Origin: Akanthomyces muscarius | Lineage: Eukaryota > Ascomycota > Sordariomycetes > Hypocreales > Cordycipitaceae | Assembly (NCBI RefSeq): GCF_028009165.1 | Contig: NC_079243.1 | Span: forward strand, 2,356,001-2,420,000 | Direction of reading: 5' to 3' | DNA length: 64,000 bases | Shown: one piece after another, positions 1-64,000 of the stretch | Layout: every line of letters starts with the position of its first letter | How positions within the stretch are numbered: the stretch's first letter is position 1 | The notes under the pieces: generated by a model | Told to the model about the DNA's origin: nothing | What the model saw: only the letters and a program-made list of their open reading frames with translations | Databases searched by the model: none | Translations under genes and position numbers: made by a program

Positions 1-1703
1 TCACCGTCCTCAGACCCCTCTCCCCGATCCAACACTCAAGCAACGTGCCAGCCAGCCCAGCTTCGCCTCGCCGCTTCGACAGAGACTATCCCCCACAGCT
101 ACTACGAAACCGCCGCATAATACCTCCGTCCCCCGCTCCCCCCTCTCCTGCCAACCCTGAGCAATGGCCTTTGGTCCACGGCGAATCCGAGGCCTCCTTG
201 AATGTACAGCAACCTGCAGCTTCCTACGATGCCAACGAAGAGGGTCGCTCCAAAACTGCCTCGCGCCAGACGTCCGAGTTTGTCCGCGCAGCTTATCCCA
301 CGCGCGGATCAAGCATGACTGCCTCTCCGCGAACTAAGCACAATCACGCATCCTCCATTGACGAGGTTATTGCGGAAGAGGAGCCCTATAGCAGAAATCC
401 TTCGCCCATGCCCCGCGAAGGCATGATGCGCCGCAACACCGAGCGGCGCGTGGGACACCCACCAGTATCTTTGGCAACGTCGCCCACTGCGCGGAAGTCG
501 ACTTCCAACTTGCGATCGGAGTGGCAAGGCGATAAAGAGGCTACAGCTAGGCAACCAAGAGTTACCCAAGTAACGGAAAGCCCTGTTATTCCTCGAAACG
601 AGTCTCCTTCGCCGCCTGCGAGCATAATCTCGGTCAAGAGCCGCCGCGAAAAGGTGCGCGACAAGAAGCTCCGAGATCTTGCAGCGGCACGAAGCTCAAA
701 GGTGGTCAGCAAGCCATCGCCCACGACGGCCATGGACACTGAACAGGATACTCAGTCCTTGACCAAGGAGCAGTCTGCTCCTACGGCCAATGCTCAATCT
801 GGCCCGAAACTGTCCACCATCATGGTGGTTGTGGACATGAAGCCGGACGGCGAGGCGACCGACCAAGAACCCCCAACCACTGCAGACGACACCGAACCCG
901 TCACTGAGGTACTGCCAGAGGCTGCCGCGTCGAAGCTGCCTACGCCGCCTACATCAACCGAGACATCGCCCGCGCAAAAGCACGGCTTCGACACGCGCAC
1001 ATCTCTGACCCGCCGGCGCGAGTGGCAGACCAGCCGTGAGCAGGAGCGCAAGAGACGAGAAGTTAAGGCGCACTTGCGACAGCTCGCTGCGTCCGGTGCC
1101 CACGGTGGCAGGGCCATGACTGACCCCGAGCGCGACAGTCTTCCACTCTACGAGGCCTACCGCGAGCAGCGCCTGCGCGATATTGAAAGCCGCGTCCGTC
1201 GCCTCGAGCGCAGCGGCGACGTCTGGCTGCGCGCCCTCATCCCCATGCTCGAGGACGTCAACAACAGCAGCAGTGCTGTCACTCAGTCCCGCCGCCTCGG
1301 CGCCAACGACGACGAGAGCATCCGTGACTGGGCTTCGGACGACGAGACGACGACGACGGCCGCCGATCGTCTCGGCCGTGCCTCGCAGCGCCGCAAGCTC
1401 ATCCGCCGCGCGAGCCTCTCGCGGGAGCGCATGCTCGAGGAGCTGATGCGCCGCGAAGAGCGTGACATGCTCGACAGCAGCTACGACGAGATGCAGCAGC
1501 CGCACGACGTCAGCGGCATGGGCTCCATTGAGCCGCTGATGCGCGAGCTCGCCAGTAGTGGGCAGGCGACACAGGACAGGCGCACGACGACGCCAAAGGT
1601 GCGCTTCCAGACGACAGCACCGCGGAAGCAGCCGGAGGAGGATGATGATGTGCCGCCGGTTCCGCTGCGCCCGAGACCTGCAAGCAGCAGCAGGAGAATA
1701 TAG
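1..1703 (+). CDS. Disordered hypothetical protein, 5' end outside window
   Basis: The frame is open from the first bases of the window to the TAG at 1701-1703, with no in-frame stop upstream, so the start codon and N-terminus lie to the left and at least 560 residues are visible. The protein is rich in Ser, Pro, Thr, Arg and Glu. It has no membrane segment and no domain I recognise. Two stretches are basic and probably helical: one around nt 640-690 (SRREKVRDKKLRDL) and one around nt 1010-1090 (REQERKRREVKAHL). The second half (nt 1120-1480) alternates Arg and Glu/Asp and may form a coiled coil. This composition is common in fungal scaffold or cell-polarity proteins, but I cannot assign a function. 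The long open frame on the opposite strand (nt 954-1766) is a GC-driven shadow. Confidence 0.75.
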   Translation, partial: TVLRPLSPIQHSSNVPASPASPRRFDRDYPPQLLRNRRIIPPSPAPPSPANPEQWPLVHGESEASLNVQQPAASYDANEEGRSKTASRQTSEFVRAAYPTRGSSMTASPRTKHNHASSIDEVIAEEEPYSRNPSPMPREGMMRRNTERRVGHPPVSLATSPTARKSTSNLRSEWQGDKEATARQPRVTQVTESPVIPRNESPSPPASIISVKSRREKVRDKKLRDLAAARSSKVVSKPSPTTAMDTEQDTQSLTKEQSAPTANAQSGPKLSTIMVVVDMKPDGEATDQEPPTTADDTEPVTEVLPEAAASKLPTPPTSTETSPAQKHGFDTRTSLTRRREWQTSREQERKRREVKAHLRQLAASGAHGGRAMTDPERDSLPLYEAYREQRLRDIESRVRRLERSGDVWLRALIPMLEDVNNSSSAVTQSRRLGANDDESIRDWASDDETTTTAADRLGRASQRRKLIRRASLSRERMLEELMRREERDMLDSSYDEMQQPHDVSGMGSIEPLMRELASSGQATQDRRTTTPKVRFQTTAPRKQPEEDDDVPPVPLRPRPASSSRRI

Positions 1704-2170
1704 TGTAAAGAGTTTATGCATTTTTTTTGTTTGGTTCTTTGGCGAAGAAGGGGAAAAGTTACACACAGGTTCATCATTCTTTCTTTTTTTCCCTCTTCAC
1801 ATTTCATCAGCGATATATACCTCTTATCTCAGACACACATTTCCTGTCTTTTTATTTTATATTCTGTACCTACCACATGCTTTCCTCACGGGTTTCTCAT
1901 AGACTACAGGAGTAACACACTCTGCATACGAAGTCACAAGGAACAAAAGAAACAATACCATTATAATACCTTTACAATCCCCCTCCCTCGTGACCCTGAA
2001 GGGACTGGAACTTGCCATTTGTTGAATCATAGTGTATTATATAGCTCGGCATTGTCAACAAAAGATCCTAGCCATGTTCTATCAACTTTTCCGATTGCCG
2101 TTGCTGTCAAGAGCCTGCTTGCTCAACTTCCATCTCACTTCCTTCTTCCCCCCTTTGACCGCGTGAATTA
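1704..2170. other. Convergent 3' intergenic region
   Basis: This is T-rich sequence between two genes that end towards each other. It probably holds both 3' untranslated regions and polyadenylation signals. I see no gene or repeat. Confidence 0.6.
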
Positions 2171-3524
2171 TTATAGCTGCACCTCCTGGAAAGAATCTCC
2201 ATCCGGCGTCGTACCAGGCTTCTTGGCATTCTTGCCCTCGTCTCCCGTGTCCTTGTCATCCTCGTGCTCATCCTCCTTGTCCTCGACCGCCGCTTCCAGG
2301 GACGCCTTGCTCTCCGAAGGACGCAGCGCGAGCTTCTGGCCGTCCTTGTCTTCGAGCCGCATCTTTTGCTCCTCGCCGTGTGATGGTCGGCGGGCTTTTT
2401 GTTCTGGTTCTTGCTCTTCCTCTCCCTCATCCTCGTCCTTGGCCTCGACGCGCTCTTGACGTGCCGCCGGCGTGTCCTCTTGGCCCTCAATCACACTCTC
2501 CTCCTCCTCCTCTTCCTCGTCGTTCTTGGGGGCGCTGCTACTGCTGCTCTCGGGCGGAGGAGCCGCCGCCGCCGCCGGGGGCAGGTTCTTTTGCGGCAGC
2601 GGTGGCGGCGTCGAGGTCGGTGTGGCCTCGCTCGGGGGCCCCGGGCGCATCGCGTCGAGGTAAAACTTGGTCACGCCGAGGATGCGTCCGTTCTTCTCGC
2701 AGGCGTCGACCCACTCGGGCCTGACGACGGGAATGTTGTTCTCGACGGCCTTTTCCCACGAGGTGCCGCGGCCCTCGGTCGTGACAAAGTGCGTCGTGTC
2801 GATGCGCACGCCGTCGGCAATCTTGGCGCCGATGCGCTCGACGGCCTGCGCGAGCGCCTCCCGAGTCGGCGCCGGCAGGAAGCCCGTGGTGATGGTGATG
2901 CCGCTGAGGTCCGTCATCTTGTGCGTGCGGACGGCGACTTTCTCGCTCTGGCGCGTGCCGGCGCTCGTGCGCAGCACCAGGTGGAACGTGTACTCGGTGT
3001 CGACGGCGAGGCCGCTGATCTTGGTGCTGTGCATCTGCAGCGGGCGCGGGATGTTGCCGGCCTTCTGGCCGTTGCGGTAGAGCGTCAGGGACGCCAGGTC
3101 GGCCGTGGCGAGCGAGACGGGGTCCCACTCGAGCACGACCGACGTCTGCGTGGCGTTGCGGCAGCGCAGCACCGGCGCCGTGGGCTCGGCGGCGCCAAAC
3201 GAGGCAAAGATGCGCTCCTGCAGCGACCGGAACTTGGCCTCCTCGGCCGACTCCTTGGTGGCGTTTTGCGAGACGTTGATGTCGACGATGCTGCCCGAGG
3301 AGATGTTGGGCGGGAGCAGGATGGAGGGGAACTCGATCTGAGGGGTAGGTAGGGCTGGTTAGCAGCAGTTCAAATGGACACGACGTGCTTCAATGGGCAA
3401 TGACGATGCCATTGGGTGATTCGACGGCATGGGAGGCCAAGTGAGAGCTTACAAGGCGCTTGTCGGGTGTCAGGAGCACCGTGACGCCGGCATCGACCTT
3501 GCCGACGGTCAGGGACACAAGCAT
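2171..3524 (-). CDS. CHS5: Chs5, exomer scaffold for chitin synthase export
   Basis: Two exons, 3453-3524 and 2171-3337, flank a 115-nt intron (GTAAGC...CAG) and give 412 residues. The N-terminus (MLVSLTVGKVDAGVTVLLTP) is the conserved Chs5 start, followed by the segment containing FPSILLPPNISSGS. A fibronectin type III domain covers about residues 76-163 (TSVVLEWDPVSL, VDTEYTFHLVLRT). A BRCT domain covers about 164-258 (ITITTGFLP, THFVTTEGRGTSWEKA, VRPEWVDACE). The tail is very acidic and Lys/Glu-rich. In yeast, Chs5 is the core of exomer at the trans-Golgi network and carries chitin synthase III and other cargo to the surface; the FN3-BRCT pair binds Arf1. Domain order and length fit the family. 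Start chosen: the first Met in frame with the conserved block. Confidence 0.93.
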
Positions 3525-4269
3525 AGCTGCTGGGTGCCTGGCGGTGTTTGGGGTAGCGGTACTGTTGCGATTCACAGCTCAATGGGATCCGTGTCGAGTC
3601 AAAGGAGTTATACGAGTCGTATTTAGGGCAGCTCTGTGCGTTGTCGAGAGCAGAGAGCCGGTGACGTGTCGTGCGCGTCGAGGTGGCTGTGTTGGTGTTG
3701 GTGATATGGAGAGGGCTGGGCTGCTGCGCTGGCAGCTGGCGGAGCTGTGGTGAAGCTCAAGGTACAGGGTCCAGGGTCATGTGGAAGGTGCACTATAGAA
3801 TTCCACCATCAAAATTTAAATATGATCACTAATTTCGTGACTTTCTCAAAGAGTTTTTAGACGAAAAAGATAAATCTCGCCCTCCTACACAGCTTTCATG
3901 ATCCGACTAATTGTGCCGTCATCGCTATCTAATGGTGCGCCCCTGGCTATCATTGAGGTCGTGTCACGTGATTCGCGATGTTTGGATCGCCTCACGGAAG
4001 GATATTCGCTGACCATTCTCGATGATAATGATAAAAAAATTCATTAGAATTGGGTAAGCAAATACTATTATGTGCCTGAAGGAGTTTTTTTTTTTTCCCA
4101 GCAAAGTGGTTGCTTGGCAGCCTTGTGTCCGCTCCATGCAATACCTTGGTAGACACTTCCATATGTGTACGTATATATTGCAGATGTAGCTAGAATCAAT
4201 CTCATTATAAAGATAGGTCATATCTTAACATCACACCTGAAGTCTGAATACTCAGATACCTAAGCCATC
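3525..4269. other. Intergenic: CHS5 promoter and AT-rich spacer
   Basis: The part next to CHS5 should hold its promoter and 5' leader. From about 3790 to 4250 the sequence is AT-rich with A/T runs (for example the T-run near 4087-4096). It contains no convincing gene. Confidence 0.5.
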
Positions 4270-5130
4270 CTACAGCTCCTGCTCATCATATGCATTCCAC
4301 TCAGACCAGCCCTTGGTCTCGCCGGGCAGCTTGATGGCCTTCCACTCGTCCTCCTTGACGTTGTTCCACTCGTCGACCGGAATCCAGCCAATGTAGGCGC
4401 GGTCGCCGAATCCGCCAACCCAGTACACCTTTGTGACGACCATGCGCGTCCAGTCGCTCGTGTGGATGTGGTTGCCCGGCAGCCAGTACTTGCTGTCCGG
4501 GTGCTTGGCCAGGTAGCACGCCTTGAGCGTCTCCGTCTGGGCCGCGTCGGCGTGGAACGGCTCCAGGTAGCCAAAGAGGGCGAAGCGCGGCAGGTTGTCC
4601 GCCGAGTACGGGACCGTGTCCGGGATGCTGGGGTCCGCCGAGTTGCGCGGCCCGTCATCCTCGCTACGGCCGAGGAAGGGGAGGTAGGACATGGCGCGCT
4701 TCACGACGCCGATGCGCTTGGTGGGCGGGTACGGCGGCACCCACTGCAGCGACACGGTGATGTTGGAGCCGGCCTGCACGTTGCGGAACGTGGTGCCAAT
4801 CTTGAGCTCCAGGATGGTCGGGTTGCCGACGTCCTCGCAGTCGGCCACGTAGTCGACCAGGCCGATGGGCTGGCCCTCGACGCCGTTGTCGGCGAGCGTG
4901 CTACGGCGCGACGGCGACGACGACTTGCTGGGGAAGACGGTGGAAAAGGTCGCCAGCTTGCTCAGACCCAGGATGCGGCGGCCCATGACGGCCGACTCAT
5001 AGCTGGTCGGGATGCGGTGCCCGGCGGCGGCGGCGGGCGGCGCGTCGCTGCTGTCCATGGCATGCTGGTTGCTGCTGGCCACGGCAGAGGCCGTGCTGCC
5101 AATAATGGCGATGGCGGAGGAGAGCTTCAT
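4270..5130 (-). CDS. Secreted CREG-like FMN-binding split-barrel protein
   Basis: A single exon of 286 residues. The N-terminus (MKLSSAIAIIGSTASAVAS) is a short signal peptide. The body matches the CREG / pyridoxamine-5'-phosphate-oxidase-like split barrel found in secreted fungal proteins. Family-like stretches are PIGLVDYVADCEDVGNPTIL near residue 88, LELKIGTTFRNVQAGSNITV, the central DPSIPDTVPYSADNLPRFAL, and the C-terminal YWVGGFGDRAYIGWIPVDEW. Fungal members are secreted or vacuolar glycoproteins of unclear activity; human CREG binds no flavin despite the fold. Asn-Ile-Thr (residues about 122-124) is a possible glycosylation site. Family assignment is good; the biochemical role is unknown. 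Confidence 0.85.
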   Translation of the reverse strand: MKLSSAIAIIGSTASAVASSNQHAMDSSDAPPAAAAGHRIPTSYESAVMGRRILGLSKLATFSTVFPSKSSSPSRRSTLADNGVEGQPIGLVDYVADCEDVGNPTILELKIGTTFRNVQAGSNITVSLQWVPPYPPTKRIGVVKRAMSYLPFLGRSEDDGPRNSADPSIPDTVPYSADNLPRFALFGYLEPFHADAAQTETLKACYLAKHPDSKYWLPGNHIHTSDWTRMVVTKVYWVGGFGDRAYIGWIPVDEWNNVKEDEWKAIKLPGETKGWSEWNAYDEQEL

Positions 5131-5817
5131 GGTTTGAGCGAGGAGGGCAGGGGTGGGTGTGTGACGGCAAACGGTCCTTCGGACTTCGGCTAACTTGAAA
5201 CGACAGAGGTGAGTGTGTCAGAACGGGCGTCTGGTCAGCAGTCCCCTTTCGTTTTAAATATTAACAAAAAGGCCGCAAAGTACGGAGTTACATGCCAAGG
5301 AAGTGGCGTGACACTTTTTTTGCAACAAGAGAGGGGGAAAATGGGTGGCGGTTAGGAGGGCCCTTTCGGTTCCGGTCGCGACCCCAAAGCCTCGGGGCAG
5401 GTGATTCTGGGTGGAGACCGTTAGCTCTCGCTGATTGATAAGATTAGATCAGGCGGTTGCAGCTGCCACCCTACACTCGGGTAGAGGCGGACAACGTTGG
5501 CAGGGACTGGGGCGTTGCGCGGCTTTGGCGCGGTATTTAATGAGTATTTGGGTGGACCTGCAGCAAGTATTCAATTTTTGCTATGGCTGTCAGGTGGCTT
5601 TCTTCGCCAATAGCGTCGTCGTTGACTGCTGCAATATTGTGGTCGGTAATACTGCTTCGGACTCGCGGTCGGCCTCCGACGCTCGACAGATTGGAAGCTC
5701 TACACCGGTCTTTAAGCATCGAAGGGATTGGGTTCGGAGCGAAGAAGATTGGTACAGCATTTCTATCGAACATCAAAACAGTGATATATAGTATATACAT
5801 TTGGGACAATTTTTCAG
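5131..5817. other. Intergenic between CREG-like gene and RID pseudogene
   Basis: This holds the promoter of the CREG-like gene and the 3' flank of the methyltransferase. A short open frame at 5435-5791 on the plus strand has no recognisable content and no signal peptide. Nothing else is seen. Confidence 0.5.
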
Positions 5818-7827
5818 CTAGGTCAAATCCACAAAGCAATCTTCATCACGTCCAGGGCTCATCCCAACAAAAATTACATCATCGTCGGCCGTCCCCATAA
5901 CGACATCTTCCATATCTGGCGAAACTCTTGCATCGCTAAAAACAACACTTCCCGTCCCCGAAGTATCTGAATCGTCGTCAATGACCATCACGTCATCTTC
6001 ATGCACGCGACCACCTACATTATCCTGGCGGAGCAGCCACTCGTGCAGGTGCTTGTATAGCACATATACCGTGTTCGGCGGGAAGGCGTTGCCGATCTGC
6101 CGCCGAATCTTTGTTTTGGTCCCCACGAAGCGGTGTTTTTCCGGGAAGCCCTGTAAGCATGCCAGCTCCCGCAACGTGAAGTCTCGCAACCCGCTGGGGT
6201 GGTAGGCGTTGGCGCCCCCAGTCGTGATGGTTCGTCCTAGCCTATTGGCGTCCCATGTTGGCCGCGGAGGATTAAAGGACATCACAGCCGCAGGATCGTG
6301 CAAGTCATCGCCGTCACGGACCCTGGCCAGAGTGCTTGCAACGGTATTGAATGGCTTGGTGCCATTGCCACCATGCTCCGAGTGAGTCGGGGACGGGAAC
6401 GGCGGAAGACGCTCGCCCGGCGCGGCAGCAATCATGATCAGACGCTTCCGATCTTGTGGCGAGCCCCAGGTACACAGCCGGATGATGCTCCATCGAACTG
6501 AGTAACCTAGGTCCGTGAAGTCGCGGATGAGCGCCCAAAAGTGATTGATGTGCTTTGCGTGCGTAATATCAAACGTCTGCTCGAGCGTGATGAGACGAGG
6601 TCGCGTCTGTTTGATGAGGCTGCGACACGCATATAGAGCCTCAGTGTTGGCTTCATCGTTCGATCCAATCTGTGTATGCGCAGGCGACTAGACTTGGCAT
6701 GGCGGCGAGAGGTGAAGAATATCGACGGGCTGCCGTTGCTTCTTTTTGGCATACTTCTCAATATCACATTCGTAGAGGCGTGTGTACGGAAAGTTGCCGT
6801 GATAGGTTTTCTAAACTTCCGGCTCCTTGTCTATTGCGTAGCGCACTTTATAACTAGCGTCCTGCGCGCCGCGGGATACGCCGCCAGCCCCAGAAAAAGA
6901 GTCAAAAAGTGTGTATGCCTGGTCGGGACGTCTCAAAATTGGCGTGCCTAGCGGCGTGGATGATTCTGGGTGCGCGTTCCAGGCGCCACCACGTTTGCGG
7001 CGCCCTCGCCATGCTTCGGAAATAGTGCTGTCGGACACGCGGTGATCGGGATTGAGGATATCTTCGCTTTGGAGGTGTTCAATGAGTTCCTCATCTGGTC
7101 TGGTTCTATTTCGTGAGTTGATAGAGTAGATGATCGAAATACTCCATCGGCATACAATGTGACCTGACTTTTCAGCCACTATCCTCTGCTGCTCTAGGGA
7201 ACGGAATGAACGAGCGTATCGGTCAATGCCGACGGCATGCGCTGGGTATCTGGCGTTTGTCACGACAAGAGTCCGCCATCGAATGACTTGGTCTGGCTCA
7301 ACGTCGACTAGAACCGGGGGATCGGGTTTCTTGTTCGGCTCCTTCAGCATATGAAGCACCATGCAAACTTCGTTTACACGATCTCTGATTTTGCCATTCA
7401 AGTGCCGGAGCTTCGTATACGGTATGCCGCGAATGTAGACACTGCCGTGTCGGTCACGGATAATCGCCGTGACTTGTATAAAGTTGATTTTCAGCTCGCC
7501 CAGATATTGGTCTCGCACTTGAATAAAGTTTTGCGGCTTGACAGTAGTGCCACAGGGTGTCGTCACAGAATCCAGCCCAGCCTCATCTGGGCGGTGGTGC
7601 TGAACGAGCCTCTCCGAATCGTCCTTGGTGAGGTCAATGACCTCGGAGGCAAATAGGATGTCCGGATTCGCATCTTCCTCGACTACTTCACAGAATTCGT
7701 TGTCGTCGTCGGCCACATCGGGTAGGATAGTTGAGGTTGAAGCTATGCTGGCTGAGCGTTGACGCCGTCGATGTCTGGAGCGCATGTAGACTTCATAGTC
7801 GCTGTCGTTGAAAAAAGGGAGGTCCAT
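5818..7827 (-). pseudogene. rid: RID/Masc1-type cytosine DNA methyltransferase with two in-frame stops
   Basis: One reading frame of 670 codons starts at the ATG at 7825-7827 (MDLPFFNDSDYE) and ends at 5818. TAG codons interrupt it at 6811-6813 (codon 339) and 6688-6690 (codon 380); there is no frameshift. Around the stops all C5-methyltransferase motifs are present in order: motif I (DSFSGAGGVSRG), motif IV with the catalytic Cys (LHLSPPCQ), motif VI as LEQT, which is typical of RID/Masc1 where other enzymes have ENV, motif VIII (GSPQDRKRLI), motif IX (LRELACLQGFP) and motif X (RRQIGNAFPP). A BAH-like region precedes the catalytic domain. RID is needed for repeat-induced point mutation in Neurospora. 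Each TAG is one transition from TGG or CAG, and that transition is CpA to TpA, the RIP type. A 129-nt intron removing both stops would also remove the catalytic Cys, so I call a pseudogene. Readthrough or an assembly error remain possible. Confidence 0.8.
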
Positions 7828-8434
7828 GAAAGATGTTCCGAGGCAGTTTGGTTGGCCAATCGAGTTAAAGGAATGAGGGAAAACTTTGATTTGAAGTCGG
7901 CGACAGCACGGAGAAAGACTTCCAACAAGGTGAAGCACATACAATTGCAAAACAGCAAGCAATGATGGCCGATGCCGACGACACAACAGCCACACCCAGG
8001 GAGTTTCGATATTGGGAAGATTGAAAATGTGGAAGATGGGAAAACCCCGACAAGCGAGGCTGGCAGGAATAAGTAGAGGAGGCAGCAATTGCGAGCAGGC
8101 AGCGATGTGTGAGCCCTAGGAGCAGTGAATGCACAGGGCCCACAGCAAGTGAGAAGATACTGACTCGAGCAATTTTATGGCACTTGGAAGGGCCCACCAA
8201 TGATGGAACAAGACTGGCATAGTATTCGTCCTCGGATGTGAAAGGGCGGTCGATCTGTGCTCTGTTCCTAATGTTGTAGAGCGCAAGTTTCGTTGCGCTG
8301 GCGATAGCGTAGACGCTGCGGCTACGGGACGCCGCCGCCTCCTGAGAGTAACGTTTGCATGTCCCTCTCTGGCCATTCCAGTTACAAAAACACTTCCCTT
8401 TGCATCAATCATTAGAGTAACTGAATTCTTTCCG
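7828..8434. other. Intergenic upstream of the RID pseudogene
   Basis: The methyltransferase frame stays open upstream to about 8088, but the extra N-terminal residues are hydrophobic and Cys-rich and look non-coding. The stretch probably holds the old promoter and the 3' flank of the bZIP gene. No other feature is seen. Confidence 0.45.
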
Positions 8435-9663
8435 CTAACAAATCTGCACAGCCTCCTGTATAGCTTCGTCGACGCGATGTCTGCGGATCCCTGGGGCCGG
8501 CCCGAGGCAGATACATCGGCTCGCAAGACCCTTAATCAGCGTTTCCACGTCGATTGTGATCTTTCTCTGCGCCGACGACGGCGATGCTGGCGTGGGTGAT
8601 TGATCCATCAGCCAGTTCCCTCCGGACACTGGCGGTGCAGCCGTGAGCACGCGCAGTCCGTCGGGGATGTCCTGTCGGTCGTCGAGCCGCTTGCCAAAGA
8701 TTGTCCAGTCGGGCAGCTCGGGATCCCACTCTGGTGTCGTCGGACCCTCCGAATCCCCGTCGCTTCCCTCGGATCCGATGTGTAGCGTGACCACCTTTTG
8801 AGACTTGTCCTTGACGTGGATGCCGCGCTGTGCCAGATATTCCTCCACGTCTGCAGCCTCGAGCCACTCGCCGGCGAGCTCTGGCACGTCTGTCTCGAAC
8901 CACGTGCGCGTGAGGCCGTACTTGAGACGCTGCAGCTTGGGCGGCGCCAGTCGTAATACAGTGTCCGTCGCGCCCTCGATTTTCCTATGTAGCTGCGGAA
9001 AGAAGCGCCCGACACAGTCGATATCGCCAAGGCTGCTTTCGGGGGAGGACTGTCCCAGCGACTGTGCGAGCAAGATTTCGCCGGGTAGCACGTTCATGCC
9101 CGCGAGAAGCTCTGGCGTGAAGCAGCCGAGCTCGCCCTTGTCTAGCGAATGCAAGTTGAACTCGGCCACGGAGCGCGCCAGCCTTTCGGAGAGCACCCTG
9201 CCGGCGCACGTGGTCTTGGAGCAGTCGAGCAGGCTGCAGCCCAGCGTGTCTTGGACCTGGACGCCGGTGCTGTGGAGAAGGCTGGAGATGTCCAGCGACG
9301 TCTTGGAGACGGCGACGGCAACCTCGAGGGGCACGAACCCGACGGGATGCTGGAGCATCGACTTTTGAAAGTCGCGAAAGGCGGAGAGGGTGCCGCGGAG
9401 GGCGGTCTCGAGCGCGGTCGCCTTTTGCTCGGCGGCGGCGAGGTTGTCTTGCTTCTTGGAGCGATATCTGCGCTGTGCGAGGCGCATACGGAGCCGACGG
9501 GACTGATGAATGTGTGAGTGGAGCCGAGACGGAGAACGCAGTGCAGGTGCGAGATGCTCACAGTTTCTTCGTCCTGCTCGTTTACGTCGGCCCCGGGTTC
9601 CTGCATGCGCGGGCGGCCGGCACGGGGGTTTTGTGTCTGCATTGGTGATGTGTATTCTGTCAT
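8435..9663 (-). CDS. bZIP transcription factor
   Basis: Two exons, 9562-9663 and 8435-9502, with a 59-nt intron (GTGAGC...CAG) give 389 residues. The basic region is formed across the junction: DEET joins SRRLRMRLAQRRYRSKK, a variant of the fungal type RRTQVRLAQRAYRxRK. A heptad-like segment follows (NLAAAEQKATALETALRGTL). The long C-terminal part contains a conserved-looking block near residues 130-215 (SLLHSTGVQVQDTLGCSLLD, LPGEILLAQSL) and no known domain. A short Asp/Glu-rich linker follows. It is expected to be a nuclear DNA-binding regulator; its target genes are unknown. Without the intron the basic region would have no plausible N-terminus. The first Met at 9663 was chosen; the internal Met eight codons on is an alternative. 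Confidence 0.75.
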
Positions 9664-11125
9664 CGACTGCGTGTATGAGCTCTACTATGTATCGTCTTGA
9701 CTGTCGCGCTGCAAACGCTTTGGACGTGGATGAGGCGATGTGAGATGCAAAAAAAGACAAAAGGCACAGCATTGAAATCGCCAGCTTAGACAAATTAACC
9801 CCCGCTTTCCGGTTTGGGCGGCGTCCAGCCAATAGGGTGTTACGCCTGGACTCAGCCGGGATCCGCAATTTGTCTATGCTCAATCACGCATCAAGATTGA
9901 ATAAGTCTACTGGTACACGTGGGTAGATTTTCGAGGAGATTGTCAATGATGGGATACGGATCAGAACAGAAACACAGACGGATAGGGAGTCGTGCGGACA
10001 TCTTGCTAGACCCACGGCTGTTGAAGAGTCACGCGGAGGCCTCAAGGCCAAATTCCAGCATTATAAATCGAAGTTGTAAATAAATGGACAAAGGAGTATC
10101 GCCCGAACCAGACAATTCATCACGACTCTGGCGATCTTCTAGCTCTTCGTCTGGAGTTTATAGAACGAGTCGAAAGCAGCAGGTCGCAACCCTTTCTCTT
10201 TTAGCCCCTGCTATTGGGCACGTCACCCTCTAGCATCGTGCCATCAGCTCTTCCCTCGCCAGACTTCGCGCTTCCCCAGAAGCGGTCAAGGCCGAGGGTC
10301 TCACCATCAAAGACCCCGGCACCCGTTGCTGCGGGCGGCTGCGTCTCCGTCCACGAGAAACTGACAACGGAAGACATCCAGTACATAATCACGGCCCTTT
10401 GCGCAGGGCGGTCAAGAATGCCAGACGCCCAGGCTTTAATGATGTAGAGATCTATGCGGCCCGACACCGCCCAGAGCCATGTACGTCGATAGCAGAGCCC
10501 GGCAAGAGGACGCTCGTCGCTTCCAGGAGACGTTTGTGTGGCAAACACTGGGATTTTTCTCACCGCGTCCTTTGCAACCTAGAGCCAACTCTGTACGACG
10601 TCTTCACCGACCACTTGCTCAGCACTGCAGCAACGAGTTTCAACCTGGGACGATTATGAGCCAACTGATGTCTATTTCGTCGTACAGCAAAGTTTCGAAA
10701 GCACAGTATTTCCTTCTCGTTCCCCTTCTATCTACCCCTGCATTTGGGAAAAAAAAATCCACCCCCTGTCTGTGCTGCCGTGCATTGAAAGGGGATAAGG
10801 CTGTGCCATGTAACCCTGGCCCACCGCCTGTCGCAGCACCGAAGCCTCCCAACCAGCTATATCCGGGGCGCTGCCGGGACTTGCAGAATTCGTCAAAGGA
10901 AAGCTTGGTAATTCAGTGTTTCGATTTGTTTGCAGCGCACGCACGCTTCTAGCGTACCACTAGCGTTTCTCGGGATCCTACAGGAATGCGCTCAAATATG
11001 CGCATTGAATCATTTTCCGTTGGTGACGTTCTCTGTGGTCCTCGCCAGAGTGTATAAATGGCGTGGGGATGCCTCCAGAATGATGCAGCCTGCACCAAGG
11101 ATCAACAGCTAACTTTCTTCACACA
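9664..11125. other. Long intergenic region
   Basis: About 1.46 kb between the divergent bZIP and DJ-1 genes. Several short frames occur (for example 10201-10563 minus and 10479-10952 plus), but none shows family similarity or consistent coding character. It probably contains both promoters. Confidence 0.5.
11053..11058 (+). promoter_or_regulatory. TATA box of the DJ-1/PfpI gene
   Basis: TATAAA lies about 70 nt upstream of the ATG at 11126, at a plausible distance for a fungal promoter with a short leader. Confidence 0.45.
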
Positions 11126-11946
11126 ATGCGTTTCCAACAGTTTTCCATTCTGGCCATGGCTGCTACAGCCATCGGCGCTCCGACTACAAACTCGACAACA
11201 GGTTCTGTTCATTCCAAGCAAAAAAAAAAAAGAAAAAAAGAAAATCTCATTGTCAATTACTAACACTAACTGCAGAGCCGCCTCGTAACTTTGGCTTCGT
11301 TCTGTACAACTCTTTCGACGTGCTCGACATTGCTGGCTCCATCGAGCCGCTCTTCCTCCTCTCTTCTCGCCAGCAGCTCAACCTCAGCATCATAGCCGAG
11401 TCCATGCAGCCCGTGCTCATGCAGACTGCCGGCGGTGACAAGAACTCGGCCGGCTCCCACTTCCAGCTCTCCGTCAACCCCACGCACACATTCGCCGACC
11501 CGCCCCCGGACATTGACGTGCTGTTCGTCCCCGGCGGCGGCGGCGTGCGGACCGGCAACATATCGGCCGCGGTCGACTTTGTGCGCGCCACGTATCCCAA
11601 GGTCAGGTATCTCATCACCGTGTGTACTGGCGCGGGTGTGGCTGCCAAGGCTGGTGTTCTGGACGGCAAGCGCGCAACGACGAACAAGGCAGCGTGGGCG
11701 GAGATTACGCCATTGGGAAAGAATGTGCAGTGGACGTCACCGGCACGGTGGGTGGTGGATGGCAACGTGTGGACGGCGTCGGGTGTCGTGTCTGGCATTG
11801 ATCTCATCTTTGCCTTTATCGAGGAATTCTTTGGCAAGGATATTGCTCACCGCATTCAGGGTGCCACGGAGCACAAGCGCACGGTTGACCCTTGTGATGA
11901 TCCTTTTGCGGCATGGAACAATGTCACTGCAAGCGGTCACTGTTGA
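11126..11946 (+). CDS. Secreted DJ-1/PfpI-family protein
   Basis: Two exons, 11126-11201 and 11276-11946, with a 74-nt A-rich intron (GTTCTG...CTAAC...CAG) give 248 residues. The first exon encodes a signal peptide (MRFQQFSILAMAATAIGAP). The rest is a DJ-1/PfpI (class I glutamine-amidotransferase-like) domain. FGFVLYNSFDVLDIAGSIEP is strand 1, IDVLFVPGGGGVRTG is the Gly-rich turn, and TVCTGAGVAAKAG is the nucleophile elbow with the catalytic Cys. ARWVVDGNVWTASGVVSGID is the C-terminal half typical of the isocyanide-hydratase/AraC-associated branch. Most fungal relatives are cytosolic, so a signal peptide on a separate exon is notable. The substrate is unknown. The first exon is supported by the phase match and a TATA box. 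Confidence 0.85.
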
Positions 11947-12013
11947 CGAATCGGCTTACTTACAAGATGAATAAAGAAGCAAAATAGGTCAAAATAAGAA
12001 AACAACACTCTGC

Positions 12014-14825
12014 TCACTCCACTTCTTTCCATGCCAGCTCTAGTTGAAATATTTGCATCCATTCATCGCCGCGGTTCGCATCCGCCATGCCCGTCTGCAT
12101 ATTTTGGAACATTTGCGCCCCAGTCGCTCCGTTTTCCGTCTCGTACCAGCCCAGCGAGCTGTTTCCATATCGAGTCCCGTCGTCTGTACCAGATATGGCC
12201 GCCATGCTGTTCATTCCCGAGTACATGAGGCTCAGCTGTCCCTGCTGCATGGCCTGCATCATCTTGATGTCCTTCATACCGCGGATGAACAAGATCCGGG
12301 GCACTGTCTGAAGCCACACCGCCAGCCTCTTAGTGCCAAACGCGCGGAACTTGAGTAACTCAGCATCGGACTCTGCAGAGCCCGGCGCGCCCGCGTCGCA
12401 TACCGCGCGCCACATGTTGCGCATGCGTGGCGACCAAATCTGGCAGATTTGCGCGCGCTCGTCGTATTCGCCCTGCAACGGCATGTGGTCGCTGAGAGAA
12501 GTATGTCTGACAAATTGCAGGTAGCAGTCTTCGCAGAAGAGCGCTTCGCCGAACCCCCACCACTTGCTCTTGTCGAGGCTCTCGCGGCCCGGACACGCCG
12601 TAACGCCAGCGAAATCCCGAATATAGTCGGCGTAGCAGCTAAAGATGCCGCGGTCCAGCGTTTCGGCAAATTTCTTTAAGTATTCTCCGAAGCGCGGCGC
12701 CGCAGGGCAGAAGTCGCAGACGATGGTCTCCTCAGGGCCGTGCTGCTTCGGCTCCAGAAACTTGTCAAGCCCGTCGGGCTTCATGATGCCCTCGTAGCAG
12801 GCCTCGCAGAGGTCGAAATTCTTGTCGGTGCCGGTGATGGCCCACCAATTGCCGCGAACGATGCCGTACTTCGTGCAGGGAACCAATTTGGCAATGGCCG
12901 CAGCGGATGTGTGAAATGCGGCAAAATCCTGCTTTTTCTCTGCGGCATCCAGCGCAAAGATCATGGGCAGCGAGCTGCTTGTCAGCGAGCATGTCCACCG
13001 CTGGCGCAAGAACTCAATGTACTGGTCAAAGTCGACCGACCCTGGAAGCTGCTCAAACTCGCCAGAAAAGAGGTCAAGCTCGACCTTGTCCATGTAGCAT
13101 GCTTCGCAAACTTGAAAATTGTCCATCCTTTGCCGCGTCGTGTACCAGTTTCCACTGTCCGCCCTTGCTTGTTCCTTGCCTTCGCAGGCTGCCAGCTTGA
13201 AGCGGCGGGTTGCACCTTCAACAAATCCACGCCAGTCGCTGCGTTCAGAAAATCTGACCAAAGCCTTTTCAACATACACAATGCTCACATCGCAGACCCA
13301 CGTGTCATTCTTGCCCTGTTCAGTCGGGTATGGCTGGAACTGCGCCTCAAATGATGTGCCGGCAATGCGATCCTCGAAGCACGCCTCGCATGCGATAAAA
13401 CCAGGGATACCGTCGTCTATCATCCCATAGTAATTGATTCCATCGGATCCAGTTGTAAATGCTCGCGCTTTGCAATTGGGGATGCGAAGCCGGCTGGAAA
13501 GAAACGCCTGGAGATCATCGATGCTGTGGGTTTTCAAGGCTGCTGGCCAGATGATATCTTGTACGCGGGAGTAGCGAAATTGGCAAGACAAAACAGTGTC
13601 GGCTTCGGCCAAAAGTCTGCTGAATTTGGCGGCCAATGGTGTGGACTCGATATGATCCGCGTAGCACCTCGTGCAGATTGGAGAATTGGGCAGATCCGCC
13701 AGGTAGTACCAGTACAGCGGATAGTCAACTAGCCTGTCTTCCGGACAGAAGCGTACAATTTCTCTTCCAGGGCCATTCTTTTGTATCGGAGGTAGCTCAG
13801 CATATTTTTTAGGCTTCTGGCGGCCGTCGGGCTCTGCCACCGGCGATCTGGGGGTGGCACCCAGCTTGAGACGGGACATCTGCTGTTCCACTGAACCCGT
13901 CGACACTGAGCTCTCGAGGTTTCTGTCGGCCGCAGTTTCATCTTTTGTATTTGCTGCTTGCGGTGCCATTATTATCGGTGCGCTCACAGCTGTTTGCTCG
14001 CACGGGGCGTCCTGTTGCGTCCTGGTATCGTCAACAGGCGCTGTCGGAGGAAGAACATTATGCAAGTACGATTCTTCAGGGGGCTGATTCTGCACCAAGA
14101 CAACACGGCCTGTCTCGTTGTTCAAAACAAAGACCTCTGAGTCTTCTCGAGCATGTATCTGCTCCTGCCCATGAAAGCTCTCCGTTGTGGGTGTTAGAGA
14201 GACATTAACGGGTCGGTTGCATGCAGGAATTTCATGCGAAGGCTGCTGAGGAAACTGGGCGTTGATCAGAGCGACGTTTTCATTATAGGTATTTGCGTTT
14301 TGATTTTGTATATATGGAGATGAGGCGCCTTGCGAATATGCTGCCTCAGCAGTGGCTAGCGGTATGTACGATGGCGGCGGTGGCGGCATGATGGAGCTAT
14401 ATGAGTATTCTGGCCGTGCTGGAGCAGTGCATTCATAGTTTGCAGATAGGTTTTGCGATAAACGTTGTGTAACATAATTCGGCTGCTGCGGCTGAGGTGG
14501 CTGATACTGTCTGGGAGGTAAGGGCGGCGATTCTCCGCTGTACACTGCAGCGTATGTCTGTTGCTGTTGTTGCGACTGCTGTGGGAAATTCTAGACGAAC
14601 AAAGTCGAAATTTAGCCAGTTGCCCTTTTTACGCTTGATTTTTGACAGAGTGTGTAATACCGGATACAGAGCAGTGTGATGTGCGCCATGGTCGCCGCTT
14701 GTATTGTCGTAGTCAGACTGAGAGCTGGATTCGCGCTGCTTGGCTAGATGCTGTTGAAGCTCCTGCTTCCCAATAGCATAGCCCTTGGCTATGCCACTTT
14801 TGACTGCTTTGGCGAATAAGTCCAT
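12014..14825 (-). CDS. Large hypothetical protein with five Cys-x2-Cys repeats
   Basis: Two exons, 14661-14825 and 12014-14590, with a 70-nt intron (GTATTA...TAG) give 913 residues. The N-terminal third (to about residue 330) is disordered and rich in Pro, Gln, Ser and Tyr. The C-terminal part contains five spaced units with the core C-x2-C-[YF]: CTRCYADHIE, CEACFEDRIA, CEACYMDKVE, CEACYEGIMK and CEDCYLQFVR. Each is preceded by a Trp/Gly-rich stretch and followed by a Phe-containing segment (for example FSGEFEQLPG). The repeats may bind zinc or may form disulfides; there is no signal peptide, so an intracellular zinc role is more likely. I do not recognise the family. The gene ends 68 nt from the convergent DJ-1 gene. 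Confidence 0.75.
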
Positions 14826-16864
14826 GGTGTTTGATTGAATAGTCGTATTTCACCAAAACTTGCCTTCATCGCCCTGGCGCGGGCGAACCGTGACCCTTTA
14901 TGTATGCGCTCATGATGCAAGCAAACCGTCTTCCCCATTAGGCCAGAATGCGAGGCATTTTAGGCCTCAAAATCAAGCATGTGTGCGACTCTAGGCGATT
15001 CAGCCTAGACCCGCTTGCGCTGAAGAAGATGTATGAAGCTGCGCCTCGAGGCGGTCTAGACTTGGGGTCTTTCATGAATGCCTCTCAGCTGAGCGCCTCA
15101 TCCTTTTATGCATCGTCTTGCAGTGGGGCACACATGCTTCATTGACGATAGAGGGTGTTTTGTACGCTCTTTGGCTCCAGGCACTCCTTACCTCGTCGAT
15201 TTCCTCCCACTGTCCGCCGTCTATCACTAGCAGCCTCGAGCCAAGATGGCTTCCATAAAATGCGGCTGCTCCATTTCGCTGGCTATCTGAGCGGTCTTGG
15301 CCTAGCGGCTCTGCCCAGCGCGGAACTGAGTCCATATACTGTCACGCAAAAATCGTGGCCGACCACTAGTTGTGGACGACCTATACCCTCTTATCTGCGC
15401 GACATATACTGCGGTGTCCAACGCCGGCTCACTTTTTACATCTGTCGGCACTCGAAAAGCTGTTGAAACGGAGAGGAGAAGCATCCTACGGATATGCTCG
15501 AGGGTCGTATCTGTGCTTTCCCACAGAATCTCAACGTCTACTTGAACGCCCTTGTAACTTGATCGGCTACCAATAGCTGCATTAATTGTGTCGGAGTCTG
15601 GAATCGATGCGCATGCCATAAAATAGGCTGGTCTTCATCATCCCTGTCTAACAAACTTGCCTGGTCACCGGTATACGTATAGCACGAGTAGAAATTGAGC
15701 CGCTGAAACCCCGAAGCTTTGGCAACGATCGAAAGTAGCTGGAACAGCAGCCTGCGATATTTAATCAATCTGAAGAATAGACCTCTCAAAGCATCGTATA
15801 ACGCAAAATGGATCGAAGGGAGCCATCAATGTAGTCCACCAACAGTTGAGCAGCTGGCTTTGCCGAGATCGCCTAATGCGACCGCGCCTCGGGCTGGTCC
15901 GAGCTGACGCCTCTAGGTTCACTGTGGCACGCGCCACTGTGCTTATTGCGCAGTATTGCAAGTGATGGCAATAAGCCCGATCCACCATGGCCGGGGGACC
16001 AGGAAATTCCAGCTCTTCCTCAAACGGATGGGTTCCGGCGCGCTGTTTCCAGAGCGACAGCTACCCGCCCAGGGGCCAGCTGGCGATTGTGGCCGAGTTT
16101 CACGCGCGGGCCATGGGCGCGCACCACGATCACACAATGATACACGCTGCACTGGTACCTAGATATGATTGGTGTGCGGCGTGCGTGCCAGGGAATTAGA
16201 CACCAACTGCATCATTCGAAGCACTCTCAAGTGGAAAGAGCCTTGTCAGCTGTCTGATCTAATAAAGAAGCAGTCAATAGTTCTGTTTCTTTTGCTCTCG
16301 TAATTATTTTCTGTAACTTCTTCTTTGTTCTTTCTTTGTTATTATTCGTCTGTCTGTTAGTAAGCATACCCTAGGCTGATGGCGGCGACGCCTTCTTCCT
16401 GAGTCTATGGCAGGCATGAATGAGTGGCTCACTTGAGGTGCCAAGGCTCAGCGCCAGGGTAGAAAAGAAGTGAAACATAGTCATAAACGTTTGTTCTCGT
16501 CTGTTGGCTCTGCGCCTATCAATACTGAGAGATTGAGAGTCTGCATTTCTTTTTGAGGGTCTGCTTCCTTTGAGTGACAGTTTCTTTTGAGGGCATGCCG
16601 ACTTGGTGCGCTTGTTACCGCGACCGTTTGGCGTCTTTGTCTACCTTTAGAGTTACAGAAATCCTAGATACCTTAAAGAAACAAAGAATACTATCCTGGA
16701 AAGGTTCTTTCAGCGTCACATCGCAGTTTGCTATTTCAAGTCAAGCCTGCCCCCCGACTTCACTGAGCTTTAGGCTACCAGTACCATCACCAGTACCAGG
16801 AAGACTACCAAAACCACAATCATCAAAATTACCAAAAACGGTCCCACCATCAAAGACGCGCAGC
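14826..16864. other. Long intergenic region without a convincing gene
   Basis: About 2 kb. The first 230 nt hold a group of short palindromes (listed separately). Three overlapping minus-strand frames (15072-15335, 15302-15619, 15538-15789) read like broken protein sequence, but no intron of normal length joins them. The frame at 16574-16864 continues upstream of the phosphotransferase-like gene and looks non-coding. Confidence 0.45.
14952..15052. repeat. Cluster of AGGC-type palindromes
   Basis: Three inverted repeats occur within 101 nt: GAGGC/GCCTC with a 7-nt loop at 14952-14968, CTAGGC/GCCTAG with a 6-nt loop at 14991-15008, and the perfect palindrome GCCTCGAGGC at 15043-15052. They lie 127-227 nt upstream of the start of the Cys-repeat protein gene and could be binding sites for a dimeric regulator. 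Confidence 0.4.
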
Positions 16865-18032
16865 ATGTCGCCACTACCGAGGAGAAATCATAATGAAGTT
16901 GCTATATCGAGGTTTTTCACGAACCCAATCTATGGGCTCACACAAGAGGAATGCATGACCTGGGTTACGCCCAAAGCAGACTCACTGCCGGTCGTGCCAA
17001 GGCAAGGCAGAAGCAGCTACACGGCATCAACTGGCGAATTCGTTTTTCAGTTCCGATGGCCACGCGCGAGACTCAATCTTGAACTGATAGACCGCGCGAG
17101 ATACACATATACTAATCTAATGCCAGATAAGTTCCGCTACGAACAGGAAGGAAACTTGGCAGTCTACCAGACAAGATCCTATCGATCAAGAGCTGCCGAC
17201 AGCGGCGTTTTGTTCAAAAGATGGGCAGCAGACCATAAGTCGTCTTTGCTGCAGCAAGCAGTACAAGATCTTGCAAAGTTCGTGCCCCTGCCGCAACAGC
17301 GCGCTGCACAACAAACTGAATGAAGAACTACTGCTAATACTCTTTTCCATCAGATTCTTTGCCCTTTCTATCATTAAAAGACCAGAGTTACTACAAACGC
17401 GAGGCGGTCTGCAGCGGGAGTATGAATTTAAGCTGACTGAACTCGAACAGGTCGCACCACCACGGCTCCTTGAATCGATTGAATTCGTGAAAGGGCAAAT
17501 AAAAGAGCTCTTTAACAACGACTGGCCTATGGTGTATGGGAATCTAGGCGTCGGAGCGTACAACTGCTTTTTTGACCGCACCACGGGGAACCTGCTGGGC
17601 TGCAGCAACTGGAGTCGACTCGACATCTGCCCTTTTGGCGTGTCTGAGGCTGCCATCGATCTTTTTCTCGGCTACAGCAGCGACGAAAGGATGCGCAGAA
17701 AGAAACAAGTGTTCATCAAAGGCAGTTGGGTTCTTGTTGAGAACTACGCGGCACTGAAACGATTCTTTTTTGCAGAACTAAAACGCGAATTAAAACGCGA
17801 ACTGAAGTGGGAGCCCGATGATCGCCTTCATGTGGCCCTGGCGTTGGGGCAGTTGCTGCACATACACCATTCTCTTCAAAGCTTGACGCACGATGGGAAG
17901 CTGCCACGGCTGCCAGACAACGATGAGATATGGCTGTACCTCGATGTACTCATGCGGGGTTTCATGATGACGGAGGAAGAGAGACCAGGAAGGTTTTGGG
18001 ATGACTCGATTGACTTTTGGCCCAGTGAATAG
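16865..18032 (+). CDS. Phosphotransferase (APH)-like protein, probably a pseudokinase
   Basis: Two exons, 16865-17277 and 17354-18032, with a 76-nt intron (GTTCGT...CAG) give 363 residues from the Met at 16865. The frame runs on upstream to 16574, but that part is low-quality sequence. The junction forms QDLAKFFALS, a helix typical of the fungal aminoglycoside-phosphotransferase-like family. The catalytic region reads MVYGNLGVGAYNCFFD then TGNLLGCSNWSRLDICPFG. Active members have HxD in the first block and IDW in the second; here these read Y-G-N and S-N-W, so both catalytic acids are Asn. The C-terminal helices (LALGQLLHIHHSLQSL) are kept. It may be a regulatory pseudokinase or a decaying gene. 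Confidence 0.6.
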
Positions 18033-19874
18033 CCTGAGAAGGGTAGTGGAGAGTAGCGGCTCACGTGGGTCTTTAGAACTATTAATTAGCGCTTAGGTTC
18101 GAGTACAGATATTCTCTCCAAAGGGTCTTTGTGGCGTCGGTACGGTGTCTGAAGTGAGATAGTGTAGTGTCTGGTTGAAAACCCCACGCTGCACGCTCCG
18201 CAGCGACTTTACACCACATACAAGCTGAGATCTTGTCCTGTGGTGATCATCCTGTCTATTTCATGGGGCGTTTGACTATGATAAGAGACAGTACACATAT
18301 TTTGGTCCTCTTTCTATTAGATCATGATAGCTATAAAATTTCCGGCGCCGCTTCGGAATATGTGCTTGGGTCTCCAACCCAGACACCCAGCGGCAAAGAC
18401 AAATTTGTAACAGAGCTCCATTATTGGCTGTTTTACGCTGAATGCACCTGGGTGGTGGGCTCATTGCTTACTGAATGAAAATGCAGATTAACAACTCGGA
18501 ATTGTATATCAACTAGTCTTGCATCGAGAAAATGCCCCTTTATAAGCGTCGTGTTATTGGCCGTTTCACGTACTGTGCAGCCCTGCCAAATTTTTGAATT
18601 GCGTATGCTCTCGGGTACGTTAACTTGACGTTAGCGCTCGGCCAGGCACAGAAAGGATTTAAAGTTGGTGATCCACTAACTATTTTAGCCTTGATGGCGA
18701 GCTGCGAGAGAGCATTTCCGCCCGATCGGCACGTACCGCAAGCCTTGGGCCAAGGAATTTCGCTGCGTGTACGGGGATGCAAGTCTGGGGCATCTGCTGC
18801 GCCTGCGCCTTACCTTCGGTGAGATGACGGGCAATACGAGCAGAATGAACGACCGCGCGGACACGAGGCAGGCGTGTTGGGGGCGGAGAACGAGCAAAAG
18901 ATCGCTCGGCACCAATAAACGAGCGGCTTCAAGACGGGGTTTCAGGGCTACGAGCAGCCCACAATCGAATCCGACGAAAGAGGTGTGAAAGCGGGACCGA
19001 ACGCGCGTCGCAAGGTGCTTGCATACTCGTACAGGGCTGAGACGGTTTTGCAAAGCTTCCTTGTCATGGCAGACGGCCTGCTATGAATAAGGTTTTTTTA
19101 GTTTTAGCATTCCGGCGATAGCTCCGCCATGAACCCCTGGCTAGGGCAACGTTTTTTTCCCAAGTCATGGCTCAAGTCTGTTACCTGACACCCTAGCATG
19201 ACGAGTTGTGCACTAGTTAACTTTTCTTCTAGGACAAATAATCCTGGTCCTTCACCTCTTCACTGGTGAAGCCACATGCAAACTTGGCCGTGTCAAAAGT
19301 TAATCTGCCAGTCCTTACTAAAGAACCTGTGCCGCTTAATAGTCCTGCGCTTCTGAGAGCGTGTAATTGTGTTCCTGATATGAGATGGCCCTACGCCCTA
19401 AACTGCATCGTGCCCCTGGCTAACTCGTCGTATGTGGACCGCTTCAAGCGGGGCTGCTTGCGACGTTCTTCGCATTCGTCGGAATGGCCTAGCGAGAGTC
19501 CTGTGTGCAAGGTAGGGCTCACGGGGGCAGACACGAATCGCCCGTGCAGGGCTGGCGTCGGCAATAGAGCGGCGACTTGTAGGTCCACCGCTGCGCCTTG
19601 CGGATTGGCCGCCGAGCAGGTCCTATTATGAATCTATTTGGGGCTCACTGCATTATTGACAGTCTTCTCCAGCGCTTGGCTGTCCCCCTGCATGCCTGCC
19701 TACCCATAGGCCATAACTCGCAAGTCCCAGTATGTACAAGCATGGCGGGCCCAACTCATATAAGGAGACAACCCCCCATGACTTCATCTTGCACAAAGTA
19801 CTCGTAGTGTTGTTGTTATAGCGATCTATGCTTGCGACGACAGGGACCTCCAACTACACGACCAACAGTCGTTC
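18033..19874. other. Long intergenic region
   Basis: About 1.8 kb with short frames on both strands (for example 18233-18478 and 18685-19053) that show no family resemblance. The right end should contain the ABCA transporter promoter. No repeat or RNA gene is recognised. Confidence 0.5.
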
Positions 19875-22800
19875 ATGATGGCTCGCGCCTCACACCCTTT
19901 CCGCCTTCTGGCAGGCCTCGCGCGCAAGAACACTGTCAATCACATCGTCAGACACCCCATCAGCTTCTTACTGACCTTCTATGTTATTCCAATCGTCATT
20001 TTGTCCCTCCTCTTATCTCTGCCGAAGCTGTTATCCATCAAGCAAGCCTCTGGTGCGGCAGACCCAGCCCCAATCAAGTCACTTGCAGACACGGTGCAGC
20101 AAAAACTCGTCGTTGTCCGCCCGACCGACCTGGGCAGCGATGTGCAGAGAGTCATTGACAGCTTTACCAAGTCAATCAACCCCGACAAGATTCAAATCGT
20201 AAAGAGCGACAATGAGCTGTTCGACACCTGCAGCGCGAAAAACGGGGAACAAGGACCTTGTCAAGCCGCCGTTAGCTTTTACGACTCGCCCGAGACCACC
20301 TCGTCCGAAAACCATACTTGGCAGTACATCATTCGGTCCGACATACCCAAAGCCAGCACCAATGACTATCTAAGCCACAAGGGTCCGGTGGATGATGTGC
20401 TCCTGCCGCTTCAGCTGGCCATCAACAATGCGATTACAAACTCGACCATCATTCCCGAAACGTTCATGTTTTCCCGGACAAAGGCCAGCACCGACGCAGC
20501 AACAAAGAAGGACGCCACGACTCTCATCGGAAGCGTCTTTACATTTGCAATCTTCGCCTGCTTCTTCATCATGATCTACAAGTTTACCTCCTGGATCACT
20601 CAAGACCGAGACTCGGGAATGTCGCGGCTGATGGACAGCATGGGGGGTACATGGTGCTTACCTCTGCGGGTTCTGAGCTGGATCATCGTCATTGACCTAG
20701 CGTGTCTACCACTTTTCATCGTCTTTGGTGTTTTATATGCAAAGCTGGCTTTCCCGGCCTCCGATGTGATGCCGCTGATTGGCTGGCAGATCCTGCTGGG
20801 GTTTGCGATCAACAGTTCCTCAACTTTCGCGGCCGCCTTCTTCAGCAAAGCCCGCGTGTCTTCCATTTACATCACCGCCATGTTCATCATACTTTCCCTA
20901 ACGATGCAGCTGATTGGGGTCCGCAGCAATCCCCAGCCCATGCCGGATACGATTTGGGCATTGTCTGGAGCCTTCCCCAGCTGTAATCATGCCTTGTTCA
21001 CCAAGCAAATGGCATTCTGGCAGCTCGCCGAGAAGAAGGCCTCCTTTTCGGACTTTCCACCTGGAGCCCCAGACGACCTCTTGGATTTGGCTGTTGTAAA
21101 GCAAAAGACGCTTCTTCTTCTCCTAGCCGGACAGGCAGTGGGCTATGCGCTACTCGCTATGGCGGTGGAATGGCTTTTCCATGGAGTGAGCGGCCGAAGC
21201 AGAACATTCCGACGAGACGTGGGAAATCTGAACGAGGCTTCTATCAAGGTTGAAAACTTGAAAAAGGTCTTCAAGCCAGGTTTCTGGAAGTGGCTCTGCT
21301 GCTGCGGCAGACGAGGTTACAAGACTGCTGTCAAAAGTGTCACTTTTGAAGCCTACGCGGACCAAATTCTATGCCTCGCGGGCCCCAACGGGTCCGGCAA
21401 AACAACCACATTGCACGCAGTTGCTGGCTTCAGCCAACCAAGCGCTGGGCGCATCACACTGAGTGCCAGACGGAAAGAGATCGGCATATGCCCACAGCAA
21501 AACACGCTGTGGGATGATTTGACAGTGCTGGACCACGTCCGTCTCTGGTCCCAAATCAAGGGTGGTCATGAGACGCACGCCGAGATTGATGAGCTCATCA
21601 CCGCTTGCGATCTTGCAAAGAAGAGGAGCAGCCCTTCAAAGTCTCTCAGCGGCGGCCAGAAGCGTAAGCTTCAGCTTGCCTGCATGTTTGTGGGCGGTTC
21701 CAAGATTTGCCTCATTGACGAGTGCACGTCGGGCCTTGACCCCCTGTCCCGTCGCGCCATCTGGGCCTTGCTTCTGCGGTATAGAACCGGACGCACCATC
21801 ATATTTACAACACATTTTCTTGACGAGGTCGACGTCCTGGCAGACCAGATTGTCGTCTTGACGGACGGAGGTGTTAAATGCCAGGGCTCTCCAGCAGAGC
21901 TTAACAGCCAATACGGAAGCGGTTACAAGGTCATAGTGCCTGACGACGGGCTACAGCCCGTCATGGACTCGCCCTGGCAATCCAACACCCACCAAGGACA
22001 GCTTGTATGCACCGTGCCCGACTCTCTTACTGCGACGCGGCTCGCGCGGGTGTACGTCGAGAATGGGGTTACTGACATTTCCATCTCCGGCTCACAATTC
22101 GAAGATGTCTTTCTCAACCTTGTGGAAAAGCCCGAGAGGGTGCAGAGCAGCAGCAGCAACAGCAACCTTTTGACAGACAAAATGGGCTTTGCGCTCTCGC
22201 CGGCTCGCACCACGTCCTTTGCACAGCAACTCCGCATCCTGCTAGGGAAGCGATTCCTGGTACTCCCCAAGCTTTGGTGGCCGTACTTTTTTGCCATACT
22301 GATACCATTGGGCGCGGCGCTGGCAATGGTCATTATAAGCGGCAGCTACGATGTCCCCTCGTGTGCAGACACGAAGCCGGTGCTCGGTACACCGGAGCAG
22401 GAAACATTCTTCTTTACAGACTTTTGCGCCCGGGAGGGGTTCTGCACGCAGATAGTCCTGGCTCCCTCGGAAGCGAAGACGAAGCTAAAGGGGCTTGTCG
22501 AGAAACCGTTCGAGGACGTGCGCGATGTCAACATGACGGTGTTTGACCAGTTTGTGGTTCCTTTGGAAAATCGCCAGAGCTGGCTCGACTATGTCCTGAA
22601 CAACAGAGACGCCAAGTCATACACAGGCATCTACACTGGCTCTGACAGCGATGCGCCCATTATTGCGTACCGGCCACCATCGGATTCGAGGATAGGCAGC
22701 TTCGAGACGCTGAATCTTTGGAGCGAAATGAACAGCAACGTTCAGATCAAAGCCAGCTTTAGCAAGATTCAAACTGTCAAATCGGTGTGTACAGCGCTTT

Positions 22801-24640
22801 CCTGACACTAAGCGGCGACCATCAAGACTAACTTCATCATAGCAAGATCATACCGTTGCGATCATGTACGCCATATTCTTGACGCTTGTCCTGTCGATAT
22901 TTCCGCCAGCATTTGTCCTGTATCCAGCGATCGAAAAGGCAAGCAATACTCGATCGATGCAATACGCAAACGGTGTGAGCCCCGGGCCTTTGATATTGTC
23001 GTACCTCTTGTTTGATGCGATTTTCATCACGGTCATTTCTATCGCCCTGGCGCCTATCATTAGTGGCCCGATCCAGGCGTGGGTTGGTTCTGGCGCCTTG
23101 CTCGGTGTCGCACTGGTCTTGTACGGCCTGGCCGCCGTTCTCGTCGGCCATATCGTGTCTCATTTTACCGCTGGACCACTCAAAGCATTCATCGCAGCTT
23201 TTGGTGTCAACTTGGTCATGTTTGCGGTTTCTGCTGGTGCATATGGTGTAAGTGCACAACTTGGCTCTGACATAAAACGCGGCGCTTTACTGATAAAGAT
23301 AATAGGCTTCGACAATGTCATCAGAAAAGACAGCGAGGGCTGTTGCATTTGGCTTCGGGCTAATCTCGCCGATCGGAAACATTTTTAGAATCATGATGAT
23401 TGGGCTGAATGTCGCCAACCAAGGCTGCACCAATTACAACAACAAGCCCTCCTCCGCTATCGACGGCTACTCTGGCCCGATTCTCTATCTACTACTTCAA
23501 GTCATTGCGCTATCTGTGTTGGCGATTTGGCTCGAGGGCGGTTTGTCGCTCTTCCGCAAAGACATTCCTACTTCCGCGGACACGGATATTGAAATGCGTG
23601 AGCCGTGCATGCCCGGCAGCGGTGTGGCAGCAGAGGTTCTGCGCACAGAGCACGAGAAAGGCGATATGCTGCGGGCAGTGCACGTCACGAAGGCGTTCAA
23701 ATCAAATGTTGCTTTGGACGATGTTACTTTTGGGCTCCCACTTGGCCAAGTGCTTGCCCTTATTGGACCTAACGGCGCAGGTAAATCCACTCTTGTCAAT
23801 GTTATCCAGGGAGAACTTGCTGCCGACAAAGGCGGGGTGATGCTGTGCGGAGATAATTCAAGAAATGCTTCCTCAAAGAAGCACATTGGCGTGTGTCCCC
23901 AGCACGACTCCTTGGACCTTCTCACCACACGTCAGCACCTCGCGTTCTACGCCAAGATACGTGGTGTCCAGGACCCCAACAGCAATGTCGACTACCTTCT
24001 CAGGAGGCTCGACCTCGAGCCTCACGCGAAAACGGCGGCCGCCAAGCTGTCGGGCGGCAACAAGAGAAAGCTCAGCCTAGCAATTGCGCTGATGGGCACG
24101 CCGCCCGTACTTGTGTTGGACGAGCCCACGACAGCTATGGATGCTGTTGCCAAGCGTGTCTTCTGGGATATCATCAAAAAGGTCACCGCAGACCGTTCCA
24201 TTCTTCTCACGACACACAGCATGGAAGAAGCCGACGCGCTGGCGAACCGTGCGGTCATTCTGGCCACCAAAGTGCTCGACATTGGCACCACCCAGGATCT
24301 GCGCACCAGGTACGGGACCCAGAGTCACATCACCGTGCAGCTCACGTCGGCACCGCACACATCCGAGGATGAGATGCAGCGGGTATGGGCGCGCATACAG
24401 GAAGGTGTGCCGAGCGCGGCGCTGGAACGAGACATGAGCCGCGGCCAGATTCGCTTCACCGTGCCTCTGAAAGGGCAAGGCGGTGCGGGAAGCAGCAGTC
24501 TTACGGTGATTACAGTCACTGAGCTTCTTGAATACTCGAAGCAAGAACTGGGCATTGCACATTATAACGTGGGCAGCGCAACTCTGGAAGGGGCGTTTTT
24601 GAACATTATCCAGGCCAACAACTTCCAAGAGGATGCTTGA
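19875..24640 (+). CDS. Full-size ABCA-type ABC transporter
   Basis: Three exons (19875-22784, 22843-23247, 23306-24640) with two 58-nt introns ending in TAG give 1549 residues in the order TMD1-NBD1-TMD2-NBD2. TM segments include FLLTFYVIPIVILSLLLSLP near the N-terminus and WWPYFFAILIPLGAALAMVI at the start of TMD2, each followed by a large extracytoplasmic loop, as in the ABCA family. NBD1 (around residue 502) has Walker A GPNGSGKTT, signature LSGGQKRKLQLA and Walker B ICLIDECTSGLDP, where Cys replaces the usual Pro after the catalytic Glu. NBD2 (around 1257) has GPNGAGKST, LSGGNKRKLSLA and VLVLDEPTTAMD. ABCA proteins usually move lipids; the substrate here is unknown. The gene borders the peptide cluster and may or may not belong to it. 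Confidence 0.92.
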
Positions 24641-24832
24641 GATGCAGCCCATCAGGACTTACAACTGTACTTTTAAATGATTTAGCGAGCAAATGTTTTT
24701 CTTTCTTTTTTTCAGAAAACCTTCCCTGCACAAGTCGAATTCGACGTCAAGCACAATACCATGTGCATGATTCCGTGCATGCGAGTGACATCTTTTATTG
24801 GATTGATTCTGCTACTGCGGTGACAGTGGAAG

Positions 24833-25843
24833 CTAACAATGTTTCAACAACCTGTCAATCATTTCATCTACATGATCAAGAAAGATGGAGATGTGGCCCT
24901 GGCCCTCGAGAAGACGAACCTGTGCCGTACCGGCAGGAAGATGCTGCGCAATCCATTTTCCATGCGCAAAGGGCACCATCTTGTCGTCACTGCCTTGGTA
25001 GAGCAGTACATGCGTTTTGTTTTCGCCCACGTCAAACCCCCAAGGCTGCAGAAAGGCAAGGTCGTCGTCGATCCAGCCGTCGCAGTTTACCTGCAGTCCC
25101 TCGCGGAAACTCTGGGACAGGTAGTTGCCGAAATCTGGGTCGCGCAAAATGACCGCCTTGTCGACCTCGGGCAGGTTCGAGGCCATGGCAGTCATTATGC
25201 TCTGCGCATCGCCCATCATGTCGGGTCGCTCGGCTTCGCAGAATTCGCGCAGCTTGGCTTCGCCTTGCAGCGCTGCGTGGAATTCTTGCAGGTCTGGTAG
25301 TGACTGTCAGAGGAGAAGAAAAACAGGACGAGGAACCTTTTTCCAGGCAGTCTGCAAAAACCTACTTCCTTCGCCCTGACCGCTGAGAAAATCCAAGTCA
25401 TCGGCGTCCGAAGGCCCAACGCTGGCAATTAAAAGCGCGGCCAGACAGCCTGGTAGTCGTGCTGCGCAAGCAAGCGCATGTGGTCCTGCAAATGAACAAG
25501 TCAGTTTGAGAGCGAAAGTTGCACATCATTTTCTCCTTGACCTACCGCCGCCACTCCAGCCCGCCACAAGACATTTGCTAATGCTGAGATGCTGCGTGAG
25601 CTGTTTAATGTCGTCGACGACGTCCGCTACCCGACGCCCTTTTTGTCTTGTGGAACCGCCATAGCCAGCTCTGTCTATTGTGATCAGCTTTACACCTCTG
25701 CTTTTGCATTTGGCTTCGAAGACCGGGAGCACCGCCTTGTTCCCCGGAGTGCCGTGGAGGAAGATTAACGGGATGCCATCGGTCGCCGCTGAGACGCTGT
25801 AAGATAGTTGCCGTCCGTCTGTGAGGCGGAATACCTGGTCCAT
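24833..25843 (-). CDS. Alpha/beta hydrolase
   Basis: Three exons (25546-25843, 25366-25485, 24833-25293) with GTAGGT...CAG introns give 292 residues. The oxyanion-hole motif is FLHGTPGNK and the nucleophile elbow is GWSGGGP, completed across the first intron (exon 1 ends after GWSGG plus one base). The acid is probably in LLYQGSDDKMVP and the His in LEGQGHIS. The order and spacing fit a canonical serine hydrolase. No signal peptide is seen, so it is probably cytosolic. It lies 427 nt from the 3' end of the repeat-peptide precursor gene, in the same direction, and could act on the peptide or on an ester formed in the pathway. This link is by position only. Confidence 0.85.
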
Positions 25844-26270
25844 TGTTACGAGCTGAATGCGGTTTGTCTGGTGTGTTTGGGCGTGAGGAGAGGGTCGTCA
25901 GGCGGGCAGTCCGATGATATATCTATATGGGCGATCAGGCTATGCAACATTACTAATGCAACCCAAGGCGAGCGAACTAACCATCCACAACAGGGTGACT
26001 GGAGACCCCCAATTTCCTGTGGCCGAGGTTTATATGCCAAATTCTCATTACGAATAAACAGGAGCGAACAAACGTGTAGATTGAGAATGAATGGCAAGTT
26101 TTGATGTCAATTTCAGCGTCGCCCATGCCAAGTATCTGTATGCTACCGTACAAGTCCAAGTATCCCCCATCCTTTGCACTCTCAGAGGGTCAAGTCAACG
26201 AAAATTTCGATAAAGTTTGGAGCCTCGTGGACTCATAAGAATTGTAATACTAACAGTATGCAAGAGTTCT
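25844..26270. other. Intergenic between hydrolase and peptide precursor
   Basis: This is the promoter side of the hydrolase and the 3' flank of the precursor. No gene, tRNA or repeat is seen. Confidence 0.5.
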
Positions 26271-26639
26271 TTAGTCGGTGACCTCGCCAGCAGGGTGGGT
26301 GTATTCGATAGCACGCTTGTCGGTCACGCCGCCGGCTTGGTGCGTGTACTCAATAGCACGCTTGTCTGTCACGCCTCCAGCTGGGTGAGTGTACTCGATG
26401 GCACGTTTATCAGTGACACTGCCAGCAGGATGAGTGTACTCGATGGCGCGCTTGTTGGTGACACCTCCGGCAGGGTGGGTGTACTCGATGGCACGTTTAT
26501 CAGTGACACCGCCGGCTGGGTGAGTGTACTCGATGGCACGTTTATCAGTGACACCGCCGGCTGGGTGAGTGTACTCGATCGGAGACGCTGCTCCAAGAGT
26601 AACCAGGATGGCTGTGCAGATAAGGCGATTGATTTGCAT
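26271..26639 (-). CDS. Secreted repeat precursor of a dikaritin-type RiPP
   Basis: A single exon of 122 residues. The signal peptide (MQINRLICTAILVTLGAASP) is followed directly by seven copies of a 12-residue unit, IEYTHPAGGVTD, separated by Lys-Arg-Ala. The six Lys-Arg pairs are classic Kex2 sites; cleavage would release peptides beginning with Ala-Ile. Variation is confined to the centre and end of the unit: Pro to Gln in copy 6, Gly to Ser in copy 4, Gly to Glu in copy 7, and Asp to Asn in copy 3. The Ile-Glu-Tyr-Thr-His part is invariant. This architecture matches precursors of ustiloxin, asperipin-2a and epichloecyclins, which are cyclised by UstYa-type oxidases; such a gene is the next one. 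The exact core and the crosslink cannot be read from DNA. A non-cyclised Kex2-processed repeat protein is the alternative. Confidence 0.88.
   Translation of the reverse strand: MQINRLICTAILVTLGAASPIEYTHPAGGVTDKRAIEYTHPAGGVTDKRAIEYTHPAGGVTNKRAIEYTHPAGSVTDKRAIEYTHPAGGVTDKRAIEYTHQAGGVTDKRAIEYTHPAGEVTD
26274..26579 (-). repeat. 45-nt tandem repeats coding the RiPP cores
   Basis: Seven tandem units (six of 45 nt and a final 36 nt) encode the repeated peptide. Two adjacent units, 26481-26525 and 26526-26570, are identical at the DNA level, which suggests recent duplication or gene conversion. Confidence 0.9.
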
Positions 26640-27092
26640 CTTTATTGTTGAAATGGAGGTATTGGTTAGCTGATTTACTTATGTGATAAAACAACATCTG
26701 TCAAGTCGGGCGGCGTACTCTATATACTGGCACAGCGGCAAGCAATACAGCGTGTTACGATGGCATATGCAGTAGTAGCCTCGCCCGTCGAAAAGCCGAA
26801 TATTGCAGTATACCTGGCCTTGGACTCCTCAGCCGTCAAGTAATATGCATGCATATGCAAATGTATTCGGTACTAGGCGTGGCTGTCAAGTCATCTCACC
26901 CGTCATCTCACCCGCCAGCCTTGCGCCCCGACGGCCAGGCGTATCATCTCACACAGTGGAGCATCACATCTTGCAGAATAGCAACATCCTGAGCTGCGCT
27001 TGGACTGCTATTGCTAATCACTTGCCTTAATACTAGCAGTTTCGCAAGTTGGCGGCTCTGTGTCCTCAATCAACAAGCGCTATCCCTCCGAG
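26640..27092. other. Divergent promoter of precursor and UstYa-like gene
   Basis: A 453-nt region between the two divergently transcribed core genes of the cluster. It is a likely shared regulatory region for the cluster bZIP protein. I could not identify a palindromic binding site with confidence. Confidence 0.55.
26721..26726 (-). promoter_or_regulatory. TATA box of the precursor gene
   Basis: TATATA lies about 82 nt upstream of the precursor ATG (26639), the only such element in the divergent promoter at a suitable distance. Confidence 0.45.
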
Positions 27093-28075
27093 ATGCCATA
27101 CTCAAAAATGGAAAAGGTCGATATAGAAGACCCGTTTGAGAGCCACGGGCTCTTAGGACAGAATGACCTCATCGCCTGTAAAGGAGCAGAAATCGCGACC
27201 AAAGTGCGGCGACGGATCTTTTGGGTACTGTCCGTGGGCAATGTGATCTTATTCCTCGTTTCGATTTTCATGGTCTCTTTTTCCTGGAAAACTCGGCGCT
27301 TTGTGTTTAGAAACGGGGGGAACGTATTACTGAAGGAGATCGACGCATATTGTAAGTAGCTCGTCATGCAGACACCGCGCGCCACTGACACGCCCTCTTC
27401 TTAGCACCCGTATATGACCAAGTACAAGTCCCTCTCGTCGATGCCACCATCAACGGCTCGCTTCTGAACCGCGAGTCTTCCATATATCGCCAGCCCCCAT
27501 CTTTCGAAGTAGACGCGGCATGGGAGCGTATCACGCACCAGTTCCCCCACGCCATCAGCTCCAAAGACGTGAGGCGCCTCGGTAAAGACCCCAGCAAGAC
27601 GGCCAAATGGCCAGAGGACTGGGGATTCGGCCCGGACGCCCACATTGCCGAACTCGACATTATCCACACGGTGCACTGTCTCAACGCCGTCCGGCGCGAC
27701 GTTCACTGGCGGCACTATTTTGCAGACCGGTACCCCGACGGCGACTTTCCAGAGCTGCACCGCGTGCACACTGATCACTGCATCTACATTATTCTGCAAA
27801 ACCTAATGTGCAGCGCAAATGGAGACGTCATTACCAATGTCTGGGTGGAGGGGCAGTCGCACCCGTTTCCGGACTTCAACGTGCACAAAAAGTGCCGTGA
27901 TTACGAGACATTTGTGGATTGGCACCATAAGACGCAGATTACGGACATGGAAGGATATGAGAAGATGAGGGCGCCCGAAAGAGCATTTAAGTGGCCAATG
28001 TCGCAAGAGTTTCACGATTTGTTCCAGACTGGCCTGACGGGGGGGAGCATCAAAGATGCATCTCTCTTAGACTAG
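27093..28075 (+). CDS. UstYa-like (DUF3328) RiPP oxidase
   Basis: Two exons, 27093-27351 and 27405-28075, with a 53-nt intron (GTAAGT...TAG) give 309 residues. A short N-terminal cytoplasmic part is followed by one membrane segment (IFWVLSVGNVILFLVSIFMV), then a lumenal domain with two HxxHC motifs, HTVHC and HTDHC, about 40 residues apart. These define the UstYa/DUF3328 family. In ustiloxin and asperipin biosynthesis these proteins carry out oxidative macrocyclisation of the precursor, probably as copper or other metal enzymes in the secretory pathway. The gene is divergent from the precursor gene. The start is the first ATG (MPYSKMEKVDIEDPF); the frame upstream has no ATG. Only one family member is seen, as in the asperipin cluster; ustiloxin has two. 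Confidence 0.92.
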
Positions 28076-28127
28076 TTGGCAACTTCATTTCTTAAATTTT
28101 TATGCAAGAGAGAATTCCTTTTGGCAC

Positions 28128-28990
28128 TCACCCTCCCTCTCCTCTCTCTGCTGTTCCTTGCATATCTTGTGCACCTCTACCTGAACGATTAATCAGCTCT
28201 TCCACCGCGTCCAAATGCGCGGGCACGCCACTTTCCTGCTGCAGCAGCTCCAGCTCCACGCCCAGACTGTAGAGTTTTCTGAGCTCCTGCACCATTCCGC
28301 AGGCTTTGGAAACAATTTTGGTATGCGCAGAATTTGTTCTGTCGGGCACCGGCGGCACCGTTGAGGACTTGCCAGATCCAGGACGCGATCTTGACATGTC
28401 CATCCTCGCTGCTAAGGACGGAGCTGTTGCCAAACTGGCGCTTTGACATGGACTGGCAGGCGACAGTGGCATCTCCACTGGCGGAATATTACTGCTCGTC
28501 GAGACGCCGGGCGTGCAAGTCCAGGAAATGTCCCCAAAGTCCATGTTGACGCCAAGGCTGGCCTGTCTGGCCTGAGAGTTCGCCTGCAGCGTCCCAGAGT
28601 AGTTTCCGTAATTGACACCCTAGGCACATTGTTCCAATTAGCGACCGTAATCTTTAACACTGTCATTGCAGCGAATCGCTTCGGATTACAAGGGGCAGTC
28701 AGCTCACCAGTCCATCTCCACAGTTCTGGGACTCGTCCGCTCTACTATACTCGCAATGAGAAGACTCGAAGGAACCTCGCTCCGGGCCGGAAAGCAGCTG
28801 CATGCCAAAAGCACCGCAGTGTATATCGTCGTCGTCGGAGCCGCCGTGTTTTTTCTTCTTTCGCATCTTTTGCCCTTGAATTGAAGAATTAGTCGCGTGA
28901 AAATTTCACGGTCAAAGGCCTTGATTTACTATATCGTCTTTGAGCCTCTCGATTTTGGCTTTTGCGCCTATCCTCATACGCACTGCCCAT
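28128..28990 (-). CDS. Cluster-linked bZIP transcription factor
   Basis: Three exons: 28930-28990 (20 codons plus one base), 28708-28874 and 28128-28619, giving 239 residues. The introns are 55 nt (GTAAAT...AAG) and 88 nt (GTGAGC...TAG). Exon 1 plus the start of exon 2 build a textbook basic region, DRRKSQNREAQRRYRQKMRK, split after the second Tyr-Arg step. An in-frame TAA just upstream makes 28990 the only reasonable start. The middle is low-complexity. The C-terminal half has a probable helix (MVQELRKLYSLGVELELLQQ) like the end region of many pathway regulators. A long leucine zipper is not obvious. It converges with the UstYa-like gene (52 nt apart), so it is the likely pathway regulator. 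The first exons are too short to be seen by length alone. Confidence 0.75.
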
Positions 28991-29794
28991 TATCGCGGTC
29001 GACTGGATACTCCATTACTATTCATGGCCTTCTTTTGGCCCCCGCGGCGAGTTTATGCTTCTATAAGTAATCTCACATTCTGAGAGGATTCAACATGTCG
29101 CCATGCCACAGCCTGATTCACTTCTCAGACCGGCAGCTGCACTGCTGCCGCCGACACCAGTGGAATCCATTGCATCGCGCTAGCCCATAAATGCGGATAA
29201 TGTGCCGCTAGTGGAACCGTTTCGCCGCTAATAAATTAAGATCTCAATCGGCTGCCGAGATATTACTAACATCCCGGCAGCTGGCAGTTCCGCAGCGCAA
29301 GGCACGAGGCTCTGCGAAGTCGGTAGCTCAGGAAGTCGTTCGGGGACGGCACTTGTTCGCTTTTTCGGCATGTTCACATTTCGAGAACGGAATCAGGCTG
29401 TCGGGAGTGGACATGGCTTTCACATCATTGCACATAACTCGTTCGATTACGCCATCTGCAGCATGTTTGCTCGGGGGACTTTTGTAAAACGAGGCTACGG
29501 GGCCCTTGATGGCTTTACAGCTGGGAACCCTGATGACTTGTATTTATTGATAGATGAATAGGCACCCGAGTAAGCTTACCAGCGCGGGGCCCCGGAGACG
29601 TTTGGAAAATGCAACTCCGTACATCAACTTACTGGAGCCCGCATGAGCTGACTTTTACAACTCCAATGCTATAGGCGATACCCAGAGCTGAAAGTGTGCA
29701 TGTCCACCACTAGAAGTGACCGGCATTTACTCAATTCGTTTTTCATAATCTATTACCGATGTGATTGTGCCAAAGTCTGAAAAAGAGATACACC
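28991..29794. other. Divergent intergenic region, bZIP and ABCC genes
   Basis: About 800 nt between the starts of the bZIP and ABCC genes. A 63-codon plus-strand frame at 29370-29561 has no recognisable content. Probably promoter sequence. Confidence 0.5.
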
Positions 29795-32700
29795 ATGAGC
29801 CAACCGTGCGGCTCACCGAACGACTCCAGTTTCGGTCCGTCTGTCAACTCTTGCTACAGAAGCTTCGATTTCACCCTCTTTTTCGAGGACACAATCTTGT
29901 CGCTGGTTCCTTCTTCCATATTCATACCAATCGCATCTTTTTACATTGCCATTCTCGTAAAAACGAAGCCCGTTGCAATTCGTACAACATGGTACATAAT
30001 GAAACTGGTATATCTCCTAATGCAGCGTGTTGATCCAAATGCTTACTCGGGGTAAGATCGCCTATGCGGCGCTAGCCGTCACGTATTGGATATTTCTAAT
30101 CGCCATTACGCGTGATTCTGCAAATGCCACAGCCGCCGGTATTCCTGCCGCCGCTCTTGCTCTGGTATCAAGTATACTGCTGGCTATTCTTGCTGCCTTG
30201 GAGCACACCAAGGCACTCGCGCCGTCGCCAGCACCCATCTTCTTCATTTCCGTCACTGCGCTCCTAGACATCGCAAGAGTGCGCACACTGTTTTTGACAG
30301 GACAACCCTTCCCCGCAGCTACGCTGTGTGTTGGTCTGGTTCTGAAATTACTACTGCTGGTGTTCGAAAGCCGAAGCAAGAAGAACGGCCTTGCCGCACT
30401 ACCGTCGCAGACGAGCCCGGAGAAACTGGCAGGTCCGATGAGTCGAACAATGTTCCACTGGATTAATCCACTGCTCATACTAGGATTCAAGGGGTCGCTG
30501 AAAGGGCATTGCTTAGGTCCAATTGACCCCAAGTTTGATGCCGAATACTTGACCGAAAGATTTGCTGCCGTTCCACAAAGTGTCAAAGATGGACTTTCCG
30601 AGGGTGGGCTTAGCACTCTCACTCTGACATGTATCAGGCAGGATCTATTGTACCCTATCATTCCTCGACTTTTTGTTTCCCTCTTTACGTTTCTGCAGCC
30701 ATTTCTCATCGACTCCATGTTGAGCTGGCTCACCAAAAGTAACCGCGGCGCCTCAAATCAGGGATACGGCTTAATTGTAGCGACGTTTTTCGTGTACTTT
30801 GGCATCGCAGTATGTAGCACTCTTTTCAGTGCGAAGTACTCTGACGCTAACAATATTTGACCAGGCCTCCTATAGTTGGTACTGGCACCAGGTCAACAGA
30901 TCAGTCACCATGATTCGTGGCGGCCTCGTGGTGGTTCTCTTTGACAAGCTCCTGCGCCTTGCCGAAATCCCGAGTGTCGAGTCACAGGCAATGACACTCA
31001 TGTTTAGCGACACCCAGCGGGTCATGACCGCCATGAATTACTTCCACGAGCTCTGGGCCGGTGTCTTTGATACTGCAATAGCTACGTGGCTTCTGTATCG
31101 CAAGACGGGGGCGGCGAGCTTTGCAATGCTCGCAGTCACGATAGGTATTTTCGAAGCCCGCCTCGCCTCGGAGCTGTAGATTTTCGGCTGACCCAGGAAA
31201 ATGTAGTGTCGTCGATTGCTTGCGCGAGCCTTTCCAAGAAATTGAGCGGAATGCAGCAGCAATGGTTGGCGGCCGTGGAACAAAGACTTGGGCCGACAAA
31301 ACGCATGCTGTCGTCTCTCAAGGCAGTGAAAATGCTGTCGGCGGACGATCGGATTTCGAGCACCATCACAGCCCTGCGCCGCGCCGAGCTGGCTGCCGCC
31401 TGGCCTTTCCGGAGGCTTCGCATCTTCACGACTGCCATATGTAAGTACTTGCACAAAGCGAGTCGAGGCCTTCAATGACGAACCGCAGGACAGCTTACAG
31501 CACCATTACCCTGTCGCCACCGCTGGTCTTCGGGGTGTACATCGCACTCGCCTCCGACGACCACGGGCTAGATGTTTCAAGACTTTTCACGTCTCTCTCG
31601 CTCATCAATCTGCTAGCGACGCCTGTGATGCATCTCTGCCAAGCCATTCCAGTACTTGGAGCGGCGCATGGCTGCATGGCGCGCATTCAGAGCTTTCTAG
31701 AGCTCGAAGAGCAAAGCGATAGAAGAACCACAATAGCTCCATCGCAAAGCTTAGAAACGGAAGCTAGGAATATTTTCTCAGTGAGAAATGTGTCTCTAGG
31801 ATGGACGGCTGGAAAGCCCATCCTCCACAACATCAATTTCGACGTCAAGCGCGGGTCGCGAGTCGCCATTCTGGGACGCATTGGCTCTGGGAAATCACTT
31901 CTCCTCAAGGGTTTGCTGAGTGAGGTAGAAGAGATTTCAGGGGTTATTTCCGTCGCTGAGGGCGCATCCTTTGCGTACTGCAGCCAGACCCCGTGGCTGG
32001 AGAACGCATCGGCAGAAGAAAATTGGACTGGACGCTGCGCATCGAGAACCCCCGCCGTTCTTGGGAAGATGGCTCAAGACTACGCTCTGAAGGATATTCA
32101 AAATCTTCAAGATTACAAAACAGGGACGATTGGTAGCCAAGGTGTGAAACTCAGTGGTGGGCAGCGACATAGGCTGGTAAGTCCGATGTATGTCTGGCAA
32201 CACCTCCACTTCTGACTATGATGCCAGGCACTTGCACGAGCGCTCTCTCTCGATAGAGATATTGTCCTACTGGATGATGTCTTCAGTGCCTTGGATCGTC
32301 GCACAAAGATCCACGTAGCGGAAAGCTTATTGCGGAGGGCGCGAGAGGGAGAAAATACGAACACTGTCATCTTCAGCACCCATGACGGTATGAATGTGTC
32401 TCGGCCTGCTTTTGAAAATCTACTTCTGACCAAGTGCAAGAGTACATTGCCAACATGGCAGATGAAATATACGAGATAGATCGATCAGGCACAGTTATCC
32501 GACGCAGCAAGGTGGACTTGCCCGCAGGCACCTCGCCAGCAGACAGCGCCTCGTCGATAGAGGCCGAGGAAGAAGTCTCCACGGCGGAGCAATCTCAAAC
32601 CTCCTCTTCGATTTCTATTTTACCTCTTACGGCTGACCCCACGGTAAAAGACATGGATGTGTACAAGACATACCTGCGCTCCATGGGACTCGGTAACGCT

Positions 32701-34574
32701 GTGGCGTTTCTGTTTTTGGGAAGCGCGTTTGCGGTCGCGTTCAAGTTTCCAGGCAAGATATGATGCTTCCTCGAGATCTCTCCGACGCTAATTATGGTGT
32801 AGACCTTTGGATTCAGTGGTGGTCCAATGACACCTCCTCGAGCAGTAGCAGACATTCTACCGGGTACTGGATCGGGTTATATGCTGGCCTGCAGTGCATC
32901 CCGCTGCTGCTGCTAGGACTTTGGCTGTGGTAATTGGTTCCTACAAAATTCCTGTTATCCAAGATTTCAACTTACTCACAACCAAGCAGGCACGTATTTT
33001 ACATCATTGTTCCTACAGTGGGCATCTCCATCCACACCAACCTTCTCACCACCGTCATGAACGCGCCCTTCTCCCACATCAGCAACGTTGACTCTGGCAG
33101 CATCATGAACCGTTTCAACCAGGACCTCATGTTCATCGACTCGCTCCTGCCCTTTGATCTCTTCAACACCGTCGCCGAGCTCTACATTGCCGTCATCCAG
33201 ATTGTCTTTGTGGCCGTCGCCAGCGCGCAGGCGCTCGCGGCCGTGCCCGCGGTCGCGGCCGTCCTGTACGCGATTCAGAATCTCTACCTGCGGACCTCGA
33301 AGCAGCTGCGGATCCTGGAGCTCGAGGCGAAAGCCGTCCTGCATAGCCTCGTGTCGGACGTGACGGCCGGCGCCGGCCCGTCGACAATTCGCGCGCACGG
33401 ATGGCAAGGACACCTGCGCGCACGCTTCATGGAGAGCCTGGACGTCTCCCAGGAGCCCATCTACCTGCTCTTTTGCGTGCAGCGCTGGCTGCAACTCGTG
33501 CTCAACCTAGTCGTCATGGGCCTCGTGGTGCTGGTCGCGGTTGTCGCCGTGGCGCTGCGCGCAAAGGTCAACCCCGGCGCCGTCGGCGTCGCGTTCCTCA
33601 ACGCCACTACGCTGGGCGAGACGCTGACCCAACTCGTCATCTCGTATACTTCACTAGAAACCTCCCTGGGCGCTATTGCGAGAACGACGATTTTTGCCGC
33701 GACTACCCCGAGTGAGCTTGGCGGCAACGCTGACGACAGCGGCGGCGAGCCCTCGTCTTGGTGGCCGTCGGAAGGGAGTGTTCGCATGGACAATCTTTGG
33801 GCCAGGTACCAGTTGCCCGCTGCTACAACTCAAGAAGAAGAATCATGGAGCTTGCGAAGCATAAGCATCGAGATACCGGCCGGCCAAAAGGTTAGTATCT
33901 GCGGTCGCACAGGCTCTGGCAAGTCAACCTTTATCCTGGCTCTGCTTCGCATGGTCGACATCCCGATCGGCACGGCCTACATTGGCGGGCGCGACCACTC
34001 CCAGATTCCCCTCGCAGCACTACGGCGAGGGTATTTTGTCGTGTCTCAGGATCTGCTGGAAGAATCCACCATACTGCGGGATCAAATCGACCCGGACAGG
34101 CAGTTTACAGACGAGCAGATCCACGAGGCCGTAGCAGAATGCGGTCTACAAGAGATCGTCGAGACTAGCGGGGGGCTTCGTGCCAGTGCTGGGGACGTGC
34201 AGCTCTCGAATGGCGAGGCGCAGTTTCTCTCGCTCGCCAGGGTGATCTTGTATGGATCTCCAAGGGAAGGCGGCATCCTGCTTCTCGACGAGGCCACGAG
34301 CAGGTGCGTACTGGACGATGTTTTCGCATTTTAGCCAACTAACAGCTAGTATAGTCTTGATGAGGATGCGCAGCGCCGGATGGAGATGCTGATAGAATCA
34401 AGGTTCCAAGACAAGACAATCATATCGGTCTGTCACAGACTTTCCTGGGCACTCAAGTCTGATAGAATCATTGTCCTGGAGAACGGGGAGGTCATACATG
34501 ACGGGACGCCGCAGGAAATTGTCAAGGTTTCATCATTGTTCGCCGGTATGCCGCTGCCAGAATCTGAGCAGTGA
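29795..34574 (+). CDS. ABCC (MRP)-type ABC transporter
   Basis: Ten exons give 1431 residues: 29795-30007, 30057-30809, 30865-31144, 31207-31440, 31494-32176, 32228-32387, 32441-32752, 32803-32929, 32990-34303, 34355-34574. All phases agree. The intron after 32752 begins with GC (GCAAGA...TAG), and the introns before 30057 and 32441 end in AAG. The protein has an N-terminal TMD0-like region, then TMD1 (MSRTMFHWINPLLILGFKGS), NBD1 near residue 620 (GRIGSGKS, LSGGQRHRLALARAL, IVLLDDVFSALD), TMD2 (GSIMNRFNQDLMFIDSLLPF) and NBD2 near 1225 (GRTGSGKST, LLLDEATSSLDED). The NBD2 signature is LSNGEAQFLSLAR, with Asn-Gly in place of Gly-Gly/Gly-Gln. ABCC pumps export conjugates and secondary metabolites; here the likely role is peptide export or self-protection. 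Confidence 0.9.
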
Positions 34575-34677
34575 GCCGAACTCTAGTTACATTCCGCTTA
34601 TGTGGGATATTCTTGTTTTCTGTTGTTGTTCTTCTTCTGCTTTGCACTCTGCTGGTTCTCCATCTCCGCGGCTCCAT

Positions 34678-35589
34678 TCACACTTGCTGTCGCTCAAGAA
34701 CCGCCCACGCCACATCCATAGTAGTGACCCGTTCGCCGACATATTCCAGCTGCTCCATAGCTTGTTCGATCTGCGGAACAAAAGCCAACACACTCTCTTC
34801 CTGCGCATTGGAGAATCCCTGTGATAGGACACCCTCTTGGAAGCTCCGTGATGTAACAATCTTGGCCTCCCAGTATCCGTCGCGCATCGCCTCTGGCGGG
34901 CTGACAACCCCCCGGCGGGCCACTGACCAGCCAGCGCTTTGCGCAAGCTTCAAGAGCTCCTCCATCTCCAAGGCACCGCGAATGTTGGGCTCACCAGGCT
35001 TCATACCGCCAGCGTCTTGCTTCTTGAGAGCGTGCAGGCGCATCTGCGCGCGAGCGGCGAGCTGATGCGGACGCTGCTCCAGCGCATCGTTTTCGAAGGT
35101 ATATTCCGCAAGAAACACCCGCACGAATCTAGCCTTGACGAGCGCGGCGAACTGAGATCGAATCAGGTCGCGGGTCGAAAAGTACCACAAGCTGTGGCAG
35201 AAAACAGCCGCGTCAAACGAATGATATGCGTCACTGTCCAGAAAATCGGGCAGATTGTCTCGCACAAAGCTGACGCGTCCCCCAAGAGAGGACGCTTTCA
35301 AGTAGTCTTGGGACTGCTGCAGTGTAAACGGCGCGCCGTAGGACGGCTCAGCGGGATCTAGCCCGGTGACATGGCCACTCTTGCCTACAAAATATGCCAA
35401 CACGGCAGTTGACTCGCCCTGTCCGCAGCCAACATCAAGGACCTGTAACGGGGTTTTATCGCCGACTCCCCAGGCACGGCAGAGTTCTATGCGATGGGAA
35501 AAGGTGCTGTCCAGGGTCTTGTCCCTGTCACTGCCCTGGTGAAGGAAGGAAGCAGACAATGTATCGAGAATCGCTTCGTTGGCGGACAT
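34678..35589 (-). CDS. SAM-dependent methyltransferase
   Basis: A single exon of 303 residues from MSANEAILDTL; the frame extends 26 codons further upstream to another Met, but the upstream part is hydrophobic and Cys-rich and looks like leader sequence. Motif I is VLDVGCGQGES at residues 50-60, the acidic end of strand 2 is HVTGLDPAEP, and motif IV-like FDAAVFCHSLWYF follows. These mark a class I methyltransferase. The C-terminal half (AARAQMRLHALKKQDAGGMK, then a helical tail) is typical of fungal small-molecule methyltransferases. It ends 103 nt from the convergent ABCC gene and starts next to the MFS gene. It could methylate the peptide product (N-terminus, His or Tyr), but the substrate is not known. 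Confidence 0.85.
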   Translation of the reverse strand: MSANEAILDTLSASFLHQGSDRDKTLDSTFSHRIELCRAWGVGDKTPLQVLDVGCGQGESTAVLAYFVGKSGHVTGLDPAEPSYGAPFTLQQSQDYLKASSLGGRVSFVRDNLPDFLDSDAYHSFDAAVFCHSLWYFSTRDLIRSQFAALVKARFVRVFLAEYTFENDALEQRPHQLAARAQMRLHALKKQDAGGMKPGEPNIRGALEMEELLKLAQSAGWSVARRGVVSPPEAMRDGYWEAKIVTSRSFQEGVLSQGFSNAQEESVLAFVPQIEQAMEQLEYVGERVTTMDVAWAVLERQQV

Positions 35590-35690
35590 GCTGGGAGTGG
35601 CTTTGGCACAGCGTATTGAAAACGCATTTGCAAGTAAATGCCAAATGCAAGAAACAGAAGGTGTCACTCTTTTGCCTCAGCCGAAGACTG

Positions 35691-36140
35691 CTAGGCTTCA
35701 GAGCCGGGCATGACAGTGGCAAGCCTGGGTGGCGAGGCGCTGGGTCCAGAGAATTCGGGGACCGGCACTGAGCTGAATGCGCCTCGTAGCCCGATGATAG
35801 CTGCAGTGAGCTCACTTTGCAGAATAAGCTGATCTCCGCAATCCTTCATGAAATCAGGCTGTGTGTCACGTTTGCCCTCGGCTTTGCCTGGTATGTCTCG
35901 CCAGAAAAGGAAATTGAGAACCTTGATGATTGATTGCGGCACGTACACCTGGAAGATGCCCAAAAAAAGGCTGTGAATATCGAACAAAAGAACAAAGGTC
36001 CCCAGCACTGCGGCATTGACACTGTACCATGTGTAAAACCACCCCAGAATAGACAAAGCAACAGTGAGTCTGCGCTGTATTACCAGCGCACCAGAAAATG
36101 GCAATCGATAGCTCTGCAGAGGAGCCGCTTCTGGCGGCAA
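35691..36140 (-). CDS. Possible small membrane protein, overlaps MFS start
   Basis: A 149-codon open frame with one or two hydrophobic segments (LTVALSILGWFYTWYSVNAA, VLGTFVLLFDIHSLFLGIF) followed by a hydrophilic tail. It fills most of the promoter between the methyltransferase and the MFS gene, and its first 43 nt overlap the MFS first exon on the other strand. The composition is protein-like, but I do not recognise the family. The true start may be internal or on another exon. It may simply be a chance frame. Confidence 0.3.
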   Translation of the reverse strand: MPPEAAPLQSYRLPFSGALVIQRRLTVALSILGWFYTWYSVNAAVLGTFVLLFDIHSLFLGIFQVYVPQSIIKVLNFLFWRDIPGKAEGKRDTQPDFMKDCGDQLILQSELTAAIIGLRGAFSSVPVPEFSGPSASPPRLATVMPGSEA

Positions 36141-37753
36141 ATGCGCAGGACCAGCAGCCCGACGACGACGACGCGCGCTCCAGCAAGTCCAAGATCAACA
36201 CCAAAGCAGTCGCTCTCATCTTCCTCTTCGTTTTGGTGTCAGATATCGGGTATTTTATCAGCATCGCCCCCTTGACGCGTATCTACGAGGACATAACCTG
36301 CCGACGGTACTTCCAGGAGTCGGGGCAGACGCTCTTCCTCAATGGCACCAGCGGGCGTCCTGACGAGGCGCAGTGCAAGATACCAGAGGTCCAGGGACCT
36401 GTGGCCGAGTTGTTTGGCTATCAAACGTTCCTCGACTCGCTGGTAGGGATTTTTCTGGGGCTGTACTTTGGAGCGCTGGCGGACAGGGTTGGACGACGAC
36501 CCATCTTTACTATCGGTACCGTGGGCGCGTTTCTGTCGTCTTGCTGGACATTATATGTCTGTAGGTATCACTTGGGTAAAGTTCTTACCTAAAGCCTCTT
36601 CTCTAACGCTGCAGTAGGCTGGATGGAGTTTCCGCTGCGTTATGTGTGGTTCTCGTCCACGTTTCTCATACTGGGCGGCGGGAGCACCGTGGTGAATGCC
36701 TGCCTGACCATGATCCTCACAGACGCCACGCCGGCGGCATCAAGGTCGAGGGTGTTTCTTTACTTTACAGCGTCGAATTTAGGATCCGAGGTCGTTGCGC
36801 CTCCAATTGCGTCGTACTTTATCGACAGCAACCCGTGGGTGCCGCTCGTGATTGGGCTTTGCTGTACTGGTTTGACAGTATCTATCGCTGCCAGTGTACC
36901 AGAGACGTTGTCACCGAAAAGAAAATCGGCAGAGGCTATCGATAACCCGGACGGCCCTACTGAGGAGGATGTGCTACACCCGACAGAGGTGCCTGCAAAG
37001 GACAGCCCGTTCAAGGCGACGATCAAGCATACGCTACAGTCGCTCAACTATATCAAGAGCCAGCACGCATTGTTTCGTTTGGTCTGTGTCTTCATGATCT
37101 CAGACTTTGCCAGGCAGTCGATGCTGTTCTTGGTGCAGTACGTGTCTGTCCGATACCGGTTGACTCTTGGACAGGTAAGTGTCGCCGCTGTTCTGTGCTT
37201 TGCGCTTGGCTTACCTGGCGCCAGGCAAACTATTTACTCTCGTGGAGAGCAACGGCAGCCATAATATTAAACACAACAGTCTTGCCTGCGACAGACAAGT
37301 TGCTGCAGGTCAAGTTTCACATACCGCCTCGAAAGAAAGACTTGATTTTGGCCCGCATGTCGATTTGTTTTTTCACCGCTGGCTTTCTCGCGTTGGCGTT
37401 GGCGCCGACTGTGGCGATTGTCATCTTTGGTAGGTTGACGTCGCAAAGCGTCCAAACCTGCTCAAGTCTGACAGCGTGGGATAGGAATCGGCCTCTACAC
37501 TCTCGGAGGGGCATTTGGCACCTTTATGCGGTCCATGATAAGCACCATGGTAGAGCCGCACAGGCTGGGAAGCATATACAGCACACTGTCCATAATGGAT
37601 ACAGCCGGGGCGTTGGTCGCCGGTCCGATTCTCGCCCAGGCGCTGAAATGGAGCATCAGCTTTGGTCATGGCTGGAGCGGACTGCCGTACCTGTTTGCTT
37701 CAGTTCTCTGTGGAGCGGGCACTGTAGTTTTGTTTCTAGCAAAGCCCTGCTAA
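36098..37753 (+). CDS. Major facilitator superfamily transporter
   Basis: Four exons (36098-36560, 36615-37174, 37225-37429, 37485-37753) with 50-55 nt introns give 498 residues. After a hydrophilic acidic N-terminus comes TM1 (AVALIFLFVLVSDIGYFIS), then the MFS motif A between TM2 and TM3 (GALADRVGRRPIF). A long central loop between TM6 and TM7 is acidic (DGPTEEDVLHP). The C-terminal half has further TM segments (SICFFTAGFLALALAPTVAI, DTAGALVAGPIL). The pattern fits a 12-TM proton-coupled exporter of the type often found in fungal metabolite clusters. As the rightmost gene of the probable RiPP cluster, it may export the product. The start was chosen as the first Met before TM1. Confidence 0.88.
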
Positions 37754-39531
37754 GCTAAGACTGCGAGGCTCATTTCGCTCAGATATCCGCACGACCGGGG
37801 CTCGGGAGAATAACATAGTTTTATGTTTTGACATGGTTGATGTGTTTGTCTTTGGCGGCGTGTCTTGCCGGTGGGCTGAATGTCTCAGGTGTGGAAGCAA
37901 TGGGAGCGATCTGTGCTTTTTTTTTTGCGGCGGGTGCGGTACTATTATTTAACTTATACTAATCTCAGTTCCGAGCGATAAGGGCCGTACCTGCAACACT
38001 GCCCTTGTGTCTTTCGTTTTGTGCAGGCGAGGTTTCTTGTCTATTGGCGAGTCCGCCGGGGCAGGGTTGGGCATCGTGGCACACGGGAGCAGAGAGTGAA
38101 ACCTGCCGAGCGGATGCTGACCTATCGGGGCAAAGACTGTGGTTGCAGTGGTGGCATCGGGGAATGAAAGTTGGAGGGGTGGAGCAGACGAGGACTGGTA
38201 ACGAGGAAAAAGGAGCGGCGTGGTGGATGGATGGATGGATGGATGGCTGAATGGATGGGGTGAGCCTGGTGGTGACTGTCTGGAGATGCGTTCGTTTGTA
38301 GAGGACAAGGAGGATGTACATGTGAGAGACTTGCTGCCACTCGACACGGCACTCTGCTGACCCGAGCCGGGCGGCCATCATGCATTAGGGTAGCAGCTAC
38401 AGTGGAGGCCGACGACTGCTGACACAGCAAAGCCAGGTATCTCCGAGGTAACTACTGCTCGTGGCCGCTGCGGGCTCCTGTGACGCTATTCCCAGGCTGG
38501 GCAGGCCGCTGTCTGCACCACCTTGGGCCGAATGGGGTCGGGGTCCTGGAGGGTCTTGGGGGTGCGCCAGTGGGCAGTTGCAGGGGGCGATAGGGGGTGT
38601 AGGACCTTCTCTTGCCCTTCTTTTAGCGGAGTAGGTACTGTGTACAGCGGCCGTACAGCAACTGTAGCACCCCAGGCGCCGGACAGCGGTCCAGTCCTCC
38701 CTCGCACAGCATCTTTAACAGCTCGCGGCACACGAAAGATAAAATAAATAATAAATAAAACATGTCGCAAGGGTCAGATTTTGGCGCAAATGGGCCGACC
38801 TAGGTACCAATTACTGCAGCGGATGACCAGGTACTCTGACACTCACACACCACACCCCAGATCGATCTGCTTGGGCTACCCGTCCCTCTAAGTTACCAGC
38901 ACCAATCCGCACGTACCAGTAATCCAGGCGGCGTGTCCCCGAACCAGGCCTCAGGGACCACTAAATAATTCATTTGTCTGCCGTCCATGACCAATCATGT
39001 CGACGCACCACTGAAGGCGGTACGTACCATTCTGGGACGACCACTTCCGCACCACCGTTCTGGTACCAGCATCCGTAGGTACTCCGTACCTTCTCTACCA
39101 GTACACCTCCACCCAAATCCCAACTGCGCGTGCCGCTCCCTCCACGATATCTTCACCCCGGGATCCCCAAGCCGCCTGCCGCCTGCCATTTCGCCTGCTG
39201 GCTGCCCTTCTCGCCAGTGCAGCCATCGATTGATCATCCTCAGTCGCCTTTTGCAACATATACCGACCATTTTCCGTCGTCGCGCATTCCGCAGCGGGCA
39301 CCACGCCTCGCTCATCAAGTCCCGCGCGGCGACGCCGACAACTACCACCATAAACGCCGCTGCACCTCCAACAACATTAATTCTGGCGGCCACATCACCG
39401 AGCGCCTTCCACTCGAATAGTTACGCCGATTGAAGCACTGGGCGTATCTCTCCCTCGCGCAATTTCCCCTCGCCTCTCAACACTCCCAACAAACACTTGC
39501 ACAGGATGGCGTCTCTGCTCCCTTCCACGGC
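37754..39531. other. Long intergenic region upstream of MED12
   Basis: About 1.8 kb. It includes a short TGGA repeat (listed separately) and the C-rich MED12 5' leader (about 39000-39531). This region separates the accessory cluster from conserved core genes and is a natural right boundary. No gene is recognised. Confidence 0.5.
38224..38246. repeat. TGGA microsatellite
   Basis: Five full copies and a partial copy of TGGA in tandem. Confidence 0.9.
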
Positions 39532-42500
39532 ATGAGCTCCAGGACTTCCATGGGCGCCCAGCAGAGAGCCCAGCAACGGGCGCCCGCCGGCTCAGCTCGT
39601 CCGGCTCACCACCGAAGCATCTCATCATCACATATACCACCCCCTTCGCCCGTCCGCAAGGATGGCCTCTCCGACCACAATCAACCGACCGACCCGGCCG
39701 ACGCCTCCACGGCCTCGTCGCACCCCAGCACAGGCAGTCGCCACGGCGCAACCCCGAGACGCACCGCTGGCTCCAGGCTGCGACTCGAGCTCTCCAACGA
39801 TGACAATATAACCCCCGGCCCCTCGACCGATTCGCCTCTGGGCACACCCTCCACCCACAGCGCTGCGCCCGACTCCAGCACCGATGTCAGCGGCCGCGGC
39901 AGTCCGGCCTTCTCCCGAGCCTCCCACCCCGACTCTACCAAGATGCCCATGCCTCACCGGCGGGCGCCCATGCAGCGCTTCGTCGTCAGTAGCAAGACGG
40001 CCGTGCCTACCACAGTGCCCATAAAACGCGACTCCAAGCCGAAGCAGTATGCCATCGAGGTGCCCCTGGCCGCCCCCCGCTACCTCTCAACCAATAAGCA
40101 CGACACCGTTCATCGCGATCCTTTCAACAAAGGTCTCTTCTCCGGCAATGCCGACTTCTTCCCCTGGACCGGCCGCCACCACGAGGACGAATGGAGCACC
40201 GAGGCGATACAAAAGGGAACCTGGGACCGCGGCAGCCAAAACGAGACTTCGTCCGCCCGCCTTGCAGTCTACCCGTCTCTTAAGCAGAAAACGGGTCTCA
40301 ATGCATTGTCCACCATCTTCATGGGAGTCCTCAATCAGCGACGTAATCGCGGCCAGGTCACGGCCCCGTCCACGTTCAAGCCGCCTCCTCGCGTCACACT
40401 CACCGATACGAAACGTGAGGTATGGCTCAAGGATCTGGCGAACCCGACGATTTCGCTACGGCGTCTCAGCCGCACGATTCCTCACGGCATTCGCGGCCGG
40501 ACCCTTCTCGACCAATGCCTGAACAAAAACGTGCCCACCGAACGAGCCGTCTGGTTGGCCAAGTGCGTTGGCGCCAACGAGATCCGCGCCTTTAAGCGCA
40601 AGGGTGTCGCCGGTGCACTCGTCATGGGCAATGAACTCAAATGGATCAGAGACTGGACCATCTTTGTGGAGCAGTTCATCGACTCTGTTGTCTCTTCGGT
40701 TGGCGAACCTGACTGGAAGCGAAGAGTGACGTACTCGTACGTTGAGCAACCCGTCGGTCACATAACTTAAACATACTAACCACGCGCAGAATCCGCCTTG
40801 CCACTGTGCTCTACTCGGAACACTTACTCGATCGTGATCATTACCTAGACTGGATTGTCTCGGGCTTGGAAAACAGCAGCCAGGCCAAGTTACCCATGTG
40901 GATATTGGTTGCGCAAACATGCTGGACAGACGTCCTTCGATCTAGGAAACCCGGCCGTCGCCTCGTATTTGCTCTACTGAGCCACCTAAATAACGTATGC
41001 TCTCTCAGCCAGATATGCAGGGCTTTACTAACTTGCGCAGATATACAACGATCCCGATCGAGACATCTTGATACCGCTCTCCAATCAACTTTCGTCGTTA
41101 CTAAAGACACTTGTCGCGAAGAACCCCGAGAGTTTTATCCAGCCACTCCAATGGCTCAAATACCGAGAATGTCTTGCTGCATTTCTTCCGGCCGACGAGC
41201 GAGCATTGCAGCAAGCATATCGCTCCATCAACCAAAGAAATTCGGAACTCTTGGTTTCCAGCACAGCCTCGCCACCTGTCGGAGGCAAGGAGCACCTGGT
41301 CAAGCTTCTAGACGCCACGCTGCATGGCAAGGTCAACCGCGAACTGTCCTCCAAGTGCTGGTCAACCTCGGAAGACAAGACACAGGTCCTCAGGACTGTC
41401 ATTGAATGGGTCACCTCGTTCCACCGCCCAGGCTTGGAAAAGATTTACACGGCCACGAACCTGCTGCGATCTTGGGGCAGCTTTCGTGCCAATACGACAG
41501 GCGCTATTCTCGACACTCTTGACTCTATAGATCGCGATGATGTGGTACGGAAACAGGCAGTCTACCGCTTGGTGACTGAACTGGCGCGAACCGGTCACTT
41601 TTCTGTTGCCCAGTACATCCAATGGCTGATTGCTCGTGGCAACTGCCATAGTGCTGCTGACGTGGAAGACAGCGGTCCATGCGCCTCTAGGCTTCTTGTT
41701 GAGCTGCCCGTCTACTGCTTACCAGATGATCGCAAGTCTGATCGTGCCAATCTGCTGCGCCGCGCCGCCAACTACGATGTTACCGACGAAGCTCGCGATA
41801 CTGAAATCGCCATTCAATGTGTCAAACAGACTGTCGGGATACCTGCGGCAAACAACGTCGACGGCGAAACCCTGCCGGCCAAACCTATCCCTCTGCGCAA
41901 GCTTGTCAACCGCATCAAAAGTAGTAGCTTTGCCCTCAAGAGTGCTGTTGGTGCTCATCTTTGCGACGCGATCCAAGGCCTACTCCCGCCGCGTCTCAAC
42001 ACCGAGGTCTCACTAAACATGTTTACATCAATCCGTACCATTCTCGAAGCAACGGGTGACTTTGCCATGCTTGGAGAGATTATCAAGAGCTGCGCAAAAA
42101 TGTCCAACATCGAGGTTCTTGCTGCTTGTGTGGACACTACCAATGTCAATCTCCAGGTTCTTCTCGCTGTCGGCGTTGCCGATGACGTCTTTACCCTCTA
42201 TGTCGAGCGACTCAAAGCAGTGAGCCGTGAGCACGGACTCGTAGCCCGGCCTCTGCTAGCCGCCTTGTCGTCCCTGGCGCAGCGAATGCCCAATCAAGGC
42301 GACATGGCCAAGAACCTGCAGCAGGAGCTGACGCAGACTGACCGTAGCAATCCTATCGACGCTTGTTCCCCTGTCTCGGATAATATGGTTAGCCAAGCAA
42401 CGAGCCCAGAGGGCGAAGTCTCGGAACAGATTGACAAGCTGCTGGCAACGGGCAACAGTGTCGACCACCCCACGATGAACCGTTTGTTCCGAAACATTGT

Positions 42501-44313
42501 TCCCCGTCTCGAAGCCGGCTGGAACAAACTGGACGCTAGTCGCCGGGTCTACGCCTCTCTGCTCGCCAGACTACGGCTCTTTGACACGCACCACTTTGAC
42601 AGACTTATGAGCGATTGGGTCAGCCACATTCGATCTCTCAAAGAGCGGCCCGCGTTGCTGGAACTGCTTCCGCTGCTTGTCAGTCTCGGTTGCCTTACTA
42701 TGGTGAACGTTCTACATACAGCCAATGCAGCTCCCGTCGCAGCCAATGTCAATGCCGTCGATTCGGACCCGCCACGTGGCTCGGCCATCTATCTTCAAGA
42801 GCTTCTACAGCTGATACTGCGCAAGCTACCGAAGCAGAACCCACTTACACCGGAGGAATCCTACCGCTTTATTGTCTACCAACAGTCAGCCAAGATAGAG
42901 CATTCCAGGGCGCTTTTACTCTTGATTCGCAATGCGGTTCACGAGTACTCAATCCTTCGCACTCGTTCGACTACCACCACACTACCGCTTGATGACCGAA
43001 GCTGCCAGGACGATGTGCTAGAGGCACTACGAGTCTTGGTTGTCGCCAACTCTGCAGCTGCAGCCGAAGCCCTTAGTATAAAAGACTTGGCCCCAGAGGC
43101 ATCTGCTCTCATTCGGACTGTTGCCGCCAAGCTCCTGACCCCCGGTGACGAGAACACCAGCTCCTCGTTTGATAAGATTTTGGGTTTGGCAAACGAGCTC
43201 ACGATGCCGTTTTGCCAGCTCAGTCTCAGTATGGAGCTCTCCCTCCCGCAGAACAGCCGGATGTCCGACGAGCAGCAGGAGTCGCAGTTTGACATGTTTG
43301 CAAGGGCAATGGACAGCGCTATTGAAGCTCGCAACATAGTATGGACGAGCATGCTGCCTTGCCTCAGCGACGACATCACGCAGCACCTGCGCAGCCAGAC
43401 CCACGGCCGCTTCCTCGACATGATTCCGTCGTCCAAGACGTCCAATTTTGCCGAGATGGCCACGAGCGAAGATCGGATCCAGCTTGCCAAGAACCTCCTC
43501 GGGGTCATCGAAGCCATCATCTCGGGCCAGCCGCCGTCGAAATCTGCCCAGCTGACGTCGACGTTGGTGGACAAGCTGACCGATCTGTGGGAAATCATCA
43601 GCGCACCTAACTCTGCGGCCCAGGACGCGGTCCGCAAGCACTGGCTGCCCTTTTTGCTGCGCTTCGTCACGCTCCACAGCATATCCTCTTCCTCGTCGTT
43701 AGCCTTGGAAATGTCCAATCAAGCTGCATCCGCTGGCTCCCCCGCCACAGCCGCTGGTCCGTCCGCCATCGTCAACAAGGTCGTCAGCAATGCGGCGGCA
43801 GCAGCGGCAACTACCAACCATAACAACCATGAGGCGCGCGCGCGCATCGTCTTTGTCCTCTGCGGGATCCTGTCCGCGCTCGAAGCGCAGCAGACGCTCC
43901 CTCTGCGCGACACCAAGCTTGCGCAACAAGTCTTTGACATTTCGCTGCTCCTCGTCGACGCCCTCCCCGACGACATGCGTCTGCACTGCGCGCGCAGCGT
44001 GCTCGCCAGCCATTTGGCCGTTTCCGTCTCGCGCGCCGGCACTTCCGACCCTCGCATCTACTACCTCCTGAGCTACCCGCGGCCAACCGCCGCCGACAAC
44101 CTGATGCTCGCGCACCGAGACCGCAGCGCCATCCCGCCGAGCGCCGCAGCTCGCGGCCTGGGCGCCATGTATGGCATCGGCCCCACGCTGCAGGAGCGGT
44201 ATAGCCAGTTTGTGCTGCGTAGGTGGGAGGCGCTCAGCGAGCCGACGCCGAATGTGGGCGAGAACGACACAAGTCTATCCCTAGGCCTGTTTGAAGCCAT
44301 CAAGATTCAGTAG
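39532..44313 (+). CDS. SRB8: Mediator subunit 12 (Srb8)
   Basis: Three exons (39532-40736, 40790-40994, 41041-44313) give 1560 residues. The Ser/Pro/Gln-rich N-terminus is followed by the conserved fungal block (DPFNKGLFSGNADFFPWTGR) and the Med12 domain near residue 325 (LLDQCLNKNVPTERAVWLAK). The long helical C-terminal part is consistent with the Med12 LCEWAV-type region. Med12 is a subunit of the Cdk8 kinase module of Mediator and activates Cdk8-cyclin C; it works in the nucleus as a modulator of RNA polymerase II transcription. The frame before 39532 contains no ATG in this frame, and an ATG at 39505 is out of frame and closes quickly. Both introns are 46-53 nt with CAG acceptors and restore the frame exactly. 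Confidence 0.93.
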
Positions 44314-45466
44314 ATCTGGTGGCTGACTTGCCTTGCGGTACGACACATGACTATATCTGCATCTGCATCACTTTACGATTAACGGATCACACCACTGCCT
44401 GACTTTTTTTTGTGTATTGTCTCTTATGTATTAAGCTGTCCCTTTGTCTTTGTCTTTGTCTCTTTCTCTACATCATTAGCCTTTACAAGGGGATCGGTGG
44501 CGTTTTTCATTTTCCAAATGGACGGGACATTATGCACAGCTCATTATTGGCTGCGCTGCTGGGTTTACGTTTTTCTTGTTTTTGTTCTCTGTCGTAGGAT
44601 TGCCATTATGGGAATGCACATAAAGAATGAAGAAATCAAAGCAGATTTTACTATTTTATTTTTCAAAATCCTGTTCGCACTGGAAGGGAGTTGACGGCCG
44701 GAAGGGGGGGCATGTAAATAGTCCAAAGTCGTATATCTCAATCATTGAATTGAGGAAACTTTTATCCAAGCACTATTGCAGTTTCTGTTGGATTGATGTT
44801 ACATATCCCTGCCTCCTAGTAGACTGAAATAATCTTTCCGCCACCAGATCACGTTCCTTGTTGTGAGACATGCCGACGACTAGAATAACTAATGGTGAAT
44901 ACGCGAACATCGCTAATTGAGAGCAACGATGGCGTTCATTGCATATAAGCCAGGATAAGTAACGTCGTTCTCATCAAGAGTTTGCCTCGCCGTCAATTCG
45001 TGTCTCCGACCTTGCCGATGCCTCGCAGGCCTGGGATGTGCCAGCTGCTGTTAGCGTCTTGTAGGTAAGCATCGCAGTTGCTGAGTGAATGGCTGACCAA
45101 ACTGGGGGTGGCTTTAAATAGACAGCGCCTCGCGAATTTAGCATCTCCGGCGTTGGTGGTGTCTGCGACAAACTCGTCTGATCCTAGTGTCGTCATGGTT
45201 TACTTAAAGACTACCCATGACGTCTCGATTCCCCACACTCGGCGCCCTCGTCTGGGGATGCTTCGGCTTTGAGAGTTTCGGCTGCTAACCCAGTGTAAAT
45301 TAGACTATTTTGCAGAGACAATTATAAAGTAGAAGACATGTAGACCAAGCTTCCAAATGTCTACCAACCCAATTGTACACTCAGAGACGACAACCGACTG
45401 TTTTGTGCTATCAAGAAAAGGCTGCAGCTACTCGCATTCGAGGCCACAATACGATCAAGAACCAAC
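44314..45466. other. Intergenic: MED12 3' flank and nitrate reductase promoter
   Basis: About 1.15 kb. A GATAAG at 44954-44959 and a TTATC at 44762-44766 are possible AreA/Nit2 GATA-factor sites, and TATAAA at 45323-45328 lies about 140 nt before the niaD ATG. These are short motifs and may be chance. No gene is seen. Confidence 0.4.
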
Positions 45467-48400
45467 ATGACTGCCCACAAGTCTTGGACGGTCCACGTTC
45501 AAAACCACCCCGGATCGACCAAAGAGGAGATTGCCAACGAACCTAACTGGGGTGCCGGGCACCAACACCGTGTCGGTTTCCGCAACAAGGGGAATCGAGT
45601 CCCGGGACTTGCGCACGATGGGGATTACTCCGAAGAAGTTAGAAACGCACGCGTGCTGAGAAAAGAGCTGCGGGACGAGGAAACCTGTGGTCAGTTAGTC
45701 AATTTTCGTGATATAATTGAGCACGAGCCGGTGAGTCGCGGGCTTGACGCAGAGCAGGAAATGCGCTAACTGAGACTAGGATTTGCATCTCCGGTATCCC
45801 GAGAACAGGTCGTTGGGCTGGCGATATGTCATCGACACCACCGAGGATTGGGTAAAAAACAAGCAGAAATGGCCGGCGAACATTGAACGCGAGAAGAAGC
45901 AAGAGAGGGAAAGGGTAGAAAAGGAATCGAAGCAAGAACACGAATGGCGCCGCGATTCAGACAACGTCAAGCACCACGACGCGTACGCCACAGGGGAGGT
46001 GGAAGAAAAGGAGGTTAATGACGAAAAAAGGGCAAACGGCGAGCGAAATGGGGACGCCGAGAAAGAATCTGAAGTACAACGTTTAGAGCGGCTGTACTCT
46101 CCCCAAGAACTTACACTCTTGCGTGGTCTCCAGCATGAAAGAAAGTACATGTCAAATCTGAAAGAAAACGACGGCAAGGGCACATCGCCCCAGCGCCACA
46201 ATCGAACGCAAATCTCGATAGACGAGCAGGATCAGTTCAGCCCGGACAACTGGATCCCTCGATCTGCGCATCTCACGCGCATCACCGGAAAGCACCCTCT
46301 GAATGCCGAACCAAAGCTCGACGACCTATACGCCGGCGGGCTCATCACACCAAACGAACTTCACTATGTCCGCAATCACGGCGCTGTGCCGCGACTCCTC
46401 TGGGAGTCTCACGAGTTGGAGGTCGAGTACAGCGGCCAAAAACACACCTTTACCATGCCGCATCTAGAGAGCTTCGAGGCCGTCAATATCCCCGTCGCGC
46501 TTGCGTGCGACGGCAATCGCCGCAAGGAGCTCAACATGATCAAGCGGAGCAAAGGCTTCGGCTGGGGGCCCGGCGCCATCAGCTGCGCCTACTGGAAGGG
46601 GCCCCTGCTGCGGGACGTCCTGCTCGACGCCCGCGTCCCGGAGGTGCTGCCGGGCATGAGGACCAAGCGATACTGGGTCAACTTTGAGGGCGCCGACGAG
46701 CTGAGCGACGGTGCGTACGCGACGTGCCTCCCGTTTGAGTATGTCATGGATCCGCACAACGACGTACTCCTCGCCCACAAGATGAACGACCTCCCGCTGC
46801 CGCCGGACCACGGGTACCCGGTGCGTCTGATTGTGCCGGGCTACGTCGGCGGCAGGAACGTCAAGTGGCTGCGGCGGATCTGGATCAGCGAGGAAGAAAA
46901 CGACTCGCACTACCACATCTGGGACAACCGCGTCCTGCCGGCCTTTGTCACGGAGATGGACGGTCCCTTTGCCGACACGCTGTTCCGCCACCCCGACACG
47001 GCCTGCAACGAGCAGAACCTCAACTCTGTCATCGTCAAGCCCGCCCAGGGCGAGACCATGTCGCTGGCCAAAATGTCCCGCGGTGGGAGCTATCGCGTGC
47101 AGGGGTTTGCCTACGACGGGGGCGGCCACCAGGTACAGCGCGTCGAGGTTTCGCTCGACGACGGCAGGACTTGGCTCTACTGCATCCGGACGTTCCCCGA
47201 GGCGCCAATTCGCCATGGCAACAAGTACTGGGCGTGGATTCACTGGCACGTCGACATCAAGCTGCAGCATCTCCTGAGGGCAAGCAGCATCACGGTGCGG
47301 TGCTTCAACGTGTTTAAGAATACGCAGCCCAAAGACTACAACTGGAACATCATGGGCATGATGAACAATGCTTGGTATTCTGTCAGGCCAGAGGTTGCGC
47401 AGGACGAAAAGTCGGGAGAGGCGCAGATCTTGTTCCGCCATCCTGTTGAGCCGGGTCAGGGCACGGGGGGCTGGATGAAGCCGAGCGTGGAGAATCAGAT
47501 TGCAGAGGCGAAGCAGGAGGCAGGGGCGCCGACAAAGGAATTTACCAGAGAAGAGATTGAGAAACACGCTACGCAGGACGATTGCTGGATTGTGGTGGAC
47601 GGTAAAGTATATGATGCGACGAGCGTGCTGGAGTGGCATCCGGGCGGAGCGGCTGCGATCCTGTCTCATGCTGGTGCCGTGCATCAGGAGACGACGGACG
47701 AGTTTGGCTCCATTCACGACGACTACGCATATGAGAAGCTCAAGGGTAAGCGCAGATCCGGACTTTGGATGACTTGTGCAGTAGTTGGGCAAGGCTAACG
47801 AAACCTGACAGAGTGCGCATTGGGTGTCCTCACGGAAAAGGCTGCCAATTACGTCAAGAAGAATACCGAGGCGGCGGCCAAGGACAAGGCCGAGACGTCA
47901 CAGGCCAAGGACAAAGTCGCGCTGCAGAGCCACCGATGGATCCCTGTGACGCTGGCCGAGCGCAAGGATATATCCAAAGACTCGAGGACCTACACCTTTC
48001 AGCTGCCCAAGGGCCAGCCCATGCTGGGCCTGGGCACCTGCCAGCACATTCTGCTAGGATGCCACTTCAAAGACCGCATGCTGATACGCAGCTACACGCC
48101 CACCCGACCACTATGCCCGCCTAGCGACGACGGCAGGCGTCTCACCAACGCCGCGGGCAAGGCACTCGAAGACGGCAGCGGCACCTTTGACCTCACCGTC
48201 AAGACGTACTTGCCCGACAAGCGGCAGCCCGGCGGCGCCATGTCCACCATTCTCGACTGCATCCCGCTCGGCGAGGAGGTCGAGGTCCGGGGGCCGACCG
48301 GCGACATCATCTACCACGCCGGCGGCGTCTTCACCATCGAGGGCCAGCGGCGCACTTTTAAGCGCGTGTCGCTCGTGCTCGGCGGGTCGGGCATCACGCC

Positions 48401-48832
48401 CGGCTACGCGCTCATCGCGCGCATCGCCATGGCGGCCGACGACAAGACGGAGATTCGCGTCATTGACGCGAACAAGACGGAAAAGGACATACTGATGCGC
48501 GGCGAGCTGGACGAGTTTGAGAACAAGCTACAGGGGCAGCTGAAGATGGCGCATGTGCTGAGCCATGCCGGTGAGGAGTGGGATGGGCTGAGGGGCCATG
48601 TGGACGAGGAGATGATCAGGGAGACTCTGTTTCCGCCCGAGGAGGACTCCGTGGTTTTCTTGTGTGGGCCGCCGGCGATGATTCAAAAGGCAGCTCTGCC
48701 GGCGCTGAAATGTGAGTTTTTTTCTGGCTGCGAGTTTTGACTGTTTTGAAAGTGTGTGATTGTGGTTTGCTAACGAGAGGTTGGTCGGTAGCGTGGGGTT
48801 ATGTCGAGGATGACAACATGTTTGGATTTTAA
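45467..48832 (+). CDS. niaD: Assimilatory nitrate reductase [NAD(P)H]
   Basis: Four exons (45467-45730, 45780-47745, 47812-48711, 48792-48832) give 1056 residues. Domains in order: a conserved N-terminus (NFRDIIEHEPDLHLRYPENR, GWRYVIDTTEDWVKN); a Lys/Glu-rich insertion (about residues 122-190); the molybdopterin domain with the Mo-ligand Cys in ALACDGNRRKE; the dimerisation domain (MMNNAWYSVRPE); a cytochrome b5 domain with heme ligand motif WHPGG near residue 707; and the FAD/NAD(P)H reductase module (MLIRSYTPT, LVLGGSGITPG, VFLCGPPAMIQ), ending in the typical GYVEDDNMFGF. It reduces nitrate to nitrite in the cytosol. The last exon is only 13 codons. It is longer than Aspergillus NiaD (about 870 residues) because of the N-terminal extension and the insertion. 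No nitrite reductase or transporter gene is adjacent. Confidence 0.95.
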
Positions 48833-48928
48833 CGCATCACGGCATCACAGTAAACTTTGAAGAAAAAGAAAAAAAAAAGGAAAAAAAGATTGAGTAGCTA
48901 CTGCAGATTAAAGACAACAATAAGAGAC

Positions 48929-48937
48929 AAAAAAAAA
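48929..48937 (-). terminator. RNA polymerase III terminator of tRNA-Thr
   Basis: A run of nine T on the minus strand begins five nt after the 3' end of the tRNA, as expected for Pol III termination. Confidence 0.8.
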
Positions 48938-48942
48938 TGCAA

Positions 48943-49028
48943 TGCCCAGTATGCGAATCGAACGCATGATCTTCTCATTTCACCGTATCGAATACTAGTG
49001 AGACGCTATACCACTTAGCCAACCGGGC
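48943..49028 (-). tRNA. tRNA-Thr (AGT) with a 14-nt intron
   Basis: On the minus strand, GCCCGGT pairs with ACTGGGC (one G-U) to form the acceptor stem. The D arm contains GGCTAAGTGG, the anticodon stem is TCTCA/TGAGA, and the T arm is ATGCG-TTCGATT-CGCAT. The anticodon loop carries an extra 14 nt after position 37 (about 48979-48992), the normal place for a nuclear tRNA intron. The anticodon AGT lies at 48994-48996. Confidence 0.9.
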
Positions 49029-51515
49029 CTGATTTGTGTCACAAGCCAGAGCCGTTACGGTACAAAAGCACAGCGGCGCCAACAGCCAGCCACATACATA
49101 CCAGATTGCAATAATATATAGTGGTGATGTGCAATCTAGTAGCATTAAAGACTTCTCCTTGTTGAAGTTGTACAAATTTTTAAATTTTTTTTTTTTCAAT
49201 TCTCTCAAGTTGCTCTCCATGCCATCATCTGCATCATCTGGGCTACATGACAACATGTACAAGTCTTCGACTTCTTCGAGCAGCTACCCTGTGAGATCAC
49301 GGGCTGGGAAAAATGAGCGCAACGGTCGTCTTCTCTCTGGATTGTATGAAACTCTTCCAACAAAGATCTGCTTAAAAAAGCACGCGAGAGCAGTCTCTTT
49401 GCCCCGCATTCTCAGCACCTGACACGGCTCTTTCTGCAGGTGGCAATGAACTCCTCCAAGTGGCAGCGAGTTACGGATAAAATCGGCCCAAGGACTCGGT
49501 CTGTTTCTGGACCTCGAACCTCCCCCGTAGCTACTATGTGTGAGACTTTTGTAGCCAGGCTTTCTTGTCAAGCCGGGCAGTTGGCATGACCAGTAGGTAG
49601 TCCTTTGTCGCTCGCGCTCGCACCGACGGGCTTGTACTTTATTTTCCATCTTTACTTGATGGGATCGAAATAGCAAGGTTCCGGGGGCGATAACACAGAG
49701 TAGTAGATCAAATTGACGTTTGATACATTTCCTGGCATACTAATGCCCCAGGGAACGGCGAGATAAAGCCTCCCTACAGCTCACTACTATTGTATCATTT
49801 CTCTCTCTCTCTCTCTTGTGTTCCTGAACTAGCAGATTTGAGTCTTGCAGGTTCCCAGTCGACTTTGTGGTGCTGTTAGGAAGCAAAATCCGGTGACAAT
49901 GACCATAGCTACAGGCTGGCAGCAATCAGACGCATTGGTCCGCTGCTAGGTGCATCCTTCAAGGTGCCACCCGTGCCGCCTACATTCGCTAAGCTGCAAC
50001 ATGCATACGCTGCGCTACCACTTGCATCTGCTAAATTGCCTGTGGAGCGTAGTTGGATCCCCTACAAAGGAAATTTCGAATCTAGTTAGTTGCTTGGGCA
50101 CAAAAGTCTCAGACTGATATACAAGATGCTCCAATGTCGTGGAAATCATCATATTCTCAGCGAACAATATTACGGCTTTATCTTCCTCTTTGCCTAGAGA
50201 GTCGATTATGTCTTTCTTAATAAAACAACCAATGTGCGGACTCGGGTTTCTCTGAGCACAGTCGCCCTCTACATGCGCACGGTGGCTAGAGTAGTGGCGA
50301 GCGCCATCACCAGCAAAGAGCTTGTAAGCCCAGCCTTGCCTCAAGGAGCCGACAGCCCTCTCCGGGGGGAAATACCGTCAAGAAAAGTTTGCAACAAAAA
50401 TTTCTTCGTTCAATACGGCTTCTACTACCTCGATCCTCTTTATTGTAGGGTCACTGTCATTGCAGAGCCCGATGCCACCATCGACTGTATTGCGGCAGCG
50501 CCAGATTGCTCAGCCACTCATGTGCGGGCTATATGCGTCTACAATGGAGAGTGCGAGTGCCAACCGCTTTAAATTTCTGCTTCTGCCAGCATGGCGAGGT
50601 AGAGAAGTACGCGAGTCGATCAGATTGCTGCCCAATTCGACGTCGGCAGAACCCACTACTGATGAGATGGAAACCGAGATGAATAAGGGTATCAGTAGGG
50701 TGGCTACCCACGGTCAGTGCAAGCTAAATCGAAACATTTGCGCCAACTCGATCGTTGAACGCAAGCGTGTTGTATTTAAAGAGTATCTATTTAAACAGTA
50801 TTTATTCCAAAGTGTATAGATTGTCCTGTAGCTGGTCTGCTCCGGCAGTGTTGTTCTGTGTTTCTGTGCCACGTGCGACGCGGTTCGCGAGAAATGTAGT
50901 CATTGGTCAAGATATCAAAATGGGCGAGGCGATTACGAGGCAAACATTGGAATATTGGTAGTACGAAGCTGGAAAATGGCTCACATGAGGATGCACAGCA
51001 TGAACCATACAAAGCAATGGCCGGGGCGGTCGAGGAGGAGGGCACTTGGTGGTATATATATCTAGCCGTCGTCCGGTAATCGAGACAGAAGACAGAATCA
51101 TTTTCAAAACACACACGCACGCACACACAGACGAAAATTCGGTATGAATCCTTTTATTTATTTTTCCTTTAGACTTGAACTCTGTATCAAAGAAGCGCCT
51201 TTGCCTGAGGGCGCTAAATAATAGCGCTCCACAGGTTGTCACTCCTCATGATCTTTGGGCTGAGACGAGGCTCCGCACTGCCCGCCACCCTTTGGCCTCG
51301 TCTCATCTTTAACCTTTTATCTGTCCGCATCCCTTCAGCATCTGGCGTCTTTTGTCCGTTGCCAACACTTCTCTCTCTCCTCAGCCATATCACTTCGCCT
51401 CGCACTCATTTTTTCCCCTCCCGCTGGTACACTGCTAAGACCTCCGCCGAGCAGCCATCTCTCCTCAGCCTCGTGCTGTCCGTCGCAGCCATAGTAAGCT
51501 GCCTCTCCCATCGCC
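49029..51515. other. Long intergenic region
   Basis: About 2.5 kb between the tRNA and EAF. It contains a CT microsatellite and a short CA/CG-alternating stretch near 51108-51130. Frames at 49284-49676 and 50015-50344 (minus) and 50234-50572 (plus) overlap each other or lack any family features, so I do not call genes. The right end is the EAF promoter and leader. Confidence 0.5.
49801..49816. repeat. CT microsatellite
   Basis: Eight tandem CT dinucleotides. Confidence 0.9.
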
Positions 51516-52673
51516 ATGGCTGGTCTCATCGATCCTACCGTGACGGGGAGATACCCCGTCATCTTGGGAGACAGCCTTACTGGCGAGGGGTCCAACGAAA
51601 TCTTCACCGGGGTCCGCTGTACGTGCTGCCTTTGTCGGATCAAATTCGTGCGTGGCTAACTGGCTACTGACGCAGACAACCACAAGCCGACCCTCTCCTC
51701 GACAGAAGCCCCCGAGCGCGCGCGCCTAAAGCCATCGGTCCCTGGCAAGACGTCCTCGTACGATCTCACATACACCGACGACGACGAAAACTACGCCTAC
51801 TCGGGCCCGCGCAGCACAGACGACGACCAGTACGTCCTGTACTTTGACCCCGCCCGGCAAGCGTTTGTCCTCGACAAGGTCGACTCGACATTCAACATGA
51901 ACATAACGCGCATGCCGGGCAGCGCCAGTCCTGACGAGCTGAGCCGACGCTTCCCCCACCTCGACGTCGAGGACTCCCCTGTGCTGGATTCCATCAACGT
52001 CCGGGGGCCTGTTGCTGCGCAAAAGAGCAGCAGCAGCAGCAACAAACCGTCATCGTCATCGTCAGCGCCAGGCAAGCCCGCGAGCAGCACTCAGGCGGCA
52101 GCGAAGCGCAAAGTCGAAAAGAAGCCTCCAAAGAACCTCGCCATGCCCGTAGCCGCCGCCGCGACGGCGCCCAAGAAGCAGCCGCCGGCGAACAAACCAC
52201 AGAAGAAGGCGGACGACGACGACGAGGACGATGATGATGACGATGACGGCGGCCTGATGATTGAGTACCCAGAGGGCCCGCCCGCCCGTGCTGCCGCGGC
52301 CAAGCACAACGACTTCTCCCCCGCCTTCCCCACGCAGCGCCGCTTCGACGACTACATGAACCAGCGCGAGTCCGAGGCCGACGATGCCGACGGGGAGAGC
52401 GACGACGAGATGGACATGGACTTTAAGCTGCCCAGTCCAGTCAACAAGTCGCAGTCGCAAAACGGCCACCATGAGCCGCCGCCGGCAGCTGCAAACGACG
52501 GGCAGGACGTCGTCGGGGGCCGTGACGAGGAGGAGGAGGACCAGGAGGATGGCGGCACGGTGGACCTGGAGGCCGATCTGGAAAAGGAAATGGAGATTGC
52601 CTTTGAGGATCTGGCCAATAGCAACGAAGAGGGCGGTCGCGACGACGAGAGCGAAATCAGCGAGGAGGACTGA
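51516..52673 (+). CDS. EAF, RNA polymerase II elongation factor (ELL-associated)
   Basis: Two exons, 51516-51618 and 51676-52673, with a 57-nt intron (GTACGT...CAG) give 366 residues. The N-terminal 120 residues form the EAF domain: YPVILGDSL, the junction-spanning GVRYNHKPTLSS, ARLKPSVPGKTSSYDLTYTD, and YVLYFDPARQAFVLDKVDST. The rest is disordered: poly-Ser, Lys/Ala/Pro-rich, then an unbroken acidic tract (12 Asp/Glu near residue 215) and an Asp/Glu-rich C-terminus. EAF proteins bind ELL and stimulate transcription elongation in the nucleus; the acidic tail is typical of their activation region. The start is well supported because exon 1 encodes the first strand of the domain. Confidence 0.9.
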
Positions 52674-53274
52674 GCGGCCAGTGGTGCCAGCACGCTCCTC
52701 ACCAATGATGCGAGCGGACTACTACCCTTGAGCACAGATATACCACCTCGCTGGTGTAGCCCTGCATACTGTCGTTTTGCCGGCAGCACAGGTGAAGCGC
52801 CCTCGACACGGCCGCAGGGCTATCTGGTCCCTTCCTCGCTTGCCTCTTGTCGTCGCCTCTCTTCGACCAGGACTGATGCGTATGCCATGCGCGAGGAAGC
52901 TCCGACCCCACTGTCCGCGCTCTCGAACCAGGTTGTCGGCCGCCACCCAAAGGGCCGGTGTGCCCGGGCGTAGGTAACAAATGGGCAAGGCAAGGGAGTT
53001 CCAGAGAAATCACTCTGCGAGAAAGCCCAGGCTCTGAATGAGTTTTGGTGCGGGGCAAATGCCTGATGCAGGGTAGAAAGGTAAAGAGATTTGGGATCTG
53101 GATGGACTGATGTTGAACAGCATGGGTTGCTTTTTTATTTTTATTTGGGGGGGGCTTTGGGGAAACGCGCAAGGGGGATCGATCTATGTTTTCTGCTCTA
53201 CATCTATCCTGAATCTACAATGTTTGAAATTCTATAAAAATGACCCCTTGGAAAAGGACATGAATGTCTCTGGC
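52674..53274. other. Convergent intergenic region
   Basis: 3' flanks of EAF and the ATP-grasp-like gene, including a G-run near 53147-53153. No gene is seen. Confidence 0.5.
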
Positions 53275-54926
53275 TCAAGGACTCATGACGGAGCACATCC
53301 ACGACCCGCCGGTGGACACGGCACAGATGCGCTCCCCGCTGCTGCGCCAGATGCCGATGCCCAGATACCTGCCGTTCACGACGTGATATGTTCCCACGAG
53401 CGGGAAGTGCCCGACCTCGCCCGTCTCCCTAAGCACCACGTCGTACCGCTGCTGCCTCACCCGGCGCTGCATCACCATTGCTCCCGCCGGCGACGGCGAC
53501 TGCTGCAGTAGGCTCGTCACCGCCGCGCGCCAGTCCTCTGCCGTCATCTCCTCCCCAAACAGGATGCCCGCGCCCTTGCCCCCGCGCACTGGCTTGAGCA
53601 GATACTCGTCTCTGACGCTGTCGTCGCGGAGCAGCGTCTGCAGCTCCGCCGACCCGGGGAGGATGGTGTGCGCGATGCCGCGGTTGAGGGCAGCCGCCTG
53701 GGCGGGCGTGACGACGCCCCGCGCAAGGAGGCTCGGGAGCTCTTGGAGAATGATGCCCAGCATGCGCTTGTCGTGCACGAGGAGCACGGTGCGCATGTCG
53801 TTGAAGCAGCGCAGGCTGAGCAGCCGCCACACCTCGGGGTCGAGCCGCAGCAGCTCCCGCTGGTGCAGCTCGACGCCGACCTGATGGATCTCCTCGACGG
53901 CCTCTCCGGCGGTGGTGTAGAGGAGTGTGGACGACGGGGACGAGGAGGAGGGGGCGAGGCAGCAAAGGGTGGTGTTCCCGTGCTGGTCCGGGGCGAGGCG
54001 CAGATCGGACGGGGTGATGAGTCGTGGCGCGGTGCCGAGACGGAGGCGGACGGCATGAATGAACATTTGGATGTCGATGCCTGCTTCCTCGCCCTTGAGG
54101 AGATGCAGGGGCTTGTCGTGCTGGAACAGATCGAGCAGACCCTCAAAGAGCTTGCACACAGAACAAGTTAGCTTTGCTTGCCTTCTCGTGAAACCGGGAC
54201 CTTCTTTTCTGTGCCTTTTCTTACCTCTGCTCCGTCGGTGGCTGCGACGAGGCCGGACCGCTCCATGCCCATGTCCTCGAGCGCCGCGCTGCCGTACGAG
54301 ATGTGCATGAAGCCGTTGAAGCAGAAGCGGGCGTTGATCTCGGACAGGCGAAAGTTTTCCGCGCAGGTGCCGTCCTCGGCGCGCACCTCTTCGATGAGGA
54401 AGTCGGGCCGCCAGGAGCCCTGACATTTTGCAAACTCGGCCAGGCGGCCTAGATCTTGCTGTTCATCTAACCACTATTTCTCTCACTCCGTCAACTCTCA
54501 AGTTTCAAGTACATGGTGACCAACGTCAGTTTTGCGTACCTTGAGCAAACCCTCCTCCTCTGCTGCCAGAGGCATGCGCTGCGGAAACCCTGCGCCCTCG
54601 TCCCGCCACCACCGGGGCACAATGTCGTTCAGCGCCGCCGCCAGCGCCGCATGCAGCTCCGTCAGCTGCTGGCAGTGCGCCCTCGTCACCAGGATGGGGC
54701 GCGGGCAGCTCGCGCGGTACGAGCCGTGCGGCCAGATGGCGGGCGGACACTTGGCGAGCAACATCGCCTCGTGCGCCGCGTGCTCCTGCGCGAAAATGGC
54801 GAGCTGCTGCTGCTGCTGCTCGTCAGTGCTGCTGCTGCTGCTGCTGGGGCGAGAGACGGCTGCATATCCAGCTGAGCCAAGACCAAGGTGGACCTGTCTC
54901 ATCCTCTCTGTAGTAGGCGTGGCCAT
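53275..54926 (-). CDS. ATP-grasp-like protein
   Basis: Three exons (54540-54926, 54225-54473, 53275-54150) give 503 residues. The second intron ends in AAG. An alternative start seven codons upstream (54947) is possible. The N-terminal part has a poly-Ser/Gln tract made by CTG repeats near 54803-54846. A central block contains ENFRLSEINARFCFNGFMHI. The C-terminal part reads EYLLKPVRGGKGAGILFGEE, then MVMQRRVRQQRYDVV and YLGIGIWRSS. The Lys-x-x-Arg-Gly-Gly-Lys-Gly loop followed by a Gln-containing strand fits the nucleotide-binding part of ATP-grasp ligases. Such enzymes form amide or ester bonds through acyl-phosphates. Its divergent partner is a TauD-like dioxygenase. The family assignment is moderate; the substrate is unknown. 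Confidence 0.72.
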
Positions 54927-55634
54927 TGTGCAATATGTATGTAGCAATGCAGCAAGACTTATTTCGTAATCGGTGTGACGGGAAAGCGGCTGAGACAGCG
55001 GCTATGCAGCTATGGCTGGCTGGAAGCTGCGTATGGCGTTTTTTGGCTGCAGCTTCGGGATCCTGCGCAGATCGTTTCTGAGACCTGCATACTCAGATGA
55101 GCGGAACAGAATATCAACTTATTAAAGGTAAAAACAACACTGAGAGTCCCGCCATGTCGGTTACTGTCGGCGACTGGGTTGGCTACTTCACGAGGTCAAA
55201 CCCGCTGTTTTCTGATATACCGAGGCGATCATCAATAACAAGCAAGGGTCAATGCAGAGCTCACCTCATCTATCTCGTCCAGCAAACTCTTCCAAGCCCA
55301 CAGCGGGTCGGAAACTTATACGTGCGATGCATCCGTCTCCGTACCCCTGCGCAAAGTATGCACAGCCTGGTGCTTCATCGGACGAGGCGAACAAGGGTTG
55401 GGGGCCACTTTTTAGTTGGCATGCATGTGTTTTTTTGAGAAATTGATTGAGGCGTATCCGTTTTAAGAAAGCCTTGATGTACATTTCTGTAAAGGAGTGC
55501 AGGTACGGAAGGCTTCTCCGAGCAAGACTGGGCACACAGGACAGGAGGGGGGGTCACTACCTATAAAGACTGCGAGACGAGTCTGGCCTTCAAACATGAT
55601 TTATCAGATCTAGGCGTTACCATAACTCAAGAGC
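54927..55634. other. Divergent promoter, ATP-grasp and dioxygenase genes
   Basis: A 708-nt region between two start codons; probably a shared promoter. The short frames inside it are not convincing. Confidence 0.5.
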
Positions 55635-56651
55635 ATGGAGTCACTTTCTGCAATACTGTTCCGTTCGGGCCGGATACTCGGCCGAAGTTGCGTCCAGACG
55701 CAGCTGAGAAGTCAGTTCCAACGACCAGCCGGCCCCAGGGCATTTTATTCCACCACCATCGCCACAAGCCAGTCACCAGCCGTGACAAATCTGTTAGCAC
55801 CCAGTCTGTCATACAGCCAAAAGCCCGACCATGTGGCGCTCGTGGCTCAACGACTCGAAGCGGACGGTATCCTGAAGATCACCCTTGGCTTCCAAGACGA
55901 CGAGAGCCAGTACCTCGAGAAGCTCATCCGGAGCCTCCACGCCCGCCACGGCCACCAGCTGCCCATTGCGCACAGCGCGACCCGCGGCTGGTTCTGGGAC
56001 GTGCGGCCGAGCCGAGCCAGCTTCCAGACGGCGAACCACCAGGCGCGGTCCGAGACCATGGAGGACTTTCCCTGGCACACCGACTGCAGCTACGAGTACC
56101 CGCCGCCTCGCTTCTTCGCGCTGCAGGTTCTGCAGCCGGACCGCCGCGGCGGGGGCACGCTCTCCGTCATGAGCGCGGCACGGCTCGGCGAGCACCTCGA
56201 CGGCGCGACGCTCGCGACGCTGATGCGGCCGAGCTTCCGCATCGCCATCCCGACCGAGTTTGTAAAGGACCCGGCGGCGCGGCCGTGGATCCGCGGCCGC
56301 CTGATTGTGGCCGATCCCAGGAGCGGTGGCGCGCCAGTCCTGATGATTCGCTTCCGCGAAGACATCGTGACGCCGCTCGATGCCGAGGCCGCGGCCGCAC
56401 TCGACAGGCTCAGGACGGCGCTGCGGCATCTCGCTGCGCAGGACCACTCGACGCTCCACCTCTCGCCAGAGGACCTGCCGGCGCGGAGCATCATCCTCAT
56501 CGACAACAGGCGGTGGCTGCATGCGCGCAACAGGGTCGCGGACCCAGAGAGGCATCTGCGCAGGGTGCGCTGGGACGCGGCCCCGATTTCTGGGCTCGAG
56601 GACGAGGAGAGGAGTGAAGTAACGTCATCTGCGGAGGCCGCCGCAGCTTGA
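55635..56651 (+). CDS. TauD/TfdA-like Fe(II)/2-oxoglutarate dioxygenase
   Basis: A single exon of 338 residues. The first 45 residues are rich in Arg and Ser without acids (RSGRILGRSCVQTQLRSQF, then RAFYSTT), like a mitochondrial presequence. The catalytic domain has the iron-binding HxD in DFPWHTDCSYEYPPPRFFAL and the 2-oxoglutarate and distal His region in DNRRWLHARNRVADPERHLR. The Gly-rich GGGTLSVMSAARL is also conserved in the family. TauD-like enzymes hydroxylate or desaturate small molecules. Relatives of this type are common in fungi, often with no known substrate. It is divergent from the ATP-grasp-like gene, and a PaaK-like gene lies 1.5 kb downstream. Confidence 0.85.
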   Translation: MESLSAILFRSGRILGRSCVQTQLRSQFQRPAGPRAFYSTTIATSQSPAVTNLLAPSLSYSQKPDHVALVAQRLEADGILKITLGFQDDESQYLEKLIRSLHARHGHQLPIAHSATRGWFWDVRPSRASFQTANHQARSETMEDFPWHTDCSYEYPPPRFFALQVLQPDRRGGGTLSVMSAARLGEHLDGATLATLMRPSFRIAIPTEFVKDPAARPWIRGRLIVADPRSGGAPVLMIRFREDIVTPLDAEAAAALDRLRTALRHLAAQDHSTLHLSPEDLPARSIILIDNRRWLHARNRVADPERHLRRVRWDAAPISGLEDEERSEVTSSAEAAAA

Positions 56652-58164
56652 AGGGTAAGACTACGTGGTCTAGCGTCGAAAATGGGGTTCTCGAGATACT
56701 GCGTTAGGGCTTGAAATGGATCATCATGGTCGTCTTGGAGCACTTCGTGGGCGTAATAGGAACGGCGTGTTACGACAGTCGGTGCTCCGACGGCATTTAG
56801 CGTCGCTCAATACATCGTTGGTTTTTCCCGTGGCACAATTTTCACCAGAATTTGCTTTGTATGTATATTAACGGCATGCATGTCTATAATTTAGGTGTCT
56901 ATGAATAATGCATGTCTATAAGTACTATATATTTGATTAGCGTATGAGCCCACTCGAGTCAGAAACAAGACGAATAACAGACCTTTAAATCTCGGTTACT
57001 TCCACCCAGTTTTGAATCAGCCATGTCTCGGATAGTGCCGTCGCCGACTGTATCTTCCGGCCCGCCTGTTCTTTTCAATTATACACATGTATCCCCGTTC
57101 ATAACTGAGCGGACATGGGAAGCCACACCGCAGATATTGTCGGCCGACACGGTGGCCGGCTGAGGTTTTGTGGCTGGCGTGCGAGACATTTTAGGGCCCT
57201 TCAGCAGACACTCCGTAAGCCATGTTCCAGATGTCGGAATATCCGCGACACTAGTGTTGCCAACGCCGTACTGAGCTCCCGTGAAGCTCTCGGGAGGCAG
57301 GTAAGGGCATTTCGAAATAGTTTCAGCCCTTGGCATCATCTCTAGAACAGACGTCGAAAACTCGCAAGTGCCGAGTCGGGTTGCTTCCTAGAAGCCCGAT
57401 GTCACTACGGGACCGATTCCGGGCGGGAGCTAGATCCGCCGAAGCCACCCAATCTAGGCCCCATCCAGCTGAAGTCTGCTACAGGGCTTGGCAACTCTCA
57501 TCTCGAGGTGGATGATGCCTGGGCAGAATACAAGCTGCGTGATGAGCAGATATAACCAGCGTACTGGTGCTGACCCCCTCTGAGGAGCCTCATGCATGGC
57601 TGACGAGCGTATGGATACCTCCGCTGCTTTTGAAGACCAAGTACGGCTAATTATAGGCCCCTCGACGGAATTGGCATTTGCGGCTTTATACCGAGGCCCC
57701 GAGGAAAAGAGGGCCAATGTGAGCTGGATTGTCTACTTGCCTGCCATATTTTTCACGGCTCGATTTGTGTTCTTGCATATCCGGTGTAACATCGGGAGAA
57801 GATTGGCCCACGGTAATTCCTCGAATCGCAGCCTAGAGACAGCGCACCATCTGCAGCCATGAGACAGCATATATTGTTTCTCGGCGCTAATGCACTGCAA
57901 CTGCATATCCACCCCAGCTTACACAAAGCCGAGTGCGGACGAGTATGCCGTCGACGAGAAACGAAACAAGTAAGACGCGGAGTGGCAGTCCAAATAAAAA
58001 GAAGAAAAAAACAATCACCGTTGCAGTGAACAGAACACGGAACAGGCACAGGTGTATACAGCCTACTTCCCGTCGCATTTTTTTCCGCCCGCGCAGCCTC
58101 CAGCAACCTTTGAAAACCTACCGTGTGCACGGGGACATTCTCTAAGGGGCTTTTGCTTGCCATC
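56652..58164. other. Intergenic region
   Basis: About 1.5 kb. Frames at 57079-57339 (minus) and 57596-57862 (plus) have no recognisable domain or splice partner. The right end should hold the promoter of the PaaK-like gene. Confidence 0.45.
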
Positions 58165-59742
58165 ATGGTATTTTCTTTGTCTACTGTTCTGGCTGTGGCC
58201 AAGAAGCACTGTTTCTATGACGAGACGGTGACTTACCCCCCTGCCAGCGACATTGTCGACGAAATCGTCAAACAGACGGCGGGGAATGAGAACGCAGAGC
58301 AGCTGGCCACTTGGCCTCTGCTGCGCAAAAAGACGCTGTGAGTACAGACGCGACGTATAGCACTGCTCATGCTCTCTGACACATGCCCAAGGTACACGAC
58401 AATTGAACGGCTCGTCAACGACGAGAGCCCCGACAACACCTACCGGCAGTCGAGCTATATTAGCATCACGGGCGGCGGCCGCGGCTCACTCCCGCTCTTC
58501 TTTGCCACCGATGTAAGGGAGAACCGCCGCCAGCGCGCCGAGTTTGGCAAGCTCATAGCCAGCACCGGCATGCTCGGCGGCCGTGACTGGGTCCTTAGTA
58601 TGCACTCGGCCGGGGGTCTTTACAGGTTCGTCGATCTGACAAAGTAGCTTTCCGCTTGTACATCCTCTTCCCCTCTTCTTTACAAGCTATAGTCTTTACA
58701 CCCCTTTTTCGTCTTCTTCGCTTACTGACATTAGGGCCAATGCAGGGCTCTCGATCTCACGCTAGAATATGTCGAAGAGGCCGGCGCGTGCACTCTCGCA
58801 GCCGGCCATGTCATGCCCGTGCCCGCCGTCCTGCAGCTGCTCGTCAAGTACAAGGTCAATGTGCTGGCCGGGGACAGCAGCCAGGTCATCGACGTGGTCA
58901 ACCACCTGTCGGCGCTGCCGCGGGAGGAGCAGGACAAGATCCGCCTGGACAAGATCCTGTACACGTCCGAGGTGCTGACGGGCTCGCAGCGCGCGCACAT
59001 CCGCGCCACGCTCGGCCAGAAGATCAAGATCTGCTCCGCGCTGGCCAGCGCCGAGACCGGGCCCTGGGCGTTTAGCAACCCGGACCTGACCGGCGACCGC
59101 ACCACGACGTCGTCGGACTTTGTCTACGACACGCGCACCATGGCCGTCGAGATCTTCCCGCACTCGGCCGCCGAGGAGGACGCAAGCGGCATGGCCGTCA
59201 CCGCGCCGCAACCGCTGGCAGACGGTGAGACGGGCCTGATTGTTTTGACGTCGCTGTGCCGCCTGCGCAACCCTCTCGTGCGCTACATTTCCGGCGACGT
59301 GGGCTCGCTGCACGACCTGCCCGAGGCCGTGCGGCACCTCGTTAAAGAAGCCGACCGCCCGCACATTCGGGTGCTGCGCCTCGAGGGCCGCGACCGCCGC
59401 TTCAGCTTCGACTGGGAGGGCGAGTACATTGAGTTTGCCAACCTCGCCGGCATCGTCGAGGACCCGCGCTACGGCATCCTCCAGTGGCAGGCCATCATCG
59501 AGAACAGGCCGCACGAGCAGGAGGGCCTCCGCCCGTGTCTCGAGGTGCGCATGCTGCCGAGCACCACGACGCGCAGCGACGACGAGCTGCTGGGGGAGAT
59601 GGTCGGCCGCATCAAGACGCTCATTGCTGCGACGTCGGCGAATGCGGATCGCTTCACGCCCGTGTTTTTGGAGAATGCGGATGGGTTTGAAAAGAGCAAG
59701 ACGGGTGGCAAGGTCATCAAGTTTATTGATCGGGTGAGCTAA
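58165..59742 (+). CDS. PaaK-like adenylate-forming enzyme
   Basis: Three exons (58165-58337, 58392-58625, 58746-59742) give 467 residues; the first intron ends in AAG. Adenylation motifs are recognisable in order: the P-loop-like ISITGGGRGSLPLFF (in place of SSGTTGxPK), CSALASAETGPW (A5-like, with the Glu), RYISGDVG (A7-like, YxxGD), LEGRDRRFSFDWEGEY (A8-like hinge) and GGKVIKFIDR near the end (A10-like with Lys). This fits the phenylacetate-CoA-ligase group of acyl-AMP-forming enzymes. The P-loop is Gly-rich rather than Thr/Ser-rich, so activity needs testing. It could activate an acid for the neighbouring ATP-grasp and dioxygenase proteins. No carrier-protein domain is attached. Confidence 0.78.
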
Positions 59743-59801
59743 ACTACATGAGAAATAGAGAAAAGTTAGATAATGGTCAGAAAATCTGGTTAAATAAACT
59801 C

Positions 59802-60310
59802 TCAGTCATCGTTGCCTGGATATTTCTTTCCTGGCAAATGATCCGTCACACCGGGTATATCATTCACGCAGTACAAGTGCCTCTCGGCGTACGTCAGGAC
59901 CCGGCCGTACTTTTGCAGCACGTCGTCGTCAAACGAGCCCACGCAGACGCTAATCTTGTCCTCGTCCTCGGCGGCCCAGTAGATGAGCCCGCCGCAGTCA
60001 CCGCAGAACCCGCGCGAGTTGGGCGGCGACGCCTTGTAGGTTTTGAGGGTCGCCTGCGAGGTGAGCGCGAAGCTGCTGCGCGGCACCTTTTGCACGCGGT
60101 AGATGAGGCTGCCAGTCTGCTTGCGGCACTGCGAGCACTGGCACGTCGATGCCTGCGCGTCTTGAATGTCAGCTTTCTGGCTAGAGGCTGCAGTCATGGA
60201 TAAGAACTTACGCCGCGCTGGAAATCATGGTCTTGGGGAAAGGTGATGGTGTAGCGAAGGGCTTCGCAGAGGCAGCCGCCACTAACACGTGTGGGCAGCT
60301 CAGTAGTCAT
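59802..60310 (-). CDS. GFA/CENP-V-fold zinc protein
   Basis: Two exons, 60212-60310 and 59802-60152, with a 59-nt intron (GTAAGT...CAG) give 149 residues. The Cys pairs of the GFA family are all present: GGCLCEALRY, then TCQCSQCRKQTGS and GFCGDCGGLIYW. The family includes glutathione-dependent formaldehyde-activating enzyme and many uncharacterised fungal members; it binds two zinc ions. The first exon supplies the first Cys pair, which confirms the intron. It converges with the PaaK-like gene with a 59-nt gap. Confidence 0.9.
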
Positions 60311-60629
60311 TTTGGCCTTTGATTTGGTCCTGTTTATGATTGCGTTCTGAAGTCAAAGTCGAAAGTTGAATGTTTCTTCTTGGATGCGTTACCCCAAGAC
60401 AAACAGTGAGGCTAGCGCTTTATAGTTGGACTTTTAAGCTGAAGTTGTCAAGAGCGCCTTTCGTCGTCATAGGCGCGCATCTGACGATCCGCCAAGGCAG
60501 GTTATTAATTGCCCATTAGCGTCACCACTTATTCACGGCATCTCTGCCAGTGCAGCATGCAACCTGTGATTTATAATAATTGCTGAAAAGGCTCTCTATT
60601 TTCTCATTATATCGTCATGACACGTTCTG
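60311..60629. other. Intergenic between GFA-like gene and POP1
   Basis: This is 319 nt with the GFA-like promoter and the POP1 3' flank. Nothing else is seen. Confidence 0.5.
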
Positions 60630-63317
60630 TTATACATGCTCCCACCGCGCCAGCCAGCCGACATTTTCGCCCGCATTCCGCACAATGCACAGCTTTGCCT
60701 CTTTGGGCGTCGTGCGCAGATCCGCGAGCACCTTTTCGACAGCAATGGCGCCGACGGCAGTGCCTCGCCCATGCGCCATGTTGTAGGAGCCCGACGTGAC
60801 AAATCCAATCAGGTCATCGGCGTCGGGGACAAGAGGGTGGTGGCCGCCAATACCGTCGTGGTTTGTCGGCGGAGGCGGATACTGCGCAGGCGGTGCCGTT
60901 AGCGTCTGCGCGAGCCGGCGCTTTCGATGGTCCATATCGAGGGCATTGGGCCCCTTTGGCATCGCCTTGAACGGCGCTTTTTCTGTGGAAAGCTTGACGA
61001 GCCATTGCGCGCGCAGGTTAAAGGGCAGGCCGTGCGGTTCTAGAGAGGCGCCGTGAGGAACGGTAGATGGCACTTCGATATTGGACGAGTCGGGAGCTGC
61101 AGCGCATGGCTTCGGCAGGCGGTAGATGCGGGCGCAGCTCGTGACCACCCCGCGGCCGGCAATCATGATGCGCACGCTCGTAATGGCATTTGCCGGTAGC
61201 GCTTGAGTCGGTGTCGCGTCGAGCTGAGACTGCAGATCTCCTTTAGAGACCTGGTTCAACAGCTTGAGTTGGTTCAAATTCGAGACGCCCGGAGCTGCCG
61301 TCGTTTCAACGCCCTGCATTGCGTCGCCGGGAGGAGCTTCTGCGACGTTGGGCTCTCTGCTTTCCGGCTTGAGGCCAAAGAGGAGCTCAAAATCGCAGGT
61401 CAGGCCGTCACCAAGCTCTCCTTTCCGGCCCGCGCCGAGATCAAGCGAGGTCCATTCGGTCCGCTTGCTCTTTGGTCGCTTGTCGTAGTCTTTTCTGCGC
61501 TTTGCACGCTGCGTGAGTTCCCAGTCGGCTCCTTCATCTGTGCCAGGATAGTCTGCGGGGAACCAGGGGACGCCGCGCTCGAATGCCACTTGCATGGACT
61601 CGTTGACGCCTGCGAAGCGGGGGTTCCCTCCAGAAATGAGAGGGTAGTGTACCAGGCTGTGCCAGACTGGCAGCACGCACTTCCATGGCAGCATCAGCGT
61701 CCAAGATCCCTGTGTCTGTGTTCCGGAAGCAGAGCGGCAGGCTAAAAGAGTAACAGGTATCTGCGGATCGCTTTTCGTGGGTTTGAGAAAAGCTCCTGCC
61801 GTAATCACGCTTCTTCGCCTGCAAATCGCCTGTTGCGAGGGCAATGCCGAGCCTTGGTGCCGAGCATTCCTATCGAATAGCAGATTGCCATCCAGTTGAT
61901 GCTCAACAGGCCACTCCACTATATTTTCCATGAGCTTTTCTTGAAGCCGATCATTATCCCAGCCCTCAAGTCGTCTTGGTGGGTATCGGAGTCGCGGATC
62001 TTGAATTGTAAAGGCCAGTGTTACGCTGGCCGCTAGTGCCGACGGGTTTGTAAGACCATGGAGAGATTCAAACACCCGCCCCTGGTTCAGCCCCGATCCT
62101 TCCGCAGCAGGATGGGGGGTTAGTACTGCAAGCAGCGCTTCTGTTGACGCGGGGCCGGTGAGCTCAATGCTCCCAATCTCAAAGCGCAGATCTTCAATAT
62201 ACAGGCGTGGCGTTTCCATTCTCGTCAGTCGAAGCAGCTCGTCAAATACTTCTTTGAACGCAGATGGATGCATGCGCAGAAACACCTGTCGCTGCGTACT
62301 ACTCTCATCCTGCGCGGCAGGTTGAGGGTTCCAGAGAACAGTGCACGGGCACATTGGCCGTGGTCGTCCATTGTGATCCCGGAAAATAGTAGCAGAACTT
62401 GAACGTGTACCTGCCAGCCACTTCTTTGCTTGACCATTCCAGTATGCAGCGTCGGTGAAGCCAAGTCGCTTCAACACGCGACTGAGCCCAGCCTCATGGC
62501 CGTAGAGACCAATGGTGCTCATATAACTTGTGTCCCAAACCAGTGTTCCTCGTTCGCCTTGCGACCGGTGGGTCGGTCGATAGATCTTCTCGCTGGGGGT
62601 CAACGGAATGGCGAATCGCCACAGCGGGTTGTTTGGCGGCGTCATTCTCGCGCGCTTGGCATGCCATAGGTGTGTGGGCAGCCAAGTCTTGTGTATTTGT
62701 CGCTTTCGGAATCTCGAAGGCGGCAAGGGCGGCTCATTTAGCTGGTTTCTTCGAATTTTAGGGCGCGGCCTTTGCGTCAAGGGCTTTTCTGCCTCGTCGC
62801 CCGTCTTTGTGCCCTTTGCAATCATCTTTCGCCGTCGTGTCCTCGCTGCCAGGAGCCGCAAACGCTTCGCCGTCTCCGCTCGTAGTCGCGCGCGCGTAGA
62901 TGTCGGCTTTCGTCGCCTGGGTTGTACCATGGGTGTGTTGTCGTCTGCCATTTCTTTCCTTGCCCGCGCTTGCAGCCGCCGGGGTACTCTGCGCGGGTTG
63001 TGGCTCGCGGTGCGTCGGCGCAGCCCGCGGGGAACCTGCTGGAAGGCGCGCGAGCTCCCCACGGCCTTGGATGTGGCCATGCTCTGCTCAAGGGAGCGAA
63101 TTTCGAATTCGTGGGCGGCCACAAAGGCCTGCAGGTCCAGCTCGCCATCCTTAAGGGCAGATTGCGCGGGCTCGACGGGAATGTTGCGCGCAAGGTGGAC
63201 TTTGGCGCGTCGCGCTGCCTGGGGGTTATCGTTACGGCCACCAGAGGACGCGCTGCCGGGTTTCCTTTTGCCCTGTCCAGGTCCTCCTGGACCAGCAGGA
63301 GCTTGCTTGTTGCCCAT
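60630..63317 (-). CDS. POP1: POP1, protein subunit of RNase P and RNase MRP
   Basis: A single exon of 895 residues. The N-terminal region has Arg-rich RNA-binding blocks: SHNPRRVPRRLQARARKEM, RRRKPTSTRARLRAETAKR, and the conserved LPTHLWHAKRARM. The POPLD domain is at about residues 560-605 (WHSLVHYPLISGGNPRFAGV, then VPWFPADYPGTDEG). The C-terminus ends in a conserved fold (DLIGFVTSGSYNMAHGRGTA, then AKLCIVRNAGENVGWLARWE). Pop1 binds the RNA subunits of RNase P (tRNA 5' processing) and RNase MRP (rRNA processing) in the nucleolus. The length and conserved blocks agree with the family. Confidence 0.95.
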   Translation of the reverse strand: MGNKQAPAGPGGPGQGKRKPGSASSGGRNDNPQAARRAKVHLARNIPVEPAQSALKDGELDLQAFVAAHEFEIRSLEQSMATSKAVGSSRAFQQVPRGLRRRTASHNPRRVPRRLQARARKEMADDNTPMVQPRRRKPTSTRARLRAETAKRLRLLAARTRRRKMIAKGTKTGDEAEKPLTQRPRPKIRRNQLNEPPLPPSRFRKRQIHKTWLPTHLWHAKRARMTPPNNPLWRFAIPLTPSEKIYRPTHRSQGERGTLVWDTSYMSTIGLYGHEAGLSRVLKRLGFTDAAYWNGQAKKWLAGTRSSSATIFRDHNGRPRPMCPCTVLWNPQPAAQDESSTQRQVFLRMHPSAFKEVFDELLRLTRMETPRLYIEDLRFEIGSIELTGPASTEALLAVLTPHPAAEGSGLNQGRVFESLHGLTNPSALAASVTLAFTIQDPRLRYPPRRLEGWDNDRLQEKLMENIVEWPVEHQLDGNLLFDRNARHQGSALPSQQAICRRRSVITAGAFLKPTKSDPQIPVTLLACRSASGTQTQGSWTLMLPWKCVLPVWHSLVHYPLISGGNPRFAGVNESMQVAFERGVPWFPADYPGTDEGADWELTQRAKRRKDYDKRPKSKRTEWTSLDLGAGRKGELGDGLTCDFELLFGLKPESREPNVAEAPPGDAMQGVETTAAPGVSNLNQLKLLNQVSKGDLQSQLDATPTQALPANAITSVRIMIAGRGVVTSCARIYRLPKPCAAAPDSSNIEVPSTVPHGASLEPHGLPFNLRAQWLVKLSTEKAPFKAMPKGPNALDMDHRKRRLAQTLTAPPAQYPPPPTNHDGIGGHHPLVPDADDLIGFVTSGSYNMAHGRGTAVGAIAVEKVLADLRTTPKEAKLCIVRNAGENVGWLARWEHV

Positions 63318-64000
63318 GGCTTGTGGTGAGGCGCTCGCGCGTGAAGATGGAAGAAGAGGAATCGAGTTGCCAACTTTTTAGTGGAGCATACAAGATTTAC
63401 CGTTTTGACGAGTATCGTTGTCCAGACCGAGCACATCAAGAAGACAAGCTGAAAATATAATAGGCTTTTAGAATATACTTGAACTTGGGAAGGTCTCACT
63501 AAAAGTAAAGTTCAATTTAGAAAAGATTATTTCTCAAGTCACATACTCACCACTGACGGCCTGCTCTGTATTCATGGCTTCTCCGCCCCCGTACCAAATA
63601 CAATAAACCAGAAAGAGTATATCTACTCTTTTATGGAAAAGAGAAAGAAAAAGAAATAAATAGCCAGACTGATCTTATTGATAGACCTGCATCTATGCAT
63701 CAAGGCAGCGTTTACGATAGTGAGGTAGCGCGTAATAGGTAGTGTAGGTAGTTGGTCCGTAGGGTAGGTGTGGTTCAAAAGCCGATATGAAGTACTGCTC
63801 TCATAATGGTACTTCCTATCTGCTAATAGTATGCCTTCTGGCTAATTTGGGGTACCTAGGTAGTGTGGTACCACATAGTCGGTCCGGCCAGTAATGCTCA
63901 TATCATCTATGATAACCCCCCGTTCATTCGGTTTCTCGCACAATGCATAATTACCTCGTTACTAATCAACCTCATCACACTCAAGTCACGATAACAGAGG
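63318..64000. other. POP1 promoter and right window edge
   Basis: AT-rich sequence followed by TAGGTAG-like purine-rich stretches (63720-63870). No gene is seen before the window ends. Confidence 0.5.

Follow-up and report, generated by a model that had tools for sequence, protein, structure and literature searches.

A candidate dikaritin-type gene cluster with an invariant IEYTH repeat in Akanthomyces muscarius

Can a short fungal locus with a repeat precursor and a lone UstYa-type oxidase be expected to yield a cyclic ribosomal peptide? This question is raised by a stretch of 64,000 nucleotides from the Akanthomyces muscarius genome (hereafter the window), in which seven genes occupy ~13 kb (24833-37753) between an ABCA-like transporter gene (19878-24640) and MED12 (frame from 39421; PF09497, 2e-29). 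The original prediction was of an undescribed dikaritin-type RiPP cluster with a clear boundary, comprising genes for a hydrolase, a Kex2-repeat precursor, an UstYa-like oxidase, a bZIP regulator, an ABCC transporter, a methyltransferase, and an MFS transporter. Open frames and Pfam matches confirm this gene content, with a qualification for the bZIP label. The boundary holds on the right, where MED12 is found; the left edge, which the ABCA-like transporter adjoins, is not sharp. Judging from the sequence, we consider it probable that this is a compact dikaritin-type cluster in which Kex2 would free (A)IEYTHPAGGVTD peptides and the UstYa enzyme would oxidatively cross-link their tyrosine to give a cyclic ribosomal peptide.

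The precursor gene (26271..26639, minus strand) lies in an open frame that spans 26271-26678 (-), and translation from the ATG at 26639 gives 122 residues. An N-terminal signal region, predicted from hydropathy only (2.4 over 12 residues from residue 6), precedes seven IEYTH units that are separated by six Lys-Arg (KR) sites. The array opens with IEYTHPAGGVTD-KR and continues with six KR-separated units of the form AIEYTH(P/Q)AG(G/S/E)VT(D/N), the final one without KR. The residues AI directly follow each KR, and cysteine is absent from the units. The repeat is in frame at 45 bp, or 15 codons; Tandem Repeats Finder scores this period at 359 and a 135-bp period at 420. Such an array is above chance, and a scan for KR repeats gave no match when run on five mononucleotide shuffles of the window, each 64 kb long. 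Unshuffled DNA also yielded two low-complexity false matches (window positions 1540-1899 and locus L027). Two further genome matches of the precursor were rejected, one being the precursor read on its opposite strand and the other (C3:272327) a minisatellite with five in-frame stops.

Searching fungal sequences with the repeat and with the UstYa protein, a check proposed alongside the original prediction, was productive for both, yielding 71 UstYa relatives and one precursor relative. The latter, P0001, carries five units and was the sole match among 7 candidates; the protein search found no precursor relatives beyond it. When the seven units of the window and the five of P0001 are compared, I, E, Y, T, and H are invariant in 12/12, G8 and T11 are likewise constant, and positions 6, 7, 9, 10, and 12 vary. 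Pairwise comparison of the seven units in the window gives 32 synonymous and 0 non-synonymous differences in IEYTH, and 80 synonymous and 29 non-synonymous differences in the PAGGVTD flank, although repeat homogenization can lower both kinds without selection and the units are not independent of each other. The simplest interpretation places the functional core within IEYTH.

Divergent from the precursor is the gene for the UstYa/DUF3328 oxidase (27093..28075, plus strand; exons 27093-27351 and 27405-28075), and the 453 bp of intergenic DNA between the two starts (26640..27092) is a possible shared promoter. Exon 1 has a hydropathy of 2.4 over 19 residues and likely encodes a membrane anchor. 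The frame of exon 2 matches PF11807 (E 1.5e-44) and holds two HxxHC motifs, HTVHC and HTDHC, which an AlphaFold2 model of this exon (mean pLDDT 92.1) places on two long helices, an arrangement also described for CctR (PMC12435403). The UstYa domain is present in all 71 matches of the protein search, and in an alignment of 55 of these relatives residues H90, C91, H121, H124, C125, C135, and C163 never vary, and H87 almost never does. In CctR, a member of the DUF3328 family, the HxxHC motifs are reported to hold a binuclear copper center in a homodimer, and the domain is proposed to face the organelle lumen (PMC12435403). By analogy, the enzyme encoded here is likely a binuclear copper enzyme that acts in the lumen. 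DUF3328 proteins also hydroxylate or halogenate, and ring closure is not the sole reaction possible for them. The nearest named relatives of this UstYa protein are from Beauveria asiatica (77% identity) and Cordyceps fumosorosea (63%). Alignments of at least 100 residues to the 22 other UstYa loci of its own genome reach at most 36.8% identity, with short ones at most 42%; because the best long alignments are so distant, the gene is, by this comparison, no recent duplicate of other genomic UstYa genes.

The gene set recurs in a second genome, where P0001, an UstYa protein (93% identical), and a methyltransferase (78% identical) are each found on a contig of 44,503 bp. As the search returned no genome context, equal longest-contig size in base pairs served as a proxy for co-location, a measure by which megabase contigs alone are weak evidence. 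Eight of the 36 methyltransferase relatives match the contig size of one of the 71 UstYa relatives (8,817; 44,503; 119,742; 155,917; 452,416; 2,094,858; 6,308,608; and 8,311,064 bp), and on contigs of at least 20 kb the matches number 7/17, the other 10 having none. Loci of Beauveria bassiana and Cordyceps javanica (P0013/P0091 and P0016/P0090) resemble the window in having UstYa proteins (56-59% identical) and methyltransferases (36%) on equal-sized contigs, but their precursors were not found and the contigs are megabase-long. Judged by their locus tags (V2A60_000067 and _000070), the two C. javanica genes are separated by three positions in gene order. For B. asiatica, source of the closest named UstYa relative (contig 72,215), there was no methyltransferase match at equal contig size. 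By this proxy, the pairing of UstYa with a methyltransferase recurs in Cordyceps, Beauveria, Colletotrichum, and others, and indicates a recurrent sub-family that is not of the ustiloxin type. The divergent precursor/UstYa pair is real, as had been claimed, with both frames open, and together with its recurrence in the second genome it supports the dikaritin-type reading.

Pfam matches also uphold the assignments of four other genes. The alpha/beta-hydrolase gene (24833..25843, minus strand) has three exons with approximate junctions and encodes a GxSxG elbow; its spliced model matches PF00561 (E 1.3e-17), prolyl-aminopeptidase models match below the cut-off, and the product is possibly a peptide-trimming enzyme. 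The ABCC-like ABC transporter gene (29795..34574, plus strand, several exons) has two matches to PF00005 and one to PF00664, and the MFS transporter gene (36098..37753, plus strand, several exons) matches PF07690 (E 5.8e-11). Both transporters are ordinary in kind. The SAM-dependent methyltransferase (34678..35589, minus strand; PF13649, E 3.1e-8) probably starts at 35589 and not at the edge of the open frame, because its relatives start there. One of these 36 relatives, from B. bassiana, is named 'Methyltransferase ustM', and the enzyme here is a putative N-methyltransferase. The predicted bZIP regulator (28128..28990, minus strand) fared less well: its hand-spliced model has a basic-region motif, RRKSQNREAQRRYR, which we take to be a bZIP signature, but it matches no Pfam family at E <= 0.01, so the label is weak.

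How might these proteins act together? The chemistry that we infer would begin with entry of the precursor into the ER by way of its hydrophobic N-terminus, as suggested by hydropathy. Along the secretory pathway, Kex2 would then cut at each KR, as in known dikaritins, to release about seven peptides of 12-13 residues. The membrane-anchored UstYa enzyme would link Tyr3 of IEYTH to another side chain close by. The partner that the Y-x-I of ustiloxin and phomopsin would suggest is the residue at i+2, His5; Ile1 or Thr4 are possible as well. Trimming down to a core inside IEYTH(P/Q) would fall to peptidases, among them perhaps the hydrolase of the cluster. The N-terminus exposed in this way would be a substrate for the methyltransferase, whose role would match that of PhomM, and the product would be carried by the two transporters (ABC and MFS). 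The most specific version of this scheme, in which the lone UstYa enzyme closes a Tyr3-His5 ring of IEYTH without a tyrosinase to give a tyrosine-histidine cross-linked cyclic peptide, is by itself unlikely. If true, such a ring would be a dikaritin chemotype in which histidine replaces the isoleucine of ustiloxin and phomopsin.

A repeat precursor need not lead to a ring. An ordinary Kex2-processed repeat protein could free linear signal peptides while the adjoining UstYa enzyme leaves the precursor alone, and according to PMC7329392 78% of 7878 fungal repeat proteins are without a DUF3328 neighbor and the peptides of many are linear. We find this quite improbable for a divergent adjoining pair that recurs with a methyltransferase on equal-sized contigs in the second genome. 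The array also lacks the marks of alpha pheromone precursors, which are described as having an STE13 signature (XA or XP after KR) and a peptide with a cysteine pair or PYGxPxG (PMC6339444); here AI follows each KR, and the units contain neither cysteine nor PYGxPxG. Alternatively, the UstYa enzyme might act on an IEYTH residue by hydroxylation, desaturation, or halogenation, so that the product is a modified linear peptide with no ring. Despite precedents in CctR, a hydroxylase of the same family (PMC12435403), and in phomopsin UstYa homologs, which are reported also to desaturate (PMC10512285), we regard this outcome as at least as improbable, in view of the invariant tyrosine, which known ring closures need, and of asperipin-2a, whose rings are reportedly closed by a single UstYa homolog (PMC6514808).

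Of a different nature is the proposal that the pathway consists of precursor, UstYa enzyme, and methyltransferase only, with the hydrolase, ABC, MFS, and bZIP-like genes as bystanders. This has some appeal, as the hydrolase and transporters come from large families, and we hold it to be possible but doubtful. The four genes in question fill the space from the ABCA-like gene to MED12 uninterrupted, and clusters of this kind commonly include transporters (PMC6514808, PMC12048977). Oxidative cross-linking of the IEYTH tyrosine within a dikaritin-type cluster is the reading that we prefer.

Membership in the dikaritin class, of which only five compounds are said to have been reported as of 2022 (PMC10512285), depends on the definition used. 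Current usage treats DUF3328 as the class-defining enzyme (PMC12048977, PMC10512285); it also looks for a signal peptide on the precursor, here predicted from hydropathy, and for cyclization of the core by the UstYa homolog, which here is a proposal. The locus encodes an UstYa protein with two HxxHC motifs and a Kex2-separated repeat precursor, and by this definition it is a candidate dikaritin cluster. An older five-gene definition, as quoted in PMC12048977, includes a tyrosinase, multiple DUF3328 proteins, a methyltransferase, and transporters or peptidases. The methyltransferase and transporters (ABC, MFS) are present, but the cluster falls outside this original definition because it has no tyrosinase and just one DUF3328 protein.

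The host genome (36.2 Mb scanned, 12 contigs) gives 48 UstYa matches, one in the window and the others at 22 further loci. When stretches of ~10 kb were examined, a KR-repeat precursor was present at 9 of the 23 loci, the window included, and the arrangement of repeat precursor plus UstYa gene is therefore not rare in kind, with eight other such loci in the genome. Their repeat units are EGWNDTHDRAG (L014), GDILYNNQAGWG (L015), NPDILYFMPVGWG (L017, two copies) and KFGDISTLIETNY (L023, three copies), both of the latter found in a looser scan only, DADAATAYKAD (L024), KSVEDYTIGPE (L025), DADAATAYVVD (L030), and EPYGAYGNV (L031). Tyrosine occurs in 8 of the 9 units, L014 having tryptophan only. 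The L024 and L030 units resemble motif 3, DADAATXYV[A/V]D, as given in PMC6339444. The L025 unit is of the ustiloxin/phomopsin type (E-D-Y-x-I), and the same stretch holds one of the 13 tyrosinase (PF00264) matches of the genome, evidence that this search is effective. None of the 13 falls on C3, the contig to which the window belongs. Relatedness of the core unit to the eight other units was considered and rejected, as over these eight comparisons 184 to 4150 of 5000 shuffles score as high; for the likeness of L014 (IE...TH..AG), the figure is 699/5000.

In our searches the cluster appears undescribed, though not rare in kind. The unit differs from the cores YAIG, YVIP, and FYYTGY, as predicted, and its letters were found in no protein but P0001 and in no relevant paper among those searched, the three papers returned being unrelated by title. 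Two tyrosine-containing repeat types with Cordyceps and Beauveria members, G-5 and G-6, are described in PMC7329392, and one of these may include the IEYTH unit. The same source reports tyrosine as commoner in repeat precursors with a DUF3328 neighbor (65.6% vs 38.2%). Because 22% of fungal repeat proteins have such a neighbor and several loci of this sort exist in the genome, we view the locus as a clean dikaritin-type candidate and not as a surprise. It stands out for its invariant IEYTH, for a histidine two residues after the tyrosine (i+2), and for its minimal complement of oxidases. A short cluster with one oxidase and a strictly conserved five-residue stretch is also tractable for examining the action of a lone UstYa enzyme on a tyrosine peptide.

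Known systems share different features with the cluster. The cyclochlorotine hydroxylase CctR is alike in its DUF3328 family and double HxxHC motif, and unlike in that its substrate is a non-ribosomal peptide and its reaction a hydroxylation. The ustiloxin and phomopsin clusters likewise have a Kex2-repeat precursor whose units each hold one tyrosine, an UstYa-family enzyme, and, by likely role, a methyltransferase of the UstM/PhomM type. In contrast, their core is Y-x-I where all 12 units here read Y-T-H, and they have a tyrosinase and two or five UstYa proteins instead of one; the locus that is truly of ustiloxin type in this genome is L025. The asperipin-2a cluster of Aspergillus flavus (aprA, aprY, aprT, aprR) is described as having a repeat precursor, a single UstYa homolog, a transporter, and no tyrosinase (PMC6514808, PMC7329392), as is the case here. 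Its core is FYYTGY, compared with IEYTH in the unit IEYTHPAGGVTD, and the present cluster has in addition a methyltransferase, a hydrolase, and a second transporter, with no Pfam match to an apr-type reductase among the cluster genes scanned. By analogy, the cluster most likely works as asperipin-2a biosynthesis does, with one UstYa enzyme, no tyrosinase, and a minimal layout.

Elsewhere in the same genome, the locus designated L014 (G000:C4:3095400-3105399) carries a predicted repeat precursor (6005-6313, plus strand) with four copies of EGWNDTHDRAG, a unit that includes tryptophan and lacks tyrosine. Nearby on the minus strand, a UstYa gene occupies 4470-5324, and an open frame at 755-3408 resembles, judged by eye, an ABC transporter.

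In six more loci, UstYa genes are adjoined by repeat precursors, located within their respective stretches at 3940-4602 (L015, minus), 4704-5012 (L017, minus), 5068-5370 (L023, plus), 6985-7548 (L024, plus), 6442-6831 (L030, plus), and 3031-3513 (L031, minus). The L024 and L030 precursors have DADAATAY in common, and those of L015 and L017 share DILY and GWG.

The stretch L011, around G000:C3:272327, holds at about 1400-1780 a minisatellite-like array with units around CCTCGAGTGCTCTGAAATCTATAAATA. As a relative of the window precursor, this array was rejected as a false match.

Within the window, the cluster's immediate left neighbor, and a possible further member, is an ABCA-like full transporter (19878-24640, plus). 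Successive frames at 45780-48740 (plus) encode domains of the molybdopterin oxidoreductase, cytochrome b5, and FAD/NAD-binding types, a set that looks like a nitrate reductase, and a C-5 cytosine DNA methylase domain (PF00145, 5.5e-25) lies at 5818-6687 (minus).

Another locus, L025 (G000:C1:1210500-1220400), holds a UstYa match, a tyrosinase match, and a predicted repeat precursor (3877-4485, plus) that, by its repeat unit KSVEDYTIGPE with core YTIG, is of the ustiloxin/phomopsin type.
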